This document shows positions 1 through 47,259 of a DNA stretch of 47,259 bases, in pieces; the stretch's first letter is position 1; every line of letters begins with the position of its first letter. The DNA is from a bacterium. Its GTDB lineage: Bacteria; Verrucomicrobiota; Verrucomicrobiia; Limisphaerales; UBA11358. Below the pieces are notes generated by a model. That model made no database searches, was not told the origin of the DNA, and was given only the letters and a program-made list of their open reading frames with translations. The stretch covers positions 1 through 47,259 of the forward strand of contig JAKALA010000028.1 in the NCBI GenBank assembly GCA_021813325.1, written 5' to 3'. A program made the translations under genes and the position numbers.

Positions 1-123
1 CCGGCACCTTCGGCATTACCGCCGCAGCCGATAGGAGAGAATTATCAGAATCGCTCGTAGCTATCATAACTATCAGAATTATGATAACCGTGAGAATTTA
101 GCCAGTGGTGCTACGGGTGACGC

Positions 124-1248
124 TTACACACCACCTGCTCCCTGCATCGAACCAGATAGATCGTTGCCCCACACGTAAGTTCTCAGCCGCGAATTATCCG
201 ATTTCAATTCTGCAACCAAATTCCAGCCATCATATAAGAACTTGGTTGTGCTCGTTGTTACTCCACTCACTTTGACTTCCTTCTGAATTCTCCGTCCTTT
301 GGCGTCATAGGTAAAATTCAACTGATATTGTGTCCCCACATTTGGAATTACCGTCATCTGGATCAAGCGGTTCTCCGCATCCCAGACATAGCTCCAACGT
401 CCGTCATTGGTCAGATTACCATCGGCATCATAGCTCAACGATTCCGGTGTCTTGGGCACGTAGATATTACCACTATTAGTAACCCCGCCGCTGGACACAG
501 CGATCCCTTCCCATTGAGCTGCTGCCGTATTGTTTGACTTTACCGTGGCCCAAAAATATTCCCCTTTGTGCCAAGCGGTCTGCCCATTTACCACCACGCT
601 ATTGGTTGCGAATGCCACCCCGACCACATCGTTGGTTCCCGGATAATCGCGGCTGGTGATCTGGTTCTGGTTGTTGACCGTATAATTGGCAAATCGCGGG
701 CTGGTGCCGCTGGTGCCATCGCCAACGCTGGTCTGCTTTCGATTGCCTATGTCGTCGAACAGATATCCGAATTGTTGTCCGGGCACCAAGGTGCCATCCG
801 CAAAATATTTCACTCCGTTGGTGACTTATCCCAGTGAATCGTATTGATAAACCCAATAGCTCCCGTCGGCCATGGTGCTTTGCGTGCGCTGATTAGCCGA
901 ATTATAACCGTAATTGTAGCTGATTGGCACTCCCGATGACGGGGTCGAGGAGATCAACGTCAACCGGTTCAGGTAATCGTATGACTTGCTGGTCGTCATG
1001 CGCGGGTTACTGCCTTGCTTGAAGGCAATATTGCCCACCAAGGGCGAATAATCAAGATAACTACAAGTCGCTGAAACATTATTGGCTGTGTCGCTGACGG
1101 AATACAGTCTGGAAGCCGTGTCATAGCCGTAAGCAGTATTGTTTATAACGCTCGTCCCTTTGGCCGTGAGATTTGTCCGGCGCAGGAACTGATCATAGCC
1201 ATTGAGCTGTTCTACAAGATTCTCAAGTCCGGCTGCAAGGCGGAGGCG
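124..1248 (-). pseudogene. RHS/YD-repeat protein fragment, interrupted by a stop
   Basis: This is a remnant of an RHS-type surface or polymorphic-toxin repeat protein. YD-type repeats are visible (YDYLNRLTLISS, YDADGNLTNDG, YDAKGRRIQKEV, YDGWNLVAEL). The frame is open from a TAA at 1249-1251 down to 124-126 except for a TAA at 826-828. That TAA lies in the same frame on both sides (YQYDSLG, stop, VTNGVKYFADGT), so a single CAA-to-TAA change explains it. The N-terminal bulk of a normal RHS protein is absent, and the frame ends at SMQGAGGV, where related proteins, as I remember them, continue. There is no start with a ribosome binding site. The fragment is most likely dead, a displaced RHS tip left by recombination. 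A short inverted repeat (TATCATAA / TTATGATA, 62-86) lies just past its 3' end. Confidence is high for the family and good for pseudogene status. Confidence 0.8.
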
Positions 1249-1403
1249 TTATGATCTGAAATCACGAAGCGATCCCCTCAAATTTACACCCAATTTCGGA
1301 GCTCGGGTTCAACCAAGCGGTAAGGTTAACCGGCGGACCTGAAAGCACATTTCAGCTCGCATGATTGCCGGCATGATGCGCTCAATTCGTGTCGGCGCCA
1401 GCA
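1249..1403. other. Junction between the RHS remnant and the giant gene
   Basis: I see no convincing gene, terminator or repeat in this 155-base stretch. It joins the truncated upstream end of the RHS remnant to the unusual C-terminal end of the giant protein, and both neighbours look altered at this boundary. It may be a recombination scar. Confidence 0.4.
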
Positions 1404-4400
1404 TCAATAGCCGGCGGCGCCGATTGGCGCAAACTCGGGGATGCAAACCATGCACACCAGCGACAGGTTGGTGGCCCGTTTTGCGTAGATCGGGTTGGTG
1501 CAAGACAGTTCCCAAGCCAACGGCCTGGCCGTGATTGGCCAATCCGCATTGGCGGTGGAGGGCAACGGCGGCACGCCAGCGCAACAAACGAAAGTGGTGA
1601 TTCGCCCGGCAGGGATGGTTGACGCCTGCTGGTGCAAAATGCTTATGGCGTTGGTGCCATTGAGATAGCGGATCAGCGGAGTTTCAATCCGGTAACCCAG
1701 AATCATGGCGTCGCGACTGTTCAGCATGGCGGTGCCGCCCGAAAGCTTAGAGGACGCACTGGCGCTCTGATTCGTCTGCGCCGGCGCCGGTGGCGGCGGC
1801 TGGCTGCCATTCACAATCCGATAATATCGGGTCACGCCAAATCCGCCGGTCTGCGAACCGTCGTCGAAGAATTGGAACAGCGTGTATTTGGGCGAGGTAA
1901 ATGCGCCGACGTCGTAGGTGACGATGTTGGTAAAGGTGTTCCAAGACGTTGGCGGGAAACTATCGGTCCACTGCACGCGGAACACGTCATTGCTCCGGGC
2001 ATACCAAGTCAGGAGGAAGCCATAATTGCCATTGATATTGGTGTAAACAATACTGGCGGAAACCCGCAGAACGAAATCCACACCAAGGGCAAAACCAATC
2101 GACTGGGCGTTGGGGTTCTGCACGCCGAGGAAATATTCGTTGCCGGGCACAAAATAGGCCGGCGCCGAGGTGGTGCTCAACACGCTGATGCCGCTGCTGG
2201 CGTTGGCCAGCAGTTCAACGTCGCCCGCATTGACGATGGTCGGCGGGATGTTGGTGCTGAACCACACATTCGCCGGCAGATTGGTCGAGTAGAACAATGT
2301 GTTGGTGGCGATGATGGCATTGGTCGGCACCTTGACCGAGAACCAGGCAATGGCTCCGGGCAGCACGTTATTGGTTTGCGTATTGCCATCCGGCAACGGC
2401 AGCAATACCACCACATTGAAGTTGTTGGTCGCGCTCAGGGACTGCGAGTTGACCGCCCAAGGATTATAGTCCGTCACCTTGGTGGTGAAAACGTAGGATT
2501 GCCCCGCCTGCGCCACGGTGGGCGTCCAGGAAATAAGGCCCGTGCCGCTGTCAATGACCGCACCCGCTGGAGCTTGCAGCAAAGCGTAGGTCAAGGTGTT
2601 TGACGGGATGTCGGGATCAAACGCGGTGTTGGTCACAAATAGCGTGTCCGGCACGGTGACGTGCTGATACGGAATATTGGGCAGAATGGGCGGCAAGTTG
2701 GACTCGGTTACCACAATGGTGAAACTGTTGGTCACTGAATAGAGGGCGTTCGCCACGCTCACCAAAACAGTCTTGGTGGACGGGCCTTGCGCCTCGCTGG
2801 GTGTCCAATTGATGACGCCGCTGGCGGATACGGTCAGATTGCTCGGTCCGTTGACCAGGGCGTAGGTCAATGGCAGCGGCGGATTGTTAAGATCGGTGGC
2901 AATGCAATTGGTCGTGAACAGCGTGGTTTCCAGGTTGGTGAAGACATCGGTATTCGTCGGGAAGGAGAATACGGGCGGCAGCGCCACATAAAAGGCGGTG
3001 GCCTTGACCGTATATGTAACTGAATTGCTGGAAATATTGACGACCGATAGATACCAGTCGCCGTTGGTCAGCGCCACAGGAACGCTGTTGCTGCTGACGC
3101 CGATTTGCTCGAGATTGGTGCTGGGGCTGCTGATGTAATCATAACTCGACAGCGAAGGCAGGGGCAGTCCGTAGCGCGCCACCAATGACACCGGGCCGCT
3201 GGGATTCAACACTTCAAACAATACCGCCACCGGGTTGTCGCCGGCACCATTGGTGGTGACGGTGAATTTGTAGAAGTCCGAACCCGCCGAATTGGCGTTG
3301 GTGAATGGCACCGTATTGGTGAGCGTGATGATGGCCGGCGGCACGTTGGTGTTCATCAGCAGCGGGACCGCACTGACCGCCACACTGACCGTCACCGGCC
3401 CAAAATAGGCCATGGTGTCGTTGTTCGTCACGTTCACACCGAATGAGGCGTATCCAAAACCATTGGTGCCGCTGTTGAATTGATTGGTGGGATTAAAGAC
3501 GGCAAAACTATAACCAAACAAACCGCTATTGGTCACACCGTCCCAGACATTGGTCAGATAAACGGAGCCATTGACGGCGTTCGTCAGGGAGAAGGTTAAA
3601 TTACCGGTTTTGCCAAACACCTGTTTCAGATCCACACCGACCGGCGTGTTGGTGATGGTCAGCGCATGAGGCGCCGCCAGCCAGTTGTTGTATTCCTCCA
3701 AATCCGTATAGCCGTCGCCGTTACGATCATTGTTATTGCTCGGCACAAAGCGATCGGTGCCGAAAGTGATTTCCCAGAAATCCGGGATGCCGTCCTGGTC
3801 GGTGTCGAGATATCTGGAATTAGATGTCCCGCCATATTTTCCACCGCTACCGGCGTTGTAAATGGATTGGATCTCGGCCTGACTGAGTGGGCGACTGAAA
3901 ACACTCATTTCATCTAAATCCCCGACATAATTAAACTGCAAGTTGCCACCGGCAATAGTTCGCGCTCCCAAGAGTAAATTGCCGGTGGTTTTTGGCGTGA
4001 AAATTCCCAGGTTAGAACTAGCGACCACCACACCATTTCGGTAAATGAAAGCCATGCCGGTGGTTTTATCATAAGTTAATGCGACATACTGGTAATCAGA
4101 AGTCAGAATACCTCCCGCTGACGTAATCAGATGACTCGTATTGCCTGTATCCATGAGATTACCATACAGGCAACCCGGACCGCTCCCCGCAACTGCGGAT
4201 ATCCAAAAATGCACACCAGAATCAATTCCATCAAATTGCCATTCCAACAATGGAATTTGACTCGACAAATTTCCAGGACGAATCCAGCCGGCCAGGGTAA
4301 ATCCGGAACCCAGTCCCACGTTTAACGAAGTGGAAGCTGGCACTTGGACATACCCTCCAGCACCATTGAAATGAAAAGCTTTGCAAATCTCTCCGGCTCC

Positions 4401-7400
4401 ATAAGCAATCACTCCATTGGTGACGAATCCGTTGTTGGAACCAAAACTGTCATTTGCGTTATTTTCTCCTGACCACAAGGAAACCAATCCAGAAAACGGC
4501 GGTGTGGAAATCAACGTGCCAGTTTGCGAGCGGACTTTTGAAACCACGTCAACATCCACCAAATCACGTAATCCCAAGTTGACACCGGCGAAATCCAACA
4601 CTTTTTCGTAGGCCAGAAATGCTTCATCCGTCGGCACCGGCAACAGCGGGAAGGAATGTTCAAATTGCGTATAGCGATTGGTGAACATGTTCCAGCCGGT
4701 ATTGGCACCGTTTAAAATTCCGTTCAGGTCGCTGTCGATGAAGTTGTTGGTTTGGAAGATCCAAGAATTCGTTGAACCACCCCAGAACGCGATGTTGGTA
4801 ATGGCGTAGTTCGTGCCGAAGGTGGCCGTATCGGGTCCGGCAATGAGATAGTTGCACGCATAATTCAACTGATTGGTCACCGAATTTGAAACCGGGGACA
4901 TCCCGGAGAAAAGCCCCCAATTGTATATGACATTGTTTACGAAATCCAAGCTGAGGTTGTCACCCAGTGCCGGGTTGCCACTGTAATTGTTGGCATAAAG
5001 ATTATGGTGCAAACTCAAAGCCCCACTTCCGCCGCGTAATCCTGATCCCAGCGGAGGCGGGTTGTTGGTCACAAAAAGGCTGTCGGCTAAAATCGACCAT
5101 TGCACGGTGACGTTCGAAGAATTCACCGAAGACAATAAATTGTTCGCACTCCAGTTGGCAGAAACATGGTCCGCAATCACATTGACAACATTTGAAAACT
5201 GTAGAGCCTCCGCCGAATTCGCGTCCGGCCGCAAGCGGACGTTTCGAATGATCACGTCATGTGCGGACTGAACCGTTGTCATGTCTCCGGCTACCGACAC
5301 CCCGCCACAAGGCGCGGTCTGGCCCGCGATCGTCAGATACGAATTGGTAATCAGCAACGGTGTTGTGAGGTTGATAATGCCAGAGACGTCAAAAACCACG
5401 GTCCGGTTTGCAGCCCCAACCGCTTCCCGCAAGGTGCCCGGGCCGGAATCGGCCAGCGAAGTCACATGATACACATCGCCAAAGCGTCCGCCGATGGCGC
5501 CACCACCTGAACCAGCCGCTCCAGGGAACGCGGGGAAGTAAGCATTCGTCTCGATGGAAGCCACGATCGTGTAGTGCACCAGATGCGATTCATGGTTGGG
5601 CACTCCCAAATACCAATCACCCAGCAAATTGGTCATCACGCTGTTGGTGTAAACAAATATTAACTCCGGCCGGGTGCCAGAATTTTGGCTGGTTTGATAA
5701 AATGGAGGGGCCAGCGGCAAACGGTTGGTTTGAACGGTCAAATCCGCATCGCCATCGAGATTGTATAACTCAAATCGCAAACCCAGGTTGGTCACCCCGC
5801 CAGCCAGCATGTTGGTGACGGAAAAGCGGAAGAAATTGGTCAGAGCCGCGCCGGGTCCGGAGGTGAAGTTGACAGGCACCCGGTTCGTCAAGTCGATGAT
5901 TTTCGGCGGTGCATTTGTCATGTCCAGTTCCTTAGCCAGCACGGTGTAGCGTAACGGCCCGGCATCTCTCTTGATCACTCCAACATACCAGCGACCGTAA
6001 TTCAGTGGCACCGGCGATGAGTTGGTAAGGACATAAATATTCTCATCAAGATTGCTCACATTGAAGCTTCCGTAGTCGGAATTGGTCAAGGTGGGCAAAG
6101 GCGGTCCTTTGCTTATCACCAAGTCCGCATTGCTGCTCAAATCCAACAGTTGAAACGTCGCTTCGTAGATATTGGAACTGACATCAAAGTAGAAATAGCG
6201 AACCTCATCGCTGAAATTAGTGCTCAAAACACTTGAATACGGGATGCCATTGGTGAGCGGGGTAATGTCGTAATCCACCTCCAACACCACGGTCGCGGCA
6301 TGGGCATTGGTGTTCCGCACCCCCAAGTAATAAGTTTTCCCAGGCAACAACGGCAGTTCCGGCGGCAGCGCGTTGGCAACCAAACTTGGGAAACCAATCC
6401 CGTTAGTGGATCCGGTCAACAGAGTATAATCATTCGGGTTTGATTCGGTAGGTGGATTTGTCTGGTTAAACAGCAAATCCACGGGATACGTTGATGACAC
6501 CAAAATATTCGTCGCATAGTGCGCCCAGGTCGGCACGGTCACGGTGTAATAGACCGTTTGATTGGGTCCCACTGTGCTGGTCACGGGAGTTTCTGGCGGC
6601 AAAGTGGCGGCGACCACCGCATTGGATTCCAACACAAAGGTCAACTGCCAACTCAGCAAATCCGTGAAATTCGTGACATATTGCCCCAGCCGGTTATCCC
6701 ATACTTGCAAAGCCCAGTTGCCGTAAGCTGAAACCCCGGTCAAAGAGGACAATCCCTGTTCTGGCAAGTAATACAAACCATCGGGCGGCAATTTTGTAAG
6801 GCTGAACGAATCGAACAGCATTCCCGGTTGCAGCCCCATGATTTGCAGCGGAATGGAATTGGTGGTGGCGGTGAAGGAAAAGCTGTTCATCTGCCATTGA
6901 TTATTCCAACCAACCAAGTAATTCGTGGTTGATCCCAGCGAAATATAAGCTTCGGCCAACCCCAAGGCGGATTTTGTTGAGGCATCAAACTTACCGGTCA
7001 GGCCGTTGGTCACATTGGCTGAAACATTGTAAATGGCAAAATCTTCGGCGGGCGATATGGCGCGATTGTAAATGCTGATTTCATCCATTTTGCCACCGTA
7101 ATAATTGTTGGTGGCGCGGCTCATATCGCGCCCCAGCAAAACATCGCCATCCGTCTTGGGCACGAACACCCCCAGGTTGGTGCTGGCGACATTGGTGCCG
7201 TTCAAATACAGCGCGGCCAAACCGCTGTTGGTGTTATAGGTCAGGGCGACGTGCTGATACACGTTGCTTTGGAGCAGGCCGGGCGCGGAAAAGATTTCAT
7301 GCGAAGCAAAGTTAGTATCCACGATGTTCGCATACAGGCATCCCGCTCCTCCGACAAAAACATTCGGGTTGACCACCGAATTGGTGACCGAAACCCAGAA

Positions 7401-10400
7401 CTGAACCCCATTGGTCTGGATGTCATTTACTTCGACAACGCCATAAACTTTATTGGTCGCACTTGAATTGCAGACAAATCCGTTGTCATCCGCCAAAACC
7501 CAAAGGCCGGACTCCGTGTTCGTTCCGCCCAGCATGAATGTAAAATCATGGCTCCCGTCGCAGTTCACGGGCTGACCCGAAAGCCAGTTGGTATAATTGT
7601 CGGCGGCGCTCCCGCTGGACCAAACGAATGAATTGTTCAAGTTCGTCAGACCGATCCAAAGGTTATGATTCATCCCATTATAATTGGCGAAATTGTCATA
7701 AACCCAATTCTGCTCATTGGCCGTATCCACCGTAACGAGATGCCCGCCCAATTCATTGGCCCACATTTCCGAAACCGCCCAGTTGGTGGCGCCAAGCATG
7801 TAATAATAGTGGCCGGTCGCGCGATTCAGGAACGGTCCGGCCTCGATCACCAGATTGGTCACGGCGGCATTGGTCGGCACATGCGCGAGCCATTCCACCA
7901 ATGGCTGCGGCCTGGCCAGATTGGTGGGATTGATCCAGCCCTCAACCGTAAAGCCACCGCCTTGGCCGACATCCAAAGTCGGGGATTGCGGGATTTGGAC
8001 GTAGGTATTGGTGCCCGCAAATTGGAATTGCGTTCCCGCATCTTGAAACTGGAAAGCCTGGCCAACTTCGCCGTCGGGGAAATTAAAGCGACCGATTAGT
8101 CTGCCATTATTCCCATTATTTTCCGGGTCAGAACTGTCGCTGGCATTTCCTTCTCCCCGCCACCACCCCACTATGCCGGGACCTCTATACGAATAATTCA
8201 AGGTATATTTACCGCCGGGAGTGACGGGTATATTGCGCGTGATCGTCCCCATCCCAAGCGCCAAATAATTGCTGCCTGACTGGGATGTCGAAGGATCGGT
8301 AACGACACTCACCTGGTTGTTGGTTAACTTGACCACGTTGGTAACCGTGATGTAGATCTTCCCAATCGGCGTAAACACCGTGGAAACCGTCACTAGATTT
8401 GTCGGCACCGTCCAAAAACCGGCGGCGTCCACGATGTTGGTTGGGGCGCGATAATTTCCATTGGTCGAACTCTCAAAATCGCACAGCGAATAGTTGGTTA
8501 AATATTCCGACAAACTAAACGGTGGCTCGGCAAATTTAATGGGAACCTGCGTCAGATTGGTGTCATCCGTGAATTTCAAGTAAGAAAAGTTAGTCGCGGC
8601 GGTGGCGTAAACTTCCGCCAAACCATTCTGCGGTTCAGTCTTCCCAGGCATCTGCGGGATATCGCCGCCATCGTTCCAAAGTCCGCCATAGAAATAATCC
8701 ATGAAACCAAAATATTCATATCCATACACACCGCCACCGCCATTGTTGGGTTCACCGGGATACCAATTCCGGTAATTTGACGTGTCACCAGAAACCCAGA
8801 AAAAGTTTGTCATGTGATCCGCGGCCACAGTCGTGGTATCGCCTGCCAAGTCATGCAGGCCAATCCACAGATCCCGATTCACCCCGCCATAGCTCTTAAA
8901 GGTATTCCAAATCCAACCTTGCTCGCTCGCATTGCGAACCGTAGCCAAATGGCCTCCCAGAAGATCCGCCCAGGATTCGGAGTCCGTCCAATTGGCTTGG
9001 GCTAGAAGATAATAATAATGGCTGTTTGCCGGATTTTGAATCGGATTGGACAACAGCGCCACGCCCGCCGGGGCGGAATTCATCGTGTAAAGATTCAGAC
9101 TCGAACTCGTCACATAAGAACCGGCGCCGTTTGTATCCGTGCCGCCGCGATTTTCCATCAACAACACCCGCCCCCCCGTTGGACTGACCAGGGTGAACGT
9201 GTAATCTGAAATACGTGGCGATTGGACGACAATCCCCACATTCACCGACGAAACCAACTGGGTTGCCGCCACAAAAAGTGACGAATTGGCAACCGCATCA
9301 TCGGGCAAATTGCCGGTGATCGGATTGGTCGTATAAGTGTAGGTGTTCTGCGTGACATCGCCGATGCCGAGGGTAGCCGATAAAAACACCTTCGCCTCCT
9401 GGCTGGGATTAGGATTATAAATGCCGATGAAATAAAGCCCCTTGTCCAACGGCGGACCCACGGAAATCGAATTGCCGGGAAACGTGCCTCCCGGATACGA
9501 TCCCAGCACACAGTTGGTCAAATCCGCTTCCAGATCGTAATCCGTCAACGTCGGCTCATTGCCGAATTTTTCATACATTTGCAAGGGCGCCGGGGCAATG
9601 GTGGGCGGCAGGTTGGTGGCAAAGAAACTCAGGTTGGTATAGCCGGCCGGCACTTCCACGTAATCCACAAACCAACCCAGCGGCGGCACGGTCACCACGA
9701 TGCCCGGCTCGGTCAGTTTGCGATGCGGCTGGATCAGCAACTGCAACTGGCTCACCCGCCCGGTTTGCGTCTGGGAATCATCAAGCTCGCTCAAAATCCA
9801 CGGCCCCAGCGCGGATTGACCACGGTAATCCGCCAGATTACCTGGCCCGTCGGAATGACGGGTGCCCAGCATGGGATTCCGGCTGTCATCATACACGAGC
9901 GGAAATGTGCCGTAGGTGTTGCCCAAACCATCGTGAGTGTTCAGCACCACGGATTTGGCGCCAAAAGTGAGCGAACCCACCAGATCGCCGAAATTTTGAT
10001 GCTCATTCAAGTTGGTGACCGTGACCTTGCCAATGTCCATCGGATAAATGGCGAGCGCGAAAATGTTGGTCACTCCGGGATGCGCATTGTTGCCGTCGGG
10101 AATGTTCACCGGCAGCAGCAGTCCATTGACAATCTGATTGCCATTTTTATCGAGCAGGCTGAAGGGCGTTGAAGTAAACACCGGCAGGAACGCGTATTCC
10201 GCCGCCATGTGATCCTCGGATTTGACGCCAATGTAATAAACGTCGCCCGGCGCCGAATTCGTGTAAAACGCGTATTCCGTTCCGCCTTGAGTGAGCGATG
10301 AACGCGATCCCGCCGCGCCGCTGAGACAGTTGGAAATAACCACCGGATTCAGATTGGTGAGCGACGGATCTGTGCTCACATACAAGTCAATGTCCGCCTG

Positions 10401-13400
10401 TGGCCGCGTAGCATTCGCCGCGTCAGCCGCAAAAACGCCCATGCGCGGAACGGACAATGTGCTGGATTGAAAGGTGATGAAGGCCGCGTTGGTATAATCG
10501 GCCGTCGGTCCCGTGTTCGTCACCACATAGAAATGCCACTGGTTGGTCTGGCCGATCGTCACCTGCCCGGCGCTGTTCCACATGGTGTTGGCGCCCAAGG
10601 CCAGCGTATTCGTCCCCAACAACGGCGAACTCGCCCCGGCGAATTGATCAAACAGCGGGCTGTTGGTGGTGGCAATGAACGTGACCAGTTGATCCCCGGT
10701 GGGATTCGCATAACTCACCATCGGCGCCACGGAACTGATCGTATCCGTCAATTCGCCCGAGCCACAGGTCACGACCAGCGCGTAATCCTGAACCACCCCG
10801 TTGGTGTGCGCCGTCACCGCATTGACGTTGACCGACCGGCCCACAACCGTGATGGAATAACTCCCCGCCAGCAGCGGCGGCAGGATGATGTTCTCCACGT
10901 TGTTGATCGTGTCCAAATTGGGCGGCGTATTGGTGTCCCACGGCAGGTTGTAGCCCACGTCGGGCGAAATATCGTTGCCGAAATAAACCTCGCCTGTGTC
11001 CAGGTTGGTGATGATCAGGTCCAGATTGTTGACCAGTTTGATGGCGGCCGCGGGATCGCCGCAGGGATCCGTCCATACGAGCGTTGCCTGGAGCGGCACA
11101 TATTGCGCGCTATTGTTGGTGTTCAGGGTCAGGACGTAGGTGTGGCTGTCGCCCGTGGCCAAGGCATCCGCCGAACTTTGATCCTTGAAAAACAGCGGCA
11201 GGGGCGTTGTTCCATCCGGCTTCGTGCTCACATTGGTGGAATTAAACGGCAGCGAATTGGCAATGTTCACCAGGCCCCAGCCCTGGAAATTGATACTGTT
11301 GGTGAACGCCAGCGAATAACTCCCCACCGGCCGGGAGCCATTGATAAGCATGGCCTTCAACAGCGCCGGACTCGGGGTCATCTGCAATTTGTTGGTGAAA
11401 TAATCCTGGATCAGCGCCAGCACGCCGGACACTTCCGCCGCCGCCATGCTCGTGCCGGTTTCATAGCGGTAATATTCCGGGGGCGTGCCCAAGCCATCGT
11501 CCATGCCCTGCAACACCGTTTCCAAATCGCCCACGTCGTTGGTGGTGTAAAGATACACGGTCAAATCGTAATTCACCGGCGCGTTGGTGCTGTTGCCCAC
11601 CGCAAAGTAAAACCCGCTGTTCTGGTAAGCGGCCATGGCCGTGCCTTGATCGCCGGGAATATAAAAACTGTTTTTGTCCGTCTTGTAATCGTAAGTGGTG
11701 GTGGTGGGATAATCACTCTGCCGGAGGTAAATCGGCAGATCGGCCGGAAACGTGGTGGAGAACCGGTTCGTCGTGATCACGATCGCCACGCCCACCGCAT
11801 TCGGCGGCACCGAAACGCCATAAAAATTCAGCGTATTGGTATTCACGATCTGGCCGGTGTAAGGCGTGGCCGAAACATTGGTCGGATTGAAATACGCATT
11901 CGTGTCCCACTGCTGCGAACGGGTGGAAACGACGAATGATCCCGGCGCCACCACGTCCGGCTTGAAGCGGCCAAAATCGCCTTCGGTGCCAATGCCCACG
12001 TTGCCGCGGCCGGAATAGGCCGCCACCTGCGAACTTGAATCCGTGGCCAGCTCCCAATACGCCGTCTGGTTGGTGATGCCGGCATCCACCGTCGTCACGA
12101 TGTTCGTAATGTCGCGCGGCAGTTCCAACGCGCCCACCGTAATCACATTCTTGGCGGTGCCGGGCGAAAGAATGGTCTCCGCCGAGCCACCCGTGCCGCG
12201 GTCATTGCCGCCGCCCCGGTTGCCCGCCGGGAACACAAACAAAACCGGCTGGGAACCCGTGCTTCCGGGCACGGCATCACGCGTGGCGGCATCATAACAC
12301 GCCGCCGCCAGATCGTATTGGCCGGCATCGCCGTAGTTCCAACTGTTGTTGGAAATCAACGCCCCCTCCAGCGCCGCATTCGTTTGGAGCACGTAATCCG
12401 AATGCCCATAATTCAGCGAATAGAGTCTGGCCTTCGGCGCCATGCCGCGAAACTGACCGTTGGTGCCCGGCATGATCGAGCCTTGAGCATTGGTCACCGT
12501 CAGGGATTCGGCGCCGTCCCCGGCAATGATGCCGGCGACGTGCGTGCCGTGGCCGTCGGTATCCGTCAAATCGGCGGGCAAACCCAAAACCCGTCCGGTC
12601 AAATCGGGATGCGTCGCGTCAATGCCGGAGTCGTTCACCGCCACGAGCACGTTCTGCCCGGAAAGATCGAGGAAATTTGTGGTGGTGACTGAATCATCCG
12701 TCAGGCCCACGGTCGGACGCGACAAATCGTTCGCGGCAATCCGCTGATGCACCGGTTCGATCCACTGCACGATGGGCAGCCGGGCCAGCGTGGTCCAATC
12801 CTTCGGCGGCAAGACCCGCAGCACCGGACCAAACGGCGAAACGTCCTGACCAATGACCTTCACCCGCAAGCCTGCCAATTGTTTTTTCGTCGCGCTGATG
12901 TCGCCCGCGAACAAGCCGACTGTCAAAGCCGTTCCGGGTTTCAAGGGCGTTTCGTCCACCGCCGAACCCAGCAAGGATGATTGCACCTTGTAGTAAGGTT
13001 CGTAAGGCAGCACCGCCTGCACCATTTGGTTTTCGGCCAGCACCGCCGCGCCCGCCGCCGAGAGCTGCACGAGATACGCGTTGTTGGGAATATACGATAC
13101 AATCAATCCGCCGGCGCCGGCGATCACGCGACGAAATTGGCCATCAATCACGCCTTTCGCCTGAACGATGTAAGCGCCCGGTTCCGCGTCGGCCTGCAAC
13201 TGCTTGGGAATGGACAAAGCCAGATTTTTCGTGGTATCCAAAAACGCGTTGGCCAGCAAAATGGCCTGCGGGGTTTTGATCAATTCGTCCAGGCTTTTGG
13301 TGGTGTTGCTCAACCGCAGCGTTCGCGGTGCCGTGTTGGTCGCCGTCACGCTGTTGGCGGGCGCCGCAGCCACCGTGGCGGCCACGGAAACATTGGTGGT

Positions 13401-13553
13401 GGCGATCTGATTCGTCGCCGCCACGGTCACGGGCGCGACCGCGTTGGTCGGGGCGTTCATCGCGGTGGGCGGAGCATTATTGACCGCCAACCAGAAAAAC
13501 CCGCCTGCCGCCAGCAGCAGCAGTCCCAAAGCAATCCAAATACTACGTTTCAT
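1404..13553 (-). CDS. Giant secreted S8 protease / lectin / LamG / pectate-lyase-like protein
   Basis: This encodes 4049 residues, predicted to be exported. The start is the ATG at 13553, which opens on a signal peptide (MKRSIWIALGLLLLAAGG); the frame extends 44 codons upstream through a hairpin and looks non-coding there. The S8 subtilase domain has Asp308 (NDSGID), His335 (GHGTHVAG), Asn445 (PAGNRG) and Ser702 (GTSMAAAE). A P-domain lies near 1160-1280. A second P-domain is split: about 1402-1483, 1655-1680 and 2260-2308. C-type lectin domain 1 (about 1510-1652) has WIGL, EPN (1601-1603) and WND. LamG-like domain 1 (about 1794-2174) contains lectin domain 2 (about 1892-2048). PPC-like beta modules follow. 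The pectate-lyase-like helix spans about 2671-3016, LamG-like domain 2 about 3022-3235, and a DxDxDG calcium-type tail about 3245-3298. Ig/cadherin-like modules lie near 3530-3710. The last ~110 residues are atypical (Cys, Arg). Thr-Asn pairs are very frequent. A role in secreted polymer capture or degradation is an inference; possible export by the adjacent pseudopilus system is a guess. Confidence 0.85.
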   Translation of the reverse strand: MKRSIWIALGLLLLAAGGFFWLAVNNAPPTAMNAPTNAVAPVTVAATNQIATTNVSVAATVAAAPANSVTATNTAPRTLRLSNTTKSLDELIKTPQAILLANAFLDTTKNLALSIPKQLQADAEPGAYIVQAKGVIDGQFRRVIAGAGGLIVSYIPNNAYLVQLSAAGAAVLAENQMVQAVLPYEPYYKVQSSLLGSAVDETPLKPGTALTVGLFAGDISATKKQLAGLRVKVIGQDVSPFGPVLRVLPPKDWTTLARLPIVQWIEPVHQRIAANDLSRPTVGLTDDSVTTTNFLDLSGQNVLVAVNDSGIDATHPDLTGRVLGLPADLTDTDGHGTHVAGIIAGDGAESLTVTNAQGSIMPGTNGQFRGMAPKARLYSLNYGHSDYVLQTNAALEGALISNNSWNYGDAGQYDLAAACYDAATRDAVPGSTGSQPVLFVFPAGNRGGGNDRGTGGSAETILSPGTAKNVITVGALELPRDITNIVTTVDAGITNQTAYWELATDSSSQVAAYSGRGNVGIGTEGDFGRFKPDVVAPGSFVVSTRSQQWDTNAYFNPTNVSATPYTGQIVNTNTLNFYGVSVPPNAVGVAIVITTNRFSTTFPADLPIYLRQSDYPTTTTYDYKTDKNSFYIPGDQGTAMAAYQNSGFYFAVGNSTNAPVNYDLTVYLYTTNDVGDLETVLQGMDDGLGTPPEYYRYETGTSMAAAEVSGVLALIQDYFTNKLQMTPSPALLKAMLINGSRPVGSYSLAFTNSINFQGWGLVNIANSLPFNSTNVSTKPDGTTPLPLFFKDQSSADALATGDSHTYVLTLNTNNSAQYVPLQATLVWTDPCGDPAAAIKLVNNLDLIITNLDTGEVYFGNDISPDVGYNLPWDTNTPPNLDTINNVENIILPPLLAGSYSITVVGRSVNVNAVTAHTNGVVQDYALVVTCGSGELTDTISSVAPMVSYANPTGDQLVTFIATTNSPLFDQFAGASSPLLGTNTLALGANTMWNSAGQVTIGQTNQWHFYVVTNTGPTADYTNAAFITFQSSTLSVPRMGVFAADAANATRPQADIDLYVSTDPSLTNLNPVVISNCLSGAAGSRSSLTQGGTEYAFYTNSAPGDVYYIGVKSEDHMAAEYAFLPVFTSTPFSLLDKNGNQIVNGLLLPVNIPDGNNAHPGVTNIFALAIYPMDIGKVTVTNLNEHQNFGDLVGSLTFGAKSVVLNTHDGLGNTYGTFPLVYDDSRNPMLGTRHSDGPGNLADYRGQSALGPWILSELDDSQTQTGRVSQLQLLIQPHRKLTEPGIVVTVPPLGWFVDYVEVPAGYTNLSFFATNLPPTIAPAPLQMYEKFGNEPTLTDYDLEADLTNCVLGSYPGGTFPGNSISVGPPLDKGLYFIGIYNPNPSQEAKVFLSATLGIGDVTQNTYTYTTNPITGNLPDDAVANSSLFVAATQLVSSVNVGIVVQSPRISDYTFTLVSPTGGRVLLMENRGGTDTNGAGSYVTSSSLNLYTMNSAPAGVALLSNPIQNPANSHYYYLLAQANWTDSESWADLLGGHLATVRNASEQGWIWNTFKSYGGVNRDLWIGLHDLAGDTTTVAADHMTNFFWVSGDTSNYRNWYPGEPNNGGGGVYGYEYFGFMDYFYGGLWNDGGDIPQMPGKTEPQNGLAEVYATAATNFSYLKFTDDTNLTQVPIKFAEPPFSLSEYLTNYSLCDFESSTNGNYRAPTNIVDAAGFWTVPTNLVTVSTVFTPIGKIYITVTNVVKLTNNQVSVVTDPSTSQSGSNYLALGMGTITRNIPVTPGGKYTLNYSYRGPGIVGWWRGEGNASDSSDPENNGNNGRLIGRFNFPDGEVGQAFQFQDAGTQFQFAGTNTYVQIPQSPTLDVGQGGGFTVEGWINPTNLARPQPLVEWLAHVPTNAAVTNLVIEAGPFLNRATGHYYYMLGATNWAVSEMWANELGGHLVTVDTANEQNWVYDNFANYNGMNHNLWIGLTNLNNSFVWSSGSAADNYTNWLSGQPVNCDGSHDFTFMLGGTNTESGLWVLADDNGFVCNSSATNKVYGVVEVNDIQTNGVQFWVSVTNSVVNPNVFVGGAGCLYANIVDTNFASHEIFSAPGLLQSNVYQHVALTYNTNSGLAALYLNGTNVASTNLGVFVPKTDGDVLLGRDMSRATNNYYGGKMDEISIYNRAISPAEDFAIYNVSANVTNGLTGKFDASTKSALGLAEAYISLGSTTNYLVGWNNQWQMNSFSFTATTNSIPLQIMGLQPGMLFDSFSLTKLPPDGLYYLPEQGLSSLTGVSAYGNWALQVWDNRLGQYVTNFTDLLSWQLTFVLESNAVVAATLPPETPVTSTVGPNQTVYYTVTVPTWAHYATNILVSSTYPVDLLFNQTNPPTESNPNDYTLLTGSTNGIGFPSLVANALPPELPLLPGKTYYLGVRNTNAHAATVVLEVDYDITPLTNGIPYSSVLSTNFSDEVRYFYFDVSSNIYEATFQLLDLSSNADLVISKGPPLPTLTNSDYGSFNVSNLDENIYVLTNSSPVPLNYGRWYVGVIKRDAGPLRYTVLAKELDMTNAPPKIIDLTNRVPVNFTSGPGAALTNFFRFSVTNMLAGGVTNLGLRFELYNLDGDADLTVQTNRLPLAPPFYQTSQNSGTRPELIFVYTNSVMTNLLGDWYLGVPNHESHLVHYTIVASIETNAYFPAFPGAAGSGGGAIGGRFGDVYHVTSLADSGPGTLREAVGAANRTVVFDVSGIINLTTPLLITNSYLTIAGQTAPCGGVSVAGDMTTVQSAHDVIIRNVRLRPDANSAEALQFSNVVNVIADHVSANWSANNLLSSVNSSNVTVQWSILADSLFVTNNPPPLGSGLRGGSGALSLHHNLYANNYSGNPALGDNLSLDFVNNVIYNWGLFSGMSPVSNSVTNQLNYACNYLIAGPDTATFGTNYAITNIAFWGGSTNSWIFQTNNFIDSDLNGILNGANTGWNMFTNRYTQFEHSFPLLPVPTDEAFLAYEKVLDFAGVNLGLRDLVDVDVVSKVRSQTGTLISTPPFSGLVSLWSGENNANDSFGSNNGFVTNGVIAYGAGEICKAFHFNGAGGYVQVPASTSLNVGLGSGFTLAGWIRPGNLSSQIPLLEWQFDGIDSGVHFWISAVAGSGPGCLYGNLMDTGNTSHLITSAGGILTSDYQYVALTYDKTTGMAFIYRNGVVVASSNLGIFTPKTTGNLLLGARTIAGGNLQFNYVGDLDEMSVFSRPLSQAEIQSIYNAGSGGKYGGTSNSRYLDTDQDGIPDFWEITFGTDRFVPSNNNDRNGDGYTDLEEYNNWLAAPHALTITNTPVGVDLKQVFGKTGNLTFSLTNAVNGSVYLTNVWDGVTNSGLFGYSFAVFNPTNQFNSGTNGFGYASFGVNVTNNDTMAYFGPVTVSVAVSAVPLLMNTNVPPAIITLTNTVPFTNANSAGSDFYKFTVTTNGAGDNPVAVLFEVLNPSGPVSLVARYGLPLPSLSSYDYISSPSTNLEQIGVSSNSVPVALTNGDWYLSVVNISSNSVTYTVKATAFYVALPPVFSFPTNTDVFTNLETTLFTTNCIATDLNNPPLPLTYALVNGPSNLTVSASGVINWTPSEAQGPSTKTVLVSVANALYSVTNSFTIVVTESNLPPILPNIPYQHVTVPDTLFVTNTAFDPDIPSNTLTYALLQAPAGAVIDSGTGLISWTPTVAQAGQSYVFTTKVTDYNPWAVNSQSLSATNNFNVVVLLPLPDGNTQTNNVLPGAIAWFSVKVPTNAIIATNTLFYSTNLPANVWFSTNIPPTIVNAGDVELLANASSGISVLSTTSAPAYFVPGNEYFLGVQNPNAQSIGFALGVDFVLRVSASIVYTNINGNYGFLLTWYARSNDVFRVQWTDSFPPTSWNTFTNIVTYDVGAFTSPKYTLFQFFDDGSQTGGFGVTRYYRIVNGSQPPPPAPAQTNQSASASSKLSGGTAMLNSRDAMILGYRIETPLIRYLNGTNAISILHQQASTIPAGRITTFVCCAGVPPLPSTANADWPITARPLAWELSCTNPIYAKRATNLSLVCMVCIPEFAPIGAAGY

Positions 13554-13643
13554 AAATTTACGCTTGTTGTTGTTCCCCAAGTTTTCAGTCAAACCGCCAA
13601 ACATCTTTTTGGGCCAGGCCCAATCGGCCCTGCCCGCCAAGGT

Positions 13644-13679
13644 TGGAAACCGTTTGCGTTCTGACCGCAAACGTTTCCA
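13644..13679 (-). terminator. Imperfect hairpin between the pseudopilin operon and the giant gene
   Basis: The arms 13644-13658 and 13666-13679 pair over 14 of 15 positions around a 7-base loop. It lies after the stop of the GspK-like gene and about 90 bases before the giant gene's start. No T-run follows on the minus strand, so it may be an attenuator or an RNA-stabilising hairpin rather than a classical terminator. Its presence argues against coding by the upstream extension of the giant frame. Confidence 0.4.
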
Positions 13680-13714
13680 CCCCACCGCTCCCCGGCGTTC
13701 GCACTAAATCCAGC

Positions 13715-16700
13715 TCAATCCGGTGGCAGCACGTTGTAACTCTCCACCGCCGTCGTGTAATTGGTGCCGGTGGCCGTGACGTGCTTGTCCAGCCGGATCA
13801 CGGCGCGAATGGCGCTTTCCGCCACCACCTGATAATTGGTCACCATTTTGAAATAATTCCCGCTCAACACCGTGCTGTTCTGCGCGGGTTTCAACGCTTG
13901 TCCGTAGCACGTGACCAGATACCGCGGCGCGCTGGGACACGACAATAGGGACATCATCTGCTGCGGCAGCCATTCGTAAACCTGGTCGCTGATGCCGTTG
14001 TTCAATTGCGACCGGCTTGACCGGTTCAAGTAAGGCGACCGGTCAGTAAGCGCCGGAACGGATAAAATATCCCCTTTCTCTTCAAACGTGCCCACCACGC
14101 CATCGGCGTTGGTGTAGATGGCCCGCGCGCTGTTGATGTTGGTTACCAGATAGTTGAGCGTGGAATAATCGCCTTCCAGGCCGGCCGGCTGGATGACCAA
14201 ATTGGCGAACGTGGCCGGATCTATTGAAATCCGGGCGTTTTTTACGTTGTTGGAAAGCACCTCCATGCCGCTGAACACCGCCGACCACGCGGCGAGATTG
14301 TCTTGATTGACCGAGAGCTGTCCACGCGTGGAGTTTGGGTTCAAACCCGTGGTAAACACGTCAAACAACATCCGATCCAGCAACGGCGCGCTGTTGGCGG
14401 CGTCAAAAACGTCGTAATCGCCCGTCCACGCCAGCCACGTGTTGGTGCCGGAATTAATCCGGTTGCCCTGCAATTGGTGCAGCACGTTCTGCGATTTCAG
14501 ATAAACCGTCTGCCACGGCGTGCCGCGATGCACCCGGCCAATCCAACCCTCGGTGGGATATTTGTTCGTCGGAAAATTCCAGCCATCCGAACTGGTGACC
14601 AGCGGATCCTTATAAATGGCATTCCACGCGTTGGTGAAATTGTAATCCAAGCTATCGAAGCCGATGGGCGCGGCTTTGCCCCACGGCTGATAACGTTCGT
14701 TCAAAACTGTGTAGCGCGGCATGGGAACCGCCGAGTTGTCCTGGATTTTGTTGAGCCCCGACAGCAAGGCGCCCTTGTTTTCCGAGCCAGTGTAGTTCAG
14801 ATCGCTGGCCAGATAATGCACCAGCGGATCGTTGGCCTGCCAGCCGGTGTAATCGTAAATCATTGCCGTGGGCGTGTAAGGCAATTGCACCACGGAATTC
14901 GTCGTATAATAATTGGGATTCATGCTTCCCAAGGCCAACCCAAGGAAATGTTTAAAGCCGTCGATCTCTTCTTGGGGAGTTAATCCAGTCACGCCCGTTA
15001 ACCCATTCCAATAACCCTGATTGTTTCGATATGGCGGACTGCCTATCGAAGCATTCCACTGGTTATCAATCCCAACCGGCACCACTGAGTTTTTTTTCAA
15101 AAATACGCTCCACATGTTATCGTAGCCCGGCGCGCTGCTGGTGGTCTTCAACACCGAACTGAGGTAGCGGTTCTTGTTTGGGCCGTTAAAATGAACGTAA
15201 TCGATGACGTGATACACGCCATTGGAAAAGTCCAGCATGGACAGTTGAAAACGGTTCGTGGTCAACAGGGTGAAGTTGGGCAGATCAAAGGATGTCCGGT
15301 TGGTTTCCCATCCGTAATTGAATGAATCTGGATAAAAGCCCGCCACTCCCGGCGGCGCTGAGCCGAAATACAAATCCGCGTTGGTCAACAAAATCGCAGA
15401 CCGCTGCAATGGAACTTTGAAGGAAGGTTCTGCATTATTGGCGTAGCCCGGCCATTTGCCGACGTAATAGGTATTGCCCATGACGTAGCCGGAAAATGCC
15501 CGCGGCGGCAGACCGTAATCGTTGGTGATCGCCATGGAAAGCGTGTCGCGAACATTGATATACACCGGGTTTGGATACGCGTTGGTGTAGGAATTCCAGC
15601 ACTCCACGCCAATCGAGTTGCTGATGGAAAACGAGTAGAGTTGGTTGGTAAACTGCAAATGAGTTGGCACCGAGGTATCGCCTGGTTTCCGGCCCACCTG
15701 CAATTTGCGCGTTACTTCCACCACCGTCTGCATGCCCAGTTTGTTGAAGTTGGGAAATCCTTTCCTCGCTCCGATGATCCACGGCACCCCGTAAACATTC
15801 ACAAACTGCCCAAGGTATTGAATGGGCTGATACAAGGGCGGAATGTTGGTAATCGCAGGCGAGTAATCATCAAACGGCGGGTCAAGCTGGTGGTCCTTCT
15901 CATTGACCACGGTATTTAGCAAACCGCCGCTGACGGGATTGGTGTAGCCCACCACGAACGCGTTTCCGGCCCGGTCATGCTCGAACATCGGGCGATACAC
16001 GTTGGGATAAAACTCGTTGGTCGAGGCCTCGTAGAGGTTGGCCGCCAGTTGCAAAATGCGGTTGACCGCCGGCGAATAGACATACTGACCGTTCACCCGC
16101 ACCGGAATGTTCGTAATGCTGACCACCGGGATTTCATTGGTCATGCCGAAATACGGCAGATTCGTCAGGCCCAGCCCGGAGGGATCATTGGCAATGACGT
16201 TGAAATTAACGTCGCGATGATAATAATTCGTGTTGATCCCATAAATCGAACTGAGGTAATTGGACGGGTTGCGCCGGAACCACATCTCCGAGTAAAGCCG
16301 CAACATCTGGTCCGCCGCCGCCACAAAAAAGTCGCGCGGACGCCACGGCACCTGGTTGGTTTCCGCGCCGGGAATGATTGTCACGCCGGTGACGACGCCG
16401 TAATTGTTATACCGCACCACCGCGTTGGAATAATTCAGGTTGATCTTGCCGCTCTCCGGCTCGGAGGCCGTGCCCAATTGCGCCATCAGCCGGTAAAACG
16501 TGTAACGATCGTAAGTGGATTTGCCCAGGCCCGCCTGCATCAGCCGATTGGTGAAGCTGTTGACACCGCTTGAAGCCGACATGGCGGGATTGAACAGATC
16601 GCTCGGCAAATTGTAAAATTGGTTGGTGCTCTCCGCCCCCGCCCACGGTAGCGAGGCGTTGTCCGCCCGCGGCACGTCGGCGTTGGTGTTCACGGTAATT

Positions 16701-17863
16701 TGCCAGGGTCCGTCGCCGTAACCGTCAATATTGTCAAAGGCAAACGCGCCGTTGAACGAGTTGTTGGGGAAGAGTTGGTTGACGCTGGCCAGCGAATTGT
16801 AGCGGTAGCCATAACGCCAGGACAGCAGCGCACGGGCATCTTCGAACGCCGAGCCTTTATTGTCGATATTTGGCTGGAAATAAATGTAGGGGTTCACGGT
16901 GGGGTTCACCGAGGTCGGCGAATCCCACTCGTTGGTATTCAAGTCGGCCAGGAACGCCGCCAGATTGAGTTCCCACGTGCCCACGCCCTGATTGCGCACA
17001 TAGCCGTCGCGGACCGAAAGCGTCTGGTTCAACACCTGATTGTGAATGGCGTTTAAATCCAGCGAATTGCCGATGGGCTGCGCCATAAACGCGTAACGGG
17101 CAATGAACGGATTGTTCGGCCCATGCGGCTGGTCCGGATGCTCCAGCACGCCCACCCACTCGGGATCGCCGGTTTCAAAATGATAAACGTAATTATTTTT
17201 GGCATCCACAACCGGTCGCCCCAGGTTGTCCAGATCCACCACCCAGCCGTTCGTTTCAAAGCGGCCGTTGCGGTTCAAATCGAGGTAATACCGGAAGTCA
17301 TAGCCGTAGCCGCCGCTGGCATTATTGGTGCGGATGTAAACCGGCGCCCGCGGCAGATATAGGAGATTGGCAATGTTTTGAACCTGATCAACCGGCGACA
17401 GCGGACCCGCCACACCGGTATTATAAAGGTCGTAGTTAACATTCGTGGGATTGGCCGGTCCGGAACCGTTTGGCCCGCCAACGCGATTGAATCCATACCC
17501 ATACTCGTAATTCGTCGAAACCAACAGGCGCTGGTTGTAGGCGGCCAGGTTGGTGGAACTCGTGATGTTGGCGGCGATCTGGGCTTCCGCCATGGCCAGC
17601 GCGGAGTCCGTGGCCAACCGGGCCATGGCGGTATCGGTGGTGGTGCTGACGGCATCGCGCTGACGACGCGACAACGCGATGAACGCCATGGCCATCACCA
17701 GCGTCACCGCCAGCATGATGAGCGTGATCACCAGCGCCATGCCCTCGCGCCGACGGCGCGAAGGCGGCAGGTTAAAGGCTGAAGGTTGAAGGGTTGGCAA
17801 CAGCGTCCGGTTTCTGCGAAAAACCGGCCACTTGCCACCTTCAACTGGAAACTTATTTTTCAT
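13715..17863 (-). CDS. Oversized GspK/PilX-like minor pseudopilin (1382 aa)
   Basis: This is the last gene of the pseudopilin operon. Its ATG overlaps the stop of the preceding gene (ATGA, 17860-17863). Residues 36-41 (RRRREG) are followed by MALVITLIMLAVTLVMAMAF, which resembles a prepilin peptidase site in front of a single membrane helix. There is no Glu at +5, as in GspK, the pseudopilus tip protein of type II secretion. GspK is normally about 300-350 residues; this one is roughly four times longer, with a long Asn/Tyr-rich exterior whose middle I do not recognise. The position after G-, H-, I- and J-like genes supports the GspK assignment. The large 'Verru_Chthon cassette protein A' family of Verrucomicrobium and Chthoniobacter is a possible relative, from memory. 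The first 40 residues are partly encoded by heptanucleotide repeats. The downstream giant protein may be a client, but this is only inferred from adjacency. Confidence 0.7.
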   Translation of the reverse strand: MKNKFPVEGGKWPVFRRNRTLLPTLQPSAFNLPPSRRRREGMALVITLIMLAVTLVMAMAFIALSRRQRDAVSTTTDTAMARLATDSALAMAEAQIAANITSSTNLAAYNQRLLVSTNYEYGYGFNRVGGPNGSGPANPTNVNYDLYNTGVAGPLSPVDQVQNIANLLYLPRAPVYIRTNNASGGYGYDFRYYLDLNRNGRFETNGWVVDLDNLGRPVVDAKNNYVYHFETGDPEWVGVLEHPDQPHGPNNPFIARYAFMAQPIGNSLDLNAIHNQVLNQTLSVRDGYVRNQGVGTWELNLAAFLADLNTNEWDSPTSVNPTVNPYIYFQPNIDNKGSAFEDARALLSWRYGYRYNSLASVNQLFPNNSFNGAFAFDNIDGYGDGPWQITVNTNADVPRADNASLPWAGAESTNQFYNLPSDLFNPAMSASSGVNSFTNRLMQAGLGKSTYDRYTFYRLMAQLGTASEPESGKINLNYSNAVVRYNNYGVVTGVTIIPGAETNQVPWRPRDFFVAAADQMLRLYSEMWFRRNPSNYLSSIYGINTNYYHRDVNFNVIANDPSGLGLTNLPYFGMTNEIPVVSITNIPVRVNGQYVYSPAVNRILQLAANLYEASTNEFYPNVYRPMFEHDRAGNAFVVGYTNPVSGGLLNTVVNEKDHQLDPPFDDYSPAITNIPPLYQPIQYLGQFVNVYGVPWIIGARKGFPNFNKLGMQTVVEVTRKLQVGRKPGDTSVPTHLQFTNQLYSFSISNSIGVECWNSYTNAYPNPVYINVRDTLSMAITNDYGLPPRAFSGYVMGNTYYVGKWPGYANNAEPSFKVPLQRSAILLTNADLYFGSAPPGVAGFYPDSFNYGWETNRTSFDLPNFTLLTTNRFQLSMLDFSNGVYHVIDYVHFNGPNKNRYLSSVLKTTSSAPGYDNMWSVFLKKNSVVPVGIDNQWNASIGSPPYRNNQGYWNGLTGVTGLTPQEEIDGFKHFLGLALGSMNPNYYTTNSVVQLPYTPTAMIYDYTGWQANDPLVHYLASDLNYTGSENKGALLSGLNKIQDNSAVPMPRYTVLNERYQPWGKAAPIGFDSLDYNFTNAWNAIYKDPLVTSSDGWNFPTNKYPTEGWIGRVHRGTPWQTVYLKSQNVLHQLQGNRINSGTNTWLAWTGDYDVFDAANSAPLLDRMLFDVFTTGLNPNSTRGQLSVNQDNLAAWSAVFSGMEVLSNNVKNARISIDPATFANLVIQPAGLEGDYSTLNYLVTNINSARAIYTNADGVVGTFEEKGDILSVPALTDRSPYLNRSSRSQLNNGISDQVYEWLPQQMMSLLSCPSAPRYLVTCYGQALKPAQNSTVLSGNYFKMVTNYQVVAESAIRAVIRLDKHVTATGTNYTTAVESYNVLPPD
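17769..17796 (-). repeat. Heptanucleotide repeat tract in the 5' end of the GspK-like gene
   Basis: On the plus strand the tract reads AGGTTAA, AGGCTGA, AGGTTGA and then the degenerate AGGGTTG. It lies inside codons for the leader peptide, before the membrane helix. Because the unit is 7 bp, gain or loss of one copy would shift the frame. Confidence 0.6.
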
Positions 17864-18813
17864 TGGTAAGCCGAGAGATCAATGTTCGGAATGGACACGC
17901 GCTGACGGAACAAATGCACGGCCCCCGATTGGTTCTTGAGGAAAAGACTGCGCCGGTCATTGGGCGGTGCCGCCGGCACGTTGGTTTGGAGCGATTCGGC
18001 CCGGGCCAAGGTGCTGTCTTCCATCACGCCCATTTCCAACACCACCGTGGCGGGCACGGTGTTGCTATACATGAAAAGCTGCGCCTCGCCGTAGCCGTCG
18101 CTGATGCCGCTGTCCTTGAGATAATCATAAAAACGGGTATTCACCACGTTGGTGTCGCCGTTGATTATCTGGTCATTGATCAAAAATCCCTTGGGATCTT
18201 CCGGTCGCACGGTGAGATGCACCACGCCATCGATCACATGGCTCAGGTTGGTCCACCAATCGACCCCGTTCAGTTCACTCGTAAATTGGTTATACAACGT
18301 CCACGGGGAATAAACGGCATTGGTTTCCGCATAAAACCGGTAAAGCGGATACAGCGGACTGGAGGAAGCCGTGTTCACAACGTAAGCCGCGGCCGTCCAT
18401 TTGGTGTTTTGCCGTCCCAGCACGAAGAAGTATTGCAGCAGATTGGTGCGCGCCACCGTGCTGCCGGGCAGGCTTTGCAACAATGGCTGGGCGGCATTGG
18501 CCAGCACAAAGAAATTCACCGGCGCCCGCACGTTTGCAGAGTAATTGCTCACTCCGCCGGACGGCGTCATGGTGTGCAGATCTGACACCATCAAATCCAT
18601 GGCCGCGCGGCTGCCTTCCAGCACATCGGTCTGCGTCACGGCCGAACGAAACGCCTTTTGCGTGCTGCTGAACACCGCCATCAGCACCAGCACGATCAAC
18701 GATAAAATCCCCACCACCACCATCACTTCCACCAGGGAGAAAGCGTGGCGCCCGGACGTCGGCCGAAGCGTCGCGCGTTGGCGGTCAGGATGGGTTGTCA
18801 AAGCTCGGCTCAT
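17860..18813 (-). CDS. GspJ/PilW-like minor pseudopilin
   Basis: This 317-residue protein has a 24-residue leader ending in GRHA, then FSLVEVMVVVGILSLIVLVLM. That is a prepilin peptidase site with Ala at -1, Phe at +1 and Glu at +5, followed by the hydrophobic helix. The C-terminal exterior is mixed alpha/beta in character and I recognise no further domain. In type II secretion, GspJ belongs to the I-J-K tip complex that starts the pseudopilus. The assignment to J rather than another minor pseudopilin rests on gene order (after I-like, before K-like) and length. The stop overlaps the K-like start by 4 bases and its own ATG overlaps the I-like stop (18810-18813), so the three genes look translationally coupled. 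It probably corresponds to one of the small 'Verru_Chthon cassette' proteins. Confidence 0.75.
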   Translation of the reverse strand: MSRALTTHPDRQRATLRPTSGRHAFSLVEVMVVVGILSLIVLVLMAVFSSTQKAFRSAVTQTDVLEGSRAAMDLMVSDLHTMTPSGGVSNYSANVRAPVNFFVLANAAQPLLQSLPGSTVARTNLLQYFFVLGRQNTKWTAAAYVVNTASSSPLYPLYRFYAETNAVYSPWTLYNQFTSELNGVDWWTNLSHVIDGVVHLTVRPEDPKGFLINDQIINGDTNVVNTRFYDYLKDSGISDGYGEAQLFMYSNTVPATVVLEMGVMEDSTLARAESLQTNVPAAPPNDRRSLFLKNQSGAVHLFRQRVSIPNIDLSAYQ

Positions 18814-19829
18814 AACGAATTGGTGAATGAATTCGGCTGGAAGTAATAGCCAAAGTAGAAAGTCTTGCCGTTAATCGGAACCGATCTGGTTGGCGCAATT
18901 TGGCCCGCCATCACGGTGCGGAAACTTTGGTGGCCTTCGCCAAGCACGCCGTTGGGATGCAGTGGCCAATCAAAGGTCAACCGCAACTCCCGCTGACGGG
19001 ACGCCAGTTGATTGGCAAAATCCGGCAGGTGAACCCAAAGCAGCGACTGGCCTGGAATATCGGACGCGGTGGTGTCTGCGGATGCCTGCCACCGGCTTCC
19101 TTGGTAAAGCACAATCTTGCCTTTGGTGTAGCTGCTGGCGGGTGGCCAGATTCCATCATAATAAAACCAGTTCGTGGAAACGGGCATGGGCGCATTTTCG
19201 CAGATCAACCGGTAGGTCAACGTGTCGCCCCGCATGATGTCATTGTCCTGGGGCGGCTTCTCCGCCGCCAAACCGCTGATGGACCGGACATACGCCATCA
19301 CATGGTTGCTGTAAAAGCTTTGGCCGTAGGGATAATTGACCGGCATCCCGTTCGTCCCGGTAAATAGCGGCAAGCTCATCAGCCCGATGATATTCGCGTT
19401 ATTGGTTAGGACTGGAAGTCCAGTGAAGGGCGCATTTAAATAAGTATAGCCATAGACTCCCCCGCTCGTCGTGTATGAACCACTGCCCGGATTATAACTA
19501 TAAAAAGTCTGATAATTCGTGATGGCATACACGGCATTGGTCAGTTGCGTTCCTCCTTGGACGCCACTGCGGATGGCTTCCAGCAACACGGTGGCATCCT
19601 GATTGATGGTCGTTTCATCCTTCACGTCGCGCTGGGTGTTCATGCCGTAGGGCAACACGCCGAGAATGGCCACCAAGGCAAAACTGATGATGGCCAGGCA
19701 GATCGCAATTTCCATCATCGTGAAACCGCTGGCCGCGCGGGCGGAACCACGAACGTTCGCAATCGCCGACGGCGGGTTACCGGAACGCAAGCCATGGGAA
19801 GCTTGAAATTGGGAGATGGAAAGTTTCAT
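18810..19829 (-). CDS. GspI/PilV-like minor pseudopilin
   Basis: This 339-residue prepilin-like protein has a long 35-residue leader (ending RAASG), then FTMMEIAICLAIISFALVAI with Glu at +5. PilV/GspI proteins commonly begin FTLLEV and carry a broken hydrophobic helix like this one. It is much longer than classical GspI (about 120 residues), so the exterior domain is specific to this group and has no recognised fold. It sits between the H-like and J-like genes: 5 bases separate it from the H-like stop and it overlaps the J-like start by ATGA. The leader before the cleavage site is unusually long and low in charge; a later start is unlikely because no in-frame Met precedes the cleavage motif closely. 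Confidence 0.72.
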   Translation of the reverse strand: MKLSISQFQASHGLRSGNPPSAIANVRGSARAASGFTMMEIAICLAIISFALVAILGVLPYGMNTQRDVKDETTINQDATVLLEAIRSGVQGGTQLTNAVYAITNYQTFYSYNPGSGSYTTSGGVYGYTYLNAPFTGLPVLTNNANIIGLMSLPLFTGTNGMPVNYPYGQSFYSNHVMAYVRSISGLAAEKPPQDNDIMRGDTLTYRLICENAPMPVSTNWFYYDGIWPPASSYTKGKIVLYQGSRWQASADTTASDIPGQSLLWVHLPDFANQLASRQRELRLTFDWPLHPNGVLGEGHQSFRTVMAGQIAPTRSVPINGKTFYFGYYFQPNSFTNSL

Positions 19830-19834
19830 TCGGC

Positions 19835-20674
19835 TTAGTGAATCTTTTGCTCCAGCAACGTGGCACGTCCCGTCAACCGGTCGATGCGGATGACGTGGAA
19901 CATTGAGTTGGTGCTATTGCCGGGCGGAATTTCAGTGAACGTCGCCGGCCCAAACTGAAGCGATTTGTTCGCATCCATGGCATAAGCGGCGCTGCCCTGA
20001 GCGAGCGGGATATACTCATCGTGATCCACCGTCTTCAAACCATCCACGGTTAACTGGCCCTGATAGTTGAAAGCGATGTAGGGCAACCAGGCGTTGTTAT
20101 CAAAATGGTCTTCGGTCGGAAACGGCAGGGTATTGGTGTAGTTGAAACAGTAAATGGGATACGTGACGTTGGGCACGAGGGAATAATCGGTGATCGGAAA
20201 ATAGGGGTTGGGATAGAGATAGTTCAGGCTGAATTTGTTGGTGCCAATGAAGGCTCCATCCGGCAACGATTTCCATTCACCAATGTAGCGCGGCTTGCCC
20301 GCTCCCGGCTGATCGCCCACGGAGCGCAACGAGAGAAACGTGTAACCGGTGTATTGCTTGTCCAGCAGATTGGTGCCCTGCATTTTTTCCTGCGGCGTGA
20401 GCTTGCTCCACCAGTTGTTTTGAAACAGCCAGAAATTTGCCGGCACAAACACCATGTAAACCGTGGTGCGGCGGCTCACGGCCAGTTGCCGCGCGTGGCC
20501 GATGTCGTCCAACAACTGCCGGGTGGCGCTGATTTGAATATTTCCTTTGCCGATGTTTTTCAGCGCCGGCACCGTCAATGCCGCCAGAATGCCGAGAATG
20601 GCGATGACCACCAATAATTCCAGCAGTGTAAAACCGCCGGCCCGGGCAAACCGCATTGGACGAATGGCTTTCAC
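19835..20674 (-). CDS. GspH-like minor pseudopilin
   Basis: This 279-residue protein begins with a short basic leader (MKAIRPMRFARAGG) and then [20 protein letters not shown], a textbook prepilin methylation motif with Gly at -1 and Glu at +5. The following ISATRQLLDDIGHARQLAVSRRTTVYM segment resembles GspH/FimT, where 'ARSEAIRRNQ'-type helices follow the membrane stem. The exterior ends in YRHVIRIDRLTGRATLLE-like sequence (here FHVIRIDRLTGRATLLE), again typical of H-type pseudopilins. It lies 7 bases after the Cys-leader pseudopilin and 5 bases before the I-like gene, on one transcript. It should reside in the inner membrane and enter the pseudopilus tip after cleavage by a prepilin peptidase, which is not encoded in the window. 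Confidence 0.75.
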   Translation of the reverse strand: MKAIRPMRFARAGGFTLLELLVVIAILGILAALTVPALKNIGKGNIQISATRQLLDDIGHARQLAVSRRTTVYMVFVPANFWLFQNNWWSKLTPQEKMQGTNLLDKQYTGYTFLSLRSVGDQPGAGKPRYIGEWKSLPDGAFIGTNKFSLNYLYPNPYFPITDYSLVPNVTYPIYCFNYTNTLPFPTEDHFDNNAWLPYIAFNYQGQLTVDGLKTVDHDEYIPLAQGSAAYAMDANKSLQFGPATFTEIPPGNSTNSMFHVIRIDRLTGRATLLEQKIH

Positions 20675-20681
20675 AAATTGA

Positions 20682-21635
20682 TTACCAGCTCACGAGATTG
20701 TCTTTGTTGGCGCCAACCCGAGAGGAGACACTCGGGTTGTAATTTTTATCCTTGCCAGCCGACCATACCATCACCTTGCTCCGACACAGAAAATGATCGC
20801 CGCTGCCGCTGGTTCCATCCACCGGATTGAACAGGCCGTTGATTCCGGTTTGCCCGGAATCTTGCGAAACCGCCTGACGGCTGTAGAGCAGATCGCGGGT
20901 GCCCTGCTCGTTGTAGCTGGTGTTCATGGTGATGACATAGGGCGACCCCCACGGGTCACGATAGATGCCTTGCACATCCACGCCGGGCAAGGGTTGTCCA
21001 CCCGTGGACGGGTCATAGCCGGACAACTTGGCGTTGAGATATTTTATCTGCTTGGGATTCTTGACGTGATTGGCGTTCACCGTCGCCACGCCGTTGGGAA
21101 ACGCCGTCATGTCCATGAGGATGGCCACCACATTGGTGTTGTTGTGCAAGGTATAGGGAGCGGACACTGCCGGTCCAAACACCATGCCCACCGTGTAATC
21201 ATTAGTTCCCGCATCCTGCTGTTCCTGGGTGGAAAGCGGAAACCGGCTGTTATCCTGATCGTAAGCCTGAATGGCGTTTACCAGATCGGTCATCTCAACT
21301 TTGGCTTTGGCGCGTCTGGCCGCTTCGTTGGCCATGTTCACCGCCGGCAGCAGCATGGCCGCCAGAATGCCGATGATGGCGATGACCACCAGCAGTTCGA
21401 TCAAGGTAAAACCGCGGGTTCCCGATTTCGGATTTGCAATCATTTTCATAGGTTTGGCGAGATTCTTGCGATGCGACGGATGCGGCAGAATGCCCGCAGC
21501 GGGCACCGGTTTTGCCGGGGATCCCCGACGGATTTCCAGGCCCTGCCGCAGGCCGATGGAAGGGCACCACGAGCAGTCATGCCACTCGATATTGAGCGAG
21601 CATTTCCAGCAGTCGGGTGCGTTCAAAGGGTTCAT
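20682..21635 (-). CDS. Pseudopilin with a four-cysteine leader
   Basis: From the ATG at 21635, six bases after the GspG-like stop, the frame encodes 317 residues. The first 74 include C9-x2-C12-x8-C21-x2-C24, resembling a small zinc ribbon. They are followed by TRG and [20 protein letters not shown], a classical prepilin motif (cleavage after Gly75, Glu80 at +5). The exterior ([25 protein letters not shown]) has the Asp/Trp-Gly-x-Pro-Tyr pattern common in planctomycete and verrucomicrobial type II pseudopilins. An alternative start at 21449 ([13 protein letters not shown]) would give an ordinary 13-residue leader, leaving the cysteine segment as an unfused upstream peptide with no stop of its own. 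Neither start has a clear Shine-Dalgarno. The continuous open frame and tight operon spacing favour the long form, but this is not certain. Confidence 0.7.
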
Positions 21636-21640
21636 GTTTT

Positions 21641-22345
21641 TCAGTGCAGAATCTGGACCTGCCGGCTCCAGTTGCTGATGCGATTGGTCCGGCCCTTGAT
21701 GCAAATATCCACCCACAGATCGTAGGAGTTGGGATTGTTGGTGCCGGGATACAAATAACGAAACGGATTTAAATTCGGTGCTTTCAAGGGTTGATATTGC
21801 TGATCCGGTCCGCCAACGGAAGTGACGAGTTCGGTGGTGCGCACCAGGTTGTTTGAGACATAGGTGTTGTATTGGCTTTCCTTTAAACTGGGCAAGAAGT
21901 TATGCGCCCGCAAAACCTCATCGCCCACGCCCTTCGCGCAATTAACAAAACCTTCCACGCCGTAAGCGGTTTTCACTTCGTTGGCGGGGGTAATATCCAG
22001 TTGCGACCGGCCGTCCAGCGTCACAAAAGCCGAACCGTTATTTGTGGTTCCCGAAAGCTCGTAGTAAAGCTGGTTCATGATGGCCGGCTCATAATTGGCC
22101 GACGCCGGATTTTGATTGCAAGGCGGATAGGTGCCGTATTTGGCCTTGTAATTTTCCAGCGCCATTTCGATTTGGCCCAATTCCGCCCGGGCCACTTTCT
22201 TGTAGTTGCCTTCCTTGATTTTTCCCAAAACCGGAATGGTCAAAGCCGCCAGCACACCCATGATGGAAATAACCACGAGCAGTTCAATGAGGGTAAAGGC
22301 GCGCGTTTTGTTCACGCCCCCAATTGGGTTTTGGTTTTTTTTCAT
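21641..22345 (-). CDS. gspG: GspG-like major pseudopilin
   Basis: This 234-residue protein starts [16 protein letters not shown] and continues [20 protein letters not shown], a prepilin site with Ala at -1 and Glu at +5. The stretch after the helix ([19 protein letters not shown]) matches the GspG pattern in which a long helix leads to 'YK.D.G.YP'. GspG subunits build the shaft of the type II pseudopilus in the periplasm. It is the first pseudopilin gene of the operon that continues through the Cys-leader, H-, I-, J- and K-like genes. Its start lies 10 bases after the antitoxin stop, so it may share that transcript. The length exceeds the classical ~145 residues, as is common in this phylum. 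Confidence 0.82.
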
Positions 22346-22355
22346 GTTCGGAAAC

Positions 22356-22631
22356 TTATCGTTCGCGCAATTCTTCTTCCATGCGCTCGCTCAACCATTG
22401 CTTGATCATGCTCTGGTAATTCAAAAAACGCATCCGCGCCAGGCGCTTGATCCGCGCCAGCATTCGCGGGTCAATCCGCAGCGAAATGGTCACTGATTCC
22501 GAGGTCTCGGTGCCGCCCGCCACCGCCGCATCCATCAACCGTAAATCTGGACGATTTTCCGACCAAAAAGCCGTTTCGGCGGCTTCGCTGTCGAAGATCG
22601 GCACATCCTCCCAATTGGCAAATGTTTGCAT
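22356..22631 (-). CDS. BrnA/CopG-type antitoxin
   Basis: This 91-residue protein has the layout of CopG-type antitoxins. The N-terminal segment MQTFANWEDVPIFDSEAAETAFW matches the 'IP.F.SEAEEA.FW' neutralising arm, and the C-terminal half (SVTISLRIDPRMLARIKRLA, then NYQSMIKQWLSERMEEE) is a ribbon-helix-helix DNA-binding domain. The start is taken at the ATG 22631; a TTG eight codons upstream is in frame but has no support. It follows the BrnT-like gene by 75 bases, the usual toxin-then-antitoxin order of BrnT/BrnA modules. In that family the antitoxin binds the toxin and represses its own promoter. The palindrome over the upstream promoter is the natural operator. Confidence 0.8.
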   Translation of the reverse strand: MQTFANWEDVPIFDSEAAETAFWSENRPDLRLMDAAVAGGTETSESVTISLRIDPRMLARIKRLARMRFLNYQSMIKQWLSERMEEELRER

Positions 22632-22706
22632 TATCGTTGGGGACTCGCGTCTCAAACCGGATTGCGGACGCCCATTTTCCCAAAATCAAATCGCTTCTCA
22701 AGCACT

Positions 22707-22988
22707 CTATGACAGGGTTTGATCCATTTTCTTTTGATAGAAGAAGCGCTCCTCCGGCTCGAATGGCCGCGACATCAACACGCGAATGAGCCGTCCATTG
22801 GTGCGATAGATACTGTAAATCCCCAGGCCGCCCGCCGACATGCCCAAATTGAAAAAACGCGCCTGCACCGCAAATCGGGGCGAATCCGGCATTAACCGGA
22901 CGGCAAACGGATCTTCAAATGACTCTTCTATCTCCCGTTGATTCAAAGAACCAAGCTCAAAAGGCGGGTTATTCCAATCGAACTCCAT
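22707..22988 (-). CDS. BrnT-like ribonuclease toxin
   Basis: This 93-residue protein resembles BrnT, a RelE-like ribonuclease toxin. The N-terminal MEFDWN, the central FEDPFAVRL ('F.DP.A...'), GIYSIYRTNGRLIRVLMSRPFEPEERFFYQKK (compare 'R.I.AR.A...E...Y') and the length all fit. It differs from the textbook family: the usual 'NP.KN..NI.KHGVSF' stretch is replaced by NNPPFELGSLNQREIEES, so catalytic ability cannot be judged from sequence alone. The ATG at 22988 is 12 bases after a TGTAAATA repeat and 47-70 bases downstream of the promoter elements described at 23022-23063. The antitoxin follows on the same strand. Confidence 0.72.
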   Translation of the reverse strand: MEFDWNNPPFELGSLNQREIEESFEDPFAVRLMPDSPRFAVQARFFNLGMSAGGLGIYSIYRTNGRLIRVLMSRPFEPEERFFYQKKMDQTLS

Positions 22989-23021
22989 AACGAGTCAGTT
23001 GTAAATAATTCGCCCATGCTT

Positions 23022-23063
23022 TGTGAATACAATGTATTTACATTTGGGAGCGATTATTGTCAA
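23022..23063 (-). promoter_or_regulatory. Toxin-antitoxin promoter with a 21-bp palindromic operator
   Basis: On the minus strand there is a perfect -35 box TTGACA (23058-23063), a 17-bp spacer and the -10-like TAAATA (23035-23040). Overlapping the -10 is a 21-bp palindrome, 23022-23042, with arms TGTGAATACA and TGTATTTACA around a central A and one mismatched pair. A ribbon-helix-helix antitoxin encoded downstream would be expected to bind such a site and repress itself; that binding is inferred. Confidence 0.7.
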
Positions 23064-23098
23064 GTTCAAGTCTTTTCAATCGGGTTCCGAGGCATTTG

Positions 23099-24418
23099 TC
23101 AGTCTCCGCCCCCTTTACGGCTATCGTCACCGCTCAGATTGGTAATCATGGCAATGAGGGGCAGAAACATCGCGATGACGATACTGCCAACGATGACGGC
23201 CAGGAAGACGATCATGATGGGTTCCAACAATGAAGTCATGGCTTCCACGGCGTTATCCACATCTTCATCGTAGTTGTCGGCAATACGAAGCAACATTTCC
23301 GGCAAGGCGCCCGTCTGCTCGCCGACGTCCACCATGCTGATTACCATGGGCGGAAAAACGCGCGACGATTCCAACGGCGCCGTGATGGTTTCCCCTTCCT
23401 TCACGCTTTCATGCACCTTGGCCACCGCGTTGGAAATAATGACGTTGCCGGCGGTTTCTTTGACGATGGTCAGCGCCTGCAAAATCGGCACACCGCTGCT
23501 GACCAGCGTGCCCAAGGTGCGGCAAAACCGGGAAATGGAGACCTTGCTGACCACCGGTCCGGTCGGCGGCATGACCAGCTTGGTTTTATCCCACACATGG
23601 CGGCCAAACTTGGTGCGGATGAACAACAAGAAAACCACCACCACCACCGCCAACGCGCCGGCCGTCGCCAAAATGTTGTTGCGAATCATGTCGCTGACCC
23701 AAAGCACGAAAACGGTAAATTTCGGCAGCGTAATGCCCATGCCACCGAACACTTCCTTGAATTTCGGCACCACCATTGTCATCAGCAGGATCATGATGCC
23801 CACCGCCACGATCAAGACGGCGACCGGATAAAACATGGCCGCTTTGACTTTGCCCTTGATTTTCTGGGCTTTTTCGGAAAATTCCGCGAGACGCTTCAAC
23901 ACCACTTCCAGCACGCCGCCCAGTTCGCCGGCCTTGACCATGTTCACGAACAATTTGTTAAAAACCTTGGGATGCTGCGCCAGGGCTTCAGAAAAAGTGC
24001 TGCCACCTTCGATGGACAGGGCCAGGTCACCCAGAATGCGTTTCAGATTGGGATTCCGTTCCTGTTTTTCCAACACGCGCAGACCGCGCAACAAGGGCAG
24101 ACCGGCATCCACCAACGTGGCCAACTGCCGGGTAAAGGTCATCAGCACCTTGGGTTTGACGCCGCTCATGCCGGGGATGGCGATGTTGATGCTCATGCCC
24201 TTGCCCTTCTTGCCTTTGGCTTTGGCGGCGGGCTTGGCTTTCACCTTCTTGCCGGCGGATTTTCCTTCCTTGGCGGCCTTGTCCGTCTCGGTGATTTTCG
24301 TGGGGAACAACCCCATTTCCTTGACGCGCCCGATGGCTTCGTTCTGGCTGGCGACTTCAATGGTGCCCTTGGTTTCTTTCCCATGAGCGTCGAGGGCCAC
24401 GTAGTTATACTTTGGCAT
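23099..24418 (-). CDS. GspF/PilC inner-membrane platform protein
   Basis: This 439-residue protein is the polytopic platform of type II secretion / type IV pilus machines. It starts MPKYNYVALDAHGKETKGTIE, the standard N-terminal cytoplasmic lead of the family. A Lys/Ala/Gly-rich linker (about residues 48-75) follows, longer than usual. Two T2SSF repeats come next: FTRQLATLVDAGLPLLRGL (from about 95) and FCRTLGTLVSSGVPILQAL (from about 300). Each is followed by a membrane segment (FYPVAVLIVAVGIMILLMTM and the C-terminal LEPIMIVFLAVIVGSIVIAMFLPL). It sits 6 bases after the GspE/PilB stop and is the last gene of the motor operon. It works with the two ATPases, PilT and the pseudopilins in this window. 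Confidence 0.93.
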   Translation of the reverse strand: MPKYNYVALDAHGKETKGTIEVASQNEAIGRVKEMGLFPTKITETDKAAKEGKSAGKKVKAKPAAKAKGKKGKGMSINIAIPGMSGVKPKVLMTFTRQLATLVDAGLPLLRGLRVLEKQERNPNLKRILGDLALSIEGGSTFSEALAQHPKVFNKLFVNMVKAGELGGVLEVVLKRLAEFSEKAQKIKGKVKAAMFYPVAVLIVAVGIMILLMTMVVPKFKEVFGGMGITLPKFTVFVLWVSDMIRNNILATAGALAVVVVVFLLFIRTKFGRHVWDKTKLVMPPTGPVVSKVSISRFCRTLGTLVSSGVPILQALTIVKETAGNVIISNAVAKVHESVKEGETITAPLESSRVFPPMVISMVDVGEQTGALPEMLLRIADNYDEDVDNAVEAMTSLLEPIMIVFLAVIVGSIVIAMFLPLIAMITNLSGDDSRKGGGD

Positions 24419-24424
24419 GGAGAA

Positions 24425-26128
24425 TCAGGTGTATTTGACGACTTCTTCAATGGTTGTATCACCGTCAAAGATGCTGCGCAAGCCGTCTTCACGCAGCGTG
24501 ACCATGCCGAGTTCCACCGCCTTTTGGCGCATCACCACCGTGGGCGCGCGTTCGTTGATCAGGGTGCGGACGGCATCGCTCACGACGAGCAATTCGTAAA
24601 TCCCTTTGCGGCCCTTGTAGCCGGTATCGTTGCAGTTGGAACAACCGCGGCCGTAATGAAACACCTTGTCGCCCAAGTCGTGCGGGGACAATCCCAGCAA
24701 CGCCAGTTGCTGTTCGGTGGGCTCAAACGGCGTGCGGCAATTCTTGCAACTGGTGCGCACAAGTCGCTGGCCGAGCACCGCCATCAAGGTGGAGGAAATC
24801 AAGAACGGCTCCACCCCCATGTCCACCAGCCGCGTGACGGCGCCGGGCGAATCATTCGTGTGCAGCGTGCTCAACACCAAGTGCCCCGTCAGCGACGCCT
24901 GGATGGAAATCTGGGCGGTTTCCAAATCGCGCATTTCCCCCACCATGATGATGTCCGGATCCTGCCGCAAAAAGGATTTCAACGCCTTGGCAAAGGTCAT
25001 GCCCGCCGCCTCGTTCACCGCCACCTGCATGATGCCTTCAATGTCAAATTCCACCGGGTCTTCCGCCGTCAGCAATTTGGAATCGATCACGTTCACCCGC
25101 CGCAGGCAGGAATAGAGCGTGGTGGTCTTGCCGCAACCGGTGGGTCCCGTCACCACGAAAATGCCGTTCGGCCGCTGAATCACTTCCGTGACGAAATCAT
25201 AAACGTATTTTGGAAAACCGAGCGTTTCGAGTTCCAAATTGATGGAAGAACGATCCAAAACGCGCAGCACGATGGATTCACCGAAAGCCGTCGGCAGACA
25301 GGAAACACGCAAGTCAATCTGCTTGCCGGCGACCATCAGATTGATGCGGCCGTCCTGCGGCAGCCGGCGTTCGGAAATGTTCAGGTTGGCCATGACCTTG
25401 ATGCGCGAGGTCACGGGCAGGGCCAGATGCTTGGGCGGCGGCGCCATTTCGTAAAGCGCGCCGTCCACGCGATAGCGGATGCGGAACTCCGTTTCAAACG
25501 GTTCAAAGTGGATGTCACTCGCGCGGTCCTGCACGGCCTGTTGCAACACAAGATTCACGAACTTGACGATGGGCACCTCGTTCGCCAGCGCCTCGGCGGC
25601 ATCCGCGTCCTCACCGGCCTCGACCACTTCGCGGGCGATGCCCGTATCATCGCTCAACTCCTTCAAAATCTCGGAAAAACTTTCGTTTTCCTCCTGGCCG
25701 TAAAGGCGCTCGATGCTCTTTAAAATCTCGGCCGGATCGGCCACCACCACTTGAATGTCCGTCTTGGCGGCAAATTGCACCTCATCCGTGCGCGCCGGAT
25801 CCAGCGGATCCGCCATCGCCACCTGGAGGACGCCGTGGTTTGTGCCCACCGGCAGACAGTGATACATCTGCGCCACCTTGGCGGGAATTTTGCCCAGCAA
25901 ATCCGGCGTGAATTGCCGGTCCTTCAGCGAAATCACTTCCGTGCCCAGCGACGACGCCATCACCTTCAGGATGTCGTTGAGCTTCATGATCCCGAAATCC
26001 TGCAAGACCTGGATGACGGGCGAGGCGTTGCGCTTCAGCTCGGCGGCCACTTCCTCGTATTGCAAGTCGTCAATCAGGCCCTGCCCGTGAATGAGCGACA
26101 GCAGCGGATTTGAGATTTCGTCAGACAT
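24425..26128 (-). CDS. GspE/PilB assembly ATPase (copy 2)
   Basis: This 567-residue hexameric ATPase drives pseudopilus or pilus extension. An N-terminal MshEN/GspE-N domain (about 1-145, ending [10 protein letters not shown]) precedes the ATPase core. The core has Walker [10 protein letters not shown] with Lys334, an Asp box with [10 protein letters not shown], a His box ([12 protein letters not shown]) and a four-cysteine zinc motif (CKNC ... [18 protein letters not shown]). It lies 8 bases after pilT and 6 bases before the GspF/PilC gene. Adjacency to GspF suggests that this copy is the partner of that platform. It is clearly homologous to the product of 27258-28967 but diverged, so it is an old duplication rather than a recent copy. 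Confidence 0.93.
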
Positions 26129-26136
26129 GAAACGAA

Positions 26137-27246
26137 TTATTTGGTCTTGCCCTCGTTTTTGCCGACCGCCGCCGCCAGGTCCAGTTCCTGCAGCTTGGCC
26201 ATGATGGTCGTCGGGTCTTGGGATTTGTTAATGACTTCCTCGCGCGCGATCAGGCCGGCGAGATATTTTTCGACCAGGAACGCATCCAGCGTCACCATGC
26301 CCCATTTCGCGCCGGTCTGAATGTCCGACTGAATACGGAAGGTTTTATTGTCGCGAATGAGCGCCGCGATGGATGGCGTGTTGATCATGACTTCAAACAC
26401 CGCCACGCGGCCCGGCTTGTCAATGCGCGGCAGCAGCAACTGCGAAATCACCGCCTGCAACACTGTGGAAAGCTGGATGCGCACCATTTCCTGCTGGTTG
26501 GTCGGAAACGCGTTGGTCAAACGGTCAATCGTCTTGGCCGCGCCGGTGGTGTGCAACGTGCCGAAAACCAAGTGGCCCGTTTCCGCCGCCGTGATGGCCG
26601 CCTCGATCGTTTCCAAATCGCGCATTTCGCCGACCAGAATCATGTCCGGATCCTGACGCAGCGCGCGGCGCAACGCCTCGGCGAAATTCGGCACGTCCAC
26701 GTGGACTTCGCGCTGGGTGATGAGCGCCTTCTTGTGCTTGTGGTAATACTCGATCGGATCCTCAATCGTGATGAGGTGGACCTCCTCGCGCGTCTCGTTG
26801 ACGATGTTGAGCATCGACGCCAGCGTGGTGGATTTGCCGGAGCCGGTTGGCCCCGTGACGAGAATCAATCCGCGCGGCTTGAACAGCAGTTCCTTGGTGG
26901 ATTCCGGCAAGCCAATCTGCTCAAACGTGAGCATCTTGCTGGGAATCTGGCGGAGCACCATGCCGAAGTTGCCCTTTTCCTTGAACACACTGACGCGGAA
27001 GCGGGCGGCCTCGCCGAAGGCAAAAGCGAAATCCGAACCGCCGCGTTCGCGGGTCTGCTGGATGTGCTCCTCCGAGGTGATGCTGCGCATCAGTTCCTCG
27101 GCGTCTTCCGGCGACAACGACGGCCCCTCCACCCGGTGCAGGGTGCCGTGAACGCGAATGGTTGGCGCGCAGCCCACGCGAATATGCAGGTCGGACGCGT
27201 TTTCAGACACCACCAACTGCAGCAAATCGGACATCGAGTAAGACAT
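26137..27246 (-). CDS. pilT: Type IV pilus retraction ATPase PilT
   Basis: This 369-residue protein matches PilT over its full length. It starts [22 protein letters not shown] ('ASDLH'), followed by the PAS-like N-terminal domain, Walker [10 protein letters not shown] (Lys138), Asp box [12 protein letters not shown], Walker [11 protein letters not shown] and His box [13 protein letters not shown]. The C-terminal AIRNLIRE-type element appears as [21 protein letters not shown]. PilT depolymerises pili and powers twitching or retraction. Its presence between two extension ATPases means the locus serves a retractable type IV pilus, not only a secretion pseudopilus. The start follows the PilB stop by 11 bases. 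Confidence 0.95.
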
Positions 27247-27257
27247 AAAATTAGGAG

Positions 27258-28967
27258 CTAGGATTCATCACCAACCGTTGCGCGGATCACTTCTTCCGGC
27301 GTCGTCATGCCCGCCAGCACTTTGCGGATGCCGTCCTCGCGCAGGGTGCGCATGCCCATTTCCCGGGCGCGTTGACGCAGAACGTTCGTGGGCACTTGAT
27401 CGTAAATCAATTTCCGCCCCTCGTCCTCCACCACAAAAATCTCAAAAATGCCCATGCGCCCGCGGTGGCCGGAGCCGTTGCAATTTTCACACCCGCGGCC
27501 TTTCTGGATGTTGGCGTTTTTCACGTCATCCATCGTCAGGCCCAGCGAGCGCATTTCCGCCTCGGTCGGCTGATACGGCGCGATGCACTTTTTGCAGATT
27601 TTGCGGACGAGGCGTTGCGCCATCAGGCAGCGCGTCGAGGACGCCACCAAGAACGGTTTTACGCCGATGTCCACGAGACGGGTCACCGCGCCGGGAGCGT
27701 CGTTCGTGTGGAGCGTGGAAAACACCAAGTGACCGGTTAGCGACGCGTTGATGGCAATGGAACCGGTTTCAATATCGCGAATTTCCCCGATCATCACGAT
27801 GTTAGGCGCCTGACGCAAGATGGCGCGCAGCGCCGTGGCAAACGAGAAACCGACCGCGTCATGCACCTGCACCTGATTGATGCCGGAGAGCACGTATTCC
27901 ACCGGGTCTTCCACCGTAATAATCTTGCGATCGGGCCGGTTGATGAAGTTGAGGCAGGAATACAGCGTGGTGGTCTTGCCGGAACCGGTGGGGCCCGTCA
28001 CCAGCAAAATGCCGTCCGGCAACCCGATGATACGCTCGAACGTCTGCTGGTCGTCGGTCAGAAAGCCCAATTCCGGCAACCCAAGGCGCAAACCTTCCTT
28101 GTCCAAAATACGCATCACGATGCTTTCGCCGTGGTTCGTGGGCAGGCAGGAAACACGCAAGTCGATCAGCTTGTTGCCCACCTTGCTTTGGATGCGGCCG
28201 TCTTGCGGAACCCGGTGCTCGGAAATCACCATGCCCGCTTGAATTTTGAGGCGCGCAATGACCGGCGCTTGCAGCCGCTTGGGCGGTGATTTCATTTCCT
28301 GCAACATGCCGTCAATGCGGTAACGCAGGCGAAAGCGCTTTTCCAGTGGTTCCAGGTGAATATCCGAGGCGCGCATCTTGAACGCATCCACGATGATCTG
28401 ATTCACCAGGCGGATCAGCGGGGCATCCCCCTCTTCTTCGGCGCCATCGTCGGCCTTCACCTCGACATTGCTCAACGTCAGCTCCTGAATGACGTCCTTG
28501 AAGACGCCGGAGTCCATGGCCATGGCCTTCTTCTCCCCGCCGTAATACTTGCTCAACGCCGCCTCGATGTCCTGATCGGAAGCGACGCGCAACTCGATTT
28601 CCGAGTGCAACAGATGCGTCAGCGAGTCGATGGTGTTCAGGTCGGAGGGATCGGCAATGGCCACCGCCACCTTGCCTTCGGTCTTGAAAACGGGAATGAC
28701 GCGGTATTTCCGGGCGATGTCGCGCGGCACCATGGCGATGACATCATCCTCAATCTTGAGCGTGGAAAGATGCACCACTTCCGCGCCGAATTGCGCCGCC
28801 TTGGCCTGCGTCACATCACCAGGGCGGATCACCTTGTTGGCCACCAGCAAATCCACCACGCCGACTCCTGCGGCGTTGGCCTCCTCGCGCGCCTTGGCCA
28901 CCACATCCGGGGTGGTGAAGCCTAGGTCAACCAACAGGTCCAATAAATAATCGTCTTTTTCTGCCAC
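27258..28967 (-). CDS. pilB: GspE/PilB assembly ATPase (copy 1)
   Basis: This 569-residue extension ATPase is first in the motor operon. The start is a GTG at 28967 without an evident Shine-Dalgarno. The MshEN N-terminal domain (about 1-160) includes a 'TVA/IAD.ND' type element seen here as [15 protein letters not shown], which in some relatives binds c-di-GMP. The core carries Walker [10 protein letters not shown] (Lys331), an Asp box, GEIRDIETG, a His box ([12 protein letters not shown]) and the zinc motif CKKC ... [18 protein letters not shown]. The four genes after it are separated by 6-11 bases. A strong hairpin at 28979-29011 sits directly upstream. Assignment to PilB rather than GspE is by neighbourhood with pilT. 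Confidence 0.92.
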
Positions 28968-28978
28968 GAGATTGTTAG

Positions 28979-29011
28979 CGCGCTCCCATACTACTTAATT
29001 CTGGGAGCGCG
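28979..29011 (-). promoter_or_regulatory. Strong hairpin just upstream of the pilB start
   Basis: A perfect 10-bp inverted repeat (CGCGCTCCCA / TGGGAGCGCG) with a 13-base A/T-rich loop ends 12 bases before the GTG start. There is no T-run on either strand, so it does not look like an intrinsic terminator. It could shield the ribosome entry site or mark the end of the hisB transcript. Confidence 0.5.
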
Positions 29012-29128
29012 TTGGGCAAAAAGGTTTCATGCGCAAACCCAAAAGTCAATGCGGAGTAATCATTCCCGCCAAAAATTCTGCGAAATATTTGCTCCTTTAA
29101 CCATCACCTAACGGACGGAAACCGCATT

Positions 29129-29791
29129 TTACAATTTTCCTTTGGTGCTGGGCAATTGTCCGGCAATCCGCGAATCGTGCCGCCGCGCGGCATCCACCGC
29201 CCGCGCAAACGCCTTGAACAGCGCTTCCACGATGTGGTGCGGCTCATCGCCATACAGCAGTTCCAAATGCAAATTGCACCGGGCTTCATTGGCAAATCCC
29301 TGGAAAAATTCCCGCGCCAGACCAAAACGAAACGCGCTGGACACATCCTGAGTTTTTTCCGCCTCGGAAATCTTTTTCTGGGAAAACTGATTCAGTCCGC
29401 GCCAGACCAAATACGGTCGGCCGCTGAAATCCACCACGCAACGCGCCAGACATTCATCCATGGGCACATACGCCTCGCCCGTGAACGGATTCCGGGGATC
29501 AAAACCATGCCCGTAACGGCGGATGCCGCGTTTGTCGCCCAGCGCCGCCGCCACCGCCTGCCCCAAAGCGATGCCGCAATCCTCCACCGTATGATGCGCG
29601 TCCACGGCCAAATCCCCGTCACAGCGCAACGCCAAATCCACCGTGGCGTGCTTGGCAAACAGCGTGAGCATGTGATCGAAAAACGGAACGCCGGTTTTGA
29701 TTTTGGATTTGCCCTTGCCGTCGAGGTTCAGGCGAATGGAAATCCGGGTTTCCAGCGTATGGCGTTTGATTTTGGACAAGCGTGCGGTCAT
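29129..29791 (-). CDS. hisB: Imidazoleglycerol-phosphate dehydratase
   Basis: This 220-residue enzyme of histidine biosynthesis dehydrates imidazole glycerol phosphate to imidazole acetol phosphate with Mn2+. Metal-binding and signature motifs are intact: GVPFFDHML, VDAHHTVEDCGIALGQA and GDEPHHIVEALFKAFA. It has the monofunctional dehydratase length, without the HAD phosphatase domain of the enterobacterial enzyme. The start at ATG 29791 (MTARLSKIKRHTLETRI) is preferred over an upstream in-frame GTG/ATG extension that does not fit the family. It is isolated from other his genes, lying about 100 bases after the TPR gene and about 160 before pilB. Cytoplasmic. Confidence 0.96.
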   Translation of the reverse strand: MTARLSKIKRHTLETRISIRLNLDGKGKSKIKTGVPFFDHMLTLFAKHATVDLALRCDGDLAVDAHHTVEDCGIALGQAVAAALGDKRGIRRYGHGFDPRNPFTGEAYVPMDECLARCVVDFSGRPYLVWRGLNQFSQKKISEAEKTQDVSSAFRFGLAREFFQGFANEARCNLHLELLYGDEPHHIVEALFKAFARAVDAARRHDSRIAGQLPSTKGKL

Positions 29792-29891
29792 GACCGCATT
29801 AAACCAAAACGGCGGGGAAAAGACCACGTGGAATTAGCCCGTGCTCCGTTGGAAAACATGAAAACCAGACGCGGCGAAACGCCTGAAGGGT

Positions 29892-30752
29892 TCACTTTGG
29901 CGCCGCCACCGGCTTGGCCCCGGCCAGCTTTTTCTCGATGTCATCAATCTGCTTTTGAATGGCATCCGGCGCGGGCGACACCACTTTGCCTTTTTCAAAC
30001 CATTTAATGGCCGCGGCATAATTGCCGGCCTCGTCTTCCAAACGCGCGAGGTTCATCACCAGTTCTTCGTAAACCAGCTTGTTCTCTTTCTGCAAATCCG
30101 GGGACAGCGACAGGTAACTTTTAACGCCATACTCCCAGACATTTCGCGCGCGGTTCAGATCGTGCCGGTTTTCGCGGTAGATCCGGCCCAGTTCAAACAG
30201 GATTTCGCTGTTGCCAGGATTGTGGCGCAAACCCTCGCGGAGAAAGGCTTCGGCTTCGTTGGGCCGGCCCAAATGTTCGCGCATGAAATAAGCGCCCACG
30301 GTATAGGTTTCAATTTTCTGCGGATCCAGGTCCGCCGCCAGGCGCAGCCAGGGCAGAATTTCCCGCTCCTGGTGCGCTGCCAAATGCGTGTGCCGGGTGA
30401 TGCGGAAGTTCCGCCCGAAAGCATCAATCCAGTCATGCGGCTGACCAAAGAAATCTTCTTTTTTTTCTTCTTCCTCCGTCTCTTTGTGGCCATGGCTGGC
30501 AGCGATGATTTCCCGCTGTTCCTTCGCATTTTGATCAAACATCGAAGGATAGTAGCCGCTGTGGAAATAGACGTCGGCCATGGTGAACGATTCATTGGCG
30601 AACAACCTGCGGCCATCGCCCAGCAGCATTTCAAAGACGTTTTCCGGCTTGGATCGCCCGCTCCAGTTGTCGGCCGTGGCCGCCAATTTGGTCGCCAGCG
30701 TAAACGCCAGCGCCAGCAAACCTGCGAGCAAAATCCACGGGGAAACTTTCAT
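29892..30752 (-). CDS. Membrane-anchored TPR protein
   Basis: This 286-residue protein begins MKVSPWILLAGLLALAFTLATKLAA, a signal anchor. TPR-like repeats follow from about residue 140 (EREILPWLRLAADLDPQKIETYTVGAYFM, then NEAEAFLREGLRHNPGNSEILFELGRIY, then the NLARLEDEAGNYAAAIKWFEKG helices). The middle has a Glu/Lys-rich stretch (HKETEEEEKKEDFFGQP). The start codon overlaps the permease stop (TGATG), so it is coupled to the ABC exporter. A scaffold or accessory role for that transporter is an inference from the coupling; the family itself gives no reaction. The start used here is preferred over an upstream in-frame codon because of the anchor helix and the overlap. Confidence 0.75.
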   Translation of the reverse strand: MKVSPWILLAGLLALAFTLATKLAATADNWSGRSKPENVFEMLLGDGRRLFANESFTMADVYFHSGYYPSMFDQNAKEQREIIAASHGHKETEEEEKKEDFFGQPHDWIDAFGRNFRITRHTHLAAHQEREILPWLRLAADLDPQKIETYTVGAYFMREHLGRPNEAEAFLREGLRHNPGNSEILFELGRIYRENRHDLNRARNVWEYGVKSYLSLSPDLQKENKLVYEELVMNLARLEDEAGNYAAAIKWFEKGKVVSPAPDAIQKQIDDIEKKLAGAKPVAAPK

Positions 30753-31531
30753 CACGTCGTCAAATTTTTCCGGCGAAAACCGAGCCACGTCAGCAACAGG
30801 AAAATTCCCGTCCACGCCGCCGCATAAAGCGTGGCCAGCGCCACGGCGCCCACCGGGGCCATGCCCATGTCATACACCACGAAATCGCGCAAATCATACC
30901 ACTCGAGATGCGGGATGGTGAAATAGAGGAAGGCCAGGATGGATTGCACCGGTTCGCCTTGCTGCAGCGCGATTGTGTTCAAATGGCTGCCGACAAACAA
31001 AATGCCCACCACGACAATGAACGCGATGGTCGTCGTCGAGGACGGCGCGGCAAAATAAATGGAACCGAGCAGCACCATGCCAATGACAATCGCCAGCATG
31101 ACCCACTGCATCCACGCGGCTTCGAGATAAACGCCAACCGGCCAGATTTGCTCCCGCGAACCGGTGATCACGGCAAAGAACAGGTAAAAGACGAAAAGCG
31201 CCAGGCCGGTCGCCAGCCAGCAGCCAAGGAACTTGCCCACGATTAATTGCGCCCGCGAAACCGGCTTGGCCAGCAGCGGAAAAATGGTGCGGGCCTCGCG
31301 TTCCGCCGGAATTTGCCGGGCGGCGGTTAATATGGCCACCAACAATGCCGAGACCCAAATGAGCAAGAGACAAATATCCTTTAAATACCGGACAATTTTG
31401 GCGTCGTGAAAAAAATTCGCCGAACCGGCGGCGAACGTGAGCAGCGCCGTCAGGATGAACAGGACGTAAAAATCCTTGCGCCGGTATAGTTCCTTGATGA
31501 CGACTCCTGCCAGGGCAAAAATTTTATTCAT
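30752..31531 (-). CDS. ABC-2 type transporter permease
   Basis: This 259-residue protein has about six membrane helices (FYVLFILTALLTFAAGSA, DICLLLIWVSALLVAILTA, LATGLALFVFYLFFAVI, WVMLAIVIGMVLLGSIYF, TIAFIVVVGILFVGS, GAVALATLYAAAWTGIFLLL). It carries the cytoplasmic ABC-2 motif EREARTIFPLLAKPVSRAQLIVGKF. It forms an exporter with the ATPase encoded immediately upstream (ATGA overlap 31528-31531). The substrate is unknown; the family covers gliding/NosY-like, drug and polysaccharide systems. The N-terminal VIKELYRRKDFYVLF segment is typical of NosY-like ABC-2 subunits. Confidence 0.85.
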   Translation of the reverse strand: MNKIFALAGVVIKELYRRKDFYVLFILTALLTFAAGSANFFHDAKIVRYLKDICLLLIWVSALLVAILTAARQIPAEREARTIFPLLAKPVSRAQLIVGKFLGCWLATGLALFVFYLFFAVITGSREQIWPVGVYLEAAWMQWVMLAIVIGMVLLGSIYFAAPSSTTTIAFIVVVGILFVGSHLNTIALQQGEPVQSILAFLYFTIPHLEWYDLRDFVVYDMGMAPVGAVALATLYAAAWTGIFLLLTWLGFRRKNLTT

Positions 31532-32280
31532 GATGCGGCAGCGTTTTGATAGCCAACAACCTTGAGAAAGGCCTGTTCCAAGTTCGGGTGGCCGGCGGAA
31601 ATTTCCGCCACCGTGCCCATTGCCTTCAGTTCGCCTTGATGCACGATGGCGACGTGATCACAAATCGCCTCCACCTCGCCCAGTTCGTGGGATGAAAAGA
31701 AAACCGTTTTGCCTTCGTCTTTCAGGCGTTGGATGATCTCGCGCACTTTCATGCGGCCCAAGGGGTCCAAGCCGCTGGTGGGTTCATCGAGAATCAGCAA
31801 ATCTGGATTGTTGATCAGGGATTGAGCAATGCCGACACGCTGTTGCATGCCTTTGGAATAGGACTTGATCGGACGCTTGGAGGCGTGTTCCAGTTCAACC
31901 AGTTTGAGCAGGTCAGCGATGCGGCGATCCGTTTCAGACCGGCTCAACCCAAAGATTTTGGCGTAAAAGCGAAGCAGTTCTTCCGCCGTGAGAAACTTGT
32001 AATAATAGGTCAATTCGGGCAGATAGCCGATGCGCTGCCGGGCAATCGGCTGGCGAACATCGATGCCAAACAGACTGGCGCTGCCACTGGTTGGCGGGAT
32101 AAAGCCAAGCAAGACGTTCATGGTGGTGGTCTTGCCCGCGCCATTTGGCCCCAAAAAACCGAAGACTTCCCCTGCCCGCACCTCCAAATCCAGCCCCAAC
32201 AACGCCACCTTGTTCGCCTGCCGGAAATCGCGGTTGCGATATTCAACGCGCAGTTTCTGGGTTTGAAGAATAACCGTCAT
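31528..32280 (-). CDS. ABC-2 type transporter ATP-binding protein
   Basis: This 250-residue ATPase has Walker A GPNGAGKTT (Lys50), a Q-loop region (GYLPELTYYYKFLTAEELL, with Pro-Glu in place of a canonical Gln, as in CcmA/NatA-type proteins), signature YSKGMQQRVG, Walker B LLILDEPTSGLDP and a switch His (FFSSHELGEVE). The C-terminal LEQAFLKVVG tail is also typical of CcmA-like ATPases. It pairs with the permease that overlaps its stop. It is the first gene of a short operon (ATPase, permease, TPR protein, perhaps hisB). No convincing promoter was identified upstream. Confidence 0.9.
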   Translation of the reverse strand: MTVILQTQKLRVEYRNRDFRQANKVALLGLDLEVRAGEVFGFLGPNGAGKTTTMNVLLGFIPPTSGSASLFGIDVRQPIARQRIGYLPELTYYYKFLTAEELLRFYAKIFGLSRSETDRRIADLLKLVELEHASKRPIKSYSKGMQQRVGIAQSLINNPDLLILDEPTSGLDPLGRMKVREIIQRLKDEGKTVFFSSHELGEVEAICDHVAIVHQGELKAMGTVAEISAGHPNLEQAFLKVVGYQNAAAS

Positions 32281-32361
32281 GGTTCTGGGCTATTATTTTG
32301 CATTCTTGGGTTCACGTTATGAAAATTACCAGTCGAGTCAATCTTGTCCTTGCAAATAAAG

Positions 32362-32387
32362 AACCCCGAAACATGCGTCTCGGGGTT
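32362..32387 (-). terminator. Intrinsic terminator of the downstream pilin gene
   Basis: On the minus strand an 8-bp stem (AACCCCGA / TCGGGGTT) is followed by TCTTTATTTG. It lies 20 bases after the stop of the 32407-32787 pilin gene. Its sequence and shape echo the terminator after the other pilin. Confidence 0.8.
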
Positions 32388-32406
32388 TGGTTGGATCTAA
32401 ACAAAT

Positions 32407-32787
32407 TCAATCAACTGTATGCGAAAAAGGCGCGCTCAACGTGCTTAACGTGCAGGTCGGATGATTGGTCACATACCAACTGTCTGAATAGGTGCCATTG
32501 GCGGGACACGGCGGAATGCTGCCAGCGGAATTCAATTTGATGTAGGGGGTCAAATCCGTGGCCAAATGGGCCACGGTGTCATCCGGCTTGTGTTCTTCCA
32601 GCGCAAACACCGCGGCGGCGCCGTCGAATTGCCGGAGGTTGTTGATGCAACCTTTGGCTTGGGAGGATTTTCGGGCTTTCACAAAGTTCGGAATCGCGAC
32701 TGCCGCCAATAACCCGATAATGGCCACGACAATCATGATTTCCACCAAGGTGAAACCCGCCCGAGAATATTTTATGGCTTGTTTCAT
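32407..32787 (-). CDS. Type IV pilin-like protein (copy B)
   Basis: This 126-residue prepilin has leader MKQAIKYSRAG and then FTLVEIMIVVAIIGLLAAVA, with Gly at -1 and Glu at +5. The globular part is small, with cysteines in KGCINN, PPCPAN and HPTCTL. It is nearly the same as the neighbouring pilin: the two have equal length, with identical runs of 22 residues (starting ARKSSQAKG) and 24 residues (starting DLTPYIKLN). This makes them tandem duplicates. It has its own sigma-54-like promoter, structured leader and terminator, so it is a separate transcription unit. It is a candidate major pilin for the PilB/PilT motor encoded nearby, or a GspG-type shaft protein; the short length and the promoter class favour a pilin. 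Confidence 0.88.
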   Translation of the reverse strand: MKQAIKYSRAGFTLVEIMIVVAIIGLLAAVAIPNFVKARKSSQAKGCINNLRQFDGAAAVFALEEHKPDDTVAHLATDLTPYIKLNSAGSIPPCPANGTYSDSWYVTNHPTCTLSTLSAPFSHTVD

Positions 32788-32804
32788 TTTCTTACTTTCT
32801 GCTA

Positions 32805-32881
32805 GGCACGGCTGAACACTGTGGCCGGCGGGTTAATATAATAACGAATTGGTTCAATTGATTGCCGGCCACAACCGTGCC
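32805..32881 (-). ncRNA. Structured 5' leader RNA of pilin copy B
   Basis: The transcript leader folds as an outer 7-bp stem (32875-32881 with 32805-32811, GGCACGG / CCGTGCC). A two-sided internal loop follows (TT on the 5' side, 9 bases on the 3' side). The inner stem is a perfect 9 bp (32864-32872 with 32821-32829, GTGGCCGGC / GCCGGCCAC), closing a 34-base loop that begins AATCAATTGAAC and ends TAACCC. GAAC in the loop is complementary to GTTC in the 9-base internal loop. The structure ends 17 bases before the ATG. The same architecture with compensatory changes precedes pilin copy A. I do not recognise a named riboswitch class. Confidence 0.72.
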
Positions 32882-32889
32882 AGTTGTTA

Positions 32890-32905
32890 AGCACGTCAAA
32901 TGCCA
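32890..32905 (-). promoter_or_regulatory. Sigma-54-like promoter of pilin copy B
   Basis: The minus strand reads TGGCATTTGACGTGCT: GG and GC separated by exactly 10 bases, with TGGCA and TGCT matching the -24/-12 consensus. Counting 12 bases from the GC places transcription start near 32879, at the foot of the structured leader. Confidence 0.68.
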
Positions 32906-32955
32906 GCGCGTAAACCGGAAAACAATTCCCCGACAACCTTATCTTGGAAATAAAA

Positions 32956-32979
32956 AACCCGGAACTGACGTTCCGGGTT
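32956..32979 (-). terminator. Intrinsic terminator of pilin copy A
   Basis: On the minus strand a 10-bp perfect stem (AACCCGGAAC / GTTCCGGGTT) with a 4-base loop runs into a run of Ts. It begins 20 bases after the stop of the 33000-33380 pilin, the same spacing as at copy B. Confidence 0.88.
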
Positions 32980-32999
32980 GAAACCAGACAATAAAAGTC

Positions 33000-33380
33000 T
33001 TAATCAAGCGCGTGCGCGAAAGGAGCCGGCAACGAGCTCAAAGAGCAGGTCGGATGATTGGTTACACCCCAAGAAGTTGAATAGGTGCCATTCGCCGGGC
33101 AGGGCGGGATGCTACCAGCCGAGTTCAACTTGATATACGGCGTCAGATCGTTAGCCAGCGTCGCCGAGTCGGAATCCGTCTTGTGGTTTTCCAACGCCCA
33201 CTGCGCCGCCGCGCCATCGAACTGGCGCAGATTATTAATGCAGCCCTTGGCCTGGGAGGATTTACGGGCATTGACGAAGTTCGGAATCGCGATGGCGGCC
33301 AAAAGACCGATGATGGCCACGACAATCATGATTTCAACCAACGTGAAACCCGCCTTGCGAATGTTTTTAGTCTGTTTCAT
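33000..33380 (-). CDS. Type IV pilin-like protein (copy A)
   Basis: This 126-residue prepilin has leader MKQTKNIRKAG and then FTLVEIMIVVAIIGLLAAIA (Gly -1, Glu +5). The start at 33380 is chosen because it gives the same leader length and the same spacing to the leader RNA as copy B; the frame also extends 21 codons upstream through that RNA. Cysteines occur at KGCINN, PPCPAN and HPTCSL. Differences from copy B cluster just after the helix (QWALENHKTDSDSATLAN) and at the C-terminus, the regions that would face the solvent in a pilus. It has an independent promoter and terminator. Together with copy B it suggests either a heteropolymer or alternate pilins under similar control. Confidence 0.88.
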   Translation of the reverse strand: MKQTKNIRKAGFTLVEIMIVVAIIGLLAAIAIPNFVNARKSSQAKGCINNLRQFDGAAAQWALENHKTDSDSATLANDLTPYIKLNSAGSIPPCPANGTYSTSWGVTNHPTCSLSSLPAPFAHALD

Positions 33381-33403
33381 TTTTATGTCTTTCTCTCTAC
33401 TGA

Positions 33404-33475
33404 CACGGTGGAACTGCGCAACAGACGGGTTAGATGATGACAACGCCGTTCACTTGATTGTCTGCTGCAACCGCG
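33404..33475 (-). ncRNA. Structured 5' leader RNA of pilin copy A
   Basis: It has the same fold as the copy B leader. The outer stem is 33471-33475 with 33404-33408 (5 pairs including one G-U). TT and a 9-base strand form the internal loop. The inner stem is 9 pairs (33460-33468 with 33418-33426, GCAGCAGAC / GTCTGTTGC, one G-U), closing a 33-base loop that begins AATCAAGTGAAC and ends TAACCC. Four inner-stem pairs differ from copy B by double compensatory change and one by a G-U. The GAAC/GTTC complementarity between the apical and internal loops is kept. The leader ends 23 bases before the ATG. Confidence 0.72.
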
Positions 33476-33488
33476 GCTGCTTCATTTT

Positions 33489-33504
33489 AGCACTCTGAAT
33501 GCCA
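33489..33504 (-). promoter_or_regulatory. Sigma-54-like promoter of pilin copy A
   Basis: The minus strand reads TGGCATTCAGAGTGCT, again GG-N10-GC. It shares TGGCATT and GTGCT with the copy B promoter although the 4 bases between them differ. The predicted start near 33478 lies at the foot of the leader structure. Confidence 0.68.
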
Positions 33505-33764
33505 AAGTCCAGGTGATCGAAAATTGACGGCTTTTGTCAGCAAACCGCGTCCAAAGACCATTTGAACCCCGTAATCCCGGCAATTTTTTCCAGAAATGTT
33601 CAAATTACTTGATCATTGTCCATCCAAGACGCCAGGACACCGCCCATTTAATAGACACTCCGGGGCAATTGTTCCGCGAACCGACCTACCAAATCCAATA
33701 AGGCTTATCGTGGGATCAACCCGCTTGTGGGTTGGCCAGTCTCCTTGAGCCAAGATCGACGGTT
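33505..33764. other. Intergenic stretch, no gene seen
   Basis: This holds no convincing frame. It must contain the downstream end of the beta-CASP transcript and any enhancer site for the pilin promoter. One small hairpin (CAACCC / GGGTTG, 33717-33734) lies 31 bases after the beta-CASP stop, but no T-run follows on the minus strand. I could not identify a sigma-54 activator site. Confidence 0.5.
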
Positions 33765-35156
33765 TCAAACTGCCACCGTTTCATTCAGGGCTGGCAGTTG
33801 CGGCTTCAATTTATGGCGCTGCTGGATAAGTTTGGCCAGCATGGCGCGCGGCTCATTTTCACCATGAGTCAACACCACTCGAGGTTTGCTGGGCGCAATG
33901 ACGTTGAACCAATTAAGCAAATCGGTCTGGCCGGCATGGGCGCTAAAGCCGCCCAATGTATGAATTTGCGCCCTTACCGCGATCTTTTCCCCGAAGATGC
34001 TGACCAATTTTTCCCCGTTAACCAACCGCCGCCCCAAGGAACCGTCGCCTTGATAGCCCACAATAATCACATGCGTCTCCGGCTTCCAAAGATGGTTCTT
34101 CAGGTGGTGCAAAATCCGCCCGGCATTGCACATGCCCGCCCCGGCCATGATCAGACACGGCCCAAGCTGATCATTGATTTTTTTGGATTGCTCGGCGGTT
34201 TCGCAGAGCGTCAGCGTCTTCAAATCCTCCCGCAGCGGCTTTTGCGAAATGTATTTCAACATTTCCTCATCAAACAATTCTTTGTGCCCGGCGTAAATCT
34301 GGCTGGCCTTGATCGCCATCGGACTGTCGAGAAAAATGGGAAATGGCCGAATCTGCTTCTTTCGGAACATCTGTCCCAGCAACAACATCAACAACTGGGC
34401 GCGCCCCACCGCGAAGGTCGGCACCAGGATTTTGCCGCCGTGATTGACCGCGTCTTTGACGATGCGGTCAAACTCTTCCACCGTCTTGTCAATCGGCTGG
34501 TGATCACGATCGCCGTAAGTGGATTCCAAGAAAACCATGTCCGCCTGCCGGAACGGCTCATAATCCCGCAAAATGGGCGCGCCCTTGGGCCCAAGATCGC
34601 CGGAAAACACCACTTTCTTCTTTTTGCCATCTTCCTCGACGATCAACTGAATGCTCGCCGAACCCAGCATGTGGCCCGCCTCTGCCCAAATGGCTTGAAC
34701 GCCCGGGGCCACTTCCACAATTTGCTGATAAGGAACGGGCTTGAAACATTGAATGATGGCCTCGGCCTGCGCCGCCGTGTAAAGCGGTTCAATGGGTGGT
34801 TCGCCCGCACGCTGGCGTTTACGATTGATGCGTTCGGCATCGGCCAACTGGATGTGCGCCGAATCACGCAAAATGAGCGCCGCCATCTCAATGGTTGCCG
34901 GCGTGGCTAAGACTGGTCCGGCGTAGCCCAGTTTGGCCAGCAAGGGCAGCCGGCCCGTGTGGTCCAGATGACCGTGCGTAATGAGCACCGCGTCCAGTTT
35001 GCGGTTCATCTGCACCGGCGGACGATTCAACGTGTCCGCCCGCTTGCCGCCTTGAAACAAACCGCAATCCACCAGCACACGAGCCGCCTTGGTTTGAACC
35101 AAATAAGCCGAGCCAGTCACTTCACCACCAGCCGCTCCCAACAAGGTAATTTTCAT
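33765..35156 (-). CDS. Beta-CASP metallo-beta-lactamase-fold ribonuclease
   Basis: This 463-residue protein belongs to the CPSF-73/Int11-like bacterial group of RNA-processing nucleases. The zinc site motif HGHLDHTG (residues 61-68) is intact. Further ligand motifs are AEAGHMLGSA, FSGDLGP and ESTYGDRDH. The beta-CASP segment shows VPTFAVGRAQ, DSPMA and AGAGMCNAGRILHHL, and the C-terminal RMMBL part shows LGGFSAHAGQ and VVLTHGE. Such enzymes cut or trim RNA endonucleolytically or 5'-to-3' in the cytoplasm. The gene stands alone, 154 bases after pfkA. Two tandem 10-bp repeats lie just upstream of its start. Its specific RNA target is unknown. Confidence 0.93.
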   Translation of the reverse strand: MKITLLGAAGGEVTGSAYLVQTKAARVLVDCGLFQGGKRADTLNRPPVQMNRKLDAVLITHGHLDHTGRLPLLAKLGYAGPVLATPATIEMAALILRDSAHIQLADAERINRKRQRAGEPPIEPLYTAAQAEAIIQCFKPVPYQQIVEVAPGVQAIWAEAGHMLGSASIQLIVEEDGKKKKVVFSGDLGPKGAPILRDYEPFRQADMVFLESTYGDRDHQPIDKTVEEFDRIVKDAVNHGGKILVPTFAVGRAQLLMLLLGQMFRKKQIRPFPIFLDSPMAIKASQIYAGHKELFDEEMLKYISQKPLREDLKTLTLCETAEQSKKINDQLGPCLIMAGAGMCNAGRILHHLKNHLWKPETHVIIVGYQGDGSLGRRLVNGEKLVSIFGEKIAVRAQIHTLGGFSAHAGQTDLLNWFNVIAPSKPRVVLTHGENEPRAMLAKLIQQRHKLKPQLPALNETVAV

Positions 35157-35165
35157 CGGTCTATG

Positions 35166-35185
35166 ATAGGTTGTTATAGGTTGTT
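35166..35185 (-). repeat. Tandem 10-bp repeat upstream of the beta-CASP gene
   Basis: ATAGGTTGTT occurs twice without a gap on the plus strand (AACAACCTAT on the coding strand), ending 9 bases before the start codon. It may be a regulatory site in the leader or a chance duplication. Confidence 0.5.
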
Positions 35186-35310
35186 TTGTGGTTTGAATCG
35201 CTGGGATTGAACAGAATCACGGGTCGGGAATGAGCTTCCATCCGACAGAAATCCCACTCGAATCATTTTTTGCCGCACATGTAAAATATCCGCGCCAGTT
35301 CACGGTTCGT

Positions 35311-36393
35311 TCATTCCCCCAAGCTGATGCCCAAAGCGCGCGCCGTTCGCGCCATCGCGCCGCCGATGGGAACCATTTTTAAACGGCCCACCGCTTCGGA
35401 AATCTTGACCGCGCCCAGCCCTTTGCCCGTGTAAGCCACCATTTTGCCATAATCGCCCGCCACGATCAGTTCCACCGCCATGGCGCCAAACATGGAGCAC
35501 AGCACGCGGTCAAACGTCGTCGGCGTGCCGCCCCGCTGCAAGTGGCCCAGCACACAGCAACGGGTTTCCTTGCCGGAACGTTTGCCGAGTTCCTGGGCGA
35601 CGACATGGCCGATGCCGCCCAAATGCGCTTCGCGGTTGGCTTCCTGCGAACTGGTGGTGACAAAGCCGCCGTCCTTTTCCCGCGCCCCTTCCGCCACAAT
35701 CACCAGCGTGAAATGTTTCCCCTTGCCTTCGCGTTCGGTGATCTTGGCGCAAATGCTGTCGTAGCAAAACGGGATTTCTGGAATTAAGACAACGTCGGCT
35801 CCACCCGCAACCCCCGCGTAAAGCGCGATCCATCCGGCGTAACGCCCCATGACTTCCAGCACCATCACGCGATTATGACTCTCCGCCGTGGTATGTAATC
35901 GATCCAGCGCATCCGTGGCGCACGCCACGGCCGAATCAAAACCAAAGGTCATCATCGTGCCTTCAAGATCGTTGTCGATCGTCTTGGGCACGCCAATGAT
36001 GGGAATGCCGTGCTCATGCATTTGCTGGCTGATGGTCAAAGAACCGTCGCCGCCAATGGACACCAGCGCCGAAATGCCCAGCGCCTCCATGCCTGCCTTG
36101 GTGGCGTCCATTAATTCTTTGGGCAACTGACGACTTTCACCGTGGCCTACTTTGGCGGAAAACTGTCCGCGGTTGGCCGTGCCGAGAATGGTGCCGCCAC
36201 GGGTAAGCAACCCATCGATGGCCTTGTAATCGAGCACCCGATACTTTTGCGGCTCCAGCAGACCGTCGAATCCACCAAGAATTCCGAGGCTTTCCCAGCC
36301 GCGCATAGTGGCCGCCTTGGTCACGGCACGAATGACGGCATTTAAACCGGGGCAATCGCCCCCGCCAGTTACGATTCCAATTCTTTGAGGCAT
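35311..36393 (-). CDS. pfkA: 6-phosphofructokinase (group III type)
   Basis: This 360-residue enzyme phosphorylates fructose 6-phosphate to fructose 1,6-bisphosphate. Motifs are GGGDCPGLN (residues 10-18), GGDGSL (114-119) and PKTIDNDL (136-143, catalytic Asp140). Gly117, equivalent to E. coli Gly104, argues for ATP use. Lys137, at the E. coli Gly124 position, is the residue seen in PPi-dependent enzymes. The Gly/Lys pair is known from the mixed-substrate group III family, for example actinobacterial ATP-dependent PFKs. The donor is therefore probably ATP, though PPi cannot be excluded. The gene lies 10 bases downstream of ppk2. Confidence 0.93.
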   Translation of the reverse strand: MPQRIGIVTGGGDCPGLNAVIRAVTKAATMRGWESLGILGGFDGLLEPQKYRVLDYKAIDGLLTRGGTILGTANRGQFSAKVGHGESRQLPKELMDATKAGMEALGISALVSIGGDGSLTISQQMHEHGIPIIGVPKTIDNDLEGTMMTFGFDSAVACATDALDRLHTTAESHNRVMVLEVMGRYAGWIALYAGVAGGADVVLIPEIPFCYDSICAKITEREGKGKHFTLVIVAEGAREKDGGFVTTSSQEANREAHLGGIGHVVAQELGKRSGKETRCCVLGHLQRGGTPTTFDRVLCSMFGAMAVELIVAGDYGKMVAYTGKGLGAVKISEAVGRLKMVPIGGAMARTARALGISLGE

Positions 36394-36403
36394 AATTTTA
36401 GGT

Positions 36404-37306
36404 TTATTTTTTCAACAATTCCTTTTTGGCTGCCGCCAGTTTTTTTAACTGTTCCGGACTGACGGCAGGATATTGCAGATTCAAACTTTCCAAAGTATCG
36501 ATCACCGCCGCCGCCACGACACAGCGGGTGAACCATTTGTTGTCAGCAGGCACGACATACCAGGGCGCATGTTTGGTGGCGGTGTGGCGGATCATGTCTT
36601 CGTAGGCCTGTTGATACTCGTTCCAATGACTGCGCTCGGCCAGGTCGGCACTGGAAAACTTCCAGTTCTTTTCGGGCGTTTCCAGTCGCTCCAGAAACCG
36701 CCGTTTCTGCTCCTTCTTGGAAACGTTCAGAAAAAATTTCACGACCACAATGCCATTGCCGGCGAGATAACGTTCGAAGGCGCGAATGTCGCGAAACCGG
36801 TTTTGCCAGACATCCTTGCCCACCAACTCACGCGGCAGTCTCTGCTTGCCCAAAATTTCCGGATGCACCCGCACCACCAGTGTTTCCTCATAATAACTGC
36901 GGTTGAAAATCCCAATGTCACCGCGATTCGGCAGCCGCTTCAGGCAACGCCAAAGATAGTCATGATCCAGGTCCTCCGCCGAGGGCGCCTTGAACGAATA
37001 CACCTGGCAGCCTTGCGGATTCACGCCGGACATCACGTGTTTGATGGCACCGTCCTTGCCCGCCGCATCCATCGCCTGAAAAATCAACAGCACCGCCCAT
37101 TTGTCCTGCGCATAAAGCCGGTCCTGCATCTCGGCGAGCAACTCGACACCCGCAGCCAGCGCTTCCTTGGCGCGCGGTTTGTCTTCCGAGGAAAAGTTCA
37201 AAGTGTCAGCCGGATCAAAATGCTTGAGCCGGAACTTTTCCCCGTTGCTCACGCAGAAAGGCCGGGTGATCGTGCGCGCCAATTTAATGAATTCATTTCG
37301 TTTCAT
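36404..37306 (-). CDS. ppk2: Polyphosphate kinase 2 family protein
   Basis: This 300-residue protein is a PPK2-type nucleotide phosphotransferase that uses polyphosphate to make ADP or ATP (or GTP) from lower nucleotides. Walker A is AMDAAGKDGAIKHV with Lys84, and the Walker B / lid region is FNRSYYEE (134-141), followed by VRVHPE, the usual PPK2 pattern. The length fits the one-domain form. PPK2 subclass (AMP- or ADP-using) cannot be told safely from sequence reading. It lies 41 bases after glgP and 10 before pfkA, so polyphosphate and glycogen use seem to share a transcript. Confidence 0.93.
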   Translation of the reverse strand: MKRNEFIKLARTITRPFCVSNGEKFRLKHFDPADTLNFSSEDKPRAKEALAAGVELLAEMQDRLYAQDKWAVLLIFQAMDAAGKDGAIKHVMSGVNPQGCQVYSFKAPSAEDLDHDYLWRCLKRLPNRGDIGIFNRSYYEETLVVRVHPEILGKQRLPRELVGKDVWQNRFRDIRAFERYLAGNGIVVVKFFLNVSKKEQKRRFLERLETPEKNWKFSSADLAERSHWNEYQQAYEDMIRHTATKHAPWYVVPADNKWFTRCVVAAAVIDTLESLNLQYPAVSPEQLKKLAAAKKELLKK

Positions 37307-37347
37307 ATCTCAAAAGCTTGGAACACTGGATTGATTCATAATTATGT

Positions 37348-39855
37348 TTAAGCTGCCGTTGTCGGCACCGGCCGGGCCTGCCACACCTGCTGGCAATATT
37401 CCCGGATGGAACGATCCGAGGAAAATTTGCCCATGCGCGCGACATTTAAAATAGATTTCCGCGCCCAAACCTCCCGGTCGCGCCACACGGCTGAAACCTG
37501 CTCTTGGCAATCCACATAAGCCTGGTAATCGGCCAGCACCAGAAACGGATCCTGCCACAATAGATTTTCCACCAGCGGACGAAACAGGTTCATATCGCCG
37601 CCGGCCAGCGCGCCTGAAGCAATAAAATCAAGGACCTCGCGCAATTCGAGATTATTGTCATAAATTTCATGCGGCCGATAACCCGCGGCTTTCACCGACG
37701 CCACTTGCTCCGCATCGAGACCGAAAAGGAAGAAATTTTCGGCACCCACTTCCTCGCGGATCTCGACGTTAGCGCCATCCAGCGTGCCGATGGTCAGCGC
37801 GCCATTAAGGGAAAATTTCATGTTGCCCGTGCCGCTGGCTTCTTTGCCGGCGGTGGAAATTTGCTCGGACAAATCGGCCGCCGGATAAATGTGCTGCGCG
37901 TTTTTGACATTGAAATCCGGGAAAAACACCACTTTCAACCGGTCTTTCACCACCGGATCACAATTTACGACCTCGGCAATCGAGTTGATCAGCTTGATGA
38001 TCAACTTGGCCAGATAATAACCCGGCGCAGCTTTGGCTCCGAAGATGAAAGTCCGCGCCGGCAGGTCGGTTTGGCCGTGCTTTTTCAAACGCAAATACAG
38101 CGTCAGGATGTGAAGCGCATTCAGGTGCTGACGTTTGTATTCGTGCAGCCGCTTGGCCTGAATATCAAACATGGATTCGGGATTCACTTTCACGCCGGCT
38201 CGCTGTTCGATCAGCCCGGCCAGATTCCGCTTGGCCTGCAATTTGACTTCGCGCCATTGCTGACGAAACACCGCATCATCCGCCAAAGGCTCAAGCTGCC
38301 GCAGCCGGTCCAGATCGCGCAGCCAGCCATCGCCAATGCGTTCACTGATTAACTTGGCAAGTGGCGGATTGCTCACCGCCACGAAACGGCGCGGCGTCAC
38401 GCCATTGGTCACATTGAGAAATTTCCCCGGCCACAGTTCGGCAAAATCCCGCAGCACGGTTTGTTTTAAAAGTTCGGAATGCAACTGCGCCACGCCGTTC
38501 ACATGATGGCTGCCGACGACGGCCAAATGCGCCATCCGCACATGCCGTTCGCCATTCTCATCAATCAAGGACAGACGCGCCAGACGCGCGTCATCGCCGG
38601 GAAACCGGTCGCGCACTTCGTCGAGGAACCGCCGGTTGATTTCATAAATGATTTCCAAATGCCGTGGCAGCAGATTGCCAAACAACGGCACCGGCCATTT
38701 TTCCAGCGCCTCCGGCAGCAACGTGTGGTTGGTGTAGGCAAAGGTCTGCCGCGTTACATCCCAGGCATTTTCCCAAGGCATGCCATGTTCATCCACGAGC
38801 AATCGCATCAGTTCAGCAACGGCAACGGACGGATGCGTGTCGTTGAGTTGGATCGCGAATTTTTCATGAAATTTTTCCAGCGGGCGTTTGAGCAGCAGGT
38901 GAACACGGATCATGTCCTGCAAGGCGCAGGAGACAAAAAAGAATTGCTGTTCCAGCCGCAGGGTTTTGCCCTGTAACACCTCGTCATTGGGATAAAGCAC
39001 TTTGGTGATGTTTTCCGAAGACATCTTATCCTGCACGGCGCGGTAATAATCACCGTGGTTGAAGGCGGCAAAATCGAACGATTCCACCGCCTCGGCTTTC
39101 CACAACCGCAGCGGATTGCACGTGCCCACGCGATAGCCGATGATGGGCGTGTCGTAGGCCACGCCTTTGACCACCGTGGCCGGCACCCAGCGCACACGAT
39201 AGCGCCCCTGCCCGTCTGTCCACGCTTCGGTGCGACCACCAAAATTCACGTCATGATTGATCTCGGGCCGGGCGATTTCCCAGGGATTGCCAAAACGCAG
39301 CCACTTGTCGGTGATCTCCACCTGCCAGCCATCTATGATGACCTGATCAAAGATGCCGAATTCGTAGCGGATGCCATAACCCACCGCCGGAACTTCCAAT
39401 GACGCCAGCGAATCCAGATAACACGAGGCCAGCCGCCCCAACCCGCCATTGCCCAGGCCGGGTTCCTCTTCCTGTTCCAGCAATTCATCCAGATTGCAGC
39501 CCAGTTCCGACAGCGCCTGCCGCATCGGCTCCGTAATGCCCAGGCACAACAGTTTGTTGGCCAGATGCGGGCCGGGAAGAAATTCCGCGGACAAATAGGC
39601 GACCACCCGGGCATCGCGCTCGGCGTAAGTTTCCATCGTCTCAACCACGAGCTTGAAGACGCGATCCCGCACCGTGAGCGCCAAAGCGGTGTAAAGATCA
39701 TTCTTGGAGGCCGCCATCGGCACCCGTCCCAAACCGCAGAACAAACTGTCGAGAAAGGATTGCTTGAGGTCGGCCACGCTCATGCCGATGCGGACGTGGG
39801 GCACCTCGGCAACCACCCGGGTTTTGCTGGAAACCTTCGTTTTGGCTTGCGTCAT
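37348..39855 (-). CDS. glgP: Glycogen/starch phosphorylase
   Basis: This 835-residue GT35 enzyme releases glucose 1-phosphate from alpha-1,4-glucan using phosphate and PLP. The PLP lysine is Lys680 in EASGTGNMKFSLNGALTIGT. Other hallmarks are EEPGLGNGGLGRLASCYLDS, QLNDTHPSVAVAEL, LNVTNGVTPRRF and KRLHEYKRQHLN. The start is the ATG at 39855, three codons after an in-frame GTG, because GGAG stands 8 bases before it. That Shine-Dalgarno lies in a perfect 14-bp palindrome (39863-39876). It is followed by ppk2 and pfkA and preceded by pgm, which converts its product to glucose 6-phosphate. Confidence 0.97.
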   Translation of the reverse strand: MTQAKTKVSSKTRVVAEVPHVRIGMSVADLKQSFLDSLFCGLGRVPMAASKNDLYTALALTVRDRVFKLVVETMETYAERDARVVAYLSAEFLPGPHLANKLLCLGITEPMRQALSELGCNLDELLEQEEEPGLGNGGLGRLASCYLDSLASLEVPAVGYGIRYEFGIFDQVIIDGWQVEITDKWLRFGNPWEIARPEINHDVNFGGRTEAWTDGQGRYRVRWVPATVVKGVAYDTPIIGYRVGTCNPLRLWKAEAVESFDFAAFNHGDYYRAVQDKMSSENITKVLYPNDEVLQGKTLRLEQQFFFVSCALQDMIRVHLLLKRPLEKFHEKFAIQLNDTHPSVAVAELMRLLVDEHGMPWENAWDVTRQTFAYTNHTLLPEALEKWPVPLFGNLLPRHLEIIYEINRRFLDEVRDRFPGDDARLARLSLIDENGERHVRMAHLAVVGSHHVNGVAQLHSELLKQTVLRDFAELWPGKFLNVTNGVTPRRFVAVSNPPLAKLISERIGDGWLRDLDRLRQLEPLADDAVFRQQWREVKLQAKRNLAGLIEQRAGVKVNPESMFDIQAKRLHEYKRQHLNALHILTLYLRLKKHGQTDLPARTFIFGAKAAPGYYLAKLIIKLINSIAEVVNCDPVVKDRLKVVFFPDFNVKNAQHIYPAADLSEQISTAGKEASGTGNMKFSLNGALTIGTLDGANVEIREEVGAENFFLFGLDAEQVASVKAAGYRPHEIYDNNLELREVLDFIASGALAGGDMNLFRPLVENLLWQDPFLVLADYQAYVDCQEQVSAVWRDREVWARKSILNVARMGKFSSDRSIREYCQQVWQARPVPTTAA

Positions 39856-39862
39856 AAATGTC

Positions 39863-39876
39863 ACTCCGCGCGGAGT
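39863..39876 (-). promoter_or_regulatory. Palindrome covering the glgP Shine-Dalgarno
   Basis: ACTCCGCGCGGAGT is a perfect 14-bp palindrome whose 3' half contains the GGAG used by glgP. In RNA it would form a 5-bp stem pairing the Shine-Dalgarno with ACTCC; in DNA it could be an operator. Confidence 0.5.
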
Positions 39877-40119
39877 TCGCTATTATTGACCACGCTGCCG
39901 GCTGTTTGACTCAGAATGCGCATGCGTTTTTCGCCCAATCAACGCGACTTGCCCCGCATTGCCGGGCCGCTCAGGCTGAATTCCGCCGGTGGCTTCAACC
40001 GCAACCAGACCTTCCAACGGCGACGGATGGTGTGAGAAACACACAGAGAAAATCAGAACGCCTTGTTCCTTTGCGTGTTCAGTCAAGGACTGATTAAAGG
40101 TCATCGCCAGACAAAGTCA
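39877..40119. other. Intergenic stretch between pgm and glgP
   Basis: No convincing coding frame was found; short frames on both strands lack family features and ribosome sites. It presumably carries the glgP promoter, but no clear -35/-10 pair stood out. Confidence 0.45.
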
Positions 40120-40148
40120 AGCATCGCCCGGCCCACCGGAGCGATGCT
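40120..40148 (-). terminator. Probable terminator after pgm
   Basis: An 8-bp perfect stem (AGCATCGC / GCGATGCT) with a GC-rich 13-base loop begins 27 bases after the pgm stop. It is followed on the minus strand by TGACTTTG, a poor T-tract, so termination may be partial. Confidence 0.5.
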
Positions 40149-40174
40149 CAGAAAAATCCGGTGCCAACCCCGGA

Positions 40175-41815
40175 TCAACCGAGGGAATTTTTCACGATCT
40201 GCCGCGCCTCGCTGACGATGGCGCCGAGATGTTTCTCGTCCCGGAAGCTTTCGGCGTAAATCTTGTAAATGTTTTCCGTGCCCGAGGGACGCGCCGCAAA
40301 CCAGCCGTGGGCCGTCGTCACCTTCAACCCGCCGATCGCCGCCTGGTTGCCGGGCGCCTTGGTCAGCTTGGCTGTAATGGCATCGCCCGCAAGCGTGGAT
40401 TCCTTCACCGCTTCCGGCGACAATTTCGACAATTTCGCCTTTTGTTCCGGCGTCGCCGCCGCGTCAATGCGCGTGTAATGCGGCATCCCAAATTCCGCGG
40501 CCAGTTCGCGGAAATGCAATCCCGGATCTTTGCCCGTCGCAGCGGTGATTTCAGCCGCCAGCAAGTTCATGATCGGACCGTCCTTGTCAGTCGTCCACAC
40601 CGAACCATCGCGGCGCAGGAAGCTGGCGCCGGCACTTTCTTCGCCGCCAAAGCCGAATGAACCATCGAACAAACCCGGCGCAAACCATTTGAAGCCGACG
40701 GGCGTTTCGCACAGTTTGCGGCCCAGCTTGGCGACCACGCGATCAATCATGCTGCTGCTCACGAGGGTTTTGCCGACCACAACCTTGGCCGACCATTGCG
40801 GACGGTGTGTCAGCAGATAGCCAATGGCCACCGCAAGATAATGATTCGGATTCATCAGCCCCGCCGACGGCGTGACGATGCCGTGCCGGTCGGAATCCGG
40901 ATCATTGGCAAAGGCCACGCTGTATTTGTCCTTGAGCCCGACCAAACTGGCCATCGCGTAGGGGCTGGAACAATCCATGCGGATTTTACCATCGTGATCC
41001 ACCGTCATGAACGAAAACGTGGGATCAAGCTTTGGATTCACCACCGCAATGTCCAACTTGTAAAGCCTGTTGATCGGCTCCCAATATTTCAAAGCGGCGC
41101 CGCCAAGCGGATCCACTCCAAGCTTCAATCCCGCCGCGCGAATGGCATCCATGTCCACGACATTTTTCAAATCTTCCACGTAAGGCAGAATGTAATCTTG
41201 CTCGCGCGTGTTGGATGCTTTCACCGCCTGTGCATAGGGAAGGCGTTTTACTCCCGCATTGTCACCACGTAAAAGTTCATTGGCGCGATCCTGCACCCAC
41301 CGCGTGATGTCCGTATCTGCCGGCCCGCCATTGGTGGGATTGTATTTGAACCCGCCATCCTGCGGCGGATTGTGCGACGGCGTAATGACAATGCCATCCG
41401 CCAGACGCTCCTTGCGTCCGCGATTATGCACCAAAATGGCGCGCGAAATCACCGGTGTCGGCGTGGCGCCGTCGTCAGCTTGAATCACCGTTTCCACGCC
41501 GTTCGCCGCGAGCACCTCCAAAGCCGTGCGTTGCGCCGGCGCGGAAAGCGGATGCGTATCCCTGCCCATGAACAAAGGCCCATCCGTGCCATGGCTTTTG
41601 CGATAATCACAAATCGCCTGGGAAATGGCCAGAATGTGGGCCTCGGTGAAAGTGGCATCCAACGAAGTGCCGCGATGGCCGCTGGTGCCAAAACTGACCA
41701 ACTGGTTGGCATTTGAAACGTCGGGTGCGCGCTCATAATACTCCCGTTCCAAACGCGCCAAGTCCACGAGCAACGATTGCGGTGCCGGTTTGCCTGCAAG
41801 CGGTGAAATAGCCAT
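40175..41815 (-). CDS. pgm: Alpha-D-phosphoglucomutase
   Basis: This 546-residue enzyme interconverts glucose 1-phosphate and glucose 6-phosphate. The start at ATG 41815 gives [19 protein letters not shown], matching the N-terminus of E. coli Pgm (MAI..AG.PA..S.L); the frame runs 17 codons further upstream without family support. Motifs are [10 protein letters not shown], the phosphoserine loop [11 protein letters not shown] with Ser147 (E. coli Ser146), metal loop DPDSDRHG, the sugar loop [14 protein letters not shown] and phosphate loop [16 protein letters not shown]. It is followed by glgP about 320 bases downstream on the same strand. It is transcribed away from the small membrane gene at 41980. 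Confidence 0.97.
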
Positions 41816-41979
41816 AAAATATAATGCGGTGGGCCGGTCAGACATTCGTTCAAATCCGCCCGGCAACCTCAGTCAGTTTATGAGCAACGCGCTTTTGGGG
41901 AAAGCAATTGTCTCAACTGAATTTGGCCGAAGAGAGTTATGCGGGTGACGATTCATGCCGAGTTTTGTCTGAAAGTTAT

Positions 41980-42324
41980 ATGAAGAACTTTGAAAATTGG
42001 TTTTTGCGCATCGCTGACAGCGATCTGAATTGGATCGGTTTGGGTTGGCTGCGCCCGGCAAAGCTCGACCATATCGGGCCTCGCTACATTATCCTGAGCA
42101 GTTTCGTCTTGGGTTTGCCGGGAATGCTCGCTGGCGCGACGCTCATTTTCCTGACTTTGGGGCGTTTAAGCACAACCGCATTACTGTCACTGGTTGCGCT
42201 TGTCATGCTGATCGAGGTGCCGCTGCACATCCTTTTCGCCCATTTTTGGAACCGGCGGGCCGAAAGACTCGCCCGCGAAGGAATTCAAGCGAGCCGTCCG
42301 TTGTCCCCGCTTAAAACGGGTTGA
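41980..42324 (+). CDS. Small two-helix membrane protein, unknown
   Basis: This 114-residue protein has the start MKNFENWFLRIADSDLNWIGLGWLRP and two clear membrane helices (YIILSSFVLGLPGMLAGATLIFLTL and STTALLSLVALVMLIEVPLHILFAHF). A basic tail follows (WNRRAERLAREG). I recognise no family. A TTG at 41908 in frame could add 24 residues, but the ATG fits better. It converges on the DUF218 gene, whose stop overlaps its end by 14 bases. Nothing in the context indicates a function. Confidence 0.65.
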   Translation: MKNFENWFLRIADSDLNWIGLGWLRPAKLDHIGPRYIILSSFVLGLPGMLAGATLIFLTLGRLSTTALLSLVALVMLIEVPLHILFAHFWNRRAERLAREGIQASRPLSPLKTG

Positions 42325-42889
42325 TCCCGTAAAGAATGCAATAGCCCGGCAGCTTTAAAAATTCCAGCCGCATGCGCTTGCCGTTCCCACGCCGCGCCCA
42401 TTCCTCCTGCTCAAAGGCGTAATAGGACGGGCGGGAATAAAAGGTGATGTCCGGCGCGTAATGCTCAAAGGTCTTCAACGCCCGCCGGGAGTGATACCAC
42501 GACGTCACCAAAATGGCTGAATGGAGGTTTTGTGCCCGCAAAAGCTTGATGGTAAAAAGCGCATTTTCGCGGGTGGTGGTGGATTTGTTTTCCACTTGGA
42601 TCGCACTGGCCGGCACACCCTGCTGGCGCAGAATCAGGCGGTTGATTTGGTCGTCGCCGGCACCGGTGATGATGATGCGGGGCGCAGCCTGCTGCTTGAA
42701 CAATTCGGCCGCCCGCTCAGGCCGTTCGTGCAGGCCGCCGCCCAGGACGACGATGACATCCGCCGTAACCTTGCCGCTATCCACGCATAGAATTTTTTCC
42801 GGGTAATAATAAGCGATCCCGCCAACCACGGTCGCCAAAAGGACGCCGAGGATGGCGAGACGGAAAAACCATTTAAAAATTGTGCGCAA
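42311..42889 (-). CDS. DUF218 (SanA/ElyC-like) membrane-anchored protein
   Basis: This 192-residue protein has an N-terminal anchor (FFRLAILGVLLATVVGGIAYYY) and then a DUF218 domain. The domain shows the conserved segments VIVVLGGGLHERPERA, IIITGAGDD, VENKSTTTRENA and LVTSWYHSRRA. Proteins of this family (SanA, YdcF, ElyC) act in envelope homeostasis, with proposed roles in undecaprenyl-phosphate or envelope-polymer metabolism; the chemistry is not settled. It is divergent from the mlaE operon, sharing a 104-base intergenic region, which would fit a common envelope theme (inference). Confidence 0.85.
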   Translation of the reverse strand: MRTIFKWFFRLAILGVLLATVVGGIAYYYPEKILCVDSGKVTADVIVVLGGGLHERPERAAELFKQQAAPRIIITGAGDDQINRLILRQQGVPASAIQVENKSTTTRENALFTIKLLRAQNLHSAILVTSWYHSRRALKTFEHYAPDITFYSRPSYYAFEQEEWARRGNGKRMRLEFLKLPGYCILYGINPF

Positions 42890-42993
42890 ACCGGGGCCAG
42901 CCTAAAGCCGGACAGAATTCTTGCAAGCGTGTTTCGTCAATATGACATCCGGCACTGGTAATAACCCGGCCCGTTTGCTAAAGTGCCCGGACA

Positions 42994-43776
42994 ATGAATT
43001 TTCTGGCAGGAACATGGGTGGGCGAATGGCTGGTCGGCCTGGGCCGCATCTCCGCGATGTCGCGGGACGCGGTGTTGTCGCTGTTCACCTTCCGGGTGGC
43101 CTGGCGCGATTTGCTCTACCAAATTTATTTCATCGGCATCAAATCACAGACGGTGGTGCTGGTGACCGGCGGCTTTACGGGCATGGTGCTGACGGCCCAG
43201 ACTTATTTTCAATTTCACAAGATCAAGATGGACACCGCCACGCTGGCCGTCGTGGGGGTCTCCATGTGCGATGAACTTGGTCCCGTGCTGACCGCGCTGA
43301 TGGTGGCCGGGCGGGTCGGCGCGGCCATTGCCGCTGAAATCGGCACCATGCGCGTGACCGAACAGATCGACGCGCTGCGCACGCTGGCAACGCATCCGGT
43401 GGACTATCTGGTGGTGCCACGGCTGCTCGCGTCGCAAATCGCGCTGCCGTTGTTGACCATGGAATCCATCGCCCTCGGCATTGGCTCCGGTTATCTGGTG
43501 GGCACGAGCCTGCTGGGCATTGATCCGGCCTATCTCTGGTATAACATGTTAAAATATACCGAGCCGATCGACGTGGTGATCAGCCTGACCAAAGCCCTCA
43601 TTTTTGGCGGCATCGTCGCCTTGGTAGGCTGCTATAAAGGCATGACGTGCGGACTGGGCGCGGAAGGCGTGGGCAAAGCGACCACCGAAGCGGTGGTGTA
43701 TTCCTCCATCTCCATTCTGATTTCCAACTTTTTCCTGACGCTGGTGCTCCAGCGGATAGCCTTGCTGCTGGCATGA
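42994..43776 (+). CDS. mlaE: MlaE-type lipid transport permease
   Basis: This 260-residue inner-membrane permease belongs to the Mce/Mla phospholipid transport system. The MlaE signature region is present: FTGMVLTAQTYFQF, then ELGPVLTALMVAGRVGAAIAAEIGTMRVTEQIDAL and the C-terminal TCGLGAEGVGKATTEAVVYSS. It functions with the ATPase encoded next (ATGA overlap at 43773-43776) and the MlaD-like substrate-binding protein. In Gram-negative bacteria this complex moves phospholipids between inner and outer membrane, which agrees with an outer-membrane-bearing verrucomicrobial host. No MlaB or MlaC gene is present in the operon. Confidence 0.94.
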   Translation: MNFLAGTWVGEWLVGLGRISAMSRDAVLSLFTFRVAWRDLLYQIYFIGIKSQTVVLVTGGFTGMVLTAQTYFQFHKIKMDTATLAVVGVSMCDELGPVLTALMVAGRVGAAIAAEIGTMRVTEQIDALRTLATHPVDYLVVPRLLASQIALPLLTMESIALGIGSGYLVGTSLLGIDPAYLWYNMLKYTEPIDVVISLTKALIFGGIVALVGCYKGMTCGLGAEGVGKATTEAVVYSSISILISNFFLTLVLQRIALLLA

Positions 43777-44504
43777 TTGAGGTCCGCCAACTGAAAAAAA
43801 GCTTCGGCTCCCAGCCGGTTCTGGAAGACGTGAGTTTTCGCATCGAGGCCGGCGAATCGGTGACCATCATTGGGCGAAGCGGCGGCGGAAAAAGCGTGCT
43901 GCTCAAGCACATCATCGGCCTGCTGCAGCCGGATGCCGGCGAAGTGCTCATCGCCGGGGAGAATATTGTCACCATGTCCGAGCGCCAACTGCTCCGGGTG
44001 CGGGAGAAATTTGGCATGGTGTTCCAGGGGGCCGCCTTATTTGACTCCATGACCGTGGCGGAAAACGTGGCGTTTCCGCTCGAACGCAAAAAGAAATTCA
44101 GCCCCGGCGAAATCGCCAAACGCGTCGCCACCGCGCTGGAAATGGTGGACCTGCCCGGCACCCAAAATAAAAAACCGGCGGAACTGTCCGGCGGCATGCG
44201 CAAACGCGTCGGGTTGGCCCGCGCAATCATCTACGAACCCCAAATCATCCTCTACGACGAACCAACGACCGGGTTGGACCCGATCGTTTCCGACAGCATC
44301 GACAAACTGATCATCCGGGTCCGCGACCAGTTGAACGTCACGTCCATTGTGGTGACGCACGACATGCGGAGCGCCCGCCGCGTGGGCAATCACGTGCTGA
44401 TGCTGCATGAAAAAAAGATTTACGCAAATTGCACGCCGGAAAAACTGTTCGCCTCAACCGACCCGGTGGTGCGTCAATTCGTGGACGGCGTGGCGGACGA
44501 TTAA
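43773..44504 (+). CDS. mlaF: MlaF-type ABC ATPase
   Basis: This 243-residue ATPase has Walker A GRSGGGKS (Lys40), signature LSGGMRKRVGLARA, Walker B IILYDEPTTGLDP and switch His in VVTHDMRSA, exactly in the MlaF/Mkl style. The start at ATG 43773 overlaps the mlaE stop; longer in-frame extensions run inside mlaE and are rejected. It energises MlaE. The mlaD-like start follows after 14 bases. Confidence 0.95.
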   Translation: MIEVRQLKKSFGSQPVLEDVSFRIEAGESVTIIGRSGGGKSVLLKHIIGLLQPDAGEVLIAGENIVTMSERQLLRVREKFGMVFQGAALFDSMTVAENVAFPLERKKKFSPGEIAKRVATALEMVDLPGTQNKKPAELSGGMRKRVGLARAIIYEPQIILYDEPTTGLDPIVSDSIDKLIIRVRDQLNVTSIVVTHDMRSARRVGNHVLMLHEKKIYANCTPEKLFASTDPVVRQFVDGVADD

Positions 44505-44518
44505 AAAACGATTTGATC

Positions 44519-45511
44519 ATGGAAAAGAAACGATTGGAAATGAAAGTCGGACTGTTCGTGTTTGTCGGACTGGCCTTGCTGGCCATCCTGATGATCCAGT
44601 TCAGCAAAGGCACCAGCATTTATCGCGGCACTTACAAGCTGCATCTGCACGCGGAAAATGTCGGCGGCATCAAACAGCGCGCCGCCGTGCTGCTGGCGGG
44701 CGTCCAAGTCGGAACCGTGTCCGGGGTCCGGATTGCGCCCGACGGCAAAAGCGTGACCATTGATTTGCAACTCTACAAGGACACGCCGCCCATTTATCAC
44801 GACGCCCAGTTTGTCATCGAGTCGGCGGGTTTTCTGGGCGATCAATATGTCTCCATCAATCCGACGGCCAACACGGAACCCAAGTTGGCGGATGGCGCGG
44901 ATGTTCCCTGCCTGCCTCCTTTCAACATGCAAAAGGTGGCGCGCGATGCCGGCGGGTTCATTCAACGCATCGATGAAACGGCCAAAAAACTGGACGCCGC
45001 CGCCACCGATTTGCGCAAGGAGGTCTTGAATGAACAAACCCTTGCCAGCTTTGGAACCTCCATCACCAATATGAAATTGTTCACCGAACAGGCGCTTGAC
45101 ACCGTCCAAGACATCAAAACTGTCGTCAACACCAATGGGGATCAGGTCAAACTCGCCGTCAGCAATGCCGTTTATTTTTCATCCCAGCTCATCAAACTGT
45201 CGGAATCGGCCCAGGCAGTGCTGGCCACCAACAGCGTCAACCTCAACCAGGCCACAAAAGATCTTGCCGACACCACCGCCATCTTCAAACAACTGGCCAC
45301 CAACGTTCAGGCTGGCCACGGTCTGGCGGGTGCGCTGCTGCAAAACGAGGAACTGGCCACCAACATGGAATCCATCGCCGCCAACCTGTCCGTCACCAGC
45401 AGCAACTTGAATCGCCGCGGGCTATGGGGCATTCTCTGGTCGCACAAACCGGACAAACCCAAACCGACCAACGCGCCACTGACCACGTTTCCCACCCCGA
45501 CGCGAAAATGA
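44519..45511 (+). CDS. mlaD: MlaD/Mce-domain lipid-binding protein
   Basis: This 330-residue protein begins MEKKRLEMKVGLFVFVGLALLAILMIQF, a single N-terminal membrane anchor. An Mce/MlaD beta-barrel domain (about 40-120) follows: LHAENVGGIKQRAAVLLAGVQVGTV, then IESAGFLGDQYVSINP. A long helical C-terminal region (about 145-300, with repeated Asn/Thr/Gln coiled-coil-like segments) and a Pro-rich tail complete it. Mce proteins form hexameric periplasmic rings; the long helices may build a tube, as in the longer family members, which is an inference. Its stop overlaps the next start (ATGA, 45508-45511). Confidence 0.92.
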   Translation: MEKKRLEMKVGLFVFVGLALLAILMIQFSKGTSIYRGTYKLHLHAENVGGIKQRAAVLLAGVQVGTVSGVRIAPDGKSVTIDLQLYKDTPPIYHDAQFVIESAGFLGDQYVSINPTANTEPKLADGADVPCLPPFNMQKVARDAGGFIQRIDETAKKLDAAATDLRKEVLNEQTLASFGTSITNMKLFTEQALDTVQDIKTVVNTNGDQVKLAVSNAVYFSSQLIKLSESAQAVLATNSVNLNQATKDLADTTAIFKQLATNVQAGHGLAGALLQNEELATNMESIAANLSVTSSNLNRRGLWGILWSHKPDKPKPTNAPLTTFPTPTRK

Positions 45512-46530
45512 ACCCACTCTGGCCCATTCGCATTTTATTTCTCTCGCTTTGTGTCACGGCGGGATATGCCATCAGCCAGGTGCAGCCGGATTATATCAAT
45601 CACGAGCACGCCAGTGTGTTTGGCATTTTGATCGGGTTCGGATTCGGCGGCCTGCTCATCGCGGTGGATGAAATGCTCAAGGGATTTTCGCTCCGCGCCT
45701 TTTCCGCCACCACGTTTGGATTGCTGCTCGGTTCGCTCGTCGCCTGGCTCGTGGACAGTTCGGGATTGTTCATTAACGCCGATGAAAAAGTGCGCTGGAT
45801 CATTCGGCTCTGCACGTTTCTAGGTTTTGGTTACATCGGCATGGTGCTGGCCATGCGCAGCAACAAGGAAGATTTCTCCCTGATCATCCCCTACGTTCGT
45901 TTCGCGCCGCAAAGCAAACCGGAAAACCTCCTTTTGCTCGACACCAGCGTCATCATAGACGGTCGGATCGCCGACCTGATCGAAGCCCGCTTCATCGAGG
46001 GCTTGGTGCTGGTGCCGCGCTTCGTGCTGCTGGAATTGCAACAGATCGCCGATTCGGCGGATGACATCAAACGCGCGCGGGGCCGGCGCGGTTTTGAAAT
46101 GTTGAACCGGCTGCAGCACAATCCCAAAATCGAGGTGCGCATTCACGACGCCGATTTTCCCGAAGAAAAAGGCGTGGATGCCAAGCTGGTCCGGCTGGCG
46201 ACGAATCTGAACGCCAAGCTGTTCACCAACGATTTCAACCTCGCCAAGGTGGCCGGCCTGCAAAAAGTCAATTGCGTCAATCTTAACGAAATTGGCCACC
46301 TCATGAAGGCCGCATTGATCCCGGGAGAAAGCGTGCAGATCAAGATCGTCCGCGAAGGCCGCGACAAGGGCCAGGGCATCGGCTATATGCCGGACGGCAC
46401 CATGGTCGTCATCAACAACGGCCTGTCGCACGTGGGACAAACCGTCAGCGCCCAGGTAGTCAGCACCGTGCAAACCGGGGCCGGCGTGCTGGTCTTCGCC
46501 GAAATTCCCGGCCTGGAGCAAAGCAAATGA
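45508..46530 (+). CDS. PIN/TRAM-domain membrane protein (YacL-like)
   Basis: This 340-residue protein has four N-terminal membrane helices (about 5-24, 36-54, 66-83, 97-116), a PIN nuclease domain (about 140-262) and a C-terminal TRAM domain (about 272-333). The PIN acidic residues are all present: Asp145 (LLDTSVIIDG), Glu176 (LLELQQIAD), Asp224 and Asp242 (FTNDFNL). This is the architecture of Bacillus YacL and related proteins, whose cellular role is poorly defined. Here it is coupled to the mla operon by ATGA overlaps at both ends, which is not its usual neighbourhood to my knowledge. An intact active site suggests RNA cleavage at the membrane (inference). Confidence 0.92.
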   Translation: MNPLWPIRILFLSLCVTAGYAISQVQPDYINHEHASVFGILIGFGFGGLLIAVDEMLKGFSLRAFSATTFGLLLGSLVAWLVDSSGLFINADEKVRWIIRLCTFLGFGYIGMVLAMRSNKEDFSLIIPYVRFAPQSKPENLLLLDTSVIIDGRIADLIEARFIEGLVLVPRFVLLELQQIADSADDIKRARGRRGFEMLNRLQHNPKIEVRIHDADFPEEKGVDAKLVRLATNLNAKLFTNDFNLAKVAGLQKVNCVNLNEIGHLMKAALIPGESVQIKIVREGRDKGQGIGYMPDGTMVVINNGLSHVGQTVSAQVVSTVQTGAGVLVFAEIPGLEQSK

Positions 46531-46749
46531 ACCCAACCACCATTTACAAAGCCCTGAATCCCGCCGATGCCCAACTCGTCGCCTCGCGCCTCGCGCCTCG
46601 AAGCCGCCGGCTTTCACCCGTTTGTGGCCGATGAAGCCGCCGCGCTCGGCACGGAAGGCTACGCCCTGGCCATCGGCGGCATCCGCGTTCAGGTCCCGGA
46701 ATCCGAAGCCGTCGAAGCGCGGGCCTTTCTTGACGCACCCGCCGAATGA
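46527..46749 (+). pseudogene. DUF2007 small protein, frameshifted by a 7-bp duplication
   Basis: The ATG overlaps the preceding stop (ATGA), and the frame reads MNPTTIYKALNPADAQLVASRL before running into a stop after a further 13 codons. The +1 frame continues LEAAGFHPFVADEAAALGTEGYALAIGGIRVQVPESEAVEARAFL to a stop at 46749. Removing one copy of the tandem heptamer GCCTCGC (46581-46594) fuses the two into a 71-residue protein, the normal length and pattern of DUF2007 (putative signal-transducing) proteins, which usually start with 'L....D..EA..I...L...GI...V'. The gene is therefore broken by slippage, or it is switchable. A sequencing error is the main alternative. Confidence 0.75.
46581..46600 (+). 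repeat. Heptamer tandem repeat causing the frameshift
   Basis: GCCTCGC at 46581-46587 and 46588-46594 is followed by the partial unit GCCTCG at 46595-46600. Loss of one unit restores the DUF2007 frame. Confidence 0.85.
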
Positions 46750-46853
46750 AATCAAAATAATCTTGTCTCGTTCTAGCAAAGAACATAGAAACGGAGCCGT
46801 TCGCTTTAGCAAATGAAATAAACCACAACAACGAAACATGACTTTGCTGCGGG

Positions 46854-46963
46854 CTCATCCGAGGCACCGCTAATTTTCCGAGTCAACAGTTCACCAAGCA
46901 CGCGCCAGATCGGCGCGGCTTGGCGTGCTCTGTTGACAGGCGTTTAGCGGTGCCTCGGATGAG
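46854..46963. repeat. 110-bp long palindromic element
   Basis: Perfect 20-bp outer arms lie at 46854-46873 and 46944-46963 (CTCATCCGAGGCACCGCTAA and its complement). Inside are 8-bp arms GTCAACAG / CTGTTGAC (46882-46889, 46930-46937). At the core is a 12-bp hairpin (CCAAGC and CGCGCC pairing with GGCGCG and GCTTGG, one bulged A, 46894-46923). It lies between the mla operon and an IS630 transposase fragment. It could be a MITE/REP-type element, a bidirectional terminator or a relic of an insertion sequence end. No gene lies between 46750 and 47066. Confidence 0.75.
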
Positions 46964-47066
46964 GGTGCGTCAGGTTCGCGCCCTTTAGTTTCTGGGACAA
47001 AGAAACGCAGGACGGGATAGGTAATATGAGGTCTATTATTGAATCCTGCATAATAAAGTGAGTATT

Positions 47067-47259
47067 TCACCACAATTCAGCTTGCTTCCAGAAAGCGGAG
47101 ATCAGCTTGGGGCGGCGGCGGATGTTCCGCAATTGGCGGCGGCCGAACGCGCCGAGGTGGGCGATGTCCTTGGCGGTGAAGTTGGGGCGGCGGTGTTGTT
47201 TGAAATAGCCCCAGACGTATTCGGTGGGATTGAGTTCGGGCGCGTAAGCCGGGAGCGCG
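47067..47259 (-). mobile_element. IS630-family transposase, C-terminal part (runs off the window)
   Basis: The minus strand encodes about 63 residues ending in the stop at 47067-47069. LPAYAPELNPTEYVWGYFKQ is the DDE_3 motif of IS630/Tc1-type transposases and carries the third catalytic acid in NPTE. The tail (RRRPKLISAFWKQAELW) is also family-typical. The rest lies beyond the window edge, so intactness cannot be judged. No terminal inverted repeat was identified on this side. Confidence 0.88.

Follow-up and report, generated by a model that had tools for sequence, protein, structure and literature searches.

Most inferences of domain insertion come from individual structures. Binding-type domains inserted in a domain of a large secreted protein are familiar from RTX adhesins, in which a split domain carries a PA14 insert, and from subtilases with a PA domain. 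These inserts are single-level and belong to other families than the nest described below. An ECOD survey of 2026 (PMC13114784) reports that 20% of multidomain proteins carry insertions and describes nesting to six levels in cyanobacterial RNA polymerase, where single hybrid motifs from one family make up 33 of the 59 insertions. An earlier note on the DNA analyzed here had stated that the families concerned occur as contiguous units, which, given that figure of 20%, holds as a rule but not as a law. The giant protein treated here shares with the insertions surveyed the A1-B-A2 layout and recursive nesting. It differs from the polymerase nest in stacking four different families within an enzyme whose N-terminus is signal-like, and in having sites that, across an order, are empty in some members and carry various fillers in others. 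Nested insertion is already known; what is unusual here is the four stacked families and the reused sites. No paper on the nested subtilase family was found in our literature searches.

The best structural and sequence matches to the catalytic part were the KP-43 and SubHal subtilases (PDB 1wmd and 5fax), which have the same S8 fold and C-terminal beta domain. Their chains of 433–434 residues align without a 149-residue insert and without nested modules, whereas the protein here has 4,049 residues. We conclude, with a probability of roughly 0.85 and on both the anatomy and the insertion history, that the nesting is genuine and came about through insertion into loops, a few sites being used repeatedly. 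In this reading, the protein is a KP-43-type subtilase, probably secreted, with a conserved linear spine of propeptide, S8, P-domain 1, R repeat and P-domain 2. The beta-rich spine domains carry a few insertion-tolerant loops, where new, mostly lectin-like domains enter. Inserted domains host further insertions in turn, leaving the spine intact while the surface gains modules. The outcome in the window is S8[R] and P-domain 2[C-type lectin 1][D6[LamG[C-type lectin 2]]], brackets enclosing what is inserted.

The giant gene and its split protease domain

The window is the whole stretch of DNA analyzed, 47,259 nt in length. No tandem repeats were found in it, and it held 11 promoter-like sites (8.1 expected) and 29 terminator-like sites (21.4 expected, sd 4.1). 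The giant gene is a single open frame of 4,049 residues on the minus strand, with its ATG at 13553 and its stop at 1404–1406; the coordinates 1404–13553 had been correctly recorded before, with the strand left unstated. All features of this gene and of the genes directly upstream are likewise on the minus strand. Residue numbers follow P0001, which begins at a GTG 44 residues upstream of the ATG. The protein is probably secreted and has a signal-like N-terminus. A conserved propeptide-like region follows (12687–13238, labeled by position), and its in-house profile was found in 67 of 69 proteins. The source draft genome comprises 4.28 Mb in 123 contigs and a genus-mate, G012, has matches on two contigs, both of which would suit an assembly or binning artefact that joined genes. 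The frame is open over 12 kb, however, and the D6[LamG[lectin]] arrangement described below occurs in ten relatives besides the window, which makes such an artefact scarcely credible.

The comparison set comprised 108 proteins: that of the window, those of 68 loci, and 39 more that were left from 79 loci of a second relative search once 40 duplicates had been removed. The 68 loci were picked by hand from the matches listed in the S8 search, ten of them for absence of the S8 insert. As the loci were hand-picked and the relatives were the best 80 of 283, proportions in this set are not prevalences. Taxon labels among those best 80 were chiefly Limisphaerales, Verrucomicrobia ("subdivision 3" in many cases) or Pedosphaera; the few others included a "Methylacidimicrobium", an "Akkermansia" and several that read simply "bacterium". 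The S8 part was matched at E ≤1e-20 in 132 of 146 genomes searched, the source genome counted. A 760-position model spanning the S8 C part through P-domain 2 gave matches at E 1e-30 in 8 of 240 genomes sampled across the phylum, again with the source genome counted. Since the other seven matches cover only 209–238 of the 760 positions, the complete spine appears to be characteristic of the source bacterium's order.

The protein belongs to peptidase family S8 by its Pfam PF00082 score (114.8 bits, cut-off 21.8). As the earlier note had observed, this domain is split by a segment ahead of its serine: PF00082 matched as two stretches, profile positions 1–215 and 230–288, lying 420 bases apart. 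The N part (11922–12674) carries the Asp and His. The C part (10770–11474) carries the catalytic Ser and the KP-43-type C-terminal beta domain. Between the in-house S8 pieces lie 149 residues (589–737; 11475–11921), directly ahead of GTSMA. The Asp, His and Ser, located by motifs that we take to be those of the triad, were invariant in 62 alignment rows (D205, H232 and S599 of alignment A3). Contiguity of the catalytic domain, which is usual but not defining, is broken by the insert, and the interrupted S8 is a variation inside the peptidase S8 family. Both S8 pieces were present in 106 of the 108 proteins; 91 had the insert and 15 had 18–40 residues between the pieces, ten of these 15 having been selected for that feature.

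An AlphaFold2 model of the S8 region (62 rows) reached a pLDDT of 80.9 and a pTM of 0.81. It aligned to KP-43 (1wmd) over 403 of 434 residues at 2.3 Å (Z 39.2), C-terminal beta domain included. This match runs from model residue 179 to 827 and spans the insert, so the two S8 halves form one fold through it in the prediction. A profile of the 91 inserts matched the R repeat found between the P-domains of the same proteins (hhalign probability 96.4%, E 1.1e-9), and the insert is accordingly called R. An initial name for it, PPC-like, was dropped, no PPC match appearing in any of 32 inserts at E 0.1 in Pfam. Searches of the insert family gave no convincing Pfam match across these 32 members and nothing among PDB sequences. 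The Pfam scans of 32 S8 inserts and 29 members of the site A module U (below) returned single-member matches only, at best E 0.006; one of these, to Ntox22, was taken as chance.

Two insertion sites and a four-deep nest

P-domain 1 (9726–10151) is uninterrupted and its in-house profile was found in 69 of 69 proteins; it was named through hhalign to the pieces of P-domain 2 and by eye. An R repeat, recognized by in-house profile (9399–9695), separates the two P-domains. P-domain 2 is cut twice, as previously noted, into an N piece (residues 1443–1526; 9108–9359), a middle strand piece (residues 1698–1724; 8514–8594) and a C piece recognized by in-house profile (residues 2300–2356; 6618–6788). 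The only P-domain stretch matched by Pfam in the giant protein lies in P-domain 2, P-domain 1 not being among the listed matches. This PF01483 match (29 bits, cut-off 21; E 1.2e-6) comes from the N piece only. Corresponding segments of five relatives gave two PF01483 stretches in four cases and one in the fifth. Against P-domain 1, hhalign probabilities were 1.5% for the N piece, 0.2% for the middle, 92.1% for the C piece and 86.9% for the three joined. The middle strand (...FTEDTNL..PIKFA.PPF-like) was found by profile search at a lax threshold, with lowest scores of 14–20 bits, between the outer pieces in all 89 proteins whose N and C pieces were readable (19 of 108 were left out of P-domain 2 counts). 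Its constant presence there implies two insertion sites in P-domain 2.

Both sites, A and B, were seen empty (15 proteins each) and filled among these 89 proteins. Site A measured 4–12 or 33 residues in its 15 empty cases, 103–139 residues with module U in 59 proteins and ~380 residues in six; its contents were otherwise D6[LamG] or other material. Site B measured 7–40 residues in its 15 empty cases, then 142–195, 343–460 and 554–608, in steps of ~10, 150, 380 and 580. It held D6, D6[LamG], D6[LamG[lectin]], tandem units, a lone C-type lectin (L090) or unnamed content. Contents track the length steps with exceptions: L065 and L075 (554–557 residues) carry D6 plus D6[LamG] without a lectin. Relative L140 has 33 residues at site A and 28 at site B, a nearly uninterrupted P-domain 2, whereas its sister L064 (SH-aLRT 100) has U and D6[LamG]. 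Comparison with relatives placed a C-type lectin in site A of the window (lectin 1, 8595–9107), where the closest sisters, L048 and L050, have U. The earlier note had overlooked this additional C-type lectin, which occupies P-domain 2 at its first cut. Module U matched no known family in a Pfam scan of 29 members or a PDB sequence search; an initial name, CUB-like, was rejected on PDB sequence matches of E 0.16 or worse and on Pfam matches from single members only. Site B of L097 and L111 holds fillers of 623 and 852 residues without LamG, that of L111 resembling by eye an NHL-type propeller array.

Site B of the window opens with the N half of a DUF642-like domain, D6 (8178–8498; positions 34–80 of the 147-position uninterrupted-D6 profile). 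The N half of LamG1 follows (7890–8177), then C-type lectin 2 (7428–7835; Pfam PF00059), the C half of LamG1 (7020–7409) and the C half of D6 (6789–6998; profile positions 89–145). The halves of LamG1 align to residues 1–84 and 92–212 of LamG2, which is contiguous in this protein, with scores of 181 and 272 (the highest among 300 shuffles were 84 and 57), and Lectin_C matches between them, bearing out the earlier report of a LamG that holds a C-type lectin. PF13385 (Laminin_G_3) scored 110.1 for the protein and 69.7 for the nest alone (cut-off 27.6), and PF00059 (Lectin_C) scored 46 in two stretches (cut-off 22.6). The splitting of D6 by LamG1 is an additional level that had gone unnoticed, and the nest is four deep: P-domain 2, D6, LamG and lectin. 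The D6 of the window was not among the Pfam matches listed for DUF642 (PF04862); that of L095 scored 14.2.

Across the set, D6 was split in 54 cases and uninterrupted in 31. The N half ended at profile position 80–92 of 147 in 53 of the 54 split copies. Their fillers were LamG (50), an NHL propeller (2; L058 and L066), a legume lectin (1; L169) and another segment (1; L080). D6[LamG[lectin]] occupied site B in 11 of 87 tree members, the window and ten relatives. Tandem D6[LamG] units were present among relatives. In L161 the domain inside LamG matches DUF642 (29, cut-off 27), giving D6[LamG[DUF642]]. The LamG of L089 has two inserts, one of them a legume lectin, and L085 shows the same profile pattern.

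A model of the nest (28 rows) was of middling quality (pLDDT 67.1, pTM 0.59); alignment A2 took in 27 of 52 prepared rows and includes L134, whose propeller D6 filler is misaligned. Ten-residue means were mostly 70–96 for the P-domain pieces, D6, LamG and lectin 2, and below 50 for lectin 1 (residues 84–258). The modeled LamG is one jelly roll, aligning to 5hon_A over 194 residues at 2.3 Å (Z 22.6) from model residue 393 to 779, through the lectin. The LamG1 halves fold together in this prediction. LamG filled the fold matches listed for the nest. These were largely clostridial neurotoxin binding domains, the VIA rows covering model residues ~357–786, the D6/LamG region. The fold is a common lectin-like one, seen also in arabinanase domain 4 and, by sequence, in pentraxins, and the matches were not taken to indicate function. 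The earlier note had proposed structure prediction as a check that split halves pack together. The models bear this out for S8 and LamG1, while the halves in P-domain 2 and in D6 appear joined on sequence comparison.

An ordinary multidomain protein, with misleading profiles and each apparent half a small domain of its own, would account for the weak likeness of the P-domain 2 pieces to P-domain 1, the poorly modeled lectin 1 and a module U without known family. Yet relatives contain uninterrupted D6 and LamG and the nearly uninterrupted P-domain 2 of L140, the split D6 copies have one common break point, and the S8 and LamG models each show a single fold through an insert. This alternative is therefore very unlikely, and insertion into loops remains our reading of the anatomy.

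Beyond P-domain 2, from residue 2357 onward, the protein otherwise consists of end-to-end repeats, a lyase and an Ig-like domain. Residues ~2714–3064 (4494–5546) match pectate lyase (9buj, E 8e-29) and VexL (6fi2, E 1e-10), with no Pfam match for this region among those listed. This pectate-lyase-like domain had been described as cut by a LamG. That description did not survive: the barrel is intact, and the uninterrupted LamG2 (3834–4490; PF13385 and junction comparison) replaces the linker between the barrel and the DTDQDGIPDFWE tail. The tail is of calcium-binding type (3654–3809, labeled by eye) and its in-house profile was found in 10 of 69 proteins. From the lyase end to the DTDQDG-type tail, eight of nine relatives compared have 17–54 residues without LamG; the window and L049 have 233 residues with LamG. 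The lyase is cut near profile position 110–113 by about 200 residues in L048, L062 and L070, the inserts of L048 and L062 being different. On these alignments, the lyase hosts inserts in relatives and not, strictly, in the window. The earlier count of at least four interrupted domains nevertheless stands, though with S8, P-domain 2, D6 and LamG1 as its members; three of the four originally named hold, the uncut lyase giving way to the overlooked D6. At the C-terminus (1404–1800), the last 131 residues, after ...RYYRIVNGSQ, appear unlike the C-termini of five relatives compared, one of which is ended by its contig; they may be a young or shifted tail.

Insertion history across relatives

Changes at the sites were counted on a spine tree of 87 tips, a quick tree with SH-aLRT support only and 21 of 84 inner branches weak, from which L142 and L146 were omitted for a missing core piece. 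Minimum change counts, which cannot distinguish gain from loss and which gene-tree error, paralogy or transfer may have inflated, were 16 for the contents of site A and 31 for those of site B. The lowest counts in 50 label shuffles were 26 and 45. As the observed counts lie below all 50 shuffles, site contents partly follow descent, yet they change often. Scored as empty or filled, site A required 5 changes and site B 9. Counts for single features were 7 for the S8 insert, 16 for LamG in D6 at site B, 7 for D6[LamG] at site A and 2 for the lectin in LamG.

An alternative history, in which the common ancestor already had the full nest through one or two ancient insertions and later change was mainly loss, would need no repeated use of sites. 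The blindness of the counts to gain versus loss suits such a history, as do the two changes needed for the lectin in LamG and the presence of the S8 insert in 91 of 106 proteins. It fits poorly with LamG, NHL propeller and legume lectin at the same D6 site, with two different sequences in one lyase loop (L048 against L062), with the presence in the window of lectin 1 at the place taken by U in its sisters, and with the occurrence of tandem D6[LamG] units and D6[LamG[DUF642]]. We regard this history as unlikely. Different domains at one site are the strongest sign of refilling. Growth by loop insertion "rather than by end-to-end fusion", as first proposed, is thus upheld in its first part by the empty and filled sites, the pair L140 and L064, and the models. 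The second part is too strong, since ~1,115 of 4,049 residues are inserted by the domain map, with LamG2 in the lyase linker counted, and the protein from residue 2357 onward is largely an end-to-end array.

Inheritance of the modules was compared with that of their hosts. The nearest LamG lay in the nearest host for 8 of 39 units. Over 30 common hosts, the same agreement was found for LamG at site B in 8, the propeptide in 19, the S8 insert in 13, the R repeat in 12, the P-domain 2 pieces in 11 and the D6 halves in 14, and for U in 14 of 22. By this measure LamG may be inherited more loosely, which favors exchange only mildly; short spine pieces score nearly as low, and our conclusions do not rely on the test. 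Two proteins of this test set have LamG units at both sites, mutually nearest in L165 and not in L074. When the source genome was searched with D6, LamG and lectin, matches outside the giant protein fell in one frame only (contig C45, 795 aa), which argues against a burst of copies in that genome as the source of the modules.

Upstream pilin-like genes and possible function

In the minor pilin operon with PilX and PilY1, minor-pilin-like genes precede one very large multidomain protein. The layout here is similar, but with a subtilase as the large protein. Six pilin-like genes (13715–22345), four with a prepilin motif match, lie directly upstream of the giant gene. The remaining two, at 18810–19829 (339 aa) and 13715–17863 (1,382 aa), were assigned only by weak cassette matches and by eye. 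PilC/GspF-like, PilB/GspE-like (two) and PilT-like genes follow (23099–28967; gene annotation by sequence), and two adjoining gene pairs upstream overlap by 4 bases. At 29129–41866 the window holds IGPD, TPR, ABC transporter, beta-CASP hydrolase, phosphofructokinase, PPK2, carbohydrate phosphorylase and phosphoglucomutase-type genes.

The linkage is conserved. Of the 53 named loci with 4 kb or more of upstream sequence, 52 carry on the same strand homologs of both the 1,382-aa gene and its next upstream neighbor, and 51 carry those of the following two; the two outermost pilin-like genes cross-match and so were not counted. Among 20 longer upstream regions, several from genomes of the 53-locus set, all six pilin-like genes were present in 20 and all four motor genes in 12. 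One of the remaining regions has PilC at a contig end, and seven have no motor gene within the stretch compared. The best NCBIfam matches of four upstream genes (13715–20674) were to Verru_Chthon cassette D, B, C and A, one each. Scores fell far below the curated cut-offs (A 22.9 against 332.3 bits, B 21.3 against 51.4, C 28.2 against 256.5, D 37 against 70), and only stretches of 36–62 residues near the N-terminus match the models (TIGR02600, 02598, 02599 and 02596 for A–D). By these matches the genes may form a divergent branch of the Verru_Chthon cassette, on which our literature search found no paper.

Given the recurrence of pilin-like genes upstream across loci, the leading hypothesis is delivery by a pilus- or type II-like machine, although such linkage by itself does not establish it. 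Export or display of the giant protein by a machine of the preceding pilin-like genes, as their linkage suggests, is possible at slightly less than even odds. The odds are about even that the protein acts as a substrate-targeted protease, in which the loop lectins would keep it attached to glycans or matrix, S8 would cut protein and the R insert beside the Ser would shape access. More doubtful is a wider proposal of a "socketed" scaffold, in which fixed-position loops in P-domain, D6, LamG and lyase would be reloaded recursively from a shared, mostly lectin-like pool, with the spine and its place behind the pilin cassette fixed. Such a pilus-linked protease would evolve its target range by module swaps, favored by some route of recombination between module copies.

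Within one bacterial order, the same sites of one protein occur empty, filled, occupied by different modules and occupied recursively. Natural pairs such as L140 and L064 allow testing of which loops tolerate insertion, in what order the nest was built up and whether the hosts still fold. The family suggests a route by which an enzyme may gain binding modules with its linear order undisturbed.
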